A stretch of 64,000 nucleotides of DNA from Nocardioides piscis (GTDB taxonomy: Bacteria; Actinomycetota; Actinomycetes; Propionibacteriales; Nocardioidaceae), in the NCBI RefSeq assembly GCF_011300215.1, contig NZ_CP049866.1:2728001-2792000 (forward strand). Direction: 5' to 3'. Below are positions 1 through 64,000 of the stretch, piece by piece (positions within the stretch are counted from its first letter, which is position 1; every line of letters begins with the position of its first letter). The notes beneath the pieces were generated by a model that had not been told where the DNA came from, searched no databases, and saw only the letters and a program-made list of their open reading frames with translations. A program made the translations under genes and the position numbers.

Positions 1-3000
1 TCTACCCGATCTGCACGCCCGGTCACTCAGACTCTGCGTCCTTCGACGAGGTGCTCGAGCTGCTGCACATGGGCGGGCGCTCGCTCCCGCACTCGGTGCT
101 GATGATGATCCCCGAGGCGTGGGAGAACCACACCGAGATGGACGCCAAGCGCCGCTCCTTCTACGAGTTCCACTCCTCGATGATGGAGCCCTGGGACGGA
201 CCGGCCTGTGTCGTGTTCACCGACGGCAGCCAGATCGGCGCCGTGCTCGACCGCAACGGCCTGCGGCCCAGTCGGTACTGGGTGACCGACGACGGCCTCG
301 TCGTGCTGGCCTCCGAGGTGGGCGTGCTCGACCTCGACCCGGCCACGATCGTCCGCAAGGGCCGGCTCAAGCCGGGCCGGATGTTCCTGGTCGACACCGA
401 CGAGCACCGCATCGTCGAGGACGAGGAGATCAAGACCCAGCTGGCGAGCGAGCACCCCTATGACGAGTGGCTGCACGCAGGCCTGATCCATCTCGACGAC
501 ATCCCCGACCGCGAGCACATCGTGCACACGCACGCCTCCGTCACCCGCCGCCAGCAGATCTTCGGCTACACCGAGGAGGAGCTGCGCATCCTGCTGACGC
601 CCATGGCCAACACGGGGGGCGAGGCGCTGGGCTCGATGGGCACCGACACGCCCATCGCTGCCCTGAGCGACAAGCCGCGGCTGCTGTTCGACTACTTCGC
701 CCAGCTGTTCGCGCAGGTCACCAACCCGCCACTGGACGCCATCCGCGAGGAGCTCGTCACCTCGCTCAACGGCACGATCGGTCCCGAGGCCAACCTGCTG
801 GAGCCCGCTCCGGCGTCGTGTCGCCAGGTGGTCCTGCCGTTCCCGGTGATCTCCAACGACGACCTGGCCAAGATCCGTCACATCAACCGTGACGGGGACA
901 TGCCCGGGTTCATCACCCACGTCTCCCGAGGGCTCTACGAGGTCGAGGGCGGCGGAGCCGCCATGGCCCGCCGGATCGAGGAGATCTGTGCCGAGGTCTC
1001 CGGGGCCATCGCCGAGGGCGCACGCGTCATCGTGCTCTCCGACCGCCACTCCACCGCCGAGCTCGCCCCGATCCCGTCCCTGCTGCTCACCGGAGCGGTG
1101 CACCACCACCTGGTCCGGGAGAAGACCCGCACCCAGGTCGGCCTGCTCGTCGAGGCCGGTGACGTGCGGGAGGTCCACCACGTGGCCCTGCTCGTCGGCT
1201 ACGGCGCCGCGGCGGTCAACCCCTATCTCGCCATGGAGTCCGTCGAGGACCTCGCGCGTGAGGCCTACTACGTCAAGGTCGACCCCGAACAGGCGGTCGC
1301 CAACCTGATCAAGGGGCTCGGCAAGGGCGTGCTGAAGGTGATGTCCAAGATGGGCGTCTCCACCGTCGCCTCCTACACCGGCGCCCAGATCTTCGAGGCG
1401 GTCGGCCTCTCGCAGTCGGTGGTGGACAAGTACTTCACCGGGACCACGTCCAAGCTGGGTGGCATCGAGCTGGACACGATCGCCGAGGAGGTCGCCAGGC
1501 GCCACGCGTCGGCATACCCCCGCGGCGGCATCGCTCCCGCCCACCGCGAGCTGCAGATCGGCGGCGAATACCAGTGGCGTCGCGAGGGCGAGCCGCACCT
1601 CTTCGACCCCGAGACGGTCTTCCGCCTACAGCACTCGACCCGCACGGGCAGCTACGAGATCTTCAAGCAGTACACCTCGCGCGTCGATGAGCAGTCGGAG
1701 CGGCTGATGACCCTGCGCGGACTGTTCCGGTTCAAGGACGCGGGCGCCTCGGGACGCTCGCCGATCAGCCTCGACGAGGTCGAGCCGGCCAGCGAGATCG
1801 TCAAGCGGTTCAGCACCGGCGCCATGTCCTACGGCTCGATCAGCCAGGAGGCGCACGAGACCCTCGCGGTGGCGATGAACCGCCTCGGCGGGAAGTCCAA
1901 CACCGGCGAGGGCGGCGAGGACGCCGACCGCCTCTACGACCCGGAGCGCCGCAGCTCGATCAAGCAGGTCGCCTCCGGTCGGTTCGGGGTGACGAGCGAA
2001 TACCTCACCAACGCCGACGACATCCAGATCAAGATGGCCCAGGGTGCCAAGCCCGGCGAGGGCGGGCAGCTGCCCGGCCACAAGGTCTATCCGTGGGTGG
2101 CCAAGACCCGGCACTCCACGCCGGGTGTGGGGCTCATCAGTCCGCCGCCCCACCACGACATCTACTCCATCGAGGACCTCGCCCAGCTGATCCACGACCT
2201 CAAGAACGCCAACCCGAGTGCCCGAGTGCACGTCAAGCTGGTCTCCGAGGTGGGAGTCGGCACCGTGGCCGCGGGAGTCTCCAAGGCACACGCAGACGTG
2301 GTCCTCATCTCCGGCCACGACGGCGGTACGGGCGCCTCGCCCCTGACCTCGCTCAAGCACGCAGGTGGCCCCTGGGAGCTCGGCCTTGCCGAGACGCAGC
2401 AGACGCTGCTGCTCAACGGGCTGCGCGACCGGATCGTGGTGCAGGCCGACGGCCAGCTCAAGACCGGGCGCGACGTCGTCATCGCGGCGCTGCTCGGCGC
2501 CGAGGAGTACGGCTTCGCCACCGCGCCGCTCGTCGTGTCGGGCTGCATCATGATGCGGGTCTGCCACCTCGACACCTGTCCGGTGGGCGTGGCCACGCAG
2601 AACCCCGTCCTGCGTGAGCGCTACAGCGGCAAGGCCGAGTACGTGGTCAACTTCTTCAACTACGTCGCCGAAGAGGTCCGCGAGCTGTTGGCCCAGCTGG
2701 GCTTCCGCACCCTCGACGAGGCGATCGGGCAGGTCTCCGCGCTCGACATCGAGCGTGCCGTCGGCCACTGGAAGGCGTCCGGGCTCGACCTCAGCCCGAT
2801 CCTCTACGAAGCCTCGCCGCACGGTGAGTTCGGCCAGTTCGAGGACCAGGACCTGCGGTGCACCAAGACCCAGGACCACGCCCTGGACAAGGCGCTCGAC
2901 AACGACCTGATCGCCCTGGCTGCTCCGGCGCTGGACAACGGTGAGCCGGTACGGGCACAGCTCCAGATCCGCAACGTCAACCGGACGGTCGGGACCATGC

Positions 3001-3723
3001 TCGGTCACGAGGTGACCAAGCGCTACCGCGGTGCCGGGCTTCCCGACGGCACGATCGACTTCACCCTGACCGGCTCGGCCGGCCAGTCGTTCGGGGCCTT
3101 CGTCCCGAGCGGGGTGACGCTGCGACTGGAGGGCGACGCCAACGACTATGTCGGCAAGGGCCTGTCCGGCGGCCGCATCGTCGTCCGTCCCCACCGGGAG
3201 GCGACCTTCGACGCGAGCCAGCAGATCATCGCCGGCAACACGATCGGCTACGGGGCGACCTCTGGGCAGATCTTCCTGCGCGGCCAGGCCGGGGAGCGGT
3301 TCTGCGTGCGCAACTCCGGCGCGACCGCGATCGTCGAGGGGGTGGGCGACCACGGCTGTGAATACATGACAGGTGGTGTCGTCGTCGTCCTCGGTGCGAC
3401 GGGCCGCAACTTCGCGGCCGGCATGTCGGGCGGCTGCGCCTATGTGCTCGATCTCGACGAGGGGCGGGTCAACCATGAGCTCGTCGAACTCGGCCCCGTC
3501 ACCGGCGACGCGGCCGACCAGCTCAGGAGGCTGGTGGCCGAGCACGCGGAGGAGACGGGATCGACCGTCGCCGCCGAGCTCGTCGCCGACTGGCAGGGTG
3601 CGCTCGCGCGGTTCACCGAGGTGATGCCCCGCGACTACAAGCGCGTCCTCGACGCTCGTGCCGACGCTCTCGCCGAGGGCCTCGACGAAGACCAGGCCAA
3701 CGCGCGGATTATGGAGGTCCTCC

Positions 3724-3731
<8 letters not shown>
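1..3731 (+). CDS. gltB: Glutamate synthase large subunit, 5' end cut off by window edge
   Basis: This is the NADPH-dependent glutamate synthase (GOGAT) alpha subunit, which makes two glutamates from glutamine and 2-oxoglutarate. The reading frame is open from base 3, so the start and the N-terminal nucleophile cysteine lie upstream; 1242 codons remain. Visible are the rest of the amidotransferase domain, the linker, the FMN-binding synthase domain ([14 protein letters not shown] near 2310-2350) and the C-terminal glucosamine-like beta-helix. The 3Fe-4S cysteines are encoded at 2544, 2562 and 2577, giving the expected C-x5-C-x4-C spacing. The stop overlaps the gltD start by 8 bases, so the two subunits are translationally coupled. 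The identity is certain; only the 5' part is missing. Confidence 0.97.
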
Positions 3732-5181
<1,450 letters not shown>

Positions 5182-5222
5182 GCTTCGCGGGGCATTGGTG
5201 ATTGGAACGATCAATGTCCCGC

Positions 5223-5228
5223 TAGGCT
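5223..5228 (+). promoter_or_regulatory. -10 box of leaderless pyk promoter
   Basis: TAGGCT ends 6 bases before the GTG at 5235, with no Shine-Dalgarno sequence between. The same arrangement precedes many starts in this window, so a leaderless transcript is inferred. Confidence 0.6.
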
Positions 5229-5234
5229 CACAGG

Positions 5235-6683
5235 GTGCGTAGAGCCAAGATCGTCTGCACCCTCGGCCCAGCGGTCGCCACGCCGGAGCGCATCCGTGAG
5301 CTGGTGGACAGTGGGATGGACGTCGCGCGGCTCAACATGAGCCACGGCGACCATGCCGAGCACGAGCGGCTCTATCGCCTGGTCCGCCGGGCGAGCGACG
5401 AGTCGGGTCACGGTGTCGGCATCTTCGCCGACCTCCAGGGCCCCAAGATCCGGCTGGGGGAGTTCGCCGACGGTCCGGTGCGGCTCGAGACGGGTGCCAC
5501 CTTCACGATCACCACTCGCGACGTCGCAGGCGACGAGACCGAGTGCTCGACGACGTACGACGGCCTGCCGGGCGACGTCGCGCCCGGAGACCCCCTGCTG
5601 ATCGACGACGGCAAGGTCAGGCTCCGCGTGCTCGAGGTCGACGGCCGCGACGTCCGGACCGAGGTCGTCGTGGGCGGCAAGGTCTCCGACCACAAGGGGA
5701 TCAACCTGCCGGGTGTCGCGGTGTCGGTCCCTGCACTGTCGGAGAAGGACACTGCCGACCTGCGCTGGGCCCTGCGCACCGGGGTCGACTTCGTCGCCCT
5801 CAGCTTCGTCCGGAGCGCCAACGACGCGGAGGACGTGCGGGCGATCATGCGCGAGGAGGACATCTTCGTCCCGGTGATCGCCAAGATCGAGAAGCCCCAG
5901 GCCATCGAGGCCATCGACGAGATCGTCTCGGCCTTCGACGGCGTCATGGTGGCGCGCGGCGACCTGGGCGTGGAGTGCCCGCTCGAGGACGTGCCGATCC
6001 ACCAGAAGCTCATCATCGACAAGGCGCGGCGCAACGCCAAGCCGGTCATCGTGGCGACCCAGATGCTGGAGTCGATGATCACCGCCCCGGCGCCCACGCG
6101 TGCCGAGGCGAGTGACGTGGCCAACGCGGTGCTCGACGGCGCCGACGCCGTCATGCTCTCCGGAGAGACGAGCGTGGGGGAGCACCCCATCGTGGCCGTG
6201 CAGACCATGGCGCGGATCGTGGTCTCGACCGAGCAGAACGGCCTGAGCCACATGGCTGCGGTGAGCTGGGAGCCGCACACCCGCGGCGGAATCATCGCGA
6301 AGGCCGCGGCCGGCGTGGCGGATGCCGTGGGCGCCAAGTTCCTCGTCGCGTTCACCCAGTCCGGCGACTCGGCGCGCCGCCTCTCGCGCTATCGCGGGCC
6401 GATCCCGATCCTGGCCTTCACGCCGGAGGCGCGGACGCGTTCGCAGCTCTCCCTGACGTGGGGCGTCGAGACCTTCCAGGGCGCCGAGGTCGAGCACACC
6501 GACGAGATGGTGAGGCAGGTGGACGAGGCGCTGCTCGCCATCGGCCGGGTCGAGCAGGGCGACCTGGTGGTCATCATCGCCGGCAGCCCGCCCGGCATCC
6601 CCGGGTCGACCAACGCCCTGCGCATCCACCGGATGGGAGACGCGATCAACGGCGTCGCGCCCGCCTACCGCCGCCTGGGTTGA
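5235..6683 (+). CDS. pyk: Pyruvate kinase
   Basis: It catalyses the last step of glycolysis, phosphoenolpyruvate plus ADP to pyruvate plus ATP, in the cytosol. The 482-residue protein is of normal length. Motifs seen are RLNMSHGDHAEH near residue 33, ADLQGPKIRLGEF near 68, the active-site stretch VIAKIEKPQAIEAIDE, the ARGDLGVE loop and MLSGETSVGEHP. The GTG start follows a leaderless-type -10 box. Its TGA directly abuts the stop codon of the convergent gene on the other strand (shared TGATCA at 6681-6686), and no terminator hairpin is visible there. Confidence 0.96.
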   Translation: MRRAKIVCTLGPAVATPERIRELVDSGMDVARLNMSHGDHAEHERLYRLVRRASDESGHGVGIFADLQGPKIRLGEFADGPVRLETGATFTITTRDVAGDETECSTTYDGLPGDVAPGDPLLIDDGKVRLRVLEVDGRDVRTEVVVGGKVSDHKGINLPGVAVSVPALSEKDTADLRWALRTGVDFVALSFVRSANDAEDVRAIMREEDIFVPVIAKIEKPQAIEAIDEIVSAFDGVMVARGDLGVECPLEDVPIHQKLIIDKARRNAKPVIVATQMLESMITAPAPTRAEASDVANAVLDGADAVMLSGETSVGEHPIVAVQTMARIVVSTEQNGLSHMAAVSWEPHTRGGIIAKAAAGVADAVGAKFLVAFTQSGDSARRLSRYRGPIPILAFTPEARTRSQLSLTWGVETFQGAEVEHTDEMVRQVDEALLAIGRVEQGDLVVIIAGSPPGIPGSTNALRIHRMGDAINGVAPAYRRLG

Positions 6684-7460
6684 TCACGACTTCTTCCCGA
6701 CCAGGTCGTCGAGCATGGCGACGCCCTCGCGCCGCGACACCGAGATCGTCCACGGTCCAGACTCTCGCCATGGCACGCCGACCAGGTCGAGCGCCCAGCA
6801 GCACAGCTCGCGGATGTCCGCCGAGCGATTGCTGAACTGCCAGCGGGGGTAGTCGTATCTCCGCCTCTTCCCAGCGACGACGCGGGTGGTCCAGTTGTTG
6901 GCGCGGCAGCCGTCGGAGTGGAAGAGACCGCGGAGGAAGTCGCCGGGGAAGGCCGTGACGATCTCCTCCTGCCACTCCTCCAGCAGGATCGGACGCTCGT
7001 GCTTGCGACCTGGTCCGTGCTGGGGGAAGAGGCAGGGCCAGTGTTTCCAGGACACGGTCGAGACGACAGTGCCAGGCACCAGTCGCACGTGTGGTCGAGA
7101 GCCCGGTTTGACCGCCCGCATCAGTACGAGAATGCCGACGTTGAGCTGCTCATACTGCCGGTCGTTGTAGATGTGCAGGTTGTAGACACCTCGCCGGCCC
7201 GTGGAGATGTATCCGTCCCCGAGGTACCAGCCCAAGAGCTCGCTGTATGCGGCTGGAGGCAGAGGACCGCCATCGCAACGGGGACACGGGGGTGCGAGGT
7301 GCTGCTGGCCGCGCTGCAGCCCACGACGTTGATAGAGACGTCGCCATCGGCGGATCGTCTTGACAGATACCTCGTGGCGGCGCGCGTTGTCGGCATCTGA
7401 CATGCCCCCAGCGGACGCAACCAGAGCACTGTCGACAACGGATTGAGGGCGAACGTGCAT
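6684..7460 (-). CDS. Free-standing HTH plus LAGLIDADG-type endonuclease-like protein
   Basis: The predicted protein has 258 residues. Residues about 7-47 form a helix-turn-helix of the Hin/IS630-like kind (ARRHEVSVKTIRRWRRLY), followed by a CPRC pair near 59-62. Two LAGLIDADG-like helices follow, LLGWYLGDGYI at about 75-85 and FLRGLFHSDGC at about 175-185, each with the acidic residue that would bind metal. This is the pattern of a monomeric two-repeat homing endonuclease, but it stands alone, not inside an intron or intein. The gene begins 34 bases past the 3' end of tRNA-Leu on the same strand and may be read from the tRNA promoter. The ATG at 7460 was chosen because it gives a complete HTH. 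A regulatory role for a domesticated endonuclease is possible; nuclease activity is not shown. Confidence 0.75.
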   Translation of the reverse strand: MHVRPQSVVDSALVASAGGMSDADNARRHEVSVKTIRRWRRLYQRRGLQRGQQHLAPPCPRCDGGPLPPAAYSELLGWYLGDGYISTGRRGVYNLHIYNDRQYEQLNVGILVLMRAVKPGSRPHVRLVPGTVVSTVSWKHWPCLFPQHGPGRKHERPILLEEWQEEIVTAFPGDFLRGLFHSDGCRANNWTTRVVAGKRRRYDYPRWQFSNRSADIRELCCWALDLVGVPWRESGPWTISVSRREGVAMLDDLVGKKS

Positions 7461-7494
7461 GTCCCGAGCATCATGGTCAGCACCGACATTCGTG

Positions 7495-7577
7495 TGCCGG
7501 GTGTGGGATTCGAACCCACACGCCCTTTCGGACAATGGTGTTTGAGACCATCGCGTCTGCCATTCCGCCAACCCGGC
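7495..7577 (-). tRNA. tRNA-Leu (anticodon CAA, reads UUG)
   Basis: The reverse strand folds into a complete cloverleaf. It has a 7-bp acceptor stem GCCGGGT/ACCCGGC, an anticodon stem ATGGT/ACCAT closing the loop CTCAAAC, a long variable arm and a T arm GTGGG-TTCGAAT-CCCAC. Discriminator base A73 and the long variable arm agree with leucine. CCA is not encoded. Confidence 0.96.
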
Positions 7578-7603
7578 TGGGGAGCGAGGAAACCGTACCC
7601 GAC

Positions 7604-7609
7604 TAGCCT
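7604..7609 (+). promoter_or_regulatory. -10 box of leaderless promoter for the ANTAR regulator
   Basis: TAGCCT ends 7 bases before the GTG at 7617 with no ribosome binding site between; leaderless transcription is inferred. Confidence 0.6.
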
Positions 7610-7616
7610 TGGCCCC

Positions 7617-8243
7617 GTGACCGAGCCTGCCACCGAGCGCACCCGGGACGACACGTCTCCTCGCCGCGTCGTGATCGCCGAGGACGAGGCCCTGATCCGG
7701 ATGGACCTGGCCGAGATGCTGGCCGAGGAGGGATACGACGTCGTCGGCCAGGCCGGCGACGGGCAGAAGGCCGTCGAGCTGGCCCGCGAGCACCGGCCCG
7801 ACCTGGTCATCCTGGACGTGAAGATGCCCGTCCTCGACGGGATCGCGGCGGCGGAGCTGATCGCCGGCGAGCGCATCGCCCCGGTCGTCATCCTCACCGC
7901 CTTCTCGCAGCGAGAGCTCGTCGAGCGGGCGCGCGACGCCGGCGCCATGGCCTATCTCGTCAAGCCCTTCTCGCCGACCGACCTCGTGCCCGCCATCGAG
8001 ATGGCGCTCAGCCGCTTCGAGGAGGTGATGGTCCTCGAACGCGAGGTCGCCGACCTCCAGGAGTCCCTGGCCACCCGCAAGGTCGTCGAGCGCGCCAAGA
8101 GCGTGCTGCAGGCGCAGCTCGGCCTGAGCGAACCGGAAGCCTTCCGGTGGATCCAGAAGACAGCGATGGATCTTCGCCTGTCCATGCGGCAGGTGGCCGA
8201 AGGAGTTGTGGAACACGGCCCGACTGCCGGAAATCCCACCTGA
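7617..8243 (+). CDS. pdtaR: ANTAR-domain response regulator (PdtaR type)
   Basis: This cytoplasmic two-component response regulator should bind RNA through ANTAR when phosphorylated, acting on terminator/antiterminator hairpins. The 208-residue protein has a receiver domain with the acidic pair in VVIAEDEALI, the phospho-acceptor Asp in LVILDVKMP and the conserved Lys in YLVKPF. A coiled linker leads to the C-terminal ANTAR helices (VVERAKSVLQAQLGLSE to LRLSMRQVA). This is the layout of mycobacterial PdtaR. The GTG at 7617 was chosen because upstream extension would run through the tRNA gene and because of the leaderless -10 box. The partner kinase PdtaS is not in the window. Confidence 0.93.
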   Translation: MTEPATERTRDDTSPRRVVIAEDEALIRMDLAEMLAEEGYDVVGQAGDGQKAVELAREHRPDLVILDVKMPVLDGIAAAELIAGERIAPVVILTAFSQRELVERARDAGAMAYLVKPFSPTDLVPAIEMALSRFEEVMVLEREVADLQESLATRKVVERAKSVLQAQLGLSEPEAFRWIQKTAMDLRLSMRQVAEGVVEHGPTAGNPT

Positions 8244-8325
8244 TTCGTGGACACGGTTGAGTCACAAATGCGTCACGTCCGCAAACATGCCCCCACAAAG
8301 GTGATCCACCACACATCGAGGGTGC

Positions 8326-8331
8326 TAGGTT
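8326..8331 (+). promoter_or_regulatory. Possible -10 box upstream of the branched-chain amino-acid SBP gene
   Basis: TAGGTT lies 60 bases before the ATG at 8392, which would give a leader of about 50 bases ending in GGAGG. No convincing -35 element was found, so this is tentative. Confidence 0.35.
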
Positions 8332-8391
8332 TCCGCTGACCCGACCCACATCGGGTGCCTGCACGTCCCGACTTGCTACAACGGAGGACCA

Positions 8392-9552
8392 ATGTTGCGA
8401 ACCACGAGGCCCAAGCGCGCAGTGATTGCGCTCATCGCTACGGCGGGGTTGACGCTGAGTGCCTGTGGCACCACCGAGGACTCGAACGAGGGCGGAAGTG
8501 ACAGCGACAGCGGCAGCGCTGCCTGCGACCTGACGCTCGCGTTCTTCGGCCCGCAGACCGGCCCCGCTGCCGGTCTCGGCGCGCCGATCATCAACGGTGC
8601 CCAGCTGGCGATCGACCAGTACAACGCCGACGCCGAGTGCGAGGTCGCCTACGAGCAGATCGACTCGCAGGGAAGCCCCGACCAGGCCCCGTCGCTCGCG
8701 ACCGAAGCCGCCGGCAACGAGGCCATCATCGGCATCGTCGGGCCGGCGTTCTCCGGTGAGTCCGCCGCTGCTGGTCCGATCTTCGCCGAGGCCGGTCTGC
8801 CGACCGTCAGCCCCTCGGCCACCAACCCGGCGCTGTCCGAGAACGGGTGGGACACCTTCCACCGCGCCCTCGGCAACGACGCCACCCAGGGTCCGGCCGC
8901 TGCGAAGTACATCCAGGACACCATCGGCGCCAAGGCCGTCTTCGTGATCGACGACGCCTCCGAGTACGGCGCCGGCCTTGCCGGCATCGTCGAGGAGGAC
9001 CTCGGCGACGCGGTCGTCGACACCGACACCATCCAGGCCGGCCAGACCGACTTCGGCGCGACGGTGACGAAGGTTCGTTCGTCCAAGGCCGACGCGGTCT
9101 TCTTCGGTGGCTACTACGCCGAGGCGGCGCTGATCGTGCGCCAGCTGCGCGACAGCGGCTTCGAGGGTGACTTCGTGGTCGCCGACGGCGTCAAGGACCC
9201 CGGCTACCTCGACGGTGCCGGCAAGTCCGCTGAGGGCACCATCATCACCTGCCCCTGCATCCCCGCCGAGGACCCGGCCGTGGCCGACTTCGCAGCTGCC
9301 TACGAGGAGGAGTTCGGTGAGGCACCGGGCACCTACGCCGCCGAGGCCTACGACGCCGCGACGATCTTCCTCGACGGCATCGCCGAGGGCATCGACACCC
9401 GCGAGGACATGCTCGCCTTCGTCAACGACTACGACGAGGCCGGCGTGACCAAGCAGCTGTCCTTCGACGAGGCCGGCGAGCCGGCCGACGTCCACGTCTA
9501 CGCCTACAAGGTCGAGGGTGGCGAGATCGTCTCCGACACCGAGATCATGTGA
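8392..9552 (+). CDS. Branched-chain amino-acid ABC transporter, substrate-binding lipoprotein
   Basis: This is the extracellular periplasmic-binding-fold component that captures the substrate (leucine, isoleucine, valine or a related molecule) for the LivHMGF complex encoded next. The 386-residue protein starts with a lipoprotein signal peptide and lipobox LSAC (Cys near residue 24), then an acidic Ser/Gly linker and a type I binding fold. Features typical of the family are FFGPQTGPAAGLGAPI near the start and GIVGPAFSGE. The start is fixed by GGAGG 7 bases before the ATG. A strong hairpin follows the gene, which probably makes its transcript more abundant than the downstream genes. The exact substrate cannot be told. 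Confidence 0.92.
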   Translation: MLRTTRPKRAVIALIATAGLTLSACGTTEDSNEGGSDSDSGSAACDLTLAFFGPQTGPAAGLGAPIINGAQLAIDQYNADAECEVAYEQIDSQGSPDQAPSLATEAAGNEAIIGIVGPAFSGESAAAGPIFAEAGLPTVSPSATNPALSENGWDTFHRALGNDATQGPAAAKYIQDTIGAKAVFVIDDASEYGAGLAGIVEEDLGDAVVDTDTIQAGQTDFGATVTKVRSSKADAVFFGGYYAEAALIVRQLRDSGFEGDFVVADGVKDPGYLDGAGKSAEGTIITCPCIPAEDPAVADFAAAYEEEFGEAPGTYAAEAYDAATIFLDGIAEGIDTREDMLAFVNDYDEAGVTKQLSFDEAGEPADVHVYAYKVEGGEIVSDTEIM

Positions 9553-9582
9553 CGCTGACTCACTAGAACAACGAGTGTGATT

Positions 9583-9617
9583 GGTTGCGGCCGGGGGCGA
9601 ACCCCCCGGCCGCAACC
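9583..9617 (+). terminator. Long GC hairpin between SBP and permease genes
   Basis: A perfect 15-bp stem (GGTTGCGGCCGGGGG at 9583-9597 and its complement at 9603-9617) closes a 5-base loop. There is no U-tract. Its place right after the SBP gene and before livH suggests partial termination or 3'-end protection that raises SBP expression over the rest of the operon. Confidence 0.7.
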
Positions 9618-9647
9618 CTGTCCGAACCTAGGGGCCCAGGAGGCCTG

Positions 9648-10642
9648 GTGAACTTCGACTTCTTGTTCAACAACTTCGCGGAGCTGACCGTCACCGGTCT
9701 GGCCTTCGGCTCCATCTATGCCCTGATCGCGCTGGGCTACACGATGGTCTACGGCGTGCTCCAGCTGATCAACTTCGCCCACTCCGAGGTGTTCATGTAT
9801 GGCACCTTCGCAGCGCTGTGGACCACGATGTTCATGGTCGGCGACAGCAACGTCAGCACGATCAAGGGCATCGGCGTGCTGCTGCTCGCACTGCTGGCAG
9901 CCATGGCCATGTCCGCGACGATCGCGCTCGTGCTCGAGCGGGTCGCCTATCGTCCGCTGCTCAAGCGCAACGCCCCCGGCTGATCGCCCTGATCTCCGCC
10001 ATCGGTGCGTCCTTCGTCCTGGCCGAGCTGATGGGTCTGCGCGACCGCGTCGCTGGCTGGCTCGGGCTCGACGGGGAGCTGGCTCGCTACGTCAGTGGTG
10101 CGCGGATCAACCGCAGCATGCCCGAGGTGCTCGACAACAAGAAGCTCTTCCGCATCGGTGACTACCAGCTGACGTCGGTCGACGTCCTCGTCATCGTCTC
10201 CGCCATCGCGATGATGGTGATCCTGGACCAGTTCGTCCGCCGCTCCAAGATGGGCCGCGGGATCAGGGCGACCGCCCAGGACCCCGAGACCGCCGCGCTG
10301 ATGGGTGTCAACGCCACCCGATCGGTCCAGCTGACGTTCCTCCTCGGAGGGTTGATGGCCGGTGCGGCCGCCTTCCTCTACATGCTGAAGATCGAGACCA
10401 CGAAGTTCGACGTCGGCTTCCTGCTGGGGGTCAAGGCCTTCACCGCCGCCGTCCTCGGTGGCATCGGCAACCTGCGTGGTGCCCTCCTCGGCGGGCTGAT
10501 CCTCGGGGTCGCGGAGAACTGGGGCTCCGCCCTGTTCGGCACCGAGTGGCGCGACGTGGTGGCCTTCGTCATCCTGGTCGTCATCCTGCTGTTCCGGCCC
10601 TCCGGTCTCCTGGGAGAGTCGCTCGGAAAGGCCCGCGCATGA
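9648..10642 (+). CDS. livH: Branched-chain amino-acid ABC permease LivH (apparent frameshift)
   Basis: LivH is one of the two integral-membrane subunits of the transporter. The first reading frame runs from the GTG at 9648, after AGGAGG, and ends early at about 9983. The remainder continues in another frame from RLIALISAIGASF to the TGA at 10642. Restoring one C in the run 9973-9977 (five present, six expected) joins the parts as NAPRLIALISAIG and gives a normal protein of about 331 residues. It has about eight membrane helices and the EAA-like loop GRGIRATAQDPETAALMGVN. A sequence error is more likely than a pseudogene because livM, livG and livF downstream are intact and coupled. Confidence 0.9.
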
Positions 10643-11787
10643 GCAAGACATCGCCCCTCAAGGGCATCACGAGCTTCGGCGACAAGGTCGCCGCACTGCC
10701 CAAGCCGGTCAAGATCGCTCTGTGGATCTTGCTCGCCCTGTTTGCCTACGCGCTGCCCCTGCTGGAGCCACCCTTCATCTCCCCTCCGGGCACGGACTTC
10801 GGAGGGGTGCTGTTCACGGTCACGATCTACTGCATCGTCGCCCTGGGGCTGAACATCGTGGTGGGCTACGCCGGTCTGCTCGACCTGGGCTACGTCGGGT
10901 TCTACGCCGTCGGTGCCTACACCGCAGCGATCCTCACCACCTTCCACGCCAACTGGCCGTTGCTGCTGGCCCTGCCGATGGCCGTGCTCGCGTCCACCAT
11001 CTCCGGCATCCTCCTGGGTTGGCCGACGCTGCGCGTTCGTGGTGACTACCTGGCCATCGTGACCCTCGGGTTCGGTGAGATCATCCGACTGATCGCGGTC
11101 AACACCGAGTGGTTGGGTGCGGCCAAGGGGATCAACAACATCGCTCGTCCACCAGGCATCGACCTCTTCGAGATCCCCCACCTCAACTGGGACAGCGGGA
11201 CGCCGTTGCTCGACTTCAACGACACCACCAAGTTCATCGAGTTCGGGGTGCTCGACCAGATCCCGTACTACTGGATGGGCCTCACCGTCGTCATCCTGGT
11301 GCTGTTCGCCGACCGGCTGATCAAGGACAGCCGGGTCGGGAGGGCCTGGGAGGCATCGCGCGAGGACGAGGACGCCGCTGAGCTGATGGGGGTCCCGACC
11401 TTCCGGTTCAAGCTGCTCGCCTTCGCCACCGGTGCCTTCATCGGTGGCCTGGCCGGCGCGCTCTACGCCAGCCGTCAGTCCTTCATCAACCCGCTCTCGT
11501 TCCTGCTGCTCTACTCGATCATGTTCCTGGCGGCCGTCGTCATCGGTGGTCAGGGCAACCGCTGGGGTGTCCTCGTCGGAGCCTTCGTCGTCGCCTACCT
11601 GCCTGAACGGTTCCGCGAGTTCACCGACTTCCGCGTCCTGGTGTTCGGTGCCGCGCTGATGCTGCTGGCCATCTTCCGGTCCGAGGGCCTGCTACCACCG
11701 CGCCGAACCGTGCGGGCCAAGCAGGTCGAGGCGGAGATCGAGGCTCTCGAAGAGGGCGCTGACGGAGAGGAGACCTCCCGTGTCTGA
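10639..11787 (+). CDS. livM: Branched-chain amino-acid ABC permease LivM
   Basis: This is the second membrane subunit of the transporter, 382 residues with about ten predicted helices. The family stretch VGYAGLLDLGYVGFYAVGAY is present near residue 74. The cytoplasmic coupling loop contains GRAWEASREDEDAAELMGV. The ATG at 10639 overlaps the livH stop (ATGA), so it was preferred over the longer upstream frame. The C-terminus is a charged Glu-rich tail. The end overlaps livG by 8 bases. Confidence 0.95.
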   Translation: MSKTSPLKGITSFGDKVAALPKPVKIALWILLALFAYALPLLEPPFISPPGTDFGGVLFTVTIYCIVALGLNIVVGYAGLLDLGYVGFYAVGAYTAAILTTFHANWPLLLALPMAVLASTISGILLGWPTLRVRGDYLAIVTLGFGEIIRLIAVNTEWLGAAKGINNIARPPGIDLFEIPHLNWDSGTPLLDFNDTTKFIEFGVLDQIPYYWMGLTVVILVLFADRLIKDSRVGRAWEASREDEDAAELMGVPTFRFKLLAFATGAFIGGLAGALYASRQSFINPLSFLLLYSIMFLAAVVIGGQGNRWGVLVGAFVVAYLPERFREFTDFRVLVFGAALMLLAIFRSEGLLPPRRTVRAKQVEAEIEALEEGADGEETSRV

Positions 11788-12604
11788 CGACACCACCACC
11801 TCAACCAGAACCACGTCGGGCGCCGAGCGTCGCCGGGTCCTGGAGATCGACTCGTTGACCTTGAAGTTCGGCGGGCTGACAGCGCTCGACGACGTCACGT
11901 TCCACATCGAGGAAGGCGAGATCCTCGGGCTGATCGGTCCCAACGGGGCCGGGAAGACCACCTGCTTCAACGCGATCACCGGTATCTACGGTCCGACCAG
12001 TGGTGACATCCGCTTCCTGGGCGACTCCATCGCCGGCCGCAAGCGCTTCGAGATCACCAAGCTCGGCATCGCCCGGACGTTCCAGAACATCCGCCTCTTC
12101 CGCCAGATGACAGCGCTGGAGAACGTCCTGGTGGGCGCGGACGCGCAGCACTCCACCGGCATGGCCAGCGCACTGTTCCGGCTGCCCAAGCACCGTCGCG
12201 AAGAACGCGAGGGGCATGAGCGGGCGATGGAGCTGTTGAAGTTCATGGGCCTGACCAAGCGGGCCGACGAGCTGGCGGCCAACCTGTCCTACGGTGACCA
12301 GCGGCGTCTCGAGATCGCCCGAGCGATGGCCACCAATCCCAAACTGATCTGCCTCGACGAGCCGGCAGCCGGCTTCAACCCGGCCGAGAAGGTCCAGCTC
12401 ATGGACCTGATCCGCCGGGTGCGCGACCAGGGCTACACCGTCCTGCTGATCGAGCACGACATGAAGCTGGTCATGGGCGTCACGGACCGGATCGTGGTGC
12501 TCGAGTTCGGCAAGAAGATCGCCGACGGCGCTCCTGCCGAGATCCGAGACAACCCGGCGGTCATCGCCGCCTACCTGGGAGTGGATGAAGAAGATGCTTC
12601 TTGA
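11780..12604 (+). CDS. livG: Branched-chain amino-acid ABC transporter ATPase LivG
   Basis: This is one of two cytoplasmic ATPases of the importer, 274 residues. Walker A GPNGAGKT is near residue 54, an LSYGDQRRLEIARA signature is present, Walker B is LICLDEP, and the switch histidine is in LLIEHDM. The insert between the Q-loop (RTFQNIRLF) and the signature is typical of LivG. GTG at 11780 overlaps the end of livM, and the 3' end overlaps livF by 20 bases. Confidence 0.96.
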   Translation: MSDDTTTSTRTTSGAERRRVLEIDSLTLKFGGLTALDDVTFHIEEGEILGLIGPNGAGKTTCFNAITGIYGPTSGDIRFLGDSIAGRKRFEITKLGIARTFQNIRLFRQMTALENVLVGADAQHSTGMASALFRLPKHRREEREGHERAMELLKFMGLTKRADELAANLSYGDQRRLEIARAMATNPKLICLDEPAAGFNPAEKVQLMDLIRRVRDQGYTVLLIEHDMKLVMGVTDRIVVLEFGKKIADGAPAEIRDNPAVIAAYLGVDEEDAS

Positions 12605-13313
12605 GGTCGAGGGCCTGTGCGTCAACTACGGGCACATCGAGGCCATCCGTGACATCACGTTCGGCGTCGAGGAGGGCAGCATCACCACCCTGATCGGCGC
12701 CAACGGTGCCGGCAAGACCACCACCCTGAAGACGATCTCGGGCCTGCGCAAGGTGCGTGAGGGTCGAATCCTCTTCGAGGGCAAGGACATCACGCAGCTG
12801 GCGCCCTACGACCGGGTGAAGCTCGGGCTCTCGCAGTCACCCGAAGGTCGAGGTTGTTTCCCCGGCATGACGGTGCGCGAGAACCTGGACATGGGTGCCT
12901 TCGTCCGCAAGGACGCGCGCAGTGCTGCCTACGCCAAGGACCTCGAGCGGGTCTACGAGCTGTTCCCGCGGCTCAAGGAGCGCGCCAACCAGCAGGCCGG
13001 CACCATGTCGGGCGGTGAGCAGCAGATGCTGGCCATCGGACGCGCGCTGATGGCGAAGCCGAGACTCGTGCTCCTGGACGAACCGTCGATGGGACTCGCG
13101 CCCAAGTTCATCCAGCAGATCTTCTCGATCATCGGGGAGATCAACGCGCAGGGCACCACGGTGCTGCTGGTGGAGCAGAACGCCGCGCAGGCGCTCAAGC
13201 GGGCCGACACCGCGCACATCCTCGAGACCGGGGAGATCGTCCGCTCTGGGACCGGTGCCGAGCTCGCCGGCGACGATTCGGTGCGCGCCGCCTACCTCGG
13301 TGGAGACGTCTGA
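12585..13313 (+). CDS. livF: Branched-chain amino-acid ABC transporter ATPase LivF
   Basis: This is the second ATPase of the importer, 242 residues. Walker A is GANGAGKTT, the Q-loop region is SQSPEGRGCFPGMTV (the EGR/FP signature of LivF), the ABC signature is MSGGEQQMLAIGRA and Walker B is LVLLDEPSMGLAP. Two in-frame ATGs exist, at 12585 and 12594; the first is used here. It is the last gene of the operon, followed by a strong terminator. Confidence 0.95.
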   Translation: MKKMLLEVEGLCVNYGHIEAIRDITFGVEEGSITTLIGANGAGKTTTLKTISGLRKVREGRILFEGKDITQLAPYDRVKLGLSQSPEGRGCFPGMTVRENLDMGAFVRKDARSAAYAKDLERVYELFPRLKERANQQAGTMSGGEQQMLAIGRALMAKPRLVLLDEPSMGLAPKFIQQIFSIIGEINAQGTTVLLVEQNAAQALKRADTAHILETGEIVRSGTGAELAGDDSVRAAYLGGDV

Positions 13314-13335
13314 GGCGCAGCGACACCTACGACGC

Positions 13336-13372
13336 ACGACGGCCCGGCTCCTGGAAGGAGCCGGGCCGTCGT
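13336..13372. terminator. Bidirectional terminator between two convergent transporter operons
   Basis: A perfect 17-bp stem (13336-13352 with 13356-13372) closes a three-base loop. It lies between the livF stop and the stop of the convergent ATPase gene, so it can end transcripts from both strands. Confidence 0.85.
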
Positions 13373-13393
13373 CGTCGTGGCAGCGTTGCGTCG

Positions 13394-14158
13394 CTAGAGG
13401 ACCTTGGAGAGGAAGGCCTGGGTGCGTTCGTGCTGCGGATTGGACAGCAGCTCACGCGGGTCGCCCTCCTCGACGATGACGCCGCCGTCCATGAAGACGA
13501 CCTTGTCGCCGACCTCCCGGGCGAACCCCATCTCGTGGGTCACCACCATCATGGTCATGCCCTCGGAGGCCAGGGTCTTCATCACCTCGAGCACGTCACC
13601 GACCAGCTCAGGGTCGAGAGCCGAGGTCGGCTCGTCGAAGAGCATCATGTCGGGGTCCATCGACAGAGCGCGGGCGATCGCCACCCGCTGCATCTGACCA
13701 CCCGAGAGGTGCGCGGGGTAGGCGTCCTCCTTGTCCGCGAGCCCGACCCTCTCCAGGTTGGCGCGGGCGATCTTGACTGCCTCGCCCTTCGACCGCTTGC
13801 GGACCTTCATCTGCGCGACCGTGAGGTTGCGCATCACGCTCATGTGGGGGAAGAGGTTGAACTGCTGGAACACCATGCCGATCCGCGACCGGACGGCGTC
13901 GAGGTCGGTCTCGGGATCGATGATGTCGATCCCCTCGACCAGCACCTGTCCGGAGTCCGGTTCCTCGAGCCGGTTGATGCAGCGCAGCAAGGTCGACTTG
14001 CCTGAGCCCGACGGGCCGATGACGCACACGACCTCGCCCTGGTCAACGTGGAAGTCGATGCCCTTGAGCACCTCGTTGCTGCCGAACGACTTGTGCAGGT
14101 CGCGGACGTCGATGGCCGGGGTTCCCGGTCGGGTCGTGGAGGCCGCTGGCTGGGACAT
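13394..14158 (-). CDS. Polar amino-acid ABC transporter ATPase (GlnQ family)
   Basis: This ATPase of a glutamate/glutamine-type importer has 254 residues. Walker A is GPSGSGKST, the Q-loop region is [13 protein letters not shown] (the QQFNLF pattern of polar amino-acid importers), the signature is [15 protein letters not shown], Walker B is [14 protein letters not shown] and the switch is [11 protein letters not shown]. The ATG at 14158 lies 2 bases after the stop of the permease gene; an upstream in-frame start would overlap the permease by 34 bases. It is the last gene of the SBP-permease-ATPase operon. Confidence 0.94.
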
Positions 14159-14160
14159 GG

Positions 14161-14982
14161 TCACCGTGCCCTTTGCTGCTTGCGCTCGAGCCACGCCACC
14201 AGGCGGGTCAGCGGGATGGTGATCAGGAGATAGAGGATGGCGGCCTGGATCAGGGCGGTGGACGTACCGGCCGTCGGACCGGACGAGATGAGGTCACGCC
14301 CCAGCGTCGTGAGCTCACGCTGGGAGGCGGCGAAGCCGATGACGAACAGCAGCGCCGTGTCCTTGATCAGCAGCACGAACTCATTGGTGAGCGGCGGGAT
14401 CACGATCCGGAAGGCCTGGGGCAGCACGACCGTCGTCGTGGTGTGCCCCGCACTCATCCCCAGGGAGCGCGCTGCCTCGGTCTGTCCCTTGGGGACCGCC
14501 TGGATGCCGGCCCGGATCGTCTCGGCCATGTAGGCGCCGGCGACCAGGATCAGGCCGAGCACGCCCGCACCGACCGAGCCGCCCGGCGGAGTCCACTGGA
14601 AGGCGATCGGGATGCCGAACGCCATCACGAGCACCACCAGCAGGGCGGGCAGACCCCGGAAGAACTCGATGTAGATGGTGGCGAGCCAGCGGTAGGGGCC
14701 AACGGGCGAGAGCTTCATCAGTGCCAGCACGACCGCCAGCACCAGGCCGACAGTGAAGGCGATGACCGTGTAGATCAGGGTGTTCTTGACGCCGATCGTG
14801 ATCAGGTCGGGCCACGTGCCCCAGTCGCCGACCAGCGGGTTGCCGATGCCGGCCGAGGCGAAGAAGTTGGACTTGATGCTGGGCCAGTCGGCCGCGAGGT
14901 AGAGAAGGACGGCCAGCACCAGCAGGACGGCATAGAGGACCGCCCTGCTGATGTGGCGACGCGTCGAACGCTTCAGAGGCAC
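14161..14982 (-). CDS. Polar amino-acid ABC transporter permease
   Basis: This HisMQ-family membrane subunit has 273 residues. About five to six membrane helices are visible, with the family features [12 protein letters not shown] and the EAA loop [20 protein letters not shown]. Only one permease gene is present, so the channel is probably a homodimer. The GTG start at 14982 lies 7 bases after the SBP stop, within the same operon. The ligand is set by the SBP, probably glutamate, glutamine or another polar amino acid. Confidence 0.93.
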
Positions 14983-14989
14983 GCGCAGG

Positions 14990-15802
14990 TCACTCGGTGG
15001 CGAAGTACTTGTTGTAGATCTCGTCGTACGAGCCGTCCTCGCGCATCTCGGCGAGCTGCTCGTCCACAGCCTCGACGAGCTCGGTGCTGCCCTTCTTCAT
15101 CGCCAGGCCGTAGGACTCGTCGGTGGAGTAGGTCTCGACGACCTTGAAGCCGCCCGCGTCCTGGTGGTTGATGTTGACCGGGAGGTCCTGCAGCAGCGCC
15201 TCGACCTGACCGGCCTTGATCGCCTGGAACATCTCGGCGTCGCTCGGGAACGAGACCAGCTCCGCGCCGGTGGCGTTCTCCTCGGCAAACGTCTTGCCGG
15301 TGGTGCCCTGCTGGACGCCGACCTTCACGCCGTCGAGGTCGTCGATGCTCTCGATGTCGGAGTCCTCGGGCACGAGGAGCGACTGCTGGGAGTCGTAGTA
15401 GCCCTCGGAGAAGTCGATGGCGGCCTTGCGCTCCTCGGTGATCGTCATCGCGCTGGCAGCCATGTCGCACTGGCCGGCGTTGAGGGCCTGGCCGCTCTGC
15501 AGGGCGTCGAAGGACGAGTCCTTGACCTCGAGCTCGAGCTCGAGGCCGTCGGCGATCGCCTGGACGATGTCGATGTCGAAGCCCTTGAAGCCCGACTCGG
15601 AGGTCTCGTCGAAGTCCTCGAACGGGGGGTAGGGGACGTCGGAGCAGACGGTGAGGGTGCCCTCGGAAACCGTCTGGAGACTGGATTCGCTGGTGCCGGT
15701 GTCGCTGGCCTCGTCGTCGCCGGAGTCACCGCCACAGGCGGTGAAGGCGAGGGCGAGCACAGGGATCAGGGCAATGGAACGGATGACTGAGCGTGTGGAC
15801 AT
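14990..15802 (-). CDS. Polar amino-acid ABC transporter substrate-binding lipoprotein
   Basis: This is the extracellular solute-binding component, 270 residues. The signal peptide ends in a lipobox (ALAFTACGG, Cys near residue 23), then an Asp/Ser linker and a type II binding fold. PYPPFEDFD, GFDIDIVQAIAD and MTITEERKAAIDFSEGYY are the usual SBP_bac_3 family signatures. The start at 15802 gives a proper signal peptide and is preceded by a leaderless-type -10 box (TAGAGT). The frame stays open far upstream, but that extension overlaps the acetyltransferase gene and shows no domain. Confidence 0.93.
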   Translation of the reverse strand: MSTRSVIRSIALIPVLALAFTACGGDSGDDEASDTGTSESSLQTVSEGTLTVCSDVPYPPFEDFDETSESGFKGFDIDIVQAIADGLELELEVKDSSFDALQSGQALNAGQCDMAASAMTITEERKAAIDFSEGYYDSQQSLLVPEDSDIESIDDLDGVKVGVQQGTTGKTFAEENATGAELVSFPSDAEMFQAIKAGQVEALLQDLPVNINHQDAGGFKVVETYSTDESYGLAMKKGSTELVEAVDEQLAEMREDGSYDEIYNKYFATE

Positions 15803-15809
15803 GACGCGG

Positions 15810-15815
15810 ACTCTA
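15810..15815 (-). promoter_or_regulatory. -10 box of leaderless promoter for the polar amino-acid transporter operon
   Basis: On the minus strand TAGAGT ends 7 bases before the ATG at 15802. It sits inside an inverted repeat GGACT-CT-AGTCC (15808-15819), and the 7-mer GTCCACG occurs twice just upstream (15816-15822 and 15831-15837). These are possible operator sites for a regulator. Confidence 0.55.
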
Positions 15816-16000
15816 GTCCACGAAGAAGTGGTCCACGCCACATGTCGGGTCACACAACGGCAACGACTTCGACGGGTCGCGGGAGAGGACATCGGGGGCT
15901 TCGCGGGCGAATCACACGAGTCGGGCGTAGGGTCGTCCCGTTGCCGGGACCGACCCGGTCGGGGGAAGCAGTTGACGGGGCTGATCCTTGGGAGATGAGC

Positions 16001-16567
16001 ATGAGTAGGACGCCGGTCCAGGTACGGCCCGCGAGGACCACCGATGCTCGGGCGCTGCGTGAGCTGTGGGCCGATGTCCTGCGGCGCGGCACGCCGCAGG
16101 AGCAGATGGCCGACCTCGAGCGCCTGATCCTCGACTGCGCTGATCGTGAGGACCGCTACCTCGCGGTCGCGGAGCTCGACGGCCAGGTCGCCGGTGCCGT
16201 CTTCCTGCACAACACGACGCTGACGCAGCTCAACCTCGAGCCGACGGTGCTGGCGGTCTCGCCCCACGTCCTGCCCGAGTTCCGCCGCCGCGGTGTCGGT
16301 ACGGCGCTGATGGATGCCGCGACCAGGTTCGCCGAGCTCCAAGGCGTCGCCACGGTGGCCACCGCCGCCGCCGCGAGCTCGCGCGACGCCAACCGGTTCA
16401 TGGCCAGGCTCTCGTTCACCCCGCAGGCCACGCTGCGCGCTGCGGCGACGTCGGCCGTCCGCGCCAAGCTGTCCTCGCGCCGCTCCTCGACGCGGCAGCG
16501 CGGCTCCCGCCAGGTCGACAAGGTGCTGGCCGCGCGACGCATGGGCCGCGAGAACGTCGCCAGCTGA
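16001..16567 (+). CDS. GNAT-family N-acetyltransferase
   Basis: This is a predicted cytoplasmic acetyl-CoA-dependent N-acetyltransferase; the substrate is unknown. The fold is recognised by VRPARTTDARALRELW at the start, the central beta strands (YLAVAELDGQVAGAVFL) and the acetyl-CoA loop EFRRRGVGTALM near residue 95-106. The C-terminal 35 residues are very basic (RRSSTRQRGSR), unlike the compact fold, and might bind nucleic acid or be disordered. ATG 16001 has GGGAG 6 bases upstream; ATG 15995, in the same frame, is the alternative. It converges with the thioesterase gene with 1 base between the stops. Confidence 0.8.
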   Translation: MSRTPVQVRPARTTDARALRELWADVLRRGTPQEQMADLERLILDCADREDRYLAVAELDGQVAGAVFLHNTTLTQLNLEPTVLAVSPHVLPEFRRRGVGTALMDAATRFAELQGVATVATAAAASSRDANRFMARLSFTPQATLRAAATSAVRAKLSSRRSSTRQRGSRQVDKVLAARRMGRENVAS

Positions 16568-16568
16568 C

Positions 16569-17003
16569 TCAGCGCGTCAGCAGCGCACAGGTGATGCGCG
16601 ACGTGCACACACGACGGCCTGCCTCGTCGGTGATGACGACCTCGAAGGCGGCCATGCTGCGACCCAGGTGGATCGGCGTGGCGGTGCCGGTGACCGTGCC
16701 CTCGGTCGCCGAGCGGTGGTGCGTGGCGTTGATGTCGACACCCACCGGGATCTTGTCCGGGGCGGCGTGGATCGCGGAGCCGATGGACCCCAGGGTCTCG
16801 GCCAGCACCACCGACGCCCCGCCGTGGAGCAGGCCGTAGGGCTGGGTGTTGCCCTCGACCGGCATTGTCGCCACGATCCGGTCAGTCGAGATCTCGGTGA
16901 TCCGCACGCCCATCTTCTCGTTGAGTGCGCCCATGCCCTGCGGCATCACGGCGATGAAGTCCTCGATCGAGAGGTCGGTCTCGGGCAGCTTGGGGTTGGT
17001 CAT
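16569..17003 (-). CDS. PaaI-type hotdog thioesterase
   Basis: This is a predicted acyl-CoA thioesterase of 144 residues with one hotdog domain. The motif LLHGGASVVLAETLGS (about residues 58-73) has the HGG helix and the catalytic-position Glu of the PaaI/MenI branch, and VGVDINATHHRSATEG is the following beta strand region. A close functional parallel is the 1,4-dihydroxy-2-naphthoyl-CoA hydrolase of menaquinone synthesis, but phenylacetate or general housekeeping thioesterases look the same. ATG 17003 was chosen because it starts the recognisable domain; the frame runs open upstream only as an antisense shadow of polA. Confidence 0.85.
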   Translation of the reverse strand: MTNPKLPETDLSIEDFIAVMPQGMGALNEKMGVRITEISTDRIVATMPVEGNTQPYGLLHGGASVVLAETLGSIGSAIHAAPDKIPVGVDINATHHRSATEGTVTGTATPIHLGRSMAAFEVVITDEAGRRVCTSRITCALLTR

Positions 17004-17054
17004 GGCGCCATTGTGGCCGACACCCGGCGCGTCCAGGCTGGCAGCGCCGGCCGA

Positions 17055-17060
17055 TAGAGT
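17055..17060 (+). promoter_or_regulatory. -10 box of leaderless polA promoter
   Basis: TAGAGT ends 6 bases before the GTG at 17067; no ribosome binding site is present. Confidence 0.6.
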
Positions 17061-17066
17061 CGCGGG

Positions 17067-19780
17067 GTGCCCCGGACGAGTGCTGACCCCGACGCCACCC
17101 CTGCCCGTCTGCTGCTGCTGGACGGACACTCGCTGGCCTACCGTGCGTTCTTCGCGCTGCCGGTCGAGAACTTCTCCACAGCGACCGGCCAGCACACCAA
17201 CGCGGTCTATGGCTTCACCTCGATGCTCGTCAACGTGCTGCGCGACGAGCGGCCCACCCACGTGGCAGTGGCCTTCGACAAGTCGCGGCAGACGTTCCGG
17301 CTCGAGGAATACCCCGAATACAAGGCGAAGCGCAACAAGACCCCCGACGAGTTCCGCAGCCAGCTCCCACTGATCCAGCGAGTCCTCGACGCGCTGCACA
17401 TCATCCACATCGAGCTCGAGGGCTACGAGGCGGACGACATCATCGCCACGCTGTCCACCCAGGCGGTGGCCGAGGGCATGGACGTCCTGATCCTCACCGG
17501 CGACCGCGACTCGATCCAGCTCGTGACCGAGACCTCGACCGTGCTCTATCCCATGCGCGGCGTCAGCGACCTCGCCCGGCTCACGCCCGCGGCCGTCCAG
17601 GAGAAGTACGGCGTACCCCCGCACCGCTACCCCGAGCTGGCCGCGATCGTGGGGGAGACCTCGGACAACCTGCCTGGGGTGCCGGGTGTCGGCCAGGGCT
17701 ATGCGGCGAAGTGGATCAACCAGTTCGACGGGCTGGACAACGTCATCGCCCGTGCGGACGAGGTGACCGGCAAGAAGGGCGAGGCGCTCCGCGCCCATCT
17801 CGGTGACGTGATCCGCAACCGCCGCCTCAACGCGCTGGTGTGCGACCTCACCCTGCCGGTCCGTCCGGGCGAGCTGGCGCGCCAGGCCTGGGATCGCACG
17901 ACCGGGCTGGAGCTGCTCGACGAGCTGGAGTTCCGTGGCGAGCTGCGCACCAGACTGATGGACACCGTCGACCCTGGCTCCGAGGAGCAGGAGGTCGCGG
18001 CGGACTCGGGCTTCGAGCTCGAAGGTGTTCGGCTGGCCGACGGGCAGGTCGCGGCCTGGCTGTCCGAGAACAGTCCTGAGGGCGAGCGCCTCGGCCTGGC
18101 CGTCCAGGGTTCCTGGCGTGCGGGGACCGGCGAAGTCGCGTCGATGGCGCTGGCGACCGCGACCGGCGCAGCCGCCTGGATCGACGTCGCCGACATCTCT
18201 CCCACCGACGACGCCGCCCTGGCGTCGTGGCTGGCCGACCCGACCCGACCCAAGGTCGTCCACGATGCCAAGGGACCGATCCTGGCCCTTGCGGCCCGAG
18301 GGTGGGAGCTGAAGGGGCTGGCGGTCGACACCGCGCTCGCGGCCTATCTGGTGCAGCCCGACCAGCGCTCCTACGACCTGGCCGACCTGACCTTGCGCTA
18401 CCTCAAGCGCGAGCTGCGACAAGACACTGGCGACGCCGACCAGCTGAGCTTCGACACCCTGGACGACACCGGCACCAGCGACGTGGCGATGTTGACCGCC
18501 AAGGCCGTCCTGGACCTGGCGGCCGCCCTCGGCCAGACCGTCGAGGAGCACGGGGGACAGCGCTCCTGGGCGACGTGGAGCTGCCCCTGGTCGGCACGCT
18601 CGTCCGGATGGAGCAGACCGGCATCGCCATCGACGTCGACCACCTCGAGAGGCTCGAGTCGGAGTTCGGCGACCAGGTGAAGGCAGCCGCCGGCGACGCC
18701 TACGACGTGATCGGCAAGGAGATTAACCTCGGGTCGCCCAAGCAGCTCCAGGTGGTGCTCTTCGACGAGCTCGACATGCCGAAGACCAAACGGACCAAGA
18801 CCGGCTACACCACCGATGCCGATGCGCTCCAGTCCCTCTATGAGAAGACCGAGCACCCCTTCCTGCAGCACCTGCTGCGCCACCGCGACGTCATCCGGCT
18901 GAGGCAGACGGTGGAGGGGCTGCTCAAGACGGTCGCGACGGACGGGCGGATCCACACGACCTACAACCAGATCATCGCCGCCACCGGGCGCCTCTCCAGC
19001 ACCGACCCCAACCTCCAGAACATCCCGATCCGCACCGAGGCCGGTCGCCGGATCCGGGAGGGGTTCGTCGTGGGGGAGGGCTACGAGTCGCTGTTGACCG
19101 CGGACTACAGCCAGGTCGAGATGCGGATCATGGCGCACCTGTCCGAGGACGAGCTGCTCATCGAGGCATTCCGCTCGGGACAGGACTTCCACTCGATGAC
19201 CGCAGCGCGGGTCTTCGGCGTGGAGGCCGACGCGGTCTCGGTCGAGCAGCGGGCGAAGATCAAGGCGATGAACTACGGCCTGGCCTATGGTCTCTCGGCC
19301 TTCGGCCTCTCCCAGCAGCTCCGGATCGAGCCGGGGGAGGCGCGCGGGCTGATGGACGAATACTTCGAGACCTTCGGCGGGATCCGCAACTACCTCGGCG
19401 GACTCGTCGACGAGGCGCGCCGATCCGGCTTCACGGAGACGATCATGGGTCGACGTCGCTATCTGCCCGACCTGACGAGCGACAACCGCCAGCGCCGGGA
19501 GATGGCCGAGCGGATGGCTCTCAATGCGCCCATCCAGGGCTCGGCGGCCGACCTGATCAAGGTGGCGATGCTCGGGGTGGAGCGCGCTCTCGCTGAGCAG
19601 GGACTCTCCTCGCGCATGCTGCTCCAGGTCCATGACGAGCTCGTGTTCGAGGTGGCTCCGGGGGAGCGGGACGTGCTGAGCGATCTCGTCGGTGAGCAGA
19701 TGGGTCGAGCGGCTGACCTCGCGGTGCCGCTCGACGTCTCCATCGGGACCGGCCGCAGCTGGCACGAGGCCGCCCACTGA
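17067..19780 (+). CDS. polA: DNA polymerase I (apparent frameshift)
   Basis: PolA is the repair and Okazaki-fragment processing polymerase. The 5' part (17067 to about 18555) encodes the 5'-3' exonuclease (LLLLDGHSLAYRAFFALP, GDRDSIQLV) and a 3'-5' exonuclease-like domain without the DxE active-site residues, as in other actinobacteria. The 3' part, in another frame, encodes the polymerase: motif A DYSQVEMRIMAHLSEDELL, motif B RAKIKAMNYGLAYGLS, motif C LQVHDELVFE. Restoring one G in the run 18552-18556 joins them at EEHGGTALLGDVELP into about 904 residues, the normal length. As polA is normally essential or nearly so, a sequence error is much more likely than a real break. The start is leaderless GTG. 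Confidence 0.94.
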
Positions 19781-19802
19781 CCGGGGCCACGCTGCGGTGA
19801 GC

Positions 19803-21056
19803 TCAGACGAGGGCTGAGGTCGAACGCTCGGCCACAGGTGCGTCGTCGCGCAGGAACCAGGCCGCCACCGCCAGCAGCACGGCGAGCAGGCAGAGATCGA
19901 CGATGACCACCGTGGTGGCCAGGCCCATGACCGAGTCGGTCGTCAGACCCACGCCCACCAACGTCGCGAGGGCCAACCACACCAGGTAGACCGAGCCGGT
20001 GCCCTGCCTGGCCAGGACTGAGTAGACGAGCAGCTGGATCATCGAGAGCAGGGTCCCGAGAACGGCGAAGATCCACAGCTTGGGCTCGACCTCGACATAT
20101 TCCGCGCCGCCCACGAAGTGGATGGCGATGCCGGACAAGAACCAGGACGCGGCCGTTCCGACCGCGCCCAGGGTCGCCACCAGGCCGAGGCTGACGGTCA
20201 GGGCCTTGCGCCGTTCACCCCCGGTGGCCATCGACGGGAAGGCGACGATGACCACGAACTGGGGCAGGAACAGCATCGCCTTGGTCAGGATCAGCCCTCC
20301 GGCGTAGAGCCCCGCATCGTGCTCGGACATGACGTTGCGCGCCAGGATGATGTCGACGCTGCTGAGGGCGAAGAAGGCGAAGAGTGCCTGACCGTTGAGG
20401 ACGCTCTCCTTGAACATGGACCTGCCCGAGTGGCGAGCTGACACCGGGCCGGCGAGGCGATCGTGTCGCAGGGCCCACAGGCCCACCAGGACCGGCGCCC
20501 AGAAGCTGACACCGACCCCGACCAGGCTCCAGAACTCCGTGGGCCGCCACGCGATGAATGCCCCGCCGATCAGCAGTCGGGGGACACCGGAGGCGACGTA
20601 GAGCATGCCCAACGGTGCCCATCGGCGCTCCCCCTGGAGGATCCCGGCCAGTCCGCCCGTGATGGTCATGGGCACTGCGCAGATCGCGATGATGACCGCG
20701 GCGCCGATCTGGTCCAGGTTGAGCAGGCGCTGGATGAGGGGGCTCAGCACCAGCATGACCAGGCCCAGCGACATGGCGGCCACAGAGGTCACTCGCAAGA
20801 TCGAACGCTGGATCTGGGCCACGTGGTCAGGTTCTGCCGAGATCCGGCGAGCAGCTGTCGCCTGGAGTCCGAGGGCCCCGACACTGATGACGAGCATGAC
20901 GTTGAGCGAGGCTGCCAGCGCACCGAAGCCCTCGGTGCCGAGCAGGGGCGAGGCGATGATGACGAAACCGTAGGTGGAGACGTTCATGACCGCCATCGAG
21001 ACCGCGATCCCGGAGCTGCTGCTCGCGAGGCGCGACACCTTCTCTTTCATCTGCAC
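19803..21056 (-). CDS. Oligosaccharide/polysaccharide flippase (MOP superfamily, Wzx-like)
   Basis: This polytopic inner-membrane protein of 417 residues has about 12-14 predicted helices and a polysaccharide-biosynthesis-protein layout. It probably flips a lipid-linked glycan across the membrane. It is divergent from the GT-C-like membrane gene and lies at the edge of the envelope glycan locus, which supports that role. The GTG at 21056 was chosen because TAGGCT ends 7 bases before it; the frame continues two codons to 21062, and an ATG lies at 21050. The C-terminus is a short hydrophilic tail. The transported lipid-linked sugar is unknown. Confidence 0.8.
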   Translation of the reverse strand: MQMKEKVSRLASSSSGIAVSMAVMNVSTYGFVIIASPLLGTEGFGALAASLNVMLVISVGALGLQATAARRISAEPDHVAQIQRSILRVTSVAAMSLGLVMLVLSPLIQRLLNLDQIGAAVIIAICAVPMTITGGLAGILQGERRWAPLGMLYVASGVPRLLIGGAFIAWRPTEFWSLVGVGVSFWAPVLVGLWALRHDRLAGPVSARHSGRSMFKESVLNGQALFAFFALSSVDIILARNVMSEHDAGLYAGGLILTKAMLFLPQFVVIVAFPSMATGGERRKALTVSLGLVATLGAVGTAASWFLSGIAIHFVGGAEYVEVEPKLWIFAVLGTLLSMIQLLVYSVLARQGTGSVYLVWLALATLVGVGLTTDSVMGLATTVVIVDLCLLAVLLAVAAWFLRDDAPVAERSTSALV

Positions 21057-21063
21057 TCGCACG

Positions 21064-21069
21064 AGCCTA
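21064..21069 (-). promoter_or_regulatory. -10 box of leaderless promoter for the flippase gene
   Basis: On the minus strand TAGGCT ends 7 bases before the GTG at 21056. It decides between three closely spaced in-frame starts. Confidence 0.55.
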
Positions 21070-21153
21070 GTTGCTCTGCTCCCACTACAGTCGGGTCCCT
21101 GCCAACCCCGCGCGCTGCGGACACCCGACGGCAGTCGAGGAGGAAACAGACCG

Positions 21154-22848
21154 TTGGCGAAAGCACTCGTATGGGCGCCAACGGTGTGGTCCCTCCTGCT
21201 GGGAATCTTGCTGCTGGGTGGCGCACTGGCACCTGGCTACGTGCTGAGCTACGACATGGTCTGGGTGCCGGACCTGGCCCTGACCGCGGAGGCCTGGGGG
21301 ACCGGCAGCGCCCTTCCCCGGGCAGTTCCGTCGGATGCGGTCGTCGCGGTGCTCGACGAGATCGTGCCCGGGGCGCTCCTCCAGAAGGTCGTGCTGCTCG
21401 GATCGTTGGTCGTGGCCGGAGCAGGGGCATCGGCGCTCGTCGACGGTGCGTCGGTGGCGGTACGGCTCGTCGCTGCCTCGCTGATGGTGTGGAACCCCTT
21501 CGTCGTCGAGCGTCTCGTCATCGGGCACTGGCCGGTGCTCCTGGGCTACGCGGTTCTGCCGTGGGTGCTCGTGGTGTGTCGACGGTGGAGCCCACAGAGT
21601 CGGGTCTGGCCACCGGGCAGCCTGCCTGTGCTGCTCGTCGGCGGATCGCTGAGCGCGAGCACCGGCGTCGCCACCGGGGTCGCCGCTCTGGCCGGAGGGT
21701 GGCGGCGCGGCCGGACTGGCAGCAACCTCGTGCTCGTCGCCATGGTCGTCGCGGCCAACTCACCGTGGCTGGTCGCTGGCCTGTTGCACTCCGCAGACGC
21801 CACGTCGGCGTCGCAGGCTGCTCGGCTGTTCGCGACGAGCGACGAGGGACTGCTACCCGGACCGTTGGCGGCCATCACGCTGGGCGGCATCTGGAACGCC
21901 GAGGTCGTGCCGGGCACCCGGCTTGGCTTCCTGGCCGTGGTGGGTCTGGTGCTGATGGCGGCGCTGGCCGCCTTCGGCTGGGCGGCGCATCGCCGTACGC
22001 CGATCAAGGGGGCCTCGTCCCTGGTCGTGTGCTGGGTCGTCGGGGTCGGGGTGGCTGTCGTGAGCTGGGCGGCACCTGACGCAATCGGCTGGCTGGCCGC
22101 GACCCTGCCGGGTGGGGGCCTCCTGCGGGACGGGGCCCGCCTCCTCGCCCTGGCAGCGCCGCTGACGGTCGTGCTCGTGGCCCGGGGCGCGGAGGCGTTG
22201 CTCGCCCTTGCACCGGACCGTGCGACCCGCGTGCTCGTTGCGGGGTTGTTGACTGCCACGCCGGTGGCGCTGCTGCCGGACGCTGCGCTCGGGTCTGCTG
22301 GCCGGCTGCAGGCCGTGCACTATCCCAGCGTGCTAAGCGACGTGCGCGCGGCAGTGCAGGCGGCGCCGGCCGGGGACGTGGTCGTCCTGCCGTTCGCCAG
22401 CTATCGGGCCCCGGAATGGAACGGGCGGCACAAGGTGCTCGACCCACTGCCCCGGTTCCTCGGGCGAGCCGCCGTGATCAACGACGTCCTCTACGTCGAC
22501 GGCATGCCGCTCCCCGGTGAGGACCCCCGCGCGGCCTCCGTCGCCGAGGCGCTCAGTCGGCCCACGGCCGGGTCCCGCGCGGCTGCCCTGGGCGAGCTGG
22601 GTGTCTCGGTCGTGGTCTCGGAGCGACTCCCTGGCCTGGCGTCTCCTGCGGTCGCGGGTCGGACGACCTTTGACCAAGGGGACTTCCTGGTCGTCGAGAT
22701 CGAGCAGGACGTCCGAGTCGACGCCGAGCCGTCGTCGTGGGTGGCGGCCATGGGCGTGGCCTGGACGGTGTGGCTGGCGCTGCTGGTCTCGGGAACATCA
22801 GCGCGAGCAGTCATGTTGTTCCGCAAGAACCGGAATACGGCTCAGTAA
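21154..22848 (+). CDS. GT-C-like polytopic membrane protein (Rv0226c-like)
   Basis: The 564-residue protein has about 11-13 hydrophobic segments in the first 400 residues and a soluble C-terminal domain ending in one last helix near 535-555. The first outer loop has acidic residues D34 and D40 (SYDMVWVPDLAL), similar in place to the loop of the AftD-like protein nearby (FDTKFDLVVDP), which suggests a polyprenyl-phosphate-sugar-using glycosyltransferase. Position and shape recall mycobacterial Rv0226c; this is from memory. TTG at 21154 follows GAGGAGGA by about 8 bases; the longer upstream frame overlaps the divergent flippase gene. The sugar and acceptor are unknown. Confidence 0.72.
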   Translation: MAKALVWAPTVWSLLLGILLLGGALAPGYVLSYDMVWVPDLALTAEAWGTGSALPRAVPSDAVVAVLDEIVPGALLQKVVLLGSLVVAGAGASALVDGASVAVRLVAASLMVWNPFVVERLVIGHWPVLLGYAVLPWVLVVCRRWSPQSRVWPPGSLPVLLVGGSLSASTGVATGVAALAGGWRRGRTGSNLVLVAMVVAANSPWLVAGLLHSADATSASQAARLFATSDEGLLPGPLAAITLGGIWNAEVVPGTRLGFLAVVGLVLMAALAAFGWAAHRRTPIKGASSLVVCWVVGVGVAVVSWAAPDAIGWLAATLPGGGLLRDGARLLALAAPLTVVLVARGAEALLALAPDRATRVLVAGLLTATPVALLPDAALGSAGRLQAVHYPSVLSDVRAAVQAAPAGDVVVLPFASYRAPEWNGRHKVLDPLPRFLGRAAVINDVLYVDGMPLPGEDPRAASVAEALSRPTAGSRAAALGELGVSVVVSERLPGLASPAVAGRTTFDQGDFLVVEIEQDVRVDAEPSSWVAAMGVAWTVWLALLVSGTSARAVMLFRKNRNTAQ

Positions 22849-22889
22849 CCGAAAGTGGCGAAGATTCACATTTCGCGAGCGGTCACTGT

Positions 22890-22895
22890 TAAGGT
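22890..22895 (+). promoter_or_regulatory. Possible -10 box for the DUF2613 gene
   Basis: TAAGGT lies 30 bases before the ATG at 22926, and GGGAGGG (22910-22916) lies between them as a ribosome binding site. No clear -35 element was seen. Confidence 0.4.
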
Positions 22896-22925
22896 TCGCG
22901 GCACACCTAGGGAGGGTCATTCCAC

Positions 22926-23084
22926 ATGAGCAACAACATTCTCGCGCCCGTTGCCAGCCTCGTTGCCGGCGGCGTCCTTGCGTCCGCGTCTGTCGTGGGC
23001 CTCGTGACCACTCTGACGTCTGCGCCGTCTGAGTCTCCGGCCAACGTCGAGTCCCCCGAGTACAACTACGGCACCACCGAGTAG
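22926..23084 (+). CDS. DUF2613-family small membrane/secreted protein
   Basis: This 52-residue protein starts with one hydrophobic Ala/Val/Gly-rich segment (residues about 7-30), followed by a short polar tail ending in PEYNYGTTE. It resembles the actinobacterial DUF2613 family, whose mycobacterial member (Rv0236A) lies next to aftD; here aftD is 2 kb downstream in the same locus. A strong GGGAGGG site 9 bases before the ATG supports translation. It has its own promoter and lies between two convergent blocks. It is probably exported or anchored by one helix; the function is unknown, perhaps as a partner of the envelope glycosyltransferases. Confidence 0.8.
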   Translation: MSNNILAPVASLVAGGVLASASVVGLVTTLTSAPSESPANVESPEYNYGTTE

Positions 23085-23098
23085 TTCGCGAGCGAGGG

Positions 23099-24256
23099 TC
23101 ACTCCTCGTCAGGATCCTGGCTGTCGATCCGCTCCTGCCGGAGCGCGCTCGCGATCACGTGGGCGAACGACTCCTGGGCGTGTTGCCAGGTGAACTGGTG
23201 GCTCATTGCCTCAGCCCCGTCGGCCAGGACCGATCGAAGCGCGTCGTCCTCCAGGAGCTGGCCGACCGCGTGGAAGAACTCCACCTCATCGTCGACGAGC
23301 AGACCGGATCGTCCGTGGGCGATCGACTCGCGGGTGCCGCCTGCGGACCTGTAGGCGATGGCCGGCGTCCGGTGCATCCCGGCCTCACCGATCACGAGGC
23401 CCCAGCCCTCCTTCAGTGACGGAAGGGCGAGCACCCAGGCCTGCTCATAGATCTCGTGCTTGCGTCGTTCGTCGACATGGCCCTCGAACACGACCGTCTC
23501 GCCTGCCTGGCGTGCGGCTGCGTAGGCATGCAGCTCGCCCTCCCACCAGCCGGAGCCGACGACGTGCAGCCGCAGGTCCGGGTGCTGTGCCCGGTGGACC
23601 AGTGCCGCGTCGATGGCATGCTCGACCTGCTTGTGCGGCACGAGCCGGCCGACGACGGCGATCATCGGGTGATCCGTCTTGCCGACCCCGACAGGGATGA
23701 CCGGGTCGGTGCCGTTGTGCACCACCGCGATGCGATCGTGGTGCACGCCGAGCTCGATCAGCTCGTCCCGTGTGGCGCGGGAGACTGCGACGTACTGGCA
23801 CGAGCGGTAGAGCCGAGGAGCCAGGGTGCGCTCCACCCACCAGCCGAACCGGCCAGTGGCGCCCGGATAGACGACCGGCCACTGCTCACGATGCACGTGG
23901 TGGACGAGGACCACGACGGGCTTGCGCGTCACGGCCCTGGTGAAGAAGGGCAGACCATTCTGTACGTCGACGACGATGTCGACGTCGCCGAGATCTCCGC
24001 GCAGCAAGGCCTTCATGCCTTCGGCGTAGACCGTCAGCTTGGAGCCGCGGCGCACCAGCCGAACACCGTTGATGGTCTCGTCAGGTGGGGCCGCAGCGTG
24101 CGCCGCGCAGAGGATGGTGACCTTCGCGCCACGTTGGACGAGACCCTCTGCCATCTTCTCCAGATAGCGCTCTGCACCGCCGCCCTCGGGGTTGTGGGTG
24201 TCACGCCAGCTGAAGAATGCGACGTGTCGGCCGGAGATCTCACTATGGTCTGACAT
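23099..24256 (-). CDS. GT4-family glycosyltransferase (Rv0225-like)
   Basis: This cytoplasmic, GT-B fold retaining glycosyltransferase has 385 residues. The N-terminal domain shows the donor-independent loop HNPEGGGAERYLEKMAEG near residue 21-38. The C-terminal domain has VVGRLVPHKQVEHAIDAA and the nucleotide-sugar motif SLKEGWGLVIGEAG with the E-x7-E pattern near residue 282-296. It transfers a sugar from a nucleotide donor to an unknown acceptor, probably a lipid-linked intermediate of this locus. A TAACCT box ends 9 bases before the ATG at 24256, slightly further than in the other leaderless genes. It is divergent from the methyltransferase gene, as in the mycobacterial Rv0224c-Rv0225 pair. 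Confidence 0.88.
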   Translation of the reverse strand: MSDHSEISGRHVAFFSWRDTHNPEGGGAERYLEKMAEGLVQRGAKVTILCAAHAAAPPDETINGVRLVRRGSKLTVYAEGMKALLRGDLGDVDIVVDVQNGLPFFTRAVTRKPVVVLVHHVHREQWPVVYPGATGRFGWWVERTLAPRLYRSCQYVAVSRATRDELIELGVHHDRIAVVHNGTDPVIPVGVGKTDHPMIAVVGRLVPHKQVEHAIDAALVHRAQHPDLRLHVVGSGWWEGELHAYAAARQAGETVVFEGHVDERRKHEIYEQAWVLALPSLKEGWGLVIGEAGMHRTPAIAYRSAGGTRESIAHGRSGLLVDDEVEFFHAVGQLLEDDALRSVLADGAEAMSHQFTWQHAQESFAHVIASALRQERIDSQDPDEE

Positions 24257-24282
24257 GGCCTGCAGAGGTTACTACCGCAGGG

Positions 24283-24288
24283 TAGGGT
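24283..24288 (+). promoter_or_regulatory. -10 box of leaderless promoter for the methyltransferase-aftD operon
   Basis: TAGGGT ends 6 bases before the GTG at 24295, in the divergent intergenic region shared with the GT4 gene. Confidence 0.6.
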
Positions 24289-24294
24289 TGTCTT

Positions 24295-25088
24295 GTGCCG
24301 CGCCCGCCCGGAGCTGTTTCGGCCCGCCGGGCCCTACGAGGGCGGCGGGCCGCCCTGCGTTCCTCCCCGGACAGCACGTGGGCACCCACCCTGAGGCGGT
24401 CGATCCGGCTCCTCCGCGAGTTCCGGCACGAGTCCGCGGACCCCGACAGGTTCTACGGGGCGCTCGCCGAGGACTCGGTGCAGATGCTGCGCCAGTACCA
24501 CTCCCTCGAGGGGGCGACCCTGCTCGATGTCGGTGGCGGCCCGGACTACTTCCGCGACGGGTTCGTCGATGCGGGCGCTAACTACTACTCCGTCGACGTC
24601 GAGGCGCACGAGCTCGACGAGTCGTCGAACCACCGGGTGGTGGGCAGTGGGATGCAGCTGCCCTTCCGTTCCGGCTCCGTCGACATCGCCTACTCCTCCA
24701 ACGTCCTCGAGCACGTCTGTGCTCCGTGGGTGATGGCCGAGGAGATGCTGCGCGTCCTCAAGCCCGGCGGCCTGGCGTTCATCAGCTACACGGTCTGGTA
24801 CGGCCCCTGGGGCGGACACGAGACAGCGCCCTGGCACTACCTCGGCGGCATGAGGGCCCGGCGGCGCTACCGCAGGAAATTGGGGGTCGAGCCCAAGAAC
24901 CGGTTCGGGGAGAGCCTGTTCGGGGTCACGGTGCGCGACGGTGCGCGCTGGGCCAGGCGTCAGCAGGTGGCCGAGGTGGTGGACCTGACCGCGAGGTACA
25001 ACCCCGCTGGTCCCAGTTCCTCCTGCGCATCCCGATCCTCAGGGAGGTGACGACGTGGAACTTCGTGATCGTGCTCAAGAAGCGCTGA
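24295..25088 (+). CDS. SAM-dependent methyltransferase (Rv0224c-like, apparent frameshift)
   Basis: This class I methyltransferase carries motif I LLDVGGGPDYFRD near residue 80 and the post-motif SSNVLEHVCAPW. The stretch YGPWGGHETAPWHYLGG is typical of the Rv0224c group. The first frame drifts into nonsense at about 25003. Restoring one C in the run 25002-25005 gives TARYNPRWSQFLLRIPILRE and a natural C-terminus at 25088, about 264 residues. The 3' end overlaps the start of the AftD-like gene by 34 bases, so the two are coupled. The methyl acceptor is unknown; a sugar residue or lipid carrier of the envelope glycan is the likely guess. Confidence 0.85.
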
Positions 25089-28000
25089 AGTTCCGGCTCC
25101 GGCTCCTGACTGGTGCACTCGTCCTCATCGCCCTGGCCTTCTCCCAGGCCCCGGGCTTCCTCAGCTTCGACACCAAGTTCGACCTCGTCGTCGACCCGTG
25201 GCACTACCTCGAACGCGGAGTCCACCTCTGGGACTCCAACGGGGCCATCGGCCAGCTGCAGAACCAGGCATACGGCTACCTGTGGCCGATGGGTCCGTTC
25301 TTCGGTGTCGGAATCATCGCCGGCATCCCGGCCTGGGCCGTCCAGAGACTGTTCATGGCGCTGGTCATGGTCGTGGCGTTCACCGGCACCGCACAGGTCG
25401 CCCGGGCCCTGGGCGTGCGGTCCCACCTCGCCTGCCTGCTGGCGGGTTTCGCCTACGCGTTGTCGCCGCGCATGTTGACGACCGTGGGCACGATCTCGAT
25501 CGAGAGCTGGCCCTCGGCTCTCGCGCCGTGGGTGCTCCTGCCCCTGATCATCGGGTCCACCAGGGGCTCTCCGCGCCGAGCGGCAGCCCTGTCCGCCCTG
25601 GCGGTGGCCATGGTCGGAGGCGTCAACGCGACCGCCAGCTTCGGCGTCATCCCGATCGCCGCCATCTGGCTGCTCACCCGGAGCCGGGGCCCACGCAAGC
25701 GGAGCATGATGATCTGGTGGCCGATCTTCACCGCCCTCGGCACCCTGTGGTGGCTCATCCCGTTGTTCCTGCTCGGGACCTACAGCCCGCCCTTCCTGGA
25801 CTTCATCGAGTCGGCTTCGGTCACGACCAACCCCACGACGCTCTTCGACTCGCTGCGCGGCACCTCCCACTGGGTGCCCTACATCGACAACCGCTGGCGG
25901 GCGGGCAGCGCCCTGATCACCCAGGCCCCGCTGGTGCTCAACAGTGGCGTGGTCCTGATGCTGGGTCTGCTGGGCCTGATGAGCCGGCGCAACGAGCACC
26001 GGGCCTTTCTGGCGATCAGCCTCCTCTTCGGGCTGGCCCTGGTCGGCATGGGCCACCTTGGTGCGGTCCAGGGTGTCTTCGCGCCGTTCCTCAACGATGC
26101 CCTCGACGGCGCCCTGGCCGCCGCCCGCAACGTGCACAAGTTCGACCCCATCGTGCGACTGCCGCTGGTCCTGGGACTGGCCCTGCTCCTCGAGTCGCTG
26201 CGTGCGCCCGAGCTGATGACCCCCAACCGGCGAGGTGTGCAGCGCTCGGTCGCCTTCATGTCGATGGCGTGGCTGGGTGTCATCGCCGTCGTCGGCGCAG
26301 CGATGCCGGGCATCCAGGGCCGGATGGCCCCCAACGGTCTGGTGGCCGAGGTCCCCGACTACTGGGTGGAGGCGAGCAGCTGGCTCGACGCGCAGGGGAC
26401 CGAGGGCGCCGTCCTGATGACGCCCGGCATCGGGGTGGCGCAGTTCGTCTGGGGGTCCACGAACGACGAGCCCCTGGAGTTCCTGGTCGAGGAGGGACGC
26501 TTCGGCGTTCGCTCCAACATCCCCTTCGTCCCGCCCGGCAACATCCGGGCCCTCGATGCCATCGAGGAGCGGCTCACGCAGGGCCGGGCCTCGGCAGGGC
26601 TGGCTCCCTTCCTCGCGCGCTCGGGCGTCCAATATCTCGTGGTGCGCAACGACGTGATCAAGGCCCCGGACATCCCCGACACGGTGTTGCTGCACCAGGC
26701 ACTCGACGGTTCGCCGGGTCTGAGTCGGCTGACGAGCTTCGGTCCGGATCTGGGCGGCGGCGCCTATCTGGGTGAGGGCGAGGAACGCAACGTGATCAAC
26801 GGTGGTTGGCAGACCAACTATCGCGCTATCGAGATCTATGAGGTTGCCGGTGGGGGCCCCGGAGCCGTCGCCTCCGAGGAGCTGCCCCTGGTCGTCGGTG
26901 GTCCGGAGTCGCTGCTCGACCTCGCCGATGCAGACGTCCTGGACAGCGAGCCGACCGTCCTCGCCTCCGACGCGGACCCGGACGCTGAGCCCATGGGGCC
27001 GATGATCCTGACGGACGGCTATCGCGACCGAGAACGGTTCTTCGGCCAGCTCCATGACGGCTACTCCGCGACGACGTTGCCCGGCGAGGCCCGGCACAGT
27101 GCACATCCGTCGAAGGACTTCTATCTCAACAAGGGCGATGACCGGTGGCGCACGACCGCCAGGCTCACCGGCGCCGAGTCGGTCGTGGCCTCCAGCTCCA
27201 TGGCGGACGGGAGTGCCAAGGGCGGCGCCCGACCGGGCAAGTCGGCCTTCGCGGCCATCGACGGCGACCCCTCGACCGAATGGGTGTCGAACGTCTCCTC
27301 ATATGACCGACCGACCTGGGAGATCCGCTTCGGGCGCACCCGCCAGCCCCGCACGCTGCAGCTCACAGGCGGAGTCAGCGCGCCGCAGACCCAGACGTTG
27401 CGGGTGGTGACCGAGAACGGGCGCAGTGAGGACATCGACCTTGCTCCCGCGACCACGGCCCGCGTCGAGCTTCCCGAGGGTGGGACCCGCTGGCTACGCG
27501 TCGAGACGACCGGCCAGGCAGCGACCGTGCATGCAGCACTGAGTGAGGTCGAGATCGCCGGGGTCGAGGTCGACAAGGTCCTCGTGCTGCCCACGACGCC
27601 CGAGGAGTGGGGCACCCCGGATGCGATCTTGCTGACCGCCGCCCAGGACGGGCGCACGGGATGCGTCCGGGTGGACGGGTCCGTGCGCTGCCTCCAGGGT
27701 CGCAACGTGGAAGGCGAGGAGGACGGAGGGTTCAGCCGCGAGCTCGAGCTGACCGTGCCCCGGGACTACCTCCCCGAGCTCTGGGTGCGGCCACGATCGG
27801 GGGCAGCCGTGGAGGAGGCACTGCTTGCCGACCTGCCCGTGAGCGTGACCTCGTCGAGCCAGGCGGTCCCGGACGTGCGCGCCTCGGCCCTCGCGGCGCT
27901 GGACGGCGACCCGGGCACCGCTTGGATGGCACACTCCGGAGACTTCAGGCCGACCCTGCGCACCAGGTGGGTGGGACCGACCCGGGTCGACGGCCTCACC

Positions 28001-29159
28001 ATCAGGCTCGACCCCAACGTGGCCGGCCGGACCCCGAAGAAGGTCCGCGTGACGCATCGCGACGGGTCGACCGACGTGGAGCTCGACACCCACGGCTGGG
28101 GTCGCATCCCCGCCGTACGGACCGACTTCCTCGACATCGAGGTGCTCGAGACCGACTTCGCCAGCAGCATCGGTTTCGACCAGTCGAGGATCCCCCTGGC
28201 GACGGCCATCAGCGAGGTGCGGATCGACGGTGCGCCGTTCGAGTCCCTGGCGCCCAGCACGCAGGAGCGCGTGCTGCCGTGCGGCTCGGGCCCCGACGTG
28301 ACGGTGAACGGAGAGGTCGTCCGCACCCAGGTCGACACGTCCTCGGCAGAGATCTTCTCGGGGAAGAGATGCGCGCCACGCTCTGTGACGTCGATTCGAT
28401 CGACCTCGGCTCCGGGGTCAACCGGATCGCCGTGGGCAGCAGCGACGTCTTCAGTGCGACCCGGCTCGCGCTCGAGAGCGCTGACTTCGACACCGCGCTG
28501 GCCCGCGGTGTGCGGTGGGAGAGCCACGACGCTGACTCCCGCAGGGCGACCCCGCCCCGGGCTCGGCGGTGCTCGCCTTCCGGGAGAACGCCAACGTCGG
28601 CTGGGAGGCAACCCAGGACGGCAGGTCGCTGACCGCCGTGCGCGTGGACGGGTGGCAGCAGGGCTGGCTGCTCGGGCCCGACTCGGCCGGGCCCGTGGTC
28701 GAGACCTATGCGCCGGAGAAGCTCTATCGGTGGGGCCTGCTCCTTGGGCTGGTCACTGCCCTGGTGTTGCTCGCGCTCGTGCTGTGGTGGCAGCGCCGAC
28801 GTCCCCAGGACGAGCCGCCGCCTGTCAGCACGGCCGTCATGCGTCCCTGGGTGTGGACGGGATTCGCGGTGGTGGCGATGGCCGTCATCGCCGGTTGGTC
28901 GGGCCTGGTGGTGATGGCCGTGACGTTCGCGGTCGGCATCCCGCTCGGCCGACGGGTGCCCGAGCTGCGAGAACCCCTGCTCGCCGCATGCGTCGTGGCT
29001 GCGTCGTTCTTCTACGCCGTCCACCCGTGGGGAGACGGTTGGGCCGGCGCGAGCGCGTGGCCTCAGCTCTTGTGTGTCGCGGCCCTGACCGGGGTGGTCC
29101 TCGCCGTGGCCGAGCCGACGTGGCGCAGACGCATCGACGGCCGCTCGACGAGGCGATAG
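25055..29159 (+). CDS. aftD: AftD-like alpha-(1->3)-arabinofuranosyltransferase (two apparent frameshifts)
   Basis: This giant GT-C membrane glycosyltransferase is about 1368 residues if two single-base gaps are restored, close to mycobacterial AftD (about 1400). The N-terminal half has many membrane helices and an acidic first loop (D39, D43, D47 in FDTKFDLVVDP). Two discoidin/F5-8C-like carbohydrate-binding modules lie near residues 700-840 (AIDGDPSTEW) and 925-1050 (ALDGDPGTAW), and membrane helices follow near the end. In mycobacteria AftD adds arabinofuranose from decaprenyl-phosphoarabinose to arabinan. The frame breaks at the G run 28360-28363 and near the C runs at 28550-28558; both are single losses. 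GTG 25055 overlaps the methyltransferase end. The 3' end overlaps the convergent acyltransferase by 97 bases. Donor and acceptor here are inferred only. Confidence 0.85.
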
Positions 29160-30310
29160 ATCAGCTCGGCCAGCGGCAGGGTGATCAACAACGTCAGGCC
29201 GAGGACCGGCCACAGGTGGTTGCCTTCGAACTTCACGTAGGGCGTCGCCCAGTAGACGAAGTGGAGCACCACGAGGTGGATGCAGAAGACGCCGAAGGAG
29301 ATGTGCCCGAGACGCCGGGCCAGCCGGGTTGACATGACCCGCGCGTAGGTCGAGTCCGGATCGCTGAAGACCCCGGTGAGGACCAGCAGCACGCCGATGA
29401 GTGCGTAGAGGGTCTGCCGGGTGAGCGCCTCACCGGGAGTCGAGGGGTCGAACAGCGCCGGTCCGCTGAGGGGGGTCGCAGCGACCACCAGCAGGCTGAG
29501 CGCGATCGCCCAGCACACGCCCGGCTGTCGCCCGAGAGTGATCAGCCGGTGGAGCCACGGACCGGGCCCCCTCGTCGTGGTGATGACGTGGGCCCAGGCA
29601 AGCGCGATCCCACCGGCGAACCACATGAGGTAGTTGGGAAGCCACTGCCCGGGGAGTCCTGTCTCCAGGTCGTAGGCCCACTTGTTGAGCAGCAGCGTCC
29701 AGGCCACGTTCAGCGCCACCAGCGCCAGGACCATGCCCATGACTCGACGGGTCGTCGGCCGCAGTCGCCCCTTGGCGCCGGCCAGCCACATCAGCAGCGG
29801 AAGCACGATGTAGAAGGACACCTCGGTCGCCAGGCTCCACATCTGTGTCTGGCCGAAGCGGAGCGAGTCACTGACGTAGATGTCGCCCATCCACAGCACG
29901 GTCACCCAGTCGTGCAGCGTCGGCTCGTCATCGACCCGCACGAACACCATCGCGAGCACGACCGCGATGAGGTAGGGCGGATAGATGCGCAGGAAGCGCT
30001 TCCAGTAGTAGCGCCGGACCCCGTCATGGGGCCGGCCGCGGACCGCGCTGGCGAGATATTGGTGGGAGAGCAGGAACCCGGAGAGGACGAAGAAGATCGC
30101 GACGCCGACGTCCAGACGGGGGAGCATCAGCCCGACGATGCCGTGGCGGAAGTAGTCACCGGTCCAGAAGGTCACGTGAGTCAGCACCACGGCCAGGGCG
30201 CCGACCGCGCGCAGCGGGTCGAGGACGGCGAAGACCGGCGTGGCGCCGCCGCTGGGGTCGTGCAGGAGATGGTCGACCTGTTGCGCCGAGTCGGCCTCGT
30301 GGATCGTCAT
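29063..30310 (-). CDS. Membrane acyltransferase, acyltransferase-3 (OafA/YrhL) family
   Basis: The 415-residue protein has about ten membrane helices and O-acylates a sugar or glycolipid using a cytoplasmic acyl donor. Family features are LDPLRAVGALAVVLTHVTFW near residue 30 with the catalytic-type His, FFVLSGFLLSHQYL, and RFLRIYPPYLIAVVL. The ATG at 30310 overlaps the stop of the upstream membrane gene by 4 bases (ATGA), so the two form an operon. Mycobacterial Rv0228 has the same family and context. The last 32 codons overlap the 3' end of the convergent AftD-like gene; with the frameshift problems nearby the true stop is slightly uncertain. Confidence 0.88.
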   Translation of the reverse strand: MTIHEADSAQQVDHLLHDPSGGATPVFAVLDPLRAVGALAVVLTHVTFWTGDYFRHGIVGLMLPRLDVGVAIFFVLSGFLLSHQYLASAVRGRPHDGVRRYYWKRFLRIYPPYLIAVVLAMVFVRVDDEPTLHDWVTVLWMGDIYVSDSLRFGQTQMWSLATEVSFYIVLPLLMWLAGAKGRLRPTTRRVMGMVLALVALNVAWTLLLNKWAYDLETGLPGQWLPNYLMWFAGGIALAWAHVITTTRGPGPWLHRLITLGRQPGVCWAIALSLLVVAATPLSGPALFDPSTPGEALTRQTLYALIGVLLVLTGVFSDPDSTYARVMSTRLARRLGHISFGVFCIHLVVLHFVYWATPYVKFEGNHLWPVLGLTLLITLPLAELIYRLVERPSMRLRHVGSATARTTPVRAATHKS

Positions 30311-32145
30311 GTCAGCGGTGCTCCGGGGGAGATCGTGCCTACGTCGATCTTGTCGACGCAAACGATAAGCGATGGATCGATGCTCGTGAGGTCGACTGAG
30401 TCGAACTGCCCGTCGGCCCGGACGAAGAGCTGGTGGAGGCCGGCGCGCAGGGTCGTGCGTACGGCGTCGCCGTCCTCCACCTCGATGACGACCGGTGTCT
30501 CCTTGGGGGCGAGGTAGCTGATCCGGAGCCACCAGTCGAAGTCGACCGTGGGGCGGACCAGCGGGATCGTCTTCTCGCCCTCGGGGATGCGCCAGCCGCA
30601 CCCGTCGACCGGACCGGGCTCGCTCGACGTCGCCACCTCCAGGGCGGCATGGGTGAGGGCTCCCGAGTCGTCGATCACGGCCAGGTCGTGGGACGCCTCC
30701 GGGAAGACCGAGTCAGGCGAGAGCAGCCCGACCAGGCGGGGGACGCGCTGCTCCGACCACAGGTTGGGACCGACGACCGTCGGCGGCAGGCCGGCATCGG
30801 CCAGGGCCAGCGGCCCCGTGGTCGCGAACTCCTTGCTGAGTCGCGACACGTAGTCGCGCGGGTCGGTGAATCCGTGCCAGACAAGGGCGAACTGGGTGGC
30901 CGACCAGAGCCCTGACATCGCGATGGCGGTGGTGATGGCGATCGGGACCTGGACGGGGAACCTCGGCGTGAACATGGGGGACTCACGCGGCACGCTGCTC
31001 CCCGCGGCTCCATCGACCTCGAGGTAGGCCAGTCCGAGGGCCAGCATCGCGAGCGCCGCCGCCTCGGTGAGGTAGCGGTATTCCGTGCCGGCGATGTCGC
31101 CGACGAAGGGCGCACGGCTGGACCACAGCAGCAGCAACAAGGTGACGAGGCCGAAGAGCAGCAGCGCCCAGGCGCGCCCGGTGCGACGTCGGGTGAGGAA
31201 GGCGTGGGTGACCACCCCGGCGATCACGAGCCACGACAGACGGGTCGCCCACTCCGGCGGGTCCGCGAAGGCAGCGGGCGGGGTGGGGGAGTACCAGTCC
31301 CACGGCCCGCCGGTGATGCCAGTGGCGAAGCCCGTTCCGAGCATCGTGTCGGTCAGCGGGCCGAGGAGGCCCCAGTCCGTGTCGAGCCTGTTCTGCTCGA
31401 TGTAGAGGGCGTAGTAGGCGATGGTGCCCAGGCCCACGGCGCCCGCGACGATGATGATCAGCCAGCGCCGACGGACGAGCGAGACCAGGCGCTGCTTCGC
31501 GGAACCCGTTTCGAACCAGCCGAACGAGATCGCTGCCAGCACGGGGGGAATCATCAGTCCGCGGATGTCGGCAGCGAGCGCGAACACGACAGCGGCCAGG
31601 GTCAGGAGCACCCAGCGCGTGCGGCCGGTCCGCTCGGCCAGCACCCAGCAGGCCACGGCGCACAGGAGCCCGATCTGCTGAGGGATCTGGTTGAGGGCCA
31701 CGGCCCACCACACGCTCGCGGGCATGGTGATGGCTGAGAACAGGAAGATCATCAGCGGCGGCACGATGCCCCAGCGCATGCCGAAGAGGGTCCTGAGCAT
31801 CCAGAACGCGGCCAGTCCGACGACTCCCTGCAACATCGCGGTGACGGCTGCCGTGGCTGGCCAGTTGAACAGGCCGCCGGCCATCGACAGGTCCGCGAGG
31901 AGGCGTCCCAGCGGCATCAGGTGCCCGGTGTGAGGCTCCATGACGTAGTCGAGGGTGAGCCCGTTCGCCCTGCTGTCGCGCAGGAACTCGAAGTCGTCCT
32001 CCTGGAACCAAGCCCCGAACATCGCCCAGGCGCGGAAGGCGGTGTGCGCGAGGACCAGGAGCAAGCAGGTGACCAGGACCCACGGAGGGCCCGCCTGCGA
32101 CCGGTGGGACCTTGTCCCCTGAGCATGGGGCGGTGGCTGTGACAC
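30307..32145 (-). CDS. GT-C-like polytopic membrane protein with ED-D first loop
   Basis: The 612-residue protein has a hydrophobic segment near residue 22-40, then an outer loop with QEDDFEFLRDSR (E49, D50, D51), about ten further helices, and a C-terminal beta-rich outer domain of about 200 residues. An acidic ED-D motif in the first loop is a hallmark of GT-C glycosyltransferases that use polyprenyl-phosphate sugars, and HTGHLMPLGRLL follows as in related putative transferases. It starts an operon with the acyltransferase. The GTG at 32145 has a GATAGT box ending 7 bases upstream. No specific family name could be given with confidence. Confidence 0.7.
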   Translation of the reverse strand: MSQPPPHAQGTRSHRSQAGPPWVLVTCLLLVLAHTAFRAWAMFGAWFQEDDFEFLRDSRANGLTLDYVMEPHTGHLMPLGRLLADLSMAGGLFNWPATAAVTAMLQGVVGLAAFWMLRTLFGMRWGIVPPLMIFLFSAITMPASVWWAVALNQIPQQIGLLCAVACWVLAERTGRTRWVLLTLAAVVFALAADIRGLMIPPVLAAISFGWFETGSAKQRLVSLVRRRWLIIIVAGAVGLGTIAYYALYIEQNRLDTDWGLLGPLTDTMLGTGFATGITGGPWDWYSPTPPAAFADPPEWATRLSWLVIAGVVTHAFLTRRRTGRAWALLLFGLVTLLLLLWSSRAPFVGDIAGTEYRYLTEAAALAMLALGLAYLEVDGAAGSSVPRESPMFTPRFPVQVPIAITTAIAMSGLWSATQFALVWHGFTDPRDYVSRLSKEFATTGPLALADAGLPPTVVGPNLWSEQRVPRLVGLLSPDSVFPEASHDLAVIDDSGALTHAALEVATSSEPGPVDGCGWRIPEGEKTIPLVRPTVDFDWWLRISYLAPKETPVVIEVEDGDAVRTTLRAGLHQLFVRADGQFDSVDLTSIDPSLIVCVDKIDVGTISPGAPLT

Positions 32146-32152
32146 AGGGGGG

Positions 32153-32158
32153 ACTATC
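32153..32158 (-). promoter_or_regulatory. Possible -10 box of leaderless promoter for the GT-C-like/acyltransferase operon
   Basis: On the minus strand GATAGT ends 7 bases before the GTG at 32145. It departs from the TAGNNT form, so it is less certain. Confidence 0.4.
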
Positions 32159-32288
32159 GCACAGCGACCCAGCCGGATCCGGGGGGTTGACTGCCGCCCG
32201 TCTCAAGGCCGCGCACACGCCTCTTGCGTGCGACGCTGACTTTGTACCAATCTTCGCGCTTGCACCACACGCGCCGTCTACTTGCTGG

Positions 32289-32294
32289 TAACCT
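32289..32294 (+). promoter_or_regulatory. Possible -10 box for the DUF3068 gene
   Basis: TAACCT lies 35 bases upstream of the GTG at 32329, giving a leader of roughly 28 bases that contains the ribosome binding site GGGAGGG. Confidence 0.4.
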
Positions 32295-32328
32295 GCGGCG
32301 ACTTATTCATTCCTGGGAGGGACCTGTA

Positions 32329-33222
32329 GTGCGCAAAATCATTGGCTGGCTGCTGCTCGGGCTGGGTGCCTTCTTGTTGGTGACCGCTCTGTTGGCCACG
32401 CTGTGGGTCCCGGCGCAGCTCGAGCGGACCCCGCTGGACGTCGACACCAAGACCTACCTCAGCGGGACTGCGGAGAAGTACAACCCGACGCTGGGTGAGA
32501 CCGAGGACCTCGACGTCAAGGCCACCAGCACCACCCAGGCCGACGCCGACAGCTCCGACGACGACGTGATCGTCTGGGTGAACACCACCTGCCTGGTGAT
32601 CGACGAGGGTGACGTGCCCGAGTGCGTCGAGGCCGACGAGCCCCTGAAGCGCCTGGTGAGCGTCACGACCGACGTGTTCGCGACGGGTCGCAACGACGCA
32701 CTGGCCGTGAACGGCAAGTACCGCCACCCCGGCGCCGAGGAGAAGGAGGGACTCGTCAACAAGTTCCCCTTCGACACCGAGAAGAAGGACTACCCCTTCT
32801 GGGACGGCATGCTCGGTGCGCCGGCGACGGCTGAATACGTCGGCACCGAGACCCTCGACGGTCTGGAGACCTACAAGTTCCACATCCTCCTCGAGGAGGA
32901 GCCGGTCGACGAGATCATCGCCGGGACCCCGGGCGTCTACAGCCAGGACAAGTACATCTGGGTCGAGCCCCGGACCGGGGGCATCGTCAACCAGGAGCAG
33001 CACGAGATCCGCGAGCTCGAGGACGGCATGCTCCTCCTCGACCTCAACCTGGCCTTCACCGACGAGCAGGTCGAGAAGTCCGTCGCGGAGGCGAAGGACA
33101 ACAAGTCGCAGCTCAACCTCGTGACCAAGACGGTGCCGGTGGTCGCGTTCGTCGTGGGCCTCCTGTCGGTGCTGGTCGGAGCGTTCCTCGTGTTCGCAGG
33201 GCGCAAGCGCTCCGGGGCCTGA
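32329..33222 (+). CDS. DUF3068 membrane protein (Rv0227c-like)
   Basis: The 297-residue protein has an N-terminal membrane helix (residues 4-26), a large extracytoplasmic domain rich in Asp/Glu, and a C-terminal helix (about 268-290) with a short basic tail. This hairpin layout and motifs such as NTTCLVIDEGDVPECVE fit the actinobacterial DUF3068 family (sometimes labelled porin PorA family protein); mycobacterial Rv0227c, beside Rv0224c-Rv0228, belongs to it. GTG at 32329 with GGGAGGG 7 bases before it was preferred to the far upstream frame start. The function is unknown; context suggests a role with the surface glycan. A strong terminator follows. Confidence 0.85.
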   Translation: MRKIIGWLLLGLGAFLLVTALLATLWVPAQLERTPLDVDTKTYLSGTAEKYNPTLGETEDLDVKATSTTQADADSSDDDVIVWVNTTCLVIDEGDVPECVEADEPLKRLVSVTTDVFATGRNDALAVNGKYRHPGAEEKEGLVNKFPFDTEKKDYPFWDGMLGAPATAEYVGTETLDGLETYKFHILLEEEPVDEIIAGTPGVYSQDKYIWVEPRTGGIVNQEQHEIRELEDGMLLLDLNLAFTDEQVEKSVAEAKDNKSQLNLVTKTVPVVAFVVGLLSVLVGAFLVFAGRKRSGA

Positions 33223-33237
33223 GCCCAGCTGTTCTCG

Positions 33238-33274
33238 CCTCGGCGACCGGAGCCACGTGCTCCGGTCGCCGAGG
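33238..33274. terminator. Terminator after the DUF3068 gene
   Basis: A perfect 16-bp stem (33238-33253 with 33259-33274) closes the loop CACGT and is followed by TCATTT. It lies 20 bases before the stop of the convergent methyltransferase gene and may serve both. Confidence 0.88.
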
Positions 33275-33293
33275 TCATTTCTGCCTCAGGGCC

Positions 33294-34106
33294 TCAACTG
33301 AGGACGCAGACGAAGATGGCCGTCCCGGGAGTGAGCAGCCCCCGGACCCGCGACCAGCCTCCCCACACCCGGTCGAGGTCGTCGGGCCACTCGGGCTCGA
33401 CGACGTCGACGAGCACGAAGCCCTGGCCCGACAGCAGGCGCACCCAGTCGCCGATGGTGCGGTGGTGCTCGACGTACGACACCCGGCCCGACTCGTCGTC
33501 GATCTCGACATAGGGAGTGCGGTCCCAGTAGGACTGGGTGGCGGTCAGGCCGGCGACACCGGGGTCGTCGGGGAACATCCAGCGCGTCGGGTGGGTGATC
33601 GAGAAGGCGAACCGTCCGCCGCGCCGCATCACCCGAGCGGTCTCGGCAAGTGCCTGCTCGATGTCGGCGACGAACTGCAGGGCCCCGAAGGAGCAGAAGA
33701 CGACGTCGAAGGAGCTCTCGGCGAACGGCAGCTGGGTCGCGGTCGCCCGGACCGACGGCACGGCGGTGCCTGTCAGCTCGTCGATGCGACGGCCGTGCTG
33801 GAGCTGACGGTGCGACAGGTCGAGGCCGAACGCCCGACCGCCCTGCCGACGCACCCAGCGTGAGCACTGACCGGCCCCGCTGCCCACTTCGAGGACGGTG
33901 CGACCAGCGACCGGTCCGAGGATGCCGAGCTGCTCCTCGGTCTGTCCCTCCGGCCCCCACACGAAGCCGACGTCGCCGAGGAACTCACCGTGGGTTGCTT
34001 GGTATTCGTCGGCGTAGCGGTCCCAGTCGGGGCCGTTGGCGCGTCGCGACTCGGCCTCGTCGACGCGGCGACGTTCGACCCGCACCGACTGCGGCAGGTG
34101 ATCCAC
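33294..34106 (-). CDS. SAM-dependent methyltransferase (type 11)
   Basis: This class I methyltransferase has 270 residues. Motif I is VLEVGSGAGQCSRWVRRQGG (about residue 70), the acidic strand end is GLDLSHRQL, and FDVVFCSFGALQFV and ARVMRRGGRFAFSITHPTRW complete the fold. The GTG start is set by TAGCCT ending 6 bases upstream. It is divergent from rpsA and separated from the envelope locus by a terminator, so no shared pathway can be claimed. The substrate is unknown, small molecule or ubiquinone-type by general similarity only. Confidence 0.88.
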   Translation of the reverse strand: MDHLPQSVRVERRRVDEAESRRANGPDWDRYADEYQATHGEFLGDVGFVWGPEGQTEEQLGILGPVAGRTVLEVGSGAGQCSRWVRRQGGRAFGLDLSHRQLQHGRRIDELTGTAVPSVRATATQLPFAESSFDVVFCSFGALQFVADIEQALAETARVMRRGGRFAFSITHPTRWMFPDDPGVAGLTATQSYWDRTPYVEIDDESGRVSYVEHHRTIGDWVRLLSGQGFVLVDVVEPEWPDDLDRVWGGWSRVRGLLTPGTAIFVCVLS

Positions 34107-34112
34107 GCAGGG

Positions 34113-34118
34113 AGGCTA
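34113..34118 (-). promoter_or_regulatory. -10 box of leaderless promoter for the methyltransferase
   Basis: On the minus strand TAGCCT ends 6 bases before the GTG at 34106. Confidence 0.6.
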
Positions 34119-34152
34119 TCGCGGTCGACCCGAGGGCCGTGCGCGGCGCCGG

Positions 34153-34183
34153 TTGGACGGCCGATGCTCGTCGCACGTAGGCT
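34153..34183 (+). promoter_or_regulatory. Candidate rpsA promoter
   Basis: TTGGAC (34153-34158) and TAGGCT (34178-34183) are 19 bases apart. A start near 34190 would give a leader of about 145 bases ahead of rpsA, long for this window. Confidence 0.5.
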
Positions 34184-34318
34184 TCACGATGCGCCAGGCC
34201 TCTGCCCGAGTTCCACCGGAGCGGACGCGTGCTCGCTACGCCCAGGCTGACGACCAGATTCATGTCAGTGTCTGTAGTGAAACAGGGCTTGGTGTGTCCG
34301 TACGACTTCTATCCATCC

Positions 34319-34335
34319 AAGGAATCACTTCCCTT
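34319..34335 (+). promoter_or_regulatory. Hairpin covering the rpsA ribosome binding site
   Basis: AAGGAA (34319-34324) can pair with TTCCCTT (34329-34335) across a TCAC loop with one bulge, directly before the ATG at 34336. The only purine-rich Shine-Dalgarno candidate is within the stem, which would suit translational self-control by S1 protein. Confidence 0.45.
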
Positions 34336-35832
34336 ATGACGAGCACCATCTCCGCTCTTCCCGATTACGACGCGCCTCAGGTTGCGATCAACGACATCGG
34401 TTCTGAAGAGGACTTCCTCGCGGCCATTGACGCGACCATCAAGTACTTCAACGACGGCGACATCGTCGAGGGCACCATCGTCAAGGTGGACCGCGACGAG
34501 GTCCTCCTGGACATCGGCTACAAGACCGAGGGCGTCATCCCCTCCCGCGAGCTGTCGATCAAGCACGACGTCGACCCCTCCGAGGTCGTTTCCGTGGGCG
34601 ACAAGGTCGAGGCCCTGGTCCTCCAGAAGGAGGACAAGGAAGGCCGCCTGATCCTGTCCAAGAAGCGCGCACAGTACGAGCGCGCCTGGGGCACCATCGA
34701 GCAGGTCAAGGAAGAGGACGGCGTCGTCGAGGGCACCGTCATCGAGGTCGTCAAGGGTGGTCTCATCCTCGACATCGGCCTGCGCGGCTTCCTGCCCGCC
34801 TCGCTGGTGGAGATGCGTCGCGTCCGCGACCTGCAGCCCTACGTCGGTCAGACGCTCGAGGCGAAGATCATCGAGCTCGACAAGAACCGCAACAACGTGG
34901 TCCTGTCGCGCCGTGCGTGGCTCGAGCAGACGCAGTCCGAGGTCCGTCACGGGTTCCTCACCCAGCTGCAGAAGGGCCAGATCCGCAAGGGCGTCGTGTC
35001 CTCGATCGTCAACTTCGGTGCCTTCGTGGACCTGGGCGGCGTCGACGGCCTCGTCCACGTCTCCGAGCTGTCCTGGAAGCACATCGACCACCCGTCCGAG
35101 GTCGTCACGGTCGGCGACGAGGTCACCGTCGAGGTGCTCGACGTCGACATGGACCGCGAGCGTGTCTCCCTGTCGCTGAAGGCGACGCAGGAGGACCCGT
35201 GGCAGCACTTCGCCCGGACCCACCAGATCGGCCAGATCGTGCCGGGCAAGGTCACCAAGCTGGTGCCGTTCGGTTCGTTCGTCCGCGTCGAGGAGGGCAT
35301 CGAGGGCCTCGTGCACATCTCCGAGCTCGCCGAGCGTCACGTCGAGATCCCCGAGCAGGTCGTCCAGGTCAACGACGACGTCATGGTCAAGATCATCGAC
35401 ATCGACCTCGAGCGTCGCCGGATCTCGCTGTCGCTCAAGCAGGCCAACGAGACCACCGCTGCGGTGGAGGTCGAGGACTTCGACCCGACGCTCTACGGCA
35501 TGACGGCGACCTACGACGACCAGGGCAACTACGTCTACCCCGAGGGCTTCGACCCGGAGACGGGCGAGTGGCTCGAGGGCTTCGACGACCAGCGCGCCGT
35601 CTGGGAAGAGCAGTACGCCAAGGCGCACGCTCGCTGGGAGCAGCACGTCAAGCAGCAGGCCGAGGCCAAGCAGGCCGAGGTCGAGGCCAGCGAGGCGACC
35701 TCCTACTCCTCCGGTGGCGATGACACCGGCTCGGAGCACGAGGGTGAGTCCGGCGGTGGCAGCAGCGGTTCGCTCGCCTCCGACGAGGCGCTCCAGGCCC
35801 TCCGCGAGAAGCTCACGGGTGGCCAGGCCTGA
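34336..35832 (+). CDS. rpsA: 30S ribosomal protein S1
   Basis: S1 helps unstructured mRNA bind the ribosome. The 498-residue protein has four S1 RNA-binding repeats (starting near residues 35, 120, 205 and 290; for example DGDIVEGTIVKVDRDEVLLD and KGVVSSIVNFGAFVDLGGV), the usual number in actinobacteria. An acidic Gly/Ser-rich C-terminal tail of about 130 residues carries the pattern DDQGNYVYPEGFDPETGEW seen in actinobacterial S1. The ATG at 34336 gives MTSTISALPDYDAPQVAIND, the conserved beginning. A long leader with a hairpin at the start suggests translational autoregulation. A clear intrinsic terminator follows. Confidence 0.97.
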   Translation: MTSTISALPDYDAPQVAINDIGSEEDFLAAIDATIKYFNDGDIVEGTIVKVDRDEVLLDIGYKTEGVIPSRELSIKHDVDPSEVVSVGDKVEALVLQKEDKEGRLILSKKRAQYERAWGTIEQVKEEDGVVEGTVIEVVKGGLILDIGLRGFLPASLVEMRRVRDLQPYVGQTLEAKIIELDKNRNNVVLSRRAWLEQTQSEVRHGFLTQLQKGQIRKGVVSSIVNFGAFVDLGGVDGLVHVSELSWKHIDHPSEVVTVGDEVTVEVLDVDMDRERVSLSLKATQEDPWQHFARTHQIGQIVPGKVTKLVPFGSFVRVEEGIEGLVHISELAERHVEIPEQVVQVNDDVMVKIIDIDLERRRISLSLKQANETTAAVEVEDFDPTLYGMTATYDDQGNYVYPEGFDPETGEWLEGFDDQRAVWEEQYAKAHARWEQHVKQQAEAKQAEVEASEATSYSSGGDDTGSEHEGESGGGSSGSLASDEALQALREKLTGGQA

Positions 35833-35850
35833 TCGCCTGATCCGCTCCTG

Positions 35851-35883
35851 ACTGGCCCGCCGACCTCTGGTCGGCGGGCCAGT
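35851..35883. terminator. Terminator after rpsA
   Basis: A perfect 15-bp stem (ACTGGCCCGCCGACC at 35851-35865 with 35869-35883) closes a TCT loop and is followed by TGCATTTT. It also lies just downstream of the convergent secreted-protein gene. Confidence 0.92.
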
Positions 35884-35911
35884 TGCATTTTCCTCAGGCG
35901 TGTTCGGACGC

Positions 35912-38900
35912 TCAGCCGCGGACGGCGAAGCGCCAACGGACCCTGGTCACGTTGCCGGCCCTGTCCCGTGCCACCAGCAGCACTCGGTGCGTCCCGGGCG
36001 TCAGCGAGGGTGAGGTGGCCGTGACGACGCGGGCGCGCGACCGCACGCCACGGACTCGCCGACCGTCCACGACGACGCGAACCCCGCGCCGGCTCACACC
36101 GGCGGCCCGGTCGATGATGCGGGCGCGGATGGTCGGCGACGAGTCGATGGTCGCCGAGCGACCCGCGAGCACCCTGACGCGGGGGGCTGTGCGATCGATG
36201 GTCCAACGGTGCTGGGCAGGACTGGGATCAGCCACTCCGGAGGCATCGACAGCGCGAGCGAGCAGCGTGTGGGACCCCGGTCGCAGTCGCGCGTGGCTGA
36301 GGGTGGAAGCGCACGTCGACCAGGGGGCGCCATCCAGGCTGCACCGGAAGGTCGCGGCCCTGTCGGCGGTCAGGGTGAACGCCGCGCGCGTACGGCGTGT
36401 GAACCTCCGCGGTCCCGTGATGGAGGTGCCGGGCGCGCCGAGGGCGGGTGGGGTTTCGGTCGGGGACGTGCTGGGGCTCGGATCGGAAGGCGGCGGGATG
36501 TCGCCCGCGGGGAACTCTCGAGCCTGCAGGTTGCGGAACCACACACGGTCGGCCTGGGTGTGGTTCTGCAGGCCGACGAAGCCGGACCTGCCCCTCGTCC
36601 CGTTCGAGGTGAAGGTGTTGACCACCACCTCGTTCAGGGCGACGGTGTAGGTCTGGCCGACGACGTCGATCTGCAGGTCGTTCCACTCACCGGCCGGGCG
36701 GGCGTTGCGCAGGTCCTCGCGGTCGAAGCCGTAGATGGATCCGGTCTTCTGCGGCTCGTCGTCGCTCGCGCCTTCCTTGACCTGGATCTCGTGGCCCTGG
36801 TCGATGGCCACCCACGGGTCGACTCCCGGGTCCGGGAACCGGACGAACACCCCGGAGTTGTCGCCGGCGTCGGCGGTCTTGAACTGCAGCGAGAGCGAGA
36901 AGTCGGTGAACGAGCGGCCGGCGAACCACAGCATCCCCATCCCGCCGTCGGAGACCAGGGAACAGCCACGGGCGACGAATCCACCCGGGCCGGCCTGACG
37001 CCAGTCATCGAGGTGCGTCCCGTCGTAGAGCAAGGTGTATCCGGGCCTGGGGCTCGGGGCCTGCGGGCACGCGGAGGATGGTGGCGGTCCCTCAGCGCCG
37101 CGGCCAACGAAGCGGAACTCGTCGAGGGCGACGACTCCCGTCCCGGAATAGACCAGGTAGAGGGGCCGGCCGCCGAGGTCGGCCGCGCGTCCGGCGATCG
37201 GGGCGGAGGTCGTCGCGTAGACGAACTGGTCGGTGGTGGGCTGCGTGACGGGCAACGTGGTCACGACCGGGCCGTCGAGGGAGCCCGCTCGCACCTCGAT
37301 GCCGTCGTTCGGTCCGGGGGATCCGGAGTAGCGGGCGCTGATGTCGGACATGTTGAGCAGGCTCATCGGGTCGAACCTGATCCAGTCGCGGTCGGAGACG
37401 TTGCCGATCAAGGCGCCACCGCCGGGTCGGGTGCCGGCGACGCCGTTGTAGCCGATCACCTCTGCGCCGGCGCTCCAGACCCCGTGCTCGGCCTGCCGCA
37501 GCTTGGGCTGGAGGGTGACCAGGTCCGTGCCGGTGAGGGGTGCGTTGAGACCGTCGTTGGCGCCTGCGTCGGTGTAGCCGGCCTGGAGGACGCCGAACGT
37601 GTTGGCGTCGGGACCGTGGTCGCTGGCCGGGGTGGTCTGGAGGACACCACGGCAGCCGGATCGACCCAGGTCAGGGTGGACGTGCGTGTCGTGACCGACT
37701 CCTTGCTGGACGAGGACGCGCGAGCAGTCGGCGGGCTCCTCGCGATCCGTGGCGGTCACCTCGAAGTCGAGGGTGTCACCGGGGGTGAAGAACGCGCCGT
37801 CCACGGGCAGGTCGAAGTCGACGGCCGGGGTCGTGTTCCCGACGTGGACCTGGAGCGGGGCACGAGCAGACTTCCCGGTGGCGTCGGTGACGGTGAGCAC
37901 TGTCGTGAAGTCGCCGGCCGTCGTGAAGGCGTGGTTCGGTGCGGCCGCCGTGGAGTCCTCGACGCCGTCCCCGTCGAAGTCCCAGGAGTAGGCCAGGGTG
38001 TCACCGTCGGTGTCGTGGCTGTCGGTGGCATCGAACTGCACGGTGAGGGGTACGGCGCCCTCTGTCACGTTCGCACCGGCGCGAGCCGTCGGGGCGGACC
38101 CGTCTGGTGCGTAGTCGATGCGTACGAGCTTGGTCGCCGGCGACCCGGTGAATGCGCCGTCGCCGTACTCCAGGACGTAGAGGGAGCCGTCGGGACCGAA
38201 AGCGAGGTCGGAGGGGCGGACGAAACCGTCCATGAAGTCGTTGACCTCGAGGATGTCGCCCTCAGCGTCGGTGCGCACCTCCTTGATCCAGCCGCGGCTG
38301 AACTCGGCCAGGAAGTACGACCCCTCGTAGCGGGCGGGAAAGGCGCGACCCGCGTCGAGGGTGTTCTGGGACTGGCGGTAGACCTGTCCGCCGATGGGCA
38401 CCACCCCGTCGAAGCCGGGGTAGGGGTTGGGTGGGAAGAGCGAGTAGGAGATCCAGGCATCGGTCATCGGGGGCAGGGTCGACAGGCCGGTGTTGTTGGG
38501 GGAGTCGTTGACCCCCGCCATCGAGACCGGGTCGTTGCACGCGAAGCGCAGGGGGCTGCCGTCGGGCGACCTGCGTGGGCTGGACGTGGCGAAGTCCCAG
38601 TCGACGTAGGCGCCGCCCGTGTCGCTCGCCGTGAGGTCGTCCCCGACCTGCCCGGTGCAGTAGGGCCAGCCGCCGTTCATCGCCACCGAGGTGCGGTTGA
38701 ACTCCTCGAAGTGTCGTGGCCCTCGCTCCGGGTCGCTCCACCGGGCGTCGGGCCCGACCTCGCCCCAGTAGAGGACGTCGGTGTCGGGGTCGACGCCGAG
38801 GCGGTAGGGATTGCGCAGTCCCATCACGAAGATCTCGGGGCGCGTGCGGGCGGGGTCGGCGTCGGGGTAGCGAGCCGCCGGGTGGGCTCCGCCCTCCCCG

Positions 38901-39661
38901 AACAGGTTGCCGCCGGGGATGTCGTAGGAGATGTCGTCCCCCGCCGTGAGGTCGACCGCGCCGGCGTCGTCGCTGCGCGGGCGGACCCGCAGGATCTTGC
39001 CGCGGAGGTCGTTGGTGTTGGCGGCCGACTTCTGGCTGTCGTAGTCGGAGCGACCCGGGCGCTCGTCGATGGGCGAGAAGCCGTCGGACTCCAGGGACGA
39101 GGTGTTGTCACCGGTCGAGAGGTGGAGCACCCCGTCGCCGTCGAACGCCAGCGAGCCTGCCGAGTGGCAGCACGTCCTGCGTTGGGTCGCGACCTCGAGC
39201 AGGACCTTCTCCGAGGACTTGTGGATGTGGGTGGTGCCGTCGTGGGTCTCGACGGTCAGGCGGGAGACCCGGTTGGCGGCGTGCTCGAACGGCGCGGCCG
39301 CGTAGTAGACCCAGAGCCAGTGGTTGTCCTCGAAGTCGGGGTCCACGGTGATGCCCAGGCCACCGTCCTCGAACCCGTTCCAGACACCGAGCTCAGGGCT
39401 GTTCATGATGATGGTGGTCTGGGAGGTGGCGGGGTCATACATCCGGATGTCGCCCGCGCGCGAGATCAGGAACACGCGGCCGTCCCCGGCGACGGTCAGC
39501 TCCATGACCTCGCCCAGGGTGGTGCCCTCGGCAAGGACGACCTTCTGGAAGTCGTCGTCGGGACCGGCCGCGGTGGCCACGGAGCCTGGCAGGGCGGTGG
39601 GAGTCACGCAGAGCACCCCGAGGAGGAGGGCGATCAGGACGCGACGCAGACGTGGCGGCAT
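35912..39661 (-). CDS. Large secreted multidomain protein: glucose/sorbosone dehydrogenase-like propeller, PKD, carbohydrate-binding and DUF1080 domains
   Basis: The 1249-residue protein has an N-terminal signal peptide (residues 1-32). Residues about 36-510 form a six-bladed propeller of the glucose/sorbosone dehydrogenase family (DGRVFLISRAGDIRMYD, VMGLRNPYRLGVDPDTDVLY, PSDLAFGPDGSLYVLEYGDG). A PKD domain is near 517-610 (YSWDFDGDGVEDS) and a CBM6-like carbohydrate-binding region is near 700-840. A DUF1080 (LamG-like, 3-keto-glycoside hydrolase associated) domain is near 870-1045 (LLYDGTHLDDWRQAG). A Pro/Ser/Thr linker and an Ig-like basic C-terminus follow. It is secreted or wall-associated and probably acts on or binds extracellular sugars; whether it oxidises them with a quinone cofactor cannot be told. 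It is transcribed alone. Confidence 0.88.
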   Translation of the reverse strand: MPPRLRRVLIALLLGVLCVTPTALPGSVATAAGPDDDFQKVVLAEGTTLGEVMELTVAGDGRVFLISRAGDIRMYDPATSQTTIIMNSPELGVWNGFEDGGLGITVDPDFEDNHWLWVYYAAAPFEHAANRVSRLTVETHDGTTHIHKSSEKVLLEVATQRRTCCHSAGSLAFDGDGVLHLSTGDNTSSLESDGFSPIDERPGRSDYDSQKSAANTNDLRGKILRVRPRSDDAGAVDLTAGDDISYDIPGGNLFGEGGAHPAARYPDADPARTRPEIFVMGLRNPYRLGVDPDTDVLYWGEVGPDARWSDPERGPRHFEEFNRTSVAMNGGWPYCTGQVGDDLTASDTGGAYVDWDFATSSPRRSPDGSPLRFACNDPVSMAGVNDSPNNTGLSTLPPMTDAWISYSLFPPNPYPGFDGVVPIGGQVYRQSQNTLDAGRAFPARYEGSYFLAEFSRGWIKEVRTDAEGDILEVNDFMDGFVRPSDLAFGPDGSLYVLEYGDGAFTGSPATKLVRIDYAPDGSAPTARAGANVTEGAVPLTVQFDATDSHDTDGDTLAYSWDFDGDGVEDSTAAAPNHAFTTAGDFTTVLTVTDATGKSARAPLQVHVGNTTPAVDFDLPVDGAFFTPGDTLDFEVTATDREEPADCSRVLVQQGVGHDTHVHPDLGRSGCRGVLQTTPASDHGPDANTFGVLQAGYTDAGANDGLNAPLTGTDLVTLQPKLRQAEHGVWSAGAEVIGYNGVAGTRPGGGALIGNVSDRDWIRFDPMSLLNMSDISARYSGSPGPNDGIEVRAGSLDGPVVTTLPVTQPTTDQFVYATTSAPIAGRAADLGGRPLYLVYSGTGVVALDEFRFVGRGAEGPPPSSACPQAPSPRPGYTLLYDGTHLDDWRQAGPGGFVARGCSLVSDGGMGMLWFAGRSFTDFSLSLQFKTADAGDNSGVFVRFPDPGVDPWVAIDQGHEIQVKEGASDDEPQKTGSIYGFDREDLRNARPAGEWNDLQIDVVGQTYTVALNEVVVNTFTSNGTRGRSGFVGLQNHTQADRVWFRNLQAREFPAGDIPPPSDPSPSTSPTETPPALGAPGTSITGPRRFTRRTRAAFTLTADRAATFRCSLDGAPWSTCASTLSHARLRPGSHTLLARAVDASGVADPSPAQHRWTIDRTAPRVRVLAGRSATIDSSPTIRARIIDRAAGVSRRGVRVVVDGRRVRGVRSRARVVTATSPSLTPGTHRVLLVARDRAGNVTRVRWRFAVRG

Positions 39662-39755
39662 GTGTGGGCGGTCCTGGACTCTGGGAGTGGGGGTGGCGCG
39701 GTCTCGCCACGATAGCCGCGCAGCTCGCCACCCGGGACGGAACGCAGGAGAGCCG

Positions 39756-41036
39756 TCAGGTCGTGGGGAGCACGAGTCCGGCCAGCTGGTCGCGGCGCAC
39801 CTTGCCGGTCGCGGTCATCGGCAGCTCGCGCACGTGCACGTAGGTCTTGGGGCGCTTCGCGGCGGCGAGTACGGCGACCGCGTGCTCCCGCAGGACAGCC
39901 TCGTCGGCGCCCCCGACGACCGCGGCGCAGACCCGCTGACCCCACGCGGTGTCGGGCACCCCGAACACGGCGACGTCCTCGACCCCGGGGACGTCGCGCA
40001 GGGCGTTCTCGACCTCGAGGGGGTAGACGTTGACACCGCCGGTGATGACGAGGTCATCGCGTCGGCCGTCGAGGTAGACGTAGCCCTCGTCGTCGATCCG
40101 ACCGGCGTCACCGACGGTGAAGGCCGGCCCGTCGGCCGTCTCGCGCCACGCATCCCGGGTCTTCGCAGGGTCGCCCAGATAGCTGAACCGGGCGTGGCCG
40201 GGCACGACGCACCACAGCCGACCGTCCTCGTCGACGTCGAGCAGCCGACCAGGCCGTGCTCGACCCACGGTGCCGGGGTGGGCCGACCACTCCTCGGACC
40301 GGCAGGCGGTGAACTGACCCTCGGTGGAGCCGTAGAACTCCCAGGTGGACCCTGCGGGAAACGTCTCGATCAGTCGGTTCTTGATCGACGTCGGGCAGGG
40401 AGCACCTGCGTGGGCGACGAGCCGAAAGCTCGAGAGGTCGGGCCATCCGGTGTCGTCCCAGTGCGCGAAGAGGCGCTGCAGGTGGGTCGGGACGCAGAAC
40501 ATCGTGGTCGGCTGCTCGGTCCGGATCGCCTCGGTGATCCGCTCGGGATCGAAGCGGCCGGGCACGACGACCCGGCCACCGGCGAGCAGGGTCCCCATGG
40601 CGAACCGCAACGGCGCCGAGTGGTGCAGCGGGCTCAGGACCAGGTTGGTGTCGGTGGACACGAATCCCCACAGGTCGCGCTCCTCCGCCACGAGGGCTCG
40701 GGCGTCGGTAAGTGACAGCAGTCCGGAGAAGACGCCCTTGGCTGTCCCCGTGGTGCCGCTCGTGCAGTGGATCGGTCGGCCGCGGGGGAGCCCCCGCCGG
40801 GAGTCGGCGGGCAGCCGGGCCAGGAGAGTGGCTGCCTCGTCCTCGCTGGTGATCACGTGGTCAGGCTTGATCGGCGCGAGGACCCGCTCGAGCTCCGCCT
40901 GTGTGAGCGCCGGGTCGAGCGGAACCGGGAACAGGCCGTGGGACAGGAGCGCCAGCACCAGGTCGACGTAGGTCGAGGATCCCGGGAGGAGGAGGGCGAT
41001 CCGCGATCCTTCGACGAGCTGCACCCGGTCATCCAA
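39756..41036 (-). CDS. AMP-forming acyl-CoA synthetase family protein, N-terminus uncertain
   Basis: This ANL superfamily enzyme would activate a carboxylic acid with ATP to an acyl-adenylate and then CoA thioester. P-loop CTSGTTGTAKGVFSG is near residue 90, the adenylate site is WEFYGSTEGQF, the hinge region is YLDGRRDDLVITGGVNVYPLE, and PMTATGKVRRDQL carries the catalytic Lys. The open frame gives only 426 residues from a TTG at 41036 and lacks about 50-80 residues of the usual N-terminus. Pieces in other frames upstream (MTILFALALVLLTGLLVRYA from 41150, then QIDPLRRTLLMV) could be the real N-terminus if a G/C run at 41070-41074 and one base near 41030 are wrong. It is divergent from the GlxA-type regulator. 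The substrate is unknown. Confidence 0.75.
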   Translation of the reverse strand: MDDRVQLVEGSRIALLLPGSSTYVDLVLALLSHGLFPVPLDPALTQAELERVLAPIKPDHVITSEDEAATLLARLPADSRRGLPRGRPIHCTSGTTGTAKGVFSGLLSLTDARALVAEERDLWGFVSTDTNLVLSPLHHSAPLRFAMGTLLAGGRVVVPGRFDPERITEAIRTEQPTTMFCVPTHLQRLFAHWDDTGWPDLSSFRLVAHAGAPCPTSIKNRLIETFPAGSTWEFYGSTEGQFTACRSEEWSAHPGTVGRARPGRLLDVDEDGRLWCVVPGHARFSYLGDPAKTRDAWRETADGPAFTVGDAGRIDDEGYVYLDGRRDDLVITGGVNVYPLEVENALRDVPGVEDVAVFGVPDTAWGQRVCAAVVGGADEAVLREHAVAVLAAAKRPKTYVHVRELPMTATGKVRRDQLAGLVLPTT

Positions 41037-41231
41037 CCATCAGCAGCGTGCGGCGCAGCGGGTCGATCTGGGGGCGAAGCGGTCGTGCTGTGCATAGCGC
41101 ACGAGCAGCCCGGTGAGGAGGACGAGGGCGAGGGCGAAGAGGATGGTCATGGCAGGAATTCTGCTCCCGTCGCGATCCGGCCACCAGTGGCAGGAATGCC
41201 GTTGTTGGTTGATTTCCTGCCACTCGAGGAT

Positions 41232-41237
41232 CAGGAT
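41232..41237 (+). promoter_or_regulatory. -10 box of leaderless promoter for the GlxA-type regulator
   Basis: CAGGAT ends 6 bases before the ATG at 41244; it decides this start over an in-frame ATG at 41198. Confidence 0.5.
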
Positions 41238-41243
41238 GGCGTC

Positions 41244-42191
41244 ATGCACAAGGTCGCCGTGGTCGTCCAGGACGGTGCCGAGCCCTTCGGGCTGGGCGCG
41301 ATGTGTGAGGTGTGGGCCGAGCCCTACCACCCCGAGGACGACAACCCCGTGTTCGACTTCGTCGTCACGACGCCCCGTCCCGGGCGGGTCCGTGGGAGCG
41401 TCTACGACCTGCACGTCGACCTCGGCCTCGAGGCCGCTGCCGACGCCGACCTGGTCTGCGTCATACCGAAACGCGGTTATCGCGATCCCTCTCCGGAGGT
41501 GGTCGAGCTGGTCCGCGACGCCGAGTCCCGCGGCGCGTTCGTCTTCGCCCACTGCACCGCCGCCTTCGTACTCGGTGAGGCGGGGCTGCTGGACGGCCGG
41601 CGCTGCACGACCCACTGGCGCCACGTCAGCGAGCTGGCCGAGTGCTATCCGCTCGCCCACGTGGACGGTGACGTGCTCTATGTCCAGGAGGGGACGATCG
41701 TCACCGGCGCGGGTTCCGCCGCGGGGCTCGACGCGGCGCTCCACCTCATGCGCCAGCAGTTCGGCTCACGGGTGGCTGCGGCCGCCGCCCGCCGCATCGT
41801 GGTCCCGCCGCACCGCGACGGCGGGCAGGCGCAGTTCATCGCTCGCGCGGTGCCGGTGTGTGAGTCGGAGGCGCTGGCGCCCCTCCTGGCCTGGATCTCG
41901 GGCAACCTGTCCAGCGACCTCACGGTGGAGACCCTGGCGCGACAGATGCACATGTCCCCCCGGACGTTCGCGCGGCGCTTCAAGGACGAGACCGGCACGA
42001 CGCCGTACAGCTGGGTGCTCGCGCAGCGTGTCCAGGCCGCCGAGGAGCTGCTCGAGCAGACCGATCACTCCATCGACTGGGTGGCTGCCGAGGTCGGCTT
42101 CGGCAACGCCGCGACGCTGCGCCACCACTTCGGGCGCTCCCGTGGCGTGAGCCCTGTCGAATATCGTCGGAGCTTCAGCCAGACCGCGTGA
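41244..42191 (+). CDS. GlxA-family transcriptional regulator (DJ-1/PfpI plus AraC HTH)
   Basis: The 315-residue protein has an N-terminal class I glutamine amidotransferase-like (DJ-1/PfpI) domain with the nucleophile-elbow Cys in FVFAHCTAAFVLGEAGLL. A C-terminal AraC-type double helix-turn-helix follows (LTVETLARQMHMSPRTFARR and FGNAATLRHHFGRSRGVSPVEYR). Such proteins act as DNA-binding activators that sense an unknown ligand through the first domain. It is divergent from the AMP-ligase gene, which may be its target. ATG 41244 gives the typical start MHKVAVVVQDG. Confidence 0.9.
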   Translation: MHKVAVVVQDGAEPFGLGAMCEVWAEPYHPEDDNPVFDFVVTTPRPGRVRGSVYDLHVDLGLEAAADADLVCVIPKRGYRDPSPEVVELVRDAESRGAFVFAHCTAAFVLGEAGLLDGRRCTTHWRHVSELAECYPLAHVDGDVLYVQEGTIVTGAGSAAGLDAALHLMRQQFGSRVAAAAARRIVVPPHRDGGQAQFIARAVPVCESEALAPLLAWISGNLSSDLTVETLARQMHMSPRTFARRFKDETGTTPYSWVLAQRVQAAEELLEQTDHSIDWVAAEVGFGNAATLRHHFGRSRGVSPVEYRRSFSQTA

Positions 42192-42229
42192 GCCGTGGAC
42201 CTCGGCGGCTCCCGGTGGCACTCATCGCC

Positions 42230-42235
42230 TAGCCT
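42230..42235 (+). promoter_or_regulatory. -10 box of leaderless promoter for the aminotransferase
   Basis: TAGCCT ends 7 bases before the GTG at 42243; no Shine-Dalgarno sequence is present. Confidence 0.6.
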
Positions 42236-42242
42236 TGGGGGC

Positions 42243-43523
42243 GTGACGCACCAGCCGCTCTCCGCCATGTCCCGCACCGACCTCGCTGCGCTGATCAAGG
42301 AGCAGCAGGCGGCGTACGCCGATCTGCAGGCCCGCGGCCTCAAGCTGGACCTGACCCGCGGCAAGCCGTCGTCGGCGCAGCTCGACCTGTCCGACGAGCT
42401 GCTCAACCTGCCGCGTGGGTTCAAGGACGGATCCGGCACCGACGTGCGCAACTACGGAGGGCTCGCCGGGCTCACCGAGCTCCGCGAGATGTTCGCCGAG
42501 CTGCTGTGGGTCGAGCCCGAGCAGGTCGTCGCGGGTGGCAACTCCAGCCTGACGATGATGCGCGACTGCCTGATCTATCTCCTCCTCTTCGGTGCCCGCG
42601 ACGGCGACCGTGCCTGGGGCAAGGAGGACACGATCAAGTTCATCTGCCCGGTCCCCGGCTACGACCGGCACTTCACGCTGCTGGAGTCCCTCGGCATCGA
42701 GATGGTCACGGTGCCCATGCACGACGACGGCCCCGACGCCGAGGCCGTCGCTGCTCTCGTCAAGGCGGACCGCTCGATCAAGGGGATGTGGATCGTCCCG
42801 ACGTATGCCAACCCCGCCGGCTCGATCTGCAGCCAGGAGGTGGCCGCGCGGCTGGCCTCGATGGAGACCGCGGCACACGACTTCAAGATCTTCTGGGACA
42901 ACGCCTACGCGTTGCACCACCTGACCGAGGAGGAGGCCAAGAGCGCCGACATCCTCACCCTCGCCGCCGCTGCCGGCCACCCGGACCGGCCGATCATGTT
43001 CGCCTCGACCTCCAAGATCACCTTCGCCGGCGCCGGCGTGGCCTTCCTGGCCGCCTCCGAGGCCAACGTCGCGTGGTATCTCGGTCATCTCGGCAAGGGC
43101 TCCATCGGACCGGACAAGGTCAACCACCTGCGACACGTCCAGTTCTTCGGCTCCGCACAGGGCGTGCGTGACCACATGGCCAAGCACCGCGAGATCATCG
43201 CGCCCAAGTTCGCCGAGGTCGACCGGGTCCTCAGCGAGCGGCTCGGCGGCTACGACGTGGCCACCTGGAACAAGCCCCAGGGCGGCTACTTCGTCAACCT
43301 CGATGTCGTGCCGGGAACCGCGAGCCGGGTCGTGGCCCTGGCCAAGGAGGCAGGGATCGCGCTCACGCCGGCCGGCTCCTCCTTCCCCTACGGCGATGAT
43401 CCCGACGACGCCAACATCCGGCTCGCGCCGACGATGCCGCCCCTCGAGGAGGTCACCGCCGCGATGGAGGCCGTGGCGACCTGCGTGCTGCTGGCCGCCG
43501 CCGAGCAGGCCCAGGGCGACTGA
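42243..43523 (+). CDS. aspT: Aspartate aminotransferase, Rv3722c/AspT type
   Basis: This PLP-dependent aminotransferase of 426 residues belongs to the group first annotated as MocR-like but shown in mycobacteria to be the main aspartate aminotransferase (Rv3722c). Family features are LDLTRGKPSSAQLDLS, the nucleotide-like loop GGNSSLTMMRD, IVPTYANPAG, and the PLP-lysine motif FASTSKITFAGAG. It makes aspartate from oxaloacetate and glutamate, linking nitrogen from the GOGAT genes at the window start to aspartate-family metabolism. The start is the leaderless GTG at 42243. The sulfotransferase GTG follows immediately after its stop. Confidence 0.92.
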   Translation: MTHQPLSAMSRTDLAALIKEQQAAYADLQARGLKLDLTRGKPSSAQLDLSDELLNLPRGFKDGSGTDVRNYGGLAGLTELREMFAELLWVEPEQVVAGGNSSLTMMRDCLIYLLLFGARDGDRAWGKEDTIKFICPVPGYDRHFTLLESLGIEMVTVPMHDDGPDAEAVAALVKADRSIKGMWIVPTYANPAGSICSQEVAARLASMETAAHDFKIFWDNAYALHHLTEEEAKSADILTLAAAAGHPDRPIMFASTSKITFAGAGVAFLAASEANVAWYLGHLGKGSIGPDKVNHLRHVQFFGSAQGVRDHMAKHREIIAPKFAEVDRVLSERLGGYDVATWNKPQGGYFVNLDVVPGTASRVVALAKEAGIALTPAGSSFPYGDDPDDANIRLAPTMPPLEEVTAAMEAVATCVLLAAAEQAQGD

Positions 43524-44380
43524 GTGCCCTTCCTGCCGTTCACCTTCTCCATCGTCGGCGTGCAGAAGGCCGGCACGTCGACGCTGCAGTGGATGCTCAA
43601 CCAGCACCCGCAGGTCGCCCGTCCGCCCCGCAAGGAGATGGGCTGGTTCGACGTCGACGAGCAGACCTGGCACGACGCCGACCACTCGTCGTACGGCATC
43701 GCCCATGCCCGGCCGATCCATCGCGCCCTCGGTGATGCGACCCCGCGCTACCTCCTGATGCCGGGTGCCCTGGAGCGCATGCACGACAAGCGCCCCGAGA
43801 TGCGGCTGATCGGCATCTTCCGCGACCCCATCGATCGGCTGGTGAGCCAGTGGGTGATGGTGCGGGCCCGGCAACCGGACCGTGCTCCCGACTGGCCCGA
43901 GATGATCGCGTGGAGGCCCGAGGACTTCCCGACATCGATGCCGCCGGAGTTCACCGGACCGGGGGCCGGGCGAAGTTCATGCGAGCCTCGGGCGTCATCC
44001 GCGGCTACTACGGTGGGCAGATCCGCCACGGGTTGAGCGTCTTCCCTCGCGACCAGTGGCTGTTCCTCGACTTCTCGGCGCTGCTCACCGAGACCAACAA
44101 GACGCTGGACCAGGTCTCGAGCCACATCGGGGTCGGGAGGTTCAAGCCCTATCCGCCGTTGCGGCAGCTGATGGCCGGCTCGCCGGAGATCACCGGCACG
44201 GCGCCCACCGGGGAGGACCTGATGGCGCTGGCGCGGGCGCTGGAGCCGGAGCTGGCCGGATATGTCGCCCTGACGGGTCTCTCGGTCGACCACTGGACCA
44301 CCGAGCGACTCCTGACCGGCGACCTCGATCCCGACGAGCAGGCCCACACCTATGCACGCAAGGCCGGACTGGTGGAGTGA
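43524..44380 (+). CDS. Sulfotransferase domain protein (apparent frameshift)
   Basis: This PAPS-dependent sulfotransferase has the 5'-phosphosulfate motif VGVQKAGTSTLQWML at residues about 11-25 and the 3'-phosphate motif IGIFRDPIDRLVSQW near 97. The first frame ends early; the rest (KFMRASGVIRGYYGGQI to GLVE) lies in another frame. Restoring one G in the run 43961-43965 joins them at FTGPGGRAKFMRASG, about 285 residues. GTG starts directly after the aminotransferase stop, so the two genes are co-transcribed. The acceptor is unknown; sulfation of a glycolipid or exported polymer is plausible given family members. Confidence 0.85.
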
Positions 44381-44425
44381 CCGTCCTAGGGTGAGCGCAG
44401 TTCCTCGACGAGAATGGAGTGCGAC

Positions 44426-45046
44426 ATGGCGTTGCGAGTGGGACTCACCGGGGGAGTGGCCTCGGGCAAGAGCACGGTCTCCTCGATGCTCGTCGGATTG
44501 GGTGCCCTGCTCATCGACGCCGACGTGCTGGCCCGTGAGGTCGTTGCTCGGGGGACACCCGGACTGGACGCGGTGGTGGCCGAGTTCGGGCCGTCCCTGC
44601 TCACACCCGACGGCGACCTGGACCGACCTGCGATGGGGGCGCTGGTCTTCGGCGACTCCGAGCAGCGCATGCGGCTGGAGGCGATCGTGCATCCGCTGGT
44701 CCATGAACGGATGGCGGCCCTCGAGGCCGGCGCCGGGGTGGACGACGTGGTCGTCCACGACATCCCACTGCTGGCCGAGAGTGGGCGCAGCGACACCTTC
44801 GACGCCGTCGTCGTGGTCGACTGCCCTGTCGACCTCCAGATCTCCCGGATGATGTCCGAGCGCGGCTGGAGCCGGCCCGAGGCCGAGTCGCGGATCGCCG
44901 CGCAGGCATCACGGGAGGACCGGCTCGCGATCGCGACGCACGTGATCGACAACACCGGCACCCTCGAGGAGCTGCGCGACCGGGTCGTCGCAGTCTTCGG
45001 CGAGCTCCGCGAGCTGGCCGTGACCAAGGCTCGCGAGGCCATCTGA
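44426..45046 (+). CDS. coaE: Dephospho-CoA kinase
   Basis: CoaE phosphorylates dephospho-CoA to CoA, the last step of coenzyme A synthesis. The 206-residue protein has P-loop GGVASGKST at residues 9-17, LIDADVLAREVV and VVHDIPLLAES, all typical of CoaE. ATG 44426 was chosen because GGAG lies 7 bases upstream, and an in-frame ATG at 44414 would add only four residues. A TAGGGT box at 44387-44392 could be the -10 of a promoter with a leader of about 26 bases, so unlike many neighbours this gene has a normal leader. Confidence 0.95.
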   Translation: MALRVGLTGGVASGKSTVSSMLVGLGALLIDADVLAREVVARGTPGLDAVVAEFGPSLLTPDGDLDRPAMGALVFGDSEQRMRLEAIVHPLVHERMAALEAGAGVDDVVVHDIPLLAESGRSDTFDAVVVVDCPVDLQISRMMSERGWSRPEAESRIAAQASREDRLAIATHVIDNTGTLEELRDRVVAVFGELRELAVTKAREAI

Positions 45047-45097
45047 GAACCCCTGCGGGCCTTGGCGTCGAGGCTCGCGGTGTGGTCGACTGCGGGG

Positions 45098-45637
45098 ATG
45101 ACCACACACCTGAGCCTGCCCGAGTCGCTGGTCCGCCGGATCGAGGCAGCCTCGGGGCTCGACGGCATCGCCGAGACGGTCAGGGCGTCGGCATACGACG
45201 CGCTCGTCGAGCCGCAGGCCCTCGACGAGCTCCTGGGTGGCGCCTGGCTGGGACACCGGGTGCACCCCGTCGCGGTCCAGGTGCCGATGGGCGCGTGGCT
45301 GATGGCGACCCTGCTCGACGTCGTCGGGAGCGAGCGTCACGCGGCGGCCGTCGACACGTTGCTCCTGACCGGCTGCCTGGCCGCCCTGCCGTCAGCCGTG
45401 ACCGGCGTCCACGACCTGGCGACCACCTCCGGTGCCCAGACGCGCGTCGGCCTCGTGCACGCGGCGGCGATGGACGCGACCCTGGGGCTCTTCGCCGTCG
45501 CGCTCGTCAAGCGTCGCCGCGGGGACCGGCGTGGTGCCCGCCGGCTGATGCTGGCCGGCACCGCCGTGGCTGGTGCCGGCGCCTATCTCGGTGGACACCT
45601 CGTCTATCGGCTGGGTGTCGGCGTCCACGAAGCCTGA
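45098..45637 (+). CDS. DUF2231-type membrane protein
   Basis: The 179-residue protein has three to four hydrophobic segments in the last 110 residues. The segment HRVHPVAVQVPMGAWLMATL is the conserved DUF2231 feature; an N-terminal polar helix of about 45 residues precedes it. The family is of unknown function and is often found with haem or Rieske-type membrane proteins. It lies alone between coaE and the GH3 gene on the same strand, 51 bases after coaE. ATG 45098 was chosen; an upstream frame start adds 12 residues without homologous look. Confidence 0.75.
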   Translation: MTTHLSLPESLVRRIEAASGLDGIAETVRASAYDALVEPQALDELLGGAWLGHRVHPVAVQVPMGAWLMATLLDVVGSERHAAAVDTLLLTGCLAALPSAVTGVHDLATTSGAQTRVGLVHAAAMDATLGLFAVALVKRRRGDRRGARRLMLAGTAVAGAGAYLGGHLVYRLGVGVHEA

Positions 45638-45655
45638 GGACGACCAGGACGCAGG

Positions 45656-45661
45656 TAACCT
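45656..45661 (+). promoter_or_regulatory. -10 box of leaderless promoter for the GH3 lipoprotein
   Basis: TAACCT ends 7 bases before the GTG at 45669. Confidence 0.55.
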
Positions 45662-45668
45662 GCCCGCC

Positions 45669-46958
45669 GTGCGTCCAACCTTGCGAGCAGCCCTGACCGT
45701 CCCGGTCGTCGCCGTCGGCGTCCTCATGGGGTGTACGGCGACGCCCGACCCGACGCCTGCAGGGACCGGCAGCACCAGCCCGAGCAGCTCAGCCACTGCC
45801 AGCGAGACCGCGGACCCGCAGTCGCCGACGGGCTGGGGGCCGACGGTCGGGGAGCTGGCCGAGGCCGAGTCGATCGTGGCCGCGATGTCGGTCGAGCAGC
45901 TGGCCGGGCAGGTGATCGTCGGGCGCTACCTCGGCTCCGACCCGGCCGGAGTCGCGACGATGCTGCGCGAGCACCACCTGGCGGGGGTGTCGATCACCAA
46001 CGGCAACGTGGTCGACGAGGCGCAGGTGCGCGAGATGACGGCGGCGCTCACCCAGGCGGCCGAGGACGACGGCCGCGCCTATCCGCCGGTGCTGGGGGTC
46101 GACCAGGAGGGCGGCTACGTCTCCCACCTGCGCGGGATCGCGACCGAGTTCCCCGCCTTCGCGGCCGCCGGTGCGGCGATCGACGCCGACCCGGCCAACG
46201 GTCGCGAGGTGGTTCGACAGGCGGCCTATGCCACGGGTCTCGAGCTGCGGGAGCTCGGCTTCACCTGGGTGTTCGCGCCGGTGGCCGACGTGACCATCGG
46301 GGCCGCCGACCCGACCATCGGCACCCGCTCGCCCAGCCAGGACCCAGCGGTGGCGTCGAAGGCGACGGCAGCCGCGGTGCGCGGCTTCGAGGAGTCCGGC
46401 GTGGTCTCCACGACCAAGCACTTCCCAGGCCACGGCGCCGCGACGAGCGACAGCCACGACACCCTGCCGGTGCTCGACTCGACCCTCGACGAGATCCGGT
46501 CGCACGACCTGCCGCCGTTCGAGGCAGCCGTCGACGCCAACGCGCCGGCGGTGATGCTCAGCCACCTCGACCTGACGGCCATCGCCCCGGGAGTCCCGGC
46601 CAGCCTCGCTCCCGAGGTCTACACGATGCTCCGCGACGAGCTCGGGTTCGAGGGCGTCGCCATCACCGACTCACTCGGGATGGGAGCGGTGGCGTCGAGC
46701 TACAAGCCGGCAGTGGCGGCGCTCAAGGCAGGCGCCGACCTGCTGCTGATGCCGGTCGACACCGTGGAGACGCACCGCGTCGTCACCAGGGCCATCGACT
46801 CGGGCGAGGTCTCGCGCGAGCGCGTGGAGGAGGCGGCCACCCGCGTGGTCGCGCTCGGGCTGTGGCAGCAGCGAGCCATGGCCCGGACCCCGGTGCCGGC
46901 CGAGGTGAGCACGTTGGCCCAAGAAGCAGCCGCCGCGCTCACCGCTGCCGGCTCCTAG
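45669..46958 (+). CDS. Glycoside hydrolase family 3 lipoprotein (beta-N-acetylhexosaminidase type)
   Basis: The 429-residue lipoprotein has a lipobox VLMGC (Cys near residue 21), then a Ser/Thr/Pro linker to about residue 55 and a single GH3 TIM-barrel. Seen are LGVDQEGGYVSHLR, FAPVADVTIG, the NagZ-type loop STTKHFPGHGAATSDSHDTLP with the KH(F)PGHG catalytic His, and VAITDSLGMGAV holding the nucleophile Asp. It likely trims GlcNAc from peptidoglycan fragments or surface glycan outside the cell. GTG 45669 is supported by the leaderless box. It converges with the sigma-factor gene, sharing CTAG as overlapping stops. Confidence 0.9.
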   Translation: MRPTLRAALTVPVVAVGVLMGCTATPDPTPAGTGSTSPSSSATASETADPQSPTGWGPTVGELAEAESIVAAMSVEQLAGQVIVGRYLGSDPAGVATMLREHHLAGVSITNGNVVDEAQVREMTAALTQAAEDDGRAYPPVLGVDQEGGYVSHLRGIATEFPAFAAAGAAIDADPANGREVVRQAAYATGLELRELGFTWVFAPVADVTIGAADPTIGTRSPSQDPAVASKATAAAVRGFEESGVVSTTKHFPGHGAATSDSHDTLPVLDSTLDEIRSHDLPPFEAAVDANAPAVMLSHLDLTAIAPGVPASLAPEVYTMLRDELGFEGVAITDSLGMGAVASSYKPAVAALKAGADLLLMPVDTVETHRVVTRAIDSGEVSRERVEEAATRVVALGLWQQRAMARTPVPAEVSTLAQEAAAALTAAGS

Positions 46959-47962
46959 GCAGCGGTGCTTCCGGTGGCGAGGTCGGGGTCGCCGAGCCGC
47001 CGCAGCTTCTGCAGTGCTTCGCGCTCGAGCTGGCGGACCCGCTCGGCGGAGATGCCGTGCTTGGCGCCGATGTCGGCCAGCTTGTGCTGGCGTCCGTCGG
47101 TGAGGCCGTAGCGGGCACGGATGATGTCGGCGGCACGCTCGTCGAGGTGCGCGACCAGGGCGTCGAGCCGCTGGCGTGCCTCCACGTCGAGGAACTCCAG
47201 GTCGGGACCGGGAGTGGTCTCCTGCGCCATCAGGTCGCCGAGGGAAGTGCTGCCGTCCTCGTCCACGGGGGTGTCCAGGGAGACGTGGTCGCGACCCCAG
47301 GCGAGCAGGTCGAGCACCCGGTCGAAGTCCATGTCGAGCTCGGTGGCGATCTCCTCGGGCTCCGGCTCGCGGCCGAGCTGGCGCTCGAGCGTGCGGCGAG
47401 CTCCGGCGACCTGGTTGAGCTCCTCGACCACGTGCACCGGCAGCCGCACGACGCGGGCCTGCTGGGCGATGCCGCGGGTGATGGCCTGACGGACCCACCA
47501 GGTGGCGTAGGTGGAGAACTTGTAGCCCTTGGCGTAGTCGAACTTCTCGACCGCCCGGATCAGGCCGGTGTTGCCCTCCTGGATCAGGTCGAGCATCGGC
47601 ATCTGGGAGCGGCCGTACTTGCGGGCGATCGAGACGACGAGGCGCAGGTTGGCGGAGATGAAGCGATCGACCGCCCGGCGGCCCTCCTCGGCCAGCCACT
47701 CGAGCTCTTCGCGGTTGGCGGACATGGGAGCGCCACCGTTGCGGCGTCCGACGCGGCCCTCCTCGAGCAGCTTCTCGGCCAGCAGGCCCGCCTCGATCGT
47801 CTTCGAGAGCTCGACCTCGGTCTCAGCGTCGAGCAGGGGCGTGCGCGCGATCTCGTCGAGGTAGAGGCCGACGCTGTCGCGTCCCTCGATCTCGCGCGCG
47901 GTCCCGTGCACGGCCGCCCGGCGGGTGGCCGGTGGGTTCTTGGTGATCTGGGTGGTGCTCAT
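46955..47962 (-). CDS. sigB: Sigma-70 family factor, group 2 (SigB-like)
   Basis: The 335-residue RNA polymerase sigma factor has region 1.2 DSVGLYLDEIARTPLLD, region 2 NLRLVVSIARKYG and [20 protein letters not shown], -10 recognition YATWWVRQAI, and region 4.2 GISAERVRQLEREALQKLR. The lack of the long region 1.1 and its similarity to, but difference from, the sigA gene 8 kb away mark it as the SigB-like stress/stationary-phase factor of actinobacteria. ATG 47962 follows GGAGGAGG by about 6 bases; the longer frame adds 14 residues. It converges with the GH3 gene. Confidence 0.9.
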   Translation of the reverse strand: MSTTQITKNPPATRRAAVHGTAREIEGRDSVGLYLDEIARTPLLDAETEVELSKTIEAGLLAEKLLEEGRVGRRNGGAPMSANREELEWLAEEGRRAVDRFISANLRLVVSIARKYGRSQMPMLDLIQEGNTGLIRAVEKFDYAKGYKFSTYATWWVRQAITRGIAQQARVVRLPVHVVEELNQVAGARRTLERQLGREPEPEEIATELDMDFDRVLDLLAWGRDHVSLDTPVDEDGSTSLGDLMAQETTPGPDLEFLDVEARQRLDALVAHLDERAADIIRARYGLTDGRQHKLADIGAKHGISAERVRQLEREALQKLRRLGDPDLATGSTAA

Positions 47963-48162
47963 CTTCGCCTCCTCCGTGTGCCGCGGTCCCCGGGATCGCA
48001 GCACGTCCTCTACAACGGCTCACGCCCCCGGAGGATTCCCGGCTGCCGTGTGGCCCTTCATCTCCACTGACGTCCGGTGCTGCCTCAGAGTTGCAAGCCA
48101 GCCCAACTCTCAGGGACTTCTCAGGGCTGGTTCGGAGCCGTGCCTGATCCGGATTGCCCTGA

Positions 48163-48168
48163 GAGGAT
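48163..48168 (+). promoter_or_regulatory. Possible -10 box of leaderless pxpABC promoter
   Basis: GAGGAT ends 6 bases before the GTG at 48175. It matches the spacing of the other leaderless genes but not the first T of TAGNNT. Confidence 0.4.
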
Positions 48169-48174
48169 GAGCCC

Positions 48175-48870
48175 GTGTACCCCAAAACCGTCGACCTCAA
48201 CGCCGACCTGGGGGAAGAGGTCACCGACGACCCGGGTCTGCTGGCCGTGGTGACGAGCGCCAACGTGGCGTGCGGCTACCACGCGGGCAACCGCGAGGTC
48301 ATGCGTGCGGTGTGCGCCGAGGCGGTCGTGCGGGGGGTCGCCGTGGGGGCGCAGGTCTCGTACGCCGATCGCGCGAACTTCGGCCGTGTGGCGCTCGACG
48401 TCGCGCCGGCGGAGCTGGTCGCGCAGGTGGCCGACCAGGTGGGCGTCCTGGGCGAGATCGCCCGGCAGGAGGGCACCCGGGTGTCCTACGTCAAGCCACA
48501 CGGGGCGCTCTATCACCGGGCTGCCGTCGACGAGGCGACGGCGCGGGCGGTTCTCACCGGGTCGGACTCGCTGCCCGTCCTGGGGATGCCGGGCTCCCTG
48601 CTCCTGAGCCTCGCAGCCGACGCCGGTCGGAGCACCCGGCACGAGGGCTTCCCCGACCGTGCCTACGCCGCTGACGGCGGGCTCGTCCCGCGCTCGGCGC
48701 CGGGCGCCCTGATCCTCGACGGCCGGGTCATCGCCGCCCGGGCCGTGGAGCTCGCTGGCGAGGTCGACTCGGTCTGCGTCCACGGTGACTCGGCTGCTGC
48801 CGTCGACCATGCCGTCGCCGTACGAGCCGCTCTGGTCTCGTCGGGCTTCACCGTCTCCTCGTGCTGGTGA
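48175..48870 (+). CDS. pxpA: 5-oxoprolinase subunit A (LamB/YcsF family)
   Basis: With PxpB and PxpC it hydrolyses 5-oxo-L-proline to glutamate using ATP, clearing a spontaneous glutamine/glutamate by-product. The 231-residue protein starts with the family signature VDLNADLGEEV, followed by ANVACGYHAGN, VGAQVSYAD and YVKPHGALYHRA, and ends with VCVHGDS. It is the first gene of pxpABC, with pxpB starting 7 bases after its stop. Confidence 0.94.
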   Translation: MYPKTVDLNADLGEEVTDDPGLLAVVTSANVACGYHAGNREVMRAVCAEAVVRGVAVGAQVSYADRANFGRVALDVAPAELVAQVADQVGVLGEIARQEGTRVSYVKPHGALYHRAAVDEATARAVLTGSDSLPVLGMPGSLLLSLAADAGRSTRHEGFPDRAYAADGGLVPRSAPGALILDGRVIAARAVELAGEVDSVCVHGDSAAAVDHAVAVRAALVSSGFTVSSCW

Positions 48871-48877
48871 GGCTGGG

Positions 48878-49485
48878 GTGACGCAGCCGCTCCGCGTGGT
48901 CCCTGTCGGCGCCGACGCCGCGATCGTCGAGGTCGCGGACGCGTCCGCCGCTCTCTCGCTGGCGCTGTGGGCCAGGGAGGGTCGGATCGACGCCGTGGAG
49001 ATCGTGCCCGGGGCCAGCACGGTGCTCTTCGACGGGCTCGCGACCGGGACCGACCTCGAGACGCTCCTGCGCCCGTGGCGACCAGGCACCGCACAGGTCG
49101 GTGGGCCGGAGGTCGTCGTCCCGGTCGTCTTCGACGGTCCGGACCTGTCCGTCGTCGCCGACCAGTGGGGCGTCGGCGACGACGATGCCGTGGGGCGCCT
49201 GACCTCGCTCGAGCTGGTGTCGGCCTTCTGCGGCTTCGCACCGGGCTTCGCCTATCTGGCGGGGCTGCCCGTCGAGTGGTCCGTCCCGCGACGCGCGGAG
49301 CCGCGCGCACGGGTCGAGCCGGGTTCGGTGGCGCTCGCCGACAGGTGGTGCGGGGTCTATCCGACCGCCTCGCCCGGTGGCTGGCAGCTCGTCGGGCGCA
49401 CCGACTCGCTCCTCTGGGACGCCGAGCGCACGCCCCCGGCGCTGCTCGCCCGGGGACCCGGGTGCGGTTCGTGGAGGCGTCATGA
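48878..49485 (+). CDS. pxpB: 5-oxoprolinase subunit B (apparent frameshift near the 3' end)
   Basis: This carboxyltransferase subunit 1 / KipI-family partner of PxpC carries the signatures FCGFAPGFAYLAGLP and PGGWQLVGRTDS. The long frame loses sense at the end; restoring one C in the short run at 49449-49451 gives ALLAPGTRVRFVEAS and a stop at 49483-49485, overlapping the pxpC ATG as ATGA. That gives about 202 residues, normal for the family. GTG 48878 was chosen as the start after pxpA; the frame continues upstream as a shadow. Confidence 0.9.
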
Positions 49486-50375
49486 GCCTGCTCGTCCTCG
49501 CGGCCGGCGCACTGACCACGATCCAGGACCGTGGTCGCTTCGGCCACGCCCACCTGGGGGTGCCGAGGGCGGGCGCGCTGGATGCGCCGGCGGCCGCCCT
49601 TGCCAACCGGCTGGTTGGCAACGATCCGGACGCTGCGGTGCTCGAGACGACCCTGAGCGGGGCCACCTTCCGCACCGACCACGCTGCCACGATCGCGGTG
49701 ACAGGCGCCTGGTGCGAGGTGCGGGTCGAGGGTCGACAGGTCGCGCACACCGAGGCGGTCTCCATCCGGGCCGGGGCGACGGTGGCGCTCGGGCCGGCAC
49801 GCTCCGGTGTGCGGTCCTACCTCGCCGTGGGTGGGGGCATCGACGTACGCCCTGTGCTGGGCTCGCGCAGCACCGACACCCTGGCCTGGATCGGCCCGCC
49901 GCGGGTGCAGGACGGCGCCGTGCTTCCCGTCGGTCCGCACACAGGGACGCCCGGTCCCCTCGACGTCGGCGTGTGGCGACGAGCCGACCGGGTCCTCCGG
50001 GTCGTCCCCGGACCACGTGCCGACTGGATCGGTGCGGACGCCTGGAACGGCCTGGACCGTGCGACCTGGACCGTCGACGCGGCATCCAACCGGGTCGGGC
50101 TGCGACTGCAGGGCAGGCCGCTCGAGCGTTGCCGGCACGGCGAGCTGGACAGTGAGGGCGTCGTGCTGGGCGCAGTGCAGCTTCCGCCGTCGGGTCAACC
50201 GCTGGTGTTCCTGCACGACCACCCGGTCACGGGCGGCTATCCGGTGATCGGGGTGGTCGTGCCCGACGACCTGCCGATCTGCGCCCAGCTGCGGCCCGGG
50301 GAGACCGTGGCGATGCGGGTTCAGTCCATCGCCGGGATCGTCGCCAAGGACAGCGCGGGGTCGTCGACCGAGTAG
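49482..50375 (+). CDS. pxpC: 5-oxoprolinase subunit C (biotin-dependent carboxyltransferase-like, KipA family)
   Basis: The 297-residue protein has the family signatures TTIQDRGRFGHAHLGVPRAG near the start, ALANRLVGN, YLAVGGGIDVRPVLGSRSTD and PVTGGYPVIGVV. It forms the PxpBC complex that, with PxpA, opens 5-oxoproline to glutamate. The ATG overlaps the pxpB stop by 4 bases. The last 55 bases overlap the 3' end of the convergent dinB gene; both endings look natural for their families. Confidence 0.93.
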   Translation: MSLLVLAAGALTTIQDRGRFGHAHLGVPRAGALDAPAAALANRLVGNDPDAAVLETTLSGATFRTDHAATIAVTGAWCEVRVEGRQVAHTEAVSIRAGATVALGPARSGVRSYLAVGGGIDVRPVLGSRSTDTLAWIGPPRVQDGAVLPVGPHTGTPGPLDVGVWRRADRVLRVVPGPRADWIGADAWNGLDRATWTVDAASNRVGLRLQGRPLERCRHGELDSEGVVLGAVQLPPSGQPLVFLHDHPVTGGYPVIGVVVPDDLPICAQLRPGETVAMRVQSIAGIVAKDSAGSSTE

Positions 50376-51643
50376 GAACGCACCGGACCGGGCGGCGTGT
50401 GCGCCGTCTCGAAGCGAACCGTGACCACGCCGCGACCGGACCCCCACACCCAGCCCGGGCCCATCTCGTCGTGGACCACGTCCATCCCGGGCCAATAGGT
50501 GGACCCGCCGAGCCCCGAGGCGCCCAGCTGGGAGAGGTCGGGCAGCACGTCGTCGACCTGGTCGTCCTCGGCGTCGCCGAACAGGTCTTCCTGGACCCAG
50601 TCCGCGAGTCCGGAGACCCCCACCCCCAGCAGTCGCACGCCGCCCGAGGTGTCGAGGTCGGCCAGGAGCGACTTCGCGAGCCGCGCGATGGCGCTGCTGC
50701 TGTCGGTGGGGCTGGACAGGGTCGACGACCGGCTCATGGTGGTGAAGTCGTGCAGGCGAACCTTGATCGTGACCGTCCGCCCCGACAGCCCGTGCTTGCG
50801 CAGCCGCTCGCCAACCTGCACCGCCTGGCGGGTGAGCAGGCCCTCCATCAGCCGCCGATCGGTCAGGTCGGTCGCGTAGGTGCCCTCGGCGCTGACCGAC
50901 TTGGTCTCCCGGTCGGCCACGACGGGCCGGTCGTCCTCGGCCCTGGCCAGCCGGTGCAGGTCGTGCCCCTGGGCCCTGCCGAGGAGCCTGACCAGCTCGT
51001 CCTCGGTGACCCGGTCGAGGTCGGCGACCGTGTGGATCCCCGCTCGGCGCAGCCGCTCGTTGGTCGCAGGACCGACGCCCGGGATGACCGTGACCTTCAT
51101 CGGCAGCAGCAGGTCGCGCTCGGTGCCGGGGGGCACGACCGTGAGCCCGTCGGGCTTGTCGAGCTCGCTGGCGACCTTGGCGATGAACTTGGACGTCCCG
51201 ATCCCCACCGTGGCGGTCAGGCCTCCGCTGACCTCCGCGACGCGGGCACGGATCTCCTCGCCGTACGCGACGACGGTCGGCACCTCCAGGTCGGGGAGAC
51301 CGGCCTCCGCGAGGTCGAGGAACGCCTCGTCGAGGGAGAGGGGCTCGACGAGGGGGGATGCGGCACGCAGGACGGCCATCACCTTGCTGCTGCTCTCGCG
51401 ATAGGCGTGGAAGCGGCCGGTGAGGAAGGCAGCGTGGGGGCACCGCGCCCGCGCCTCCCTGGTCGACATCGCCGAGCGCACGCCGAATGCCCGTGCCTCG
51501 TAGGACGCCGTGGCCACCACGCCCCTCCCGCCGACGCCCCCGACGATCACCGGCTTGCCCCGCAGGGACGGCTTGTCACGCTGCTCGACGGCAGCGAAGA
51601 ACGCATCGAGGTCGAGGTGGAGGACCGAGGCGGTGCTCCTCAC
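50321..51643 (-). CDS. dinB: DNA polymerase IV
   Basis: This Y-family translesion polymerase has 440 residues. Catalytic acids are seen in HLDLDAFFAAVEQ and SLDEAFLDLAEAG, with YEARAFGVRSAMS in the fingers, a helix-hairpin-helix TVIPGVGPATNERLRRAG, and a C-terminal beta-clamp motif QEDLF in WVQEDLFGD near residue 355. After the clamp motif there is an extra 80-residue tail with YWPGMDVVHDEMG and VWGSGRGVVTVRFE, common in actinobacterial DinB. GTG 51643 starts the conserved N-terminus. The 3' end overlaps pxpC by 55 bases. It may be mutagenic and damage-induced; no LexA box was recognised. Confidence 0.95.
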   Translation of the reverse strand: MRSTASVLHLDLDAFFAAVEQRDKPSLRGKPVIVGGVGGRGVVATASYEARAFGVRSAMSTREARARCPHAAFLTGRFHAYRESSSKVMAVLRAASPLVEPLSLDEAFLDLAEAGLPDLEVPTVVAYGEEIRARVAEVSGGLTATVGIGTSKFIAKVASELDKPDGLTVVPPGTERDLLLPMKVTVIPGVGPATNERLRRAGIHTVADLDRVTEDELVRLLGRAQGHDLHRLARAEDDRPVVADRETKSVSAEGTYATDLTDRRLMEGLLTRQAVQVGERLRKHGLSGRTVTIKVRLHDFTTMSRSSTLSSPTDSSSAIARLAKSLLADLDTSGGVRLLGVGVSGLADWVQEDLFGDAEDDQVDDVLPDLSQLGASGLGGSTYWPGMDVVHDEMGPGWVWGSGRGVVTVRFETAHTPPGPVRSYSVDDPALSLATIPAMD

Positions 51644-51784
51644 CGACCGCTCACCGGCGCTCCCACGACATGTCGCCGATTGTCTCAGGCCGCAATGTGT
51701 CCACAGGACGCCACTCCGGTCGGCAGTCCACAGCCCGACCTGCCGACGTGGTCGATCGTCTGATGCCGCGGGAAGCGTGCCCCC

Positions 51785-52738
51785 ATGACCAACTCACCCA
51801 CCGATCCTCTCCAGATGAGGGCCAGCTGTCCCGAAGACCTGCTCGCCTTCGTGCCGGTCGCCATCGGCTTCACGCCGTCGGAGTCCGTCGTGATGCTGAC
51901 CGTCGACGGCACCCGTCCCTTCCATGCCCGGATCGACCTGCCCGGCGACGAGTGCGACGTCCGCGAGGTCGTGGAGGCACTGCTGCGACCTGCTCGGGTC
52001 CATCGCCTGCGCCGCGTCGTCTTCGTCGTCTATGCCGACAACACCCTGGTCGCCGACGAGACCGCCTGGTCGTTGCACGCGACCTTCACCGAGCACGCGA
52101 TAGACGTCCTCGACGTCCTGAGGGTTCACGACGACCACTACTTCGCGGTGCTGCCGGGTCGACCCGCCACCGCCTACGACGGCGTTTCCTTCGACGTCGG
52201 CAGTCATCCGTTCGCCGCGCAGTCGGTCTTCGGTGGCCGGGTCACCCACGCCTCGCGCCAGGCGCTGGCCGACACCATCGCGCACGACGCGGCGGGCGCC
52301 GAGGCGGTGTCGAGCACGTTGACCGGGTCCGCCCCGCTCACCGCGGAGCAGCTGCGCAGAGTGGTGCACGAGCATGCGGACGCACCCTGTCCGCCGTCTC
52401 CCGAGCTGGTCGGCGCCCTGGCCCTCTCGCTGACGCAGGGCAGCCTGCGTGACGAGGCATGGCGGTGGCTGACCCGTTCGCGTGCCCGCGAACACCTCGG
52501 GTTCTGGTCCGACATCGTCCGTCGCACGCCGCTGGCCCTGGTCCCGGGACCGGCCGCGGTCCTGGCGCTGACGGCATGGCTGGCGGGGGAGGGCGCGCTC
52601 GCCTGGTGTGCCGTGGACCGGGCCCGTGAGGTGGATCCGGCGCACTCCCTGGCGCAGCTGGTGGCCGACCTGCTCATGTCTGCGACACCCCCGGAGACGT
52701 GGAGCCAGATGGTGGCACCCGTTGAGGGGGTGGCCTGA
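51785..52738 (+). CDS. DUF4192 domain protein
   Basis: The 317-residue protein matches the actinobacterial DUF4192 family in general pattern: an N-terminal SCPEDLLAFVPVAIGFTPSESVVML, then the RRVVFVVYAD strand, and a helical C-terminal half with LALTAWLAGEGALAWCAVDRA and DPAHSLAQLVADLL. The function is unknown; the family is cytosolic and widespread in high-G+C genomes, with no known partner. ATG 51785 is used; no strong Shine-Dalgarno sequence or -10 box was found near it. It lies on the strand opposite to dinB, with 141 bases between the two divergent starts. Confidence 0.8.
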   Translation: MTNSPTDPLQMRASCPEDLLAFVPVAIGFTPSESVVMLTVDGTRPFHARIDLPGDECDVREVVEALLRPARVHRLRRVVFVVYADNTLVADETAWSLHATFTEHAIDVLDVLRVHDDHYFAVLPGRPATAYDGVSFDVGSHPFAAQSVFGGRVTHASRQALADTIAHDAAGAEAVSSTLTGSAPLTAEQLRRVVHEHADAPCPPSPELVGALALSLTQGSLRDEAWRWLTRSRAREHLGFWSDIVRRTPLALVPGPAAVLALTAWLAGEGALAWCAVDRAREVDPAHSLAQLVADLLMSATPPETWSQMVAPVEGVA

Positions 52739-52753
52739 CCGGGGTCGCGACCC

Positions 52754-52759
52754 TAGGGT
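52754..52759 (+). promoter_or_regulatory. -10 box of leaderless promoter for the glutamate-cysteine ligase gene
   Basis: TAGGGT ends 6 bases before the ATG at 52766. Confidence 0.6.
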
Positions 52760-52765
52760 CGCAAC

Positions 52766-54231
52766 ATGGGCGAAGAGGTTGAGCAGCAGGAGTTCTCGCG
52801 GGCAGACCGGACCCGGCACCGGGAGAAGGTCCGTCGCAACCTCGATGTCTTCGCCCGGATGCTGCGCGAGGCGAGGTTCGACACCGACGACCCGATGACC
52901 GGCCTGGAGGTCGAGCTCAACCTCATCGACGATCGCGGCGATCCGGCGCTGAAGAACGCCGAGGTGCTGGAGAGGATCGCCTCTCCCGAGTTCCAGACCG
53001 AGCTCGGCCAGTTCAACATCGAGATCAACGTCCCCCGAGCACGTTGCGCGGGGGCGGCCTGACCACGTTCGAGGAGACGCTGCGACGGTCCCTGAACGCA
53101 GCCGAGACCGCGGCGGCCGAGGTCGGCGCCCACCAGGTGATGATCGGCATCCTGCCCACGCTCGACCACGGGCACATGGGGGCGCAGAGCATCAGCTCCA
53201 ACCCGCGCTACACGCTGCTCAGCGAGCAGATCCTCGCCGCGCGCGGAGAAGACATCACGATCAGCATCAGCGGGCGGGAACGCCTCTCGACCACCGCCGA
53301 CACGATCGTGCCCGAGGCGGCCTGCACGAGCACCCAGTTCCACGTGCAGACCTCGCCCGACGACTTCGCCGACTACTGGAACGCTTCCCAGGCGATCGCC
53401 GGCGTGCAGCTGGCGCTGGCCGCCAACTCGCCATACCTGCTCGGCAAGGAGCTGTGGCGCGAGACCCGCATCCCGCTGTTCGAGCAGGCCACCGACACCC
53501 GCAGCGACGAGCTCAAGGTCCAGGGCGTCCGGCCGCGTGTGTGGTTCGGAGAGCGTTGGATCACCTCGGTCTTCGACCTGTTCGAGGAGAACGTCCGCTA
53601 CTTCCCGGCGCTCCTGCCGATCACCGACGACGAGGACCCGCTCGAGGTCCTCGAGTCGGGGGGCACGCCGACGCTGCCCGAGCTGCGGCTCCACAACGGC
53701 ACGATCTATCGGTGGAACCGGCCGGTCTACGACATCGCCCACGGCGTCCCCCACCTGCGGGTGGAGAACCGCCTGCTGGCGGCAGGCCCAACCGTGGCCG
53801 ACACGATCGCCAACGCCGCCTTCTACTTCGGCCTGGTCCGGTTCCTGGTGGAGAGCGAGAGGCCGCTGTGGTCTCAGATGTCCTTCCAGGCTGCGGAGGA
53901 GAACTTCCACGTCGCCGCGCAGCTGGGCATCGACGCCCAGGTCTACTGGCCCGGGATCGGCCAGGTGCGGGCCACCGAGCTGGTGCTGCGCCGGCTGCTG
54001 CCGATGGCGGCGGAGGGGCTCGACTCCTGGGGGGTCGAGGCGGACGTCCGCGACCGCCTCCTGGGCATCATCGAGCAGCGTTGCCTGCTGGGGACCAACG
54101 GTGCCGAGTGGTTCGTCGGCCGCATGCAGCAACGGTCCAGCGAGGACCGGTTCGACGCCCTGCGCGCGACGGTGCTCGAATACAGCGAGCGGATGCACAC
54201 CAACGAGCCGGCGCACACCTGGGATCGCTAG
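52766..54231 (+). CDS. Glutamate-cysteine ligase family protein (apparent frameshift)
   Basis: This is an ATP-grasp-like carboxylate-amine ligase of the GCS2 superfamily; a glutamate-binding pattern is seen in MTGLEVELNLIDDRG and the family block GRERLSTTADTIVPEAACTSTQFHVQ. The first frame fails at about 53037. Restoring one C in the run 53032-53036 gives INVPPSTLRGGGLTTFEE and a protein of about 488 residues. Members are often annotated as glutamate-cysteine ligase; most actinobacteria make mycothiol rather than glutathione, so it may form another gamma-glutamyl or amino-acid conjugate. It is convergent with the next gene, sharing CTAG. Confidence 0.85.
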
Positions 54232-54671
54232 GGCAGCCCCCGCTCGCTCGTCGACCGACGGCGCAGCCTGCTCCACTCGCGACCCACCCCGCTGCGCGGA
54301 TCGCGCCACCCGGTCCGGGTGACGACGACCAGCGGAACCTCGGTGGAGGCCTCCGCGCAGGCGGCATACCAGGCGGCCGCCCAGGCCACGTCGGCGTCGT
54401 GCACGGCAAGGCTGCCGACGCGCGCCAGCCACGCCCACCGGTGCGGGTGTGCGTTCGCGGTGCGCTGGAGCAGGGCGGCGGCGATGTCGGTCCGCAGTGC
54501 CTGGTCGAGCGGCGGCCCCGGGAGCACGACATGGCTGACGACGGCCCGCCCGGGGGTGCCGACGTGCAGTGCGGTCGGAGCCCCGCCCCGCGGATGGGCC
54601 TCCTTGAACTCGATCACCGCTGCGCGCAGGACGGCGTGCTGGACGCGGGTGATGGGAGCGGACACAGGCAC
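54228..54671 (-). CDS. Hypothetical protein
   Basis: The 147-residue protein has no recognised domain. It contains a mixed alpha/beta start (ITRVQHAVLRAAVIEFKEAHPRG cut into a helix and turn), a Trp-rich middle (HRWAWLARV, VAWAAAWYAACAEA) and a basic Arg-rich end. The frame is long for its position, uses codons in the usual high-G+C way, and overlaps the convergent ligase by only 4 bases, so it is probably real. The GTG start at 54671 is tentative. It could be an actinobacterium-specific protein of unknown role. Confidence 0.5.
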   Translation of the reverse strand: MPVSAPITRVQHAVLRAAVIEFKEAHPRGGAPTALHVGTPGRAVVSHVVLPGPPLDQALRTDIAAALLQRTANAHPHRWAWLARVGSLAVHDADVAWAAAWYAACAEASTEVPLVVVTRTGWRDPRSGVGREWSRLRRRSTSERGLP

Positions 54672-54796
54672 CCACCCAGCCTGCCCTGACCTCGCCGTCC
54701 ACGCCGCCAGCTCTCCACAAGCTCCCGCTGGGACCTCGGATTGGGTACCGTGCCAACAACCGGCGCAACGTCGCGCTGGACTGAGAAGGAGGAGCC

Positions 54797-55198
54797 ATGG
54801 GCACCGTCGTCGTCGGATACGTCCCCAAGCCTGAAGGCGAGGCTGCGCTGGAGACAGCGATCGCCGAGGCGAAGCTGCGCGGCTCCAAGCTGGTGGTGGT
54901 CAATTCCCACCGCGGTGGGCAGGAGTTCGACCACGACAAGGCGGGTGCCGCCGAGAAGGAGCTGGTGTCGGTGCGCGCCAAGCTCGATGCGGCCGGAGTG
55001 CAGTACGACGTCCGCCAGCTCGTCCGCGGCTTCGAGCCGGCCGAGGACCTGATCTCCCTGGCCGAGGCCAACTCAGCCGAGCTGATCGTGATCGGGCTGC
55101 GCCGACGGTCTCCGGTGGGCAAGCTGATCCTGGGCTCCAACGCCCAGCGGATCCTGCTCGACGCCCACTGCCCGGTCCTTGCAGTCAAGGCCGACTGA
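54797..55198 (+). CDS. Universal stress protein (UspA family)
   Basis: This small cytoplasmic nucleotide-binding protein has 133 residues and a single Usp domain. The N-terminal strand VVVGYVPKPEGEAALE and the ATP-binding loop IGLRRRSPVGKLILGSNAQRIL (written as G-x2-...-GKLILGS) are present, as in ATP-binding members, and the end is CPVLAVKA. A strong GGAGGA site 5 bases before the ATG gives a normal leader. It stands alone. It is probably induced under stress or low oxygen as in relatives, but no regulator site was seen. Confidence 0.92.
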   Translation: MGTVVVGYVPKPEGEAALETAIAEAKLRGSKLVVVNSHRGGQEFDHDKAGAAEKELVSVRAKLDAAGVQYDVRQLVRGFEPAEDLISLAEANSAELIVIGLRRRSPVGKLILGSNAQRILLDAHCPVLAVKAD

Positions 55199-55227
55199 CC
55201 CTGCCCCGTCGCCAACCTGCGGTCGGG

Positions 55228-55233
55228 CAGGAT
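55228..55233 (+). promoter_or_regulatory. -10 box of leaderless promoter for the HhH-GPD gene
   Basis: CAGGAT ends 7 bases before the ATG at 55241 and decides between in-frame starts at 55232, 55235 and 55241. Confidence 0.5.
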
Positions 55234-55240
55234 GGTGATC

Positions 55241-55819
55241 ATGGGCTTTCAGATCACGGGTGATCCCGCCGCCGACAAGGTGCTCGACGACTCGTCGTTC
55301 GCGCTGCTCGCCGCGATGATGCTCGACCAGCAGTATCCGATGGAGCACGCCTTCCGCGGACCGGCCAAGATCCTCGACCGGCTGGGGACCTTCGAACCGG
55401 CGGCGATCGCTGGCGCCGATCCCGAGGAGTTCGCTGCCCTGGCGGCGACCACGCCGGCCATCCACCGTTTTCCCGGGTCGATGGCAGCCAGGCTTCAGGA
55501 GCTGGCCCGGATCGTGGTCGACGACTACGCCGGCGACGCCTCGCGGTTGTGGACGGACGCGGACGACGGCGCCGACCTGCTGCGGCGGGTGATGGCGCTG
55601 CCGGGCTTCGGCAAGCAGAAGGCCCAGATCTTCGTCGCGCTGCTGGCCAAGCAGTGCGACGTACGCCCGCCCGGCTGGGAGCAGGCCGTGGGGGACTACG
55701 CGCTCGACGGATACCGTTCGGTCGCCGACGTGGTGGACCACGAATCCCTCGAGAGGGTGCGCGCTTTCAAGAAGGCCAACAAGGCCAAGAAGTCGCCAGC
55801 CAAGGCCGTTGCCGAGTGA
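55241..55819 (+). CDS. HhH-GPD-type base excision repair protein
   Basis: The 192-residue protein carries the HhH-GPD fold: a helical start (LLAAMMLDQQYPMEHAFRGP), the helix-hairpin-helix ALPGFGKQKAQIFVALL and a Lys-rich tail. It lacks the C-terminal iron-sulfur cysteines of Nth or MutY. It resembles the short single-domain glycosylase-like group found in actinobacteria; activity on damaged DNA is inferred from the fold only. ATG 55241 is set by the leaderless box. It stands directly upstream of sigA. Confidence 0.85.
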   Translation: MGFQITGDPAADKVLDDSSFALLAAMMLDQQYPMEHAFRGPAKILDRLGTFEPAAIAGADPEEFAALAATTPAIHRFPGSMAARLQELARIVVDDYAGDASRLWTDADDGADLLRRVMALPGFGKQKAQIFVALLAKQCDVRPPGWEQAVGDYALDGYRSVADVVDHESLERVRAFKKANKAKKSPAKAVAE

Positions 55820-55905
55820 TCACCAGACCCGTGGCAGAATGACCGAGCGGCTCTTGACTTTACCCGGCTCGGCCGCGCCCCGATGTCGCTTGACGAGAGG
55901 TGTTC

Positions 55906-57401
55906 GTGTCCCCGAACGCACGAAAGTTGCTCCCCGCTGAGGTGCTCGCGCACCCCTCCATCGCCGCGCTCGTCGAGCGTGGCTCCCCGACCGGACGGGT
56001 GAGCCCAGAGCAGGTCCGCATGGCCAGTGACGCGGCCGGCGTCCAGCCGCCTCACCTCAAGGCCCTCCTGGTGCACCTGAGTGGGCTCGGCATCAGCGTC
56101 GACGTGGACGCCGCCAGCTCGCGCGCCGTCGCGGCGACGTCCGGCACGCGCAAGGCCACCACGGCCGCGGCCAAGAAGGCCCCGGCCAAGAAGGCGGCCG
56201 CCAAGTCCACGCCTGCAGCAGCAGCCGACGAACCGGCGGCGAAGAAGACTGCCGCCAAGAAGGCCCCGGCCAAGAAGACGGCTGCGAAGAAGGCGGCAGC
56301 GCCTGCTGCTGTCGACCTCGCACCGGTTGCGGTGGGGGCGGACGGCAAGAAGCTCCTGCCGGACATCCCCGACGAGCAGTTCGAGAAGGACGTCAAGGTC
56401 GACCCGACCATCAAGGAGGACGAGAAGCAGGCCTTCACCGTCTCGGCCTCCGACGACACCGACGAGCCCGAGCAGCAGGTCATGGTCGCGGGTGCGACCG
56501 CCGACCCGGTCAAGGACTACCTCAAGCAGATCGGCAAGGTCCCCTCCTCAACGCCGAGATGGAGGTGGAGCTCGCCAAGCGGATCGAGGCCGGCCTCTTC
56601 TCCGAGGAGAAGATGGCCAAGGGCGGCAAGATCAGCGCCAAGGTGCTCGAGGAGCTCGAGTGGATCTCCGAGGACGGCCGACGCGCCAAGAACCACCTCC
56701 TCGAGGCCAACCTGCGTCTCGTCGTGTCCCTCGCCAAGCGCTACACCGGCCGCGGCATGCTCTTCCTCGACCTGATCCAGGAGGGCAACCTCGGCCTCAT
56801 CCGCGCGGTCGAGAAGTTCGACTACACCAAGGGCTACAAGTTCTCGACGTATGCCACCTGGTGGATCCGGCAGGCCATCACCCGCGCGATGGCCGACCAG
56901 GCCCGCACCATCCGCATCCCCGTGCACATGGTCGAGGTCATCAACAAGCTCGCTCGCGTCCAGCGGCAGATGCTCCAGGACCTGGGCCGCGAGCCCACGC
57001 CCGAGGAGCTGGCCAAGGAGCTCGACATGACCCCCGAGAAGGTCATCGAGGTCCAGAAGTACGGCCGCGAGCCGATCTCGCTCCACACGCCCCTCGGTGA
57101 GGACGGCGACTCCGAGTTCGGTGACCTGATCGAGGACTCCGAGGCGATCGTGCCCGCTGACGCGGTCAGCTTCACGCTGCTGCAGGAGCAGCTCCACGCA
57201 GTGCTCGACACGCTCTCCGAGCGTGAGGCCGGCGTGGTCAGCATGCGGTTCGGTCTCACCGACGGACAGCCCAAGACACTCGACGAGATCGGCAAGGTCT
57301 ATGGCGTGACCCGTGAGCGGATCCGCCAGATCGAGTCGAAGACGATGAGCAAGCTGCGTCACCCGAGCCGGTCCCAGGTCCTGCGCGACTACCTCGACTG
57401 A
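55906..57401 (+). CDS. sigA: Primary sigma factor SigA/HrdB (apparent frameshift)
   Basis: This is the housekeeping RNA polymerase sigma factor, about 498 residues after repair. The N-terminal 200 residues are rich in Lys and Ala with repeated PAKKTAAKK blocks (56160-56310), followed by region 1.2 [14 protein letters not shown]. The frame then breaks at the C run 56541-56544; with one C restored it reads [19 protein letters not shown] and continues with regions 2 to 4 ([46 protein letters not shown]). As sigA is essential, a sequence error is most likely. GTG 55906 has GAGAGG 5 bases before it; GTG 55900 is the alternative. Confidence 0.94.
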
Positions 57402-57412
57402 CACCGGTTTCC

Positions 57413-58384
57413 TTGCGCACCGCGGCCGCCCTGATCTGTGTGGGGCTGGCCGCGGTGGCATGCTCGCCCACCGTTGACCGGTCGCGGCCGCAGACCAGCT
57501 CGTCGGCCGCACCCTCGGACGTCTCGGCCGCTTCGCCGACCGCAGACCCGCCGCCGACGTCCGCGCCGCGGGACCCGGTGGCACCTGCCGACTTCGACAC
57601 CCGCACGGCCATGCGCACGGTGCGCCATCTCGCCGGTGACATCGGTCCCCGGGAGGCGACGGGTCGCGGCTATGCGCAGGCCGCACGGTGGGTGGGGCGA
57701 CGCCTCGAGCGTCTGGGCTACGCGGTCGAGCACCAGCCCGTCGCCATACCTGCGGGGACGTCGTGGGGGGTGCCGGTCGGGGCTGGCACCTCGGCCAACG
57801 TGATCGCGCGACCTCCCGGTCTCGATCCCGCTCAGCCCCACCTCGTCGTCGGCGCCCATCTCGACACCGTTCCGCAGGCGCCCGGCGCCGAGGACAACGC
57901 ATCGGGGGTCGGGGTCCTGGTGGCGGTCGCCGGGGCCGCGGCCGCCGGGCGGACTCGGCTGCCTGTCGTCTTCGTCGCCTTCGGCGCCGAGGAGCCGCGG
58001 GGTCCGAGCGATGCCGATCACCACTACGGCTCACGGCACTACGTCGCGGCGCTGCGGCCGCGCGAACGCACGGGCGTGCGGGGCATGGTCTCCCTCGACC
58101 GCGTCGGCGTCGGCGAAGTCGTGCCCATCGGGTCTGCCGTCGAGGGTCAGGACGTCCTGGCCGCCCGCGTGGCGGCAGCAGGACGCAGGGTCAGGGTGCC
58201 GGTGGTGCGTGAGGTCAACCGTTCGAGCGACCACTGGCAGTTCGTCCAGGCGGGGCTCCCCGGCGTGCGGCTCGGGAGCACGCCGTACGCCGCCTATCAC
58301 TCGGCCGACGACGTGCCATCGGTCGTCGATCCCCGCCAGGTCGACCGGGTGGGGCGCGTCGTGCTCGCGTGGCTAGCGCCCTGA
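57413..58384 (+). CDS. M28-family zinc metallopeptidase, lipoprotein
   Basis: This is a predicted extracellular aminopeptidase/amidase of 323 residues. The lipobox LAAVAC (Cys 17) is followed by a Ser/Thr/Pro linker to about residue 55 and the M28 fold. Zinc ligands appear in VVGAHLDTVP (His, Asp), EDNASGVG (bridging Asp), FGAEEPRG (catalytic Glu pair), and YHSADDV near the end. TTG 57413 lies 11 bases after the sigA stop, so it may be read from the sigA transcript. The last 12 bases overlap the convergent CapA gene. Confidence 0.86.
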   Translation: MRTAAALICVGLAAVACSPTVDRSRPQTSSSAAPSDVSAASPTADPPPTSAPRDPVAPADFDTRTAMRTVRHLAGDIGPREATGRGYAQAARWVGRRLERLGYAVEHQPVAIPAGTSWGVPVGAGTSANVIARPPGLDPAQPHLVVGAHLDTVPQAPGAEDNASGVGVLVAVAGAAAAGRTRLPVVFVAFGAEEPRGPSDADHHYGSRHYVAALRPRERTGVRGMVSLDRVGVGEVVPIGSAVEGQDVLAARVAAAGRRVRVPVVREVNRSSDHWQFVQAGLPGVRLGSTPYAAYHSADDVPSVVDPRQVDRVGRVVLAWLAP

Positions 58385-59434
58385 GCGCACGTCCGCCAGG
58401 ATCGCGCGCGCTGCCGCGCCGCTCACCAGCCTCGGGGTGAAGGTCGCATCCATCCGGTAGGGCACGAGCTCGACCTCGCGGACGCGGTCCTTGCTCACCG
58501 TCGCAGTCAGCACGACCCCTTCCATGGCCTGCTCGCTGAAGTCCATGTCGAAGACTGCGTTGCCCAGCGAGTGGGCGATGGTGACGCCACGGTGGCGTTC
58601 GGTCGACTGGACCCAGTGTGGATGTCCGCCCACCACGAGGTCGGCACCGGCCTCCACGAGTCGCCGACCGACGATGGTCTGGGCAGGCTCGGGCGTGTGG
58701 GTGTACTGAGCACCCCAGTGAGGGACGACGATCACCGCGTCGACGCGACGGTCCAGGCGGCGCACGGCGCGCAGCACGTGGGAGAGGTCGCCGCGGTTCA
58801 GGGGCCCTGTGCGTGGAGGCATCCGCACCGTCAGGGCGCCGGGCCGTCCGGGGCCAGCCATCGGGGTCTCGCCGATGGCGTTGAACCCGAGGAAGCCGAT
58901 GCGCAGCCCGTCGCGCTCCACGACCGCTGCCCGCGTGGCCTCGGCCAGGTCGCGGCCCGCGCCGAACGGCTGGATCGGGCTGTCCTCGAACGCCTCGAGC
59001 GTCTCGACGAGCGCCTGCTCGCCGTAGTCGCCGGTGTGGTTGTTGGCCAGGGACAGCGCGTCGAGCCCGGCCCGGCCCAGCCCCGTCAGCACGCGGGGGG
59101 AGACCGCGAAGGAATCGGTGACCGGGTCCTGCGTCGGGGCGCCGTTGGTGGACAGGCTGCTCTCGAGGTTGCCGACCGCGACGTCGGCCCTGACCAGCAG
59201 CGGTCCGAGCTCGCGCAGAGTGTCGGTGGCGTCGGCATGGGCGGCCGCCACGCGACGCCCGAGCATGATGTCGCCCAGGACTGCCACAGTGACTTCGGCG
59301 GGGGCTGCGACCGGCTGCTCCCGAGGGGGTGGCGGCGTGGTGGACCCGGAAGGTGATGGCGGCCCCTGGTCGGCGGCCGGCGTCGCCGTACAGGCACAGA
59401 GAAGGGCCACCGCGACGACCGACGCCCACCTCAT
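58373..59434 (-). CDS. CapA-family (poly-gamma-glutamate synthesis type) lipoprotein
   Basis: The 353-residue lipoprotein has the lipobox LLCAC (Cys near residue 15), a Pro/Ser linker, and a CapA/PgsA metallophosphatase-like domain with VAVLGDIMLGRRV, AVGNLESSLS, ALSLANNHTGDYGE, VVPHWGAQYTHTPE and VVGGHPHWVQ, which hold the metal-ligand Asp, Asn and His residues. In polyglutamate-making bacteria CapA helps export or anchor the polymer, but no capBC genes lie nearby, so another surface role is likely. The start has a TAGTCT leaderless box. It converges with the M28 gene. Confidence 0.9.
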   Translation of the reverse strand: MRWASVVAVALLCACTATPAADQGPPSPSGSTTPPPPREQPVAAPAEVTVAVLGDIMLGRRVAAAHADATDTLRELGPLLVRADVAVGNLESSLSTNGAPTQDPVTDSFAVSPRVLTGLGRAGLDALSLANNHTGDYGEQALVETLEAFEDSPIQPFGAGRDLAEATRAAVVERDGLRIGFLGFNAIGETPMAGPGRPGALTVRMPPRTGPLNRGDLSHVLRAVRRLDRRVDAVIVVPHWGAQYTHTPEPAQTIVGRRLVEAGADLVVGGHPHWVQSTERHRGVTIAHSLGNAVFDMDFSEQAMEGVVLTATVSKDRVREVELVPYRMDATFTPRLVSGAAARAILADVRSGR

Positions 59435-59440
59435 CCGGCC

Positions 59441-59446
59441 AGACTA
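59441..59446 (-). promoter_or_regulatory. -10 box of leaderless promoter for the CapA gene
   Basis: On the minus strand TAGTCT ends 6 bases before the ATG at 59434. Confidence 0.6.
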
Positions 59447-59472
59447 GGTGTGGGGCTCAGGTGTCCTGCCCG

Positions 59473-60300
59473 TCAACCCGCAGCCACCAGGGCGACACAG
59501 AGTCCGCAGAACGCCAGCCCGACGGCCTGCGCCCGATGGATGTGCTCGCGCAGGAGCGTGGCGGCCAACACGATGGTGACGGCCGGATAGAGCGACGTCA
59601 GCACCGCGGCGACCGTCAGCAGTCCGGCCTGGGTGGCGAGCAGGAAGCCGAGCGACGCTGCGCTGGCCAGTGCGCCGGCGAGCAGTCCCAACCCGACCTC
59701 CGACCGGGCCGAAGGCCGCCAGGAGACCCCGAGCAGCGTCGCGGTCGCGGCCACCGTGACGAGCGCGAGCAGCTGGGCCAGGGCGAGCGGCCAGAAGCCC
59801 GCCTCGTCGGGGACCTGGCCGATGGCCGCGAACAACAACCCGAACCCGACGCCCGCCAGGACGCCGTCGAGGATGCCGGCTGCGAGGTCGCCGGCACCCG
59901 GCTCGCGACTGACCAGCCAGATGCCGGGGATCGCCACGAGGATTCCCAACCAGACGACGAGCTCGGGGCGCTCGCCGGTGGCGACACCGATCACGACCGG
60001 CAGGAGCGCCGCTCCCACGGCCGAGACCGGGGCGACCACCCCCATCCGACCGGCGGCCAGGCCGCGATAGAGGAACGCCCCGCCCAGGCCCGAGCCCACC
60101 CCGGCCAGGGCGCCCCAGGCGAGGTCGGTCACGGTGGCAGCGCCGGGGGTGGTTACGGCGATGACGGCTGAGCAGATGAGGGCGCCGACTGCGCTGAGGA
60201 ACGCCACCGGCCAGGCGGAGGTGCTCCGCGAGGCGAAGCCGCCGATGAAGTCGGAGATCCCGTAGGCGGCAGCCGCCCCGAGGGCGAGGACTATCGACAT
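59473..60300 (-). CDS. EamA/DMT-superfamily transporter
   Basis: The 275-residue protein has ten predicted membrane helices in two five-helix EamA repeats, for example LALGAAAAYGISDFIGGFA at the start and SLYPAVTIVLAATLLREHIH in the second repeat, the usual DMT pattern. Relatives export amino acids or other metabolites; the substrate here is unknown. The ATG at 60300 overlaps the stop of the DUF456 gene by one base (TGATG), so the two are translationally coupled. Confidence 0.88.
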   Translation of the reverse strand: MSIVLALGAAAAYGISDFIGGFASRSTSAWPVAFLSAVGALICSAVIAVTTPGAATVTDLAWGALAGVGSGLGGAFLYRGLAAGRMGVVAPVSAVGAALLPVVIGVATGERPELVVWLGILVAIPGIWLVSREPGAGDLAAGILDGVLAGVGFGLLFAAIGQVPDEAGFWPLALAQLLALVTVAATATLLGVSWRPSARSEVGLGLLAGALASAASLGFLLATQAGLLTVAAVLTSLYPAVTIVLAATLLREHIHRAQAVGLAFCGLCVALVAAG

Positions 60301-60775
60301 CAGACGATGACCACGCCGACGATCCAGGTGGCCACCGCCAGCATGGCAGCGGCGAGCTCGATCAGGATCGACAGCCCGACCGCCTTGAGCGCGTGCTTGG
60401 TCGCCGGCCAGGCGGCTGCACTCCCGAGGCGGCGGTGCTCGGCGGCATACACCCCGAGCACGAAACCGATGAACAGGCCCACCACCGGGATGACGAAGAA
60501 CCCCACGATGCCCGCGACCCCCCGATGACCAGGGTCGAGCGGGGGACGCCCGCAGCCTTGAGCTGGCGTCCGGGGACGACATATTTCACGACGCTGCCCA
60601 GGGCGACGAAGCCTGCGGCGATGGCGAAGACCACCCAGCCGGTCGAGGTGTCGACGTCGACGGCCCACAGCAGGATGCCCGCCAGCACCAGCACCATGCC
60701 GGGCAGGACAGGGATGATGATGCCCGCGACGCCCACGACGAGCAGGATGGCGACGATGATCTCGGTCTGGGTCAC
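60300..60775 (-). CDS. DUF456 membrane protein (apparent frameshift)
   Basis: This small polytopic protein of about 158 residues has four to five helices. The first frame encodes VAILLVVGVAGIIIPVLPG, the conserved DUF456 start, and breaks at the run of six C at 60518-60523; adding one base gives LVIGGVAGIVGFFVIPVVG and a natural end at 60300. The Gly/Val-rich helices with paired Pro are typical. The function is unknown. GTG 60775 has a GAGGCT box ending 6 bases before it, a weaker form of the leaderless pattern. It is coupled to the EamA gene. Confidence 0.85.
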
Positions 60776-60808
60776 GCGCTGAGCCTCTCAGAGCCGCACG
60801 CAGACGCA

Positions 60809-60842
60809 CGACGGCCCCCGACCAGGTGGTCGGGGGCCGTCG
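60809..60842. terminator. Terminator downstream of the DUF7455 gene
   Basis: A perfect 15-bp stem CGACGGCCCCCGACC (60809-60823) with its complement (60828-60842) closes the loop AGGT. It ends the minus-strand gene to its right and separates it from the DUF456-EamA operon. Confidence 0.82.
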
Positions 60843-60864
60843 GGTGGGTGTCGGGGATCGAGCC

Positions 60865-61098
60865 TCAGCTGTCGCTGTCGGACGCCGTGGTCGAGGAGGG
60901 CTGCAGCTTGTGCGTCTCGTCCTGCACGTTGGACGCGATCGAGCGCAGCTTGTCGCCGTGCTCGCGGGCGTGGTGGGCGCAGAAGAGCAGCTCGCCACCG
61001 GTCTGGAGCTCGACACGCAGGTAGGCCTGGGCACCGCAGCGGTCGCAGCGGTCGCTCGCCGTCAGCGCGGCGAACTGGGGGGCTAGGGCGGTAGTCAC
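60865..61098 (-). CDS. DUF7455-type small zinc-ribbon-like protein
   Basis: The 77-residue protein has a short N-terminal helix, then SDRCDRCGAQAYLRVELQTGG and LLFCAHHAREH. The CDRCG pair and the CAHH motif could bind one zinc ion, and the tail is Ser/Thr/Asp-rich. It resembles the small conserved actinobacterial protein now called DUF7455, often encoded near sigA and gyrase-like genes as here. GTG 61098, with GAGG 5 bases upstream, gives the usual VTTALAP start; an ATG at 61119 would add 7 residues. The function is unknown. Confidence 0.82.
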   Translation of the reverse strand: MTTALAPQFAALTASDRCDRCGAQAYLRVELQTGGELLFCAHHAREHGDKLRSIASNVQDETHKLQPSSTTASDSDS

Positions 61099-61361
61099 AT
61101 CGGCCTCATTTCTCTCCATCGGTGTCTGGCCCAACGTAGCCGCCAGGTCAAAGATTCCCTGGTGGTGCGATCGGGTGGCACATCTGTCATCCAAGCACTG
61201 ATCCGTCTGTCACGGAGGGGATACCCAATCATGGAACGCTTCAGCGGTAGGTCATGTCACGGATGTATCGGATTGCGTGATGCGAACGTGATCACACGCT
61301 AGCCCCGCTCCACCCGTGCGGGTGGCAGCGTGCCCTGCACGGCGTGACGGCGTGTCGCGGG

Positions 61362-61367
61362 TAGGTT
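61362..61367 (+). promoter_or_regulatory. -10 box of leaderless parE promoter
   Basis: TAGGTT ends 8 bases before the GTG at 61376. It supports this start over a GTG 60 bases upstream. Confidence 0.5.
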
Positions 61368-61375
61368 CATCCCTT

Positions 61376-63448
61376 GTGGCAGCACCGGCAGACAACACCT
61401 ACAACGCAGCACACCTCCTGGTCCTCGAGGGACTCGACGCGGTGCGCAAGCGCCCCGGGATGTACATCGGCTCGACCGACACCCGGGGCCTCATGCACTG
61501 CCTGTGGGAGATCATCGACAACGGGGTGGACGAGGCCCTGGCGGGCGTCGCCCGCCGGGTGGAGATCACGCTGCACCCCGACGACTCGGTGGAGGTGCAC
61601 GACGACGGGCGGGGCATCCCCACCGACAAGGAGCCCAAGACCGGTCTGCCCGGGGTGGAGGTCGTCGCCACCAAGCTGCACGCCGGCGGCAAGTTCGGCG
61701 GCGGCTCCTATGTCGCGACCGGTGGCCTCCACGGGGTCGGGCTCTCGGTGGTCAACGCACTCTCGGCGCGCATGGACATCGACGTGGACCGCTCGCCCTC
61801 GCAGCAGGGCCTTTCCTTCCAGCGCGGAGTGCCGGGCGTCTTCGACGGTGACGGGCCCAAGGCGACCTTCACCCCTCGGTCGGGGCTGACCCGCAAGGGC
61901 AAGCGGGTGGCCAAGGGCAAGACCGGCACCCGCATCCGGTTCTGGCCCGACCGGCAGATCTTCACGAAGGACGCGGCCATCGAGCTGGAGGGCCTGCTGG
62001 GGCGTGCCCGGCAGACCTCCTACATCGTGCCGGGCCTCGAGCTCGTCATCGCCGACCGCCGGGGTCCCTCGCTGGTCGAGGAGAAGTTCCTCCACGAGGG
62101 CGGGATCAGCGAGTTCGCCGACTTCCTCTCCAAGGGCGAGCCGGTCACCGAGATCCTGCGGCTGCAGGGGATGGACCGGTTCACCGAGACCGTGCCGATC
62201 CTGGACGACAAGGGCCACATGACCCCGCAGGAGGTCGAGCGCGAGCTCAACGTCGACGTCGCGCTGCGCTGGAGCAACACCTACGACACGCAGGTGCGGT
62301 CCTACGTCAACGTCATCGCCACGCCGAAGGGCGGCACCCACGTCAGCGGGTTCGAGCAGGCGGTGACCGCGACGTTCAACGACGTGATGCGCTCGGCCAA
62401 GGTGCTCAAGGTCAACGACGACAACGTCATCAAGGACGACGTCCTCGAGGGGATGACCGCCGTGGTGACGGTGCGCCTGGCCGAGCCGCAGTTCGAGGGC
62501 CAGACCAAGGAGATCCTCGGCACCCCGGCGGCTCGTGCGGTGGTCCGCAAGGTCGTGGCGAGCGAGCTGAAGACCTTCCTCACCTCCACCAAGCGCGCCG
62601 AGAAGGCCCAGGCCAAGCTGGTGATGGAGAAGGTCGTCGGCGCCTCCAAGACCCGGCTGGCGGCCAAGCAGCACAAGGAGACCCAGCGCCGCAAGAACGC
62701 CCTCGAGTCGTCAGCCCTGCCGGCGAAGCTGGCCGACTGCCGCTCGAGCGACAACGAGCGCACCGAGCTCTTCATCGTCGAGGGGGACTCGGCCCTCGGT
62801 ACGGCGAAGTTCGCCCGCGACTCCGAATACCAGGCGCTGCTGCCGATCCGCGGCAAGATCCTCAACGTCCAGAAGGCCTCGGTCGGCGACATGCTCAAGA
62901 ACGCCGAGTGCGCCTCGATCATCCAGGTCGTCGGCGCAGGCTCGGGCCGGACGTTCGACCTCGAGGGCGCGCGGTATGGCCGGATCATCTTCATGGCCGA
63001 CGCCGACTCCGACGGCGCCCACATCCGCTGCCTGCTCGCCACCCTGTTCTTCCGCTACATGCCGGACCTGCTGACCGAGGGGCGGGTCTTCACCGCCGTA
63101 CCCCCGCTGCACCGGATCGAGCTGACCAACCCCAAGAAGGGGATGGAGAAGTACGTCTACACATACTCCGACGACGAGCTGCAGCGGAAGCTGGCGGAGC
63201 TGAAGAAGAAGAACGTCCGCTGGAAGGACCCGGTGCAGCGCTACAAGGGCCTGGGCGAGATGGACGCCGACCAGCTCGCGGAGACCACGATGGACCCCCG
63301 CCACCGCACCCTGCGCCGGCTCACCGTCGACGACGCGGAGGTCGCGGCGTCGGTGTTCGAGCTGCTGATGGGCTCCGACGTGGCCCCGCGCAAGGAGTTC
63401 ATCATCCAGGGTGCCTACGAGGTCGACGTGGAGACGCTGGACGCCTGA
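61376..63448 (+). CDS. parE: Type IIA DNA topoisomerase subunit B (ParE/GyrB-like)
   Basis: The 690-residue ATPase and TOPRIM subunit has the GHKL ATPase domain LEIIDNGVDEALAG (written WEIIDNGVDEAL), VHDDGRGIPTDKEP and GGLHGVGLSVVNAL. The transducer domain follows, then TOPRIM with ELFIVEGDSALGTAKFARD and MADADSDGAHIRCLL, then the C-terminal QRYKGLGEMDADQL. It cuts and passes DNA with the partner A subunit, which is not in the window. The pattern fits the second GyrB-like protein (ParE) of actinobacteria rather than the gyrB beside recF. A leaderless GTG at 61376 is the start. Confidence 0.93.
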   Translation: MAAPADNTYNAAHLLVLEGLDAVRKRPGMYIGSTDTRGLMHCLWEIIDNGVDEALAGVARRVEITLHPDDSVEVHDDGRGIPTDKEPKTGLPGVEVVATKLHAGGKFGGGSYVATGGLHGVGLSVVNALSARMDIDVDRSPSQQGLSFQRGVPGVFDGDGPKATFTPRSGLTRKGKRVAKGKTGTRIRFWPDRQIFTKDAAIELEGLLGRARQTSYIVPGLELVIADRRGPSLVEEKFLHEGGISEFADFLSKGEPVTEILRLQGMDRFTETVPILDDKGHMTPQEVERELNVDVALRWSNTYDTQVRSYVNVIATPKGGTHVSGFEQAVTATFNDVMRSAKVLKVNDDNVIKDDVLEGMTAVVTVRLAEPQFEGQTKEILGTPAARAVVRKVVASELKTFLTSTKRAEKAQAKLVMEKVVGASKTRLAAKQHKETQRRKNALESSALPAKLADCRSSDNERTELFIVEGDSALGTAKFARDSEYQALLPIRGKILNVQKASVGDMLKNAECASIIQVVGAGSGRTFDLEGARYGRIIFMADADSDGAHIRCLLATLFFRYMPDLLTEGRVFTAVPPLHRIELTNPKKGMEKYVYTYSDDELQRKLAELKKKNVRWKDPVQRYKGLGEMDADQLAETTMDPRHRTLRRLTVDDAEVAASVFELLMGSDVAPRKEFIIQGAYEVDVETLDA

Positions 63449-63463
63449 GCGGCACGATGCTTG

Positions 63464-63712
63464 CTAAGAGCCCTCCCTGACCTCATGGATCTCCTGCGCG
63501 ACCAGGCCGTGGGCTCGCGGTGGACGGTGGCAGCCGCGTCGGCGGAGGGCGCTTCGGCAAGGCAGAAGATCTTGCCGTGCGCCTCGTCGACCCAGTAGCG
63601 GAGATATTTCGTCGTGCTTGTCCTGCTCGGCGAGGTCGGCCACGTGGGCCTTGGCGACCTCGTCGATCCCGACAGCGTCGCCGAGGTCGTGGACATCCAT
63701 GAAGAGCGGCAT
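63464..63712 (-). CDS. DUF4242-like small protein with two frame shifts in the given sequence
   Basis: From ATG 63712, preceded by AGGAG, the frame reads MPLFMDVHDLGDAVGIDEV, typical of the small nickel-binding/DUF4242 family, and shifts near 63608-63612 to KYLRYWVDEAHGKIFCLAEA. It then shifts again near 63511-63514 to AHGLVAQEIHEVREG before the TAG at 63464. Together they make one coherent protein of about 82 residues. The second shift is a missing base; the first needs either one extra or two missing bases, so a genuine pseudogene cannot be excluded as firmly as for the other broken genes. The function of the family is not well known. Confidence 0.65.
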   Translation of the reverse strand: MPLFMDVHDLGDAVGIDEVAKAHVADLAEQDKHDEISPLLGRRGARQDLLPCRSALRRRGCHRPPRAHGLVAQEIHEVREGS

Positions 63713-64000
63713 GGGGGACTCCTGACTGGGTTGGGCGTTGCGCGAGCCCGGTCTGGCGGAGTGAGGTTTGCATTTGATTGTGCGCCGGTCGGAGCAGGTT
63801 GGACGTCCGGTCTGGACCAGTTTCGACCGCGGTTTCCCCGTACGCCCTGCCCGCAGCACCTGGTGCCCGACGCTCGCGCGGGGAGAGTCGTCCACAGGGA
63901 CGCTTCTGCGCGGCGCAACGGCCGCCGCGGTGCACTCTGGCGTGCACATTCGTCCGGGTGGACAGTTGGGCACGCAGGCGGTCAGCCGTCGATGGCGCGG
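63713..64000. other. No gene recognised
   Basis: The last 288 bases hold the probable promoter region of the DUF4242 gene and perhaps the edge of the next gene. Several overlapping open frames exist, but none has a recognisable motif or a convincing start, and no RNA structure was seen. Confidence 0.4.

Follow-up and report, generated by a model that had tools for sequence, protein, structure and literature searches.

A conserved actinobacterial envelope locus around an AftD-family glycosyltransferase in a Nocardioides genome without UbiA and DprE1, two of the known arabinose-donor genes

Work on AftD, PgfA and MmpA treats them as components of the mycobacterial wall. AftD takes decaprenylphosphoryl-arabinose, the product of UbiA, DprE1 and DprE2, as its known donor. 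In Corynebacterium glutamicum, AftD is NCgl2757, in a region described as conserved in all Corynebacteriales (PMC6034362), and NCgl2759 (tmaT), NCgl2760 (lmcA), NCgl2761 (mmpA) and NCgl2764 (mtrP) are described as one locus, in which mutation of tmaT, mmpA or mtrP impairs trehalose corynomycolate transport and lets precursors accumulate, and lmcA serves LM/LAM (PMC8698533). A second report states that the lmcA mutant has lost LAM and has truncated LM, that M. smegmatis PgfA binds TMM, and that DUF3068 had earlier been described as restricted to actinobacteria (PMC9678360). For M. tuberculosis, these sources give Rv0226c as reported to be essential and Rv0227c as predicted to be so (PMC8698533, PMC9678360). 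The 2021 paper on MmpA describes no homology beyond corynebacteria and mycobacteria and reads the AftD-like part of the protein as a membrane anchor.

We analysed a 64,000-nucleotide stretch of the Nocardioides piscis genome (hereafter the window), which is included in a host assembly of 3.78 Mb in a single contig. Family searches of the window place an envelope locus at 19803-33222, flanked by polA (17067..19780, + strand) and rpsA (34153..35832, +, with four S1 domains). In order, the locus encodes the hydrophobic protein Flip (19803..21062, -), placed by phmmer; MmpA of the Rv0226c/NCgl2761 family (21166..22848, +, with a start that we picked in a listed ORF starting at 20974); a small DUF2613-like protein of 52 aa (22926..23084, +); a GT4 glycosyltransferase (23099..24256, -; PF00534/PF13439); an MtrP-like SAM methyltransferase (24295..25050, +; PF08241); an AftD-family GT-C glycosyltransferase with CBM domains (25055..29332, +); an acyltransferase-3 in the TmaT/Rv0228 position (29063..30310, -; PF01757, 92 bits), with a probable start in a listed ORF that runs to 30601; GTCx (30307..32145, -); and PgfA/LmcA (32326..33222, +), whose start we also picked, the listed ORF starting at 32224. 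A second methyltransferase, MT2 (33294..34106, -; PF08241), follows PgfA after about 70 bases, and many Nocardioides loci have this gene next to PgfA. Close named homologues come nearly all from Nocardioides. The acyltransferase and the methyltransferase were assigned by position and broad family alone, and we take the GT4 gene to be the counterpart of Rv0225 and the DUF2613 gene that of Rv0236A.

Some of these reading frames are interrupted. Compared with the proteins of G267, a congener discussed below, the aftD frame is broken near 28.37 and 28.54 kb, in its C-terminal part, and the methyltransferase frame near 25.0 kb; polA, compared with the protein of G217, is split near 18.57 kb into two overlapping frames. 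A glpD-like gene in another, 37-kb stretch of the genome also seems, by eye, to be shifted at its start. Indel errors in the assembly, rather than decay, are the likely cause of these defects, and six-frame searches tolerate such errors.

The AftD protein is assigned to its family by the GT-C_AftD domain (PF11847, 760 bits against a cut-off of 26) together with CBM modules (CBM_AftD, PF24607, 65 bits), and aligns to M. abscessus AftD (6W98) over residues 14-1104 with 559 bits. Like the M. abscessus protein it keeps the DTKxDL and RNxHK motifs, and the core polar residues of mycobacterial AftD, for which a catalytic role is putative, are present as D39, K41, D43, W59, N70, Q71, E252, R358, N359, K362 and R368. 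It is about 40% identical to the N-domains from the family coded f4 in our sample, which we call Mycobacteriaceae-like as the sole carrier of Pks13 and of high-scoring Emb. Its host lacks UbiA and DprE1. When the 77 polar residues invariant across the 9 f4 AftDs were taken as reference, 37 were kept at 90% or more in 35 rows without donor genes, compared with 27 in the 17 donor-bearing rows outside f4 (the comparison covers 26 rows with donor genes and 35 without, with G090 put as donor-bearing at a DprE1 score of 484 bits against a cut-off of 500). Most of the listed donor-less congener rows have long, open AftD frames.

MmpA passes its curated NCBIfam threshold (NF053599, 381 bits against 210, for the ORF 20974-22848), and its predicted model has an AftD-like GT-C fold, with acidic residues of the first loop invariant in the alignment. 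The alignments of both MmpA and GTCx show invariant acidic residues close to the N-terminus, and both proteins are predicted by their models to be GT-C-fold proteins. GTCx matched no Pfam or NCBIfam family; its model combines the GT-C fold with a C-terminal CBM35-like domain, and its nearest relatives are from Nocardioides. Flip, a flippase in the sequence-only reading described below and for us a putative one, had no match among Pfam families, NCBIfam families or PDB sequences, and phmmer finds its relatives adjoining mmpA in Rhodococcus and several Mycobacteriaceae-like loci. PgfA (ORF 32224-33222) scores 186 bits with NF053601 (cut-off 160), 210 bits with PF11271/DUF3068 and 61 bits against LmcA (PDB 7N3V); the window protein may have either of the two roles published for PgfA/LmcA. 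A sequence-only reading of this DNA had proposed an AftD-centred gene set in this interval, akin to the mycobacterial locus and including two GT-C-like proteins and a DUF2613 protein. The Pfam and NCBIfam families bear out the set, whose genes fall in the AftD, DUF3068/PgfA and Rv0226c (MmpA) groups, and the models of MmpA and GTCx agree with the predicted fold; the DUF2613 gene is present as a small ORF, but its score with PF11021 (19.9 bits) is slightly below the cut-off of 22.1.

The likeness to C. glutamicum NCgl2757 and NCgl2759-2764 and to M. tuberculosis Rv0224c-Rv0228/Rv0236c lies in the clustering of AftD, acyltransferase-3, DUF3068, MmpA, GT4 and methyltransferase genes. The tmaT-locus grouping of acyltransferase-3, MmpA, MtrP and PgfA/LmcA is likewise found, with the acyltransferase and methyltransferase as candidate members; that these two and MmpA would match the C. 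glutamicum tmaT/mtrP/mmpA trehalose-lipid export set by position or family had not been foreseen in the sequence-only reading. Unlike either described locus, that of the window sits between polA and rpsA, adds GTCx with its CBM35-like domain and the second methyltransferase, and belongs to a host without Pks13, UbiA, DprE1 or AftB matches of family standing. In contrast to the published MmpA (NCgl2761/Rv0226c), the MmpA of the window is encoded in a Pks13-less genome, and against the 2021 account of this protein stand both its modelled GT-C fold and its occurrence over cut-off in 37 class genomes outside the Pks13-bearing f4 family.

Searches of the host genome gave no match for UbiA at E 0.001, no match for AftB, and six weak matches for DprE1 (best 4e-10), and the best Pks13 match (NF040607, E 1.6e-31) resembles those of other Pks13-less genomes and is below the cut-off of 2100 bits. 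Judged by these searches, the host probably lacks the decaprenylphosphoryl-arabinose pathway for its AftD (UbiA and DprE1) and mycolate synthesis (Pks13), and the mycolyl-arabinogalactan wall set appears to be represented by a divergent Emb-family protein (77 bits) without AftB and Pks13. Both donor-gene models match in the congener G054 (608 and 259 bits); as they match in congeners, the models work in this genus. These results accord with the expectation of the sequence-only reading that the host would be free of mycolates and arabinogalactan, in that there is no Pks13 over cut-off and no canonical arabinan donor route. The search that it proposed for emb, aftB, ubiA and dprE1 returned one Emb-family protein and none of the other three over cut-off. 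Its interpretation is borne out in part, and the methylated and acylated, polyprenyl-linked glycan that it proposed is a hypothetical product. It had also named findings that would count against it: the missing arabinose-donor pathway, one half of the first, is what we observe, and genes outside the AftD and DUF3068 groups, the other, is not. The Emb-family protein (G000:C1:1684751-1687456, - strand, in L030/L031) is a divergent protein of 901 aa (PF04602, 75-77 bits), seen in the host but in none of its 6 congeners in the class sample. Its gene adjoins an ArnC/DPM-like GT2 that is in one frame with a PaaK-like ligase. We rejected it as the mark of a second arabinan cluster; the neighbours identified are a methyltransferase and the GT2 with the PaaK-like ligase (by search) and groEL (by eye).

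Across 128 genomes of the class, AftD is over cut-off in 60, PgfA in 57, MmpA in 46, UbiA in 40, DprE1 in 38, Emb and Pks13 in 10 each and AftB in 4; when any match is counted, PgfA rises to 58, MmpA to 49 and AftB to 13. The Emb carriers are 9 f4 genomes and the host, and Pks13 is over cut-off in 9 f4 genomes and in G016, the last an artefact of joined PKS pieces. Reading Pks13-like matches as mycolates was rejected, 126 of the 128 genomes giving some match. Among the 60 AftD genomes, 25 have DprE1 over cut-off, G090 has UbiA alone, and 34, the host included, have neither. DprE1 over cut-off without AftD occurs in 13 of the 128 (G116, G086, G096, G106 and G076 among them), so the route to the arabinose donor may supply further systems as well.

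A locus peculiar to this strain can be rejected on the class count and on a scan of named genomes, which returned at least 582 AftD stretches; its presence in many families of the class had not been foreseen. The best 80 of these stretches, examined for neighbours, include Nocardioides, Marmoricola, Aeromicrobium, Mumia, Micromonospora, Actinoplanes, Blastococcus, Goekera, Pseudonocardia, Jiangella, Nocardiopsis, Nonomuraea, Rhodococcus and others, and most of these genera are, to our knowledge, without mycolates. Within 10 kb of AftD in these 80 loci, several of them on contigs that end early, we found GT4 in 76, MmpA in 68, the acyltransferase in 67, PgfA in 66, Flip in 62 and MtrP in 52. 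All six partners are present in 31 loci, five in 27, four in 11, two or three in 10 and none in 1, some loci being cut by contig ends. In Rhodococcus the gene order is rearranged.

In the genus, AftD is present in 117 of 147 genomes, of which 93 have neither donor gene, 5 have UbiA without DprE1, and 19 have both, with DprE1 under cut-off in four of these (G132, G228 and G244 at 418-440 bits, and a fragment of 239 bits in G265) and UbiA under cut-off in three. G162 has DprE1 and UbiA without AftD. DprE1 and AftD share one 19-kb stretch in 14 of the 19 genomes with both, a linkage count that comes from related genomes and does not represent independent events; the UbiA-DprE1-DprE2 trio lies about Flip and MmpA in 9 of the 14 and between later genes in others, and in N. 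guangzhouensis (L109) it is inside the locus. In G054, G194, G216, G244 and G265, DprE1 is apart from AftD or on another contig. Four of the 5 UbiA-only genomes have UbiA within about 2.1 kb of AftD, the distance in G196 being about 10 kb, and Mumia (L063) has UbiA within the locus and DprE1 not within it; UbiA near AftD without DprE1 points to a ribose donor. Such nearness of UbiA (decaprenyl-phosphate phosphoribosyltransferase) to AftD is seen in L237, L243, L257 and L258, from genomes without DprE1 over cut-off. The donor appears to be a variable of the locus, with arabinose supply genes in the same locus in some congeners.

On a quick class tree of 61 AftD rows the donor label requires 8 changes, against 19.9 in shuffles, and on the genus tree (65 rows, a non-random sample) the label for both genes requires 5 against 14.4. 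Its rows were drawn from 29 loci with the top-scoring AftDs, 6 loci of class-sample genomes, 20 stretches of genomes with DprE1, 20 hand-chosen ones and the window; 9 AftD frames of 8 genomes were dropped as low-scoring or short (G109, G244, G160, G150, G177, G054, G200, G232), three of them donor-bearing, 3 more were skipped where the genome was already represented, and three of the five genomes with UbiA alone were retrieved for it. One starred clade of 16 holds 13 of the 16 donor-bearing rows, and the clade of the window (support 89, not starred) is donor-less in 34 of 37. The nearest row to the window is nevertheless the donor-bearing G267, 81% identical in the N-domain, in which DprE1-DprE2 separate MT2 from PgfA and UbiA follows AftD at a distance of about 2 kb, and so close kin of the window AftD probably do use arabinose. 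G267 and the window pair among mostly donor-less rows, and judged from this tree a gain of donor genes in G267 would be as simple as a loss in the lineage of the window.

This pairing bears on two of the alternatives. The host AftD could be a true arabinofuranosyltransferase in ordinary arabinan work, with a donor that is taken up or made by a pathway escaping the family models; the single-stretch linkage of DprE1 and AftD in 14 genus genomes, G267 included, and the Emb-family protein beside the ArnC/DPM-like GT2 speak for this account, but it has to contend with the UbiA, DprE1 and AftB results in the host, obtained with donor-gene models that are functional in the genus, and we consider it unlikely. 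A recent loss of the decaprenylphosphoryl-arabinose genes, leaving AftD idle or decaying, seems to us improbable. The broken aftD and methyltransferase frames and the donor genes of G267 would suit it, but the break in polA as well argues for indel errors, 93 of the 117 AftD congeners do without both donor genes with mostly open frames, the AftD core residues are kept in donor-less rows, and gain in G267 accounts for the tree equally simply.

A third alternative concerns the product rather than the donor. A role in lipid export would fit about as well as one in glycan assembly, because C. glutamicum tmaT, mmpA and mtrP export trehalose lipid and lmcA serves LM/LAM. In its explicit form, in which TmaT-, MmpA-, MtrP- and PgfA-like proteins acylate a non-mycolate glycolipid and move it across the membrane and AftD is a separate neighbour, it draws on the precursor accumulation in the C. 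glutamicum mutants (PMC8698533) and on TMM binding by PgfA (PMC9678360). We nevertheless regard it as rather unlikely, as against it stand the AftD-like fold and invariant first-loop acidic residues of MmpA, the presence of GT4 and GTCx in the locus, and a host without Pks13.

Our preferred reading, held with slightly better than even confidence, is that of a conserved actinobacterial envelope locus that combines a GT4, export, three GT-Cs, modification and PgfA, and in which the host AftD is supplied with a donor other than arabinofuranose. With two of the known arabinose-donor genes missing from the genome, the locus may assemble a different surface sugar. The observed gene content, synteny, modelled folds and conserved AftD core would suit a pathway whose substrates and step order we infer as follows. 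The cytoplasmic GT4 would start or extend a lipid-linked sugar, which the membrane protein Flip may pass outward; on the outer face of the membrane, MmpA, AftD and GTCx would transfer further sugars from polyprenyl-phosphate carriers; the acyltransferase and methyltransferase would modify the product; and PgfA/LmcA would bind lipid and hand it on. The sugar that the host AftD takes from its polyprenyl-phosphate donor would then not be arabinofuranose. Among such donors, polyprenyl-phosphomannose is common in Actinobacteria, and for this reason it is our guess, a speculative one, at the single most likely donor.

Presence of the locus in many Pks13-less genomes and, in most of the genus, without UbiA and DprE1, suggests an older job that is specific neither to mycolates nor to arabinan. 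A bolder generalisation, which we put forward tentatively and think more doubtful than probable, is that AftD, in many Actinomycetes (60 of the 128 sampled), is a periplasmic enzyme that transfers polyprenyl-phosphosugars and is not tied to arabinose, its donor being set by genes gained and lost at the locus: arabinofuranose with the UbiA-DprE1-DprE2 trio, ribofuranose with UbiA near AftD in the absence of DprE1 (the 5 UbiA-only genus genomes, and the Mumia L063 locus), and an undescribed sugar where, as in the host, neither is found; and that MmpA is a second glycosyltransferase and not a transporter. Nocardioides, with and without donor genes at one site, offers a test bed for what AftD uses as donor and what MmpA does.

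Some features around the locus deserve mention in their own right. Near it, the window encodes a large protein (35912-39661, -) with GSDH, PKD, CBM6 and 3-keto-disaccharide hydrolase domains. In G267 (L231:5109-9573), three genes that by eye resemble those for MoxR, DUF58 and transglutaminase-like proteins lie between PgfA and DprE2. In other genomes of the genus (L125, L126, L129, L246 and L248-L252) the polA-Flip site holds quite another AftD cassette, whose MmpA and GT4 are weakly similar to those of the window, which gives this site the look of an envelope locus open to exchange.
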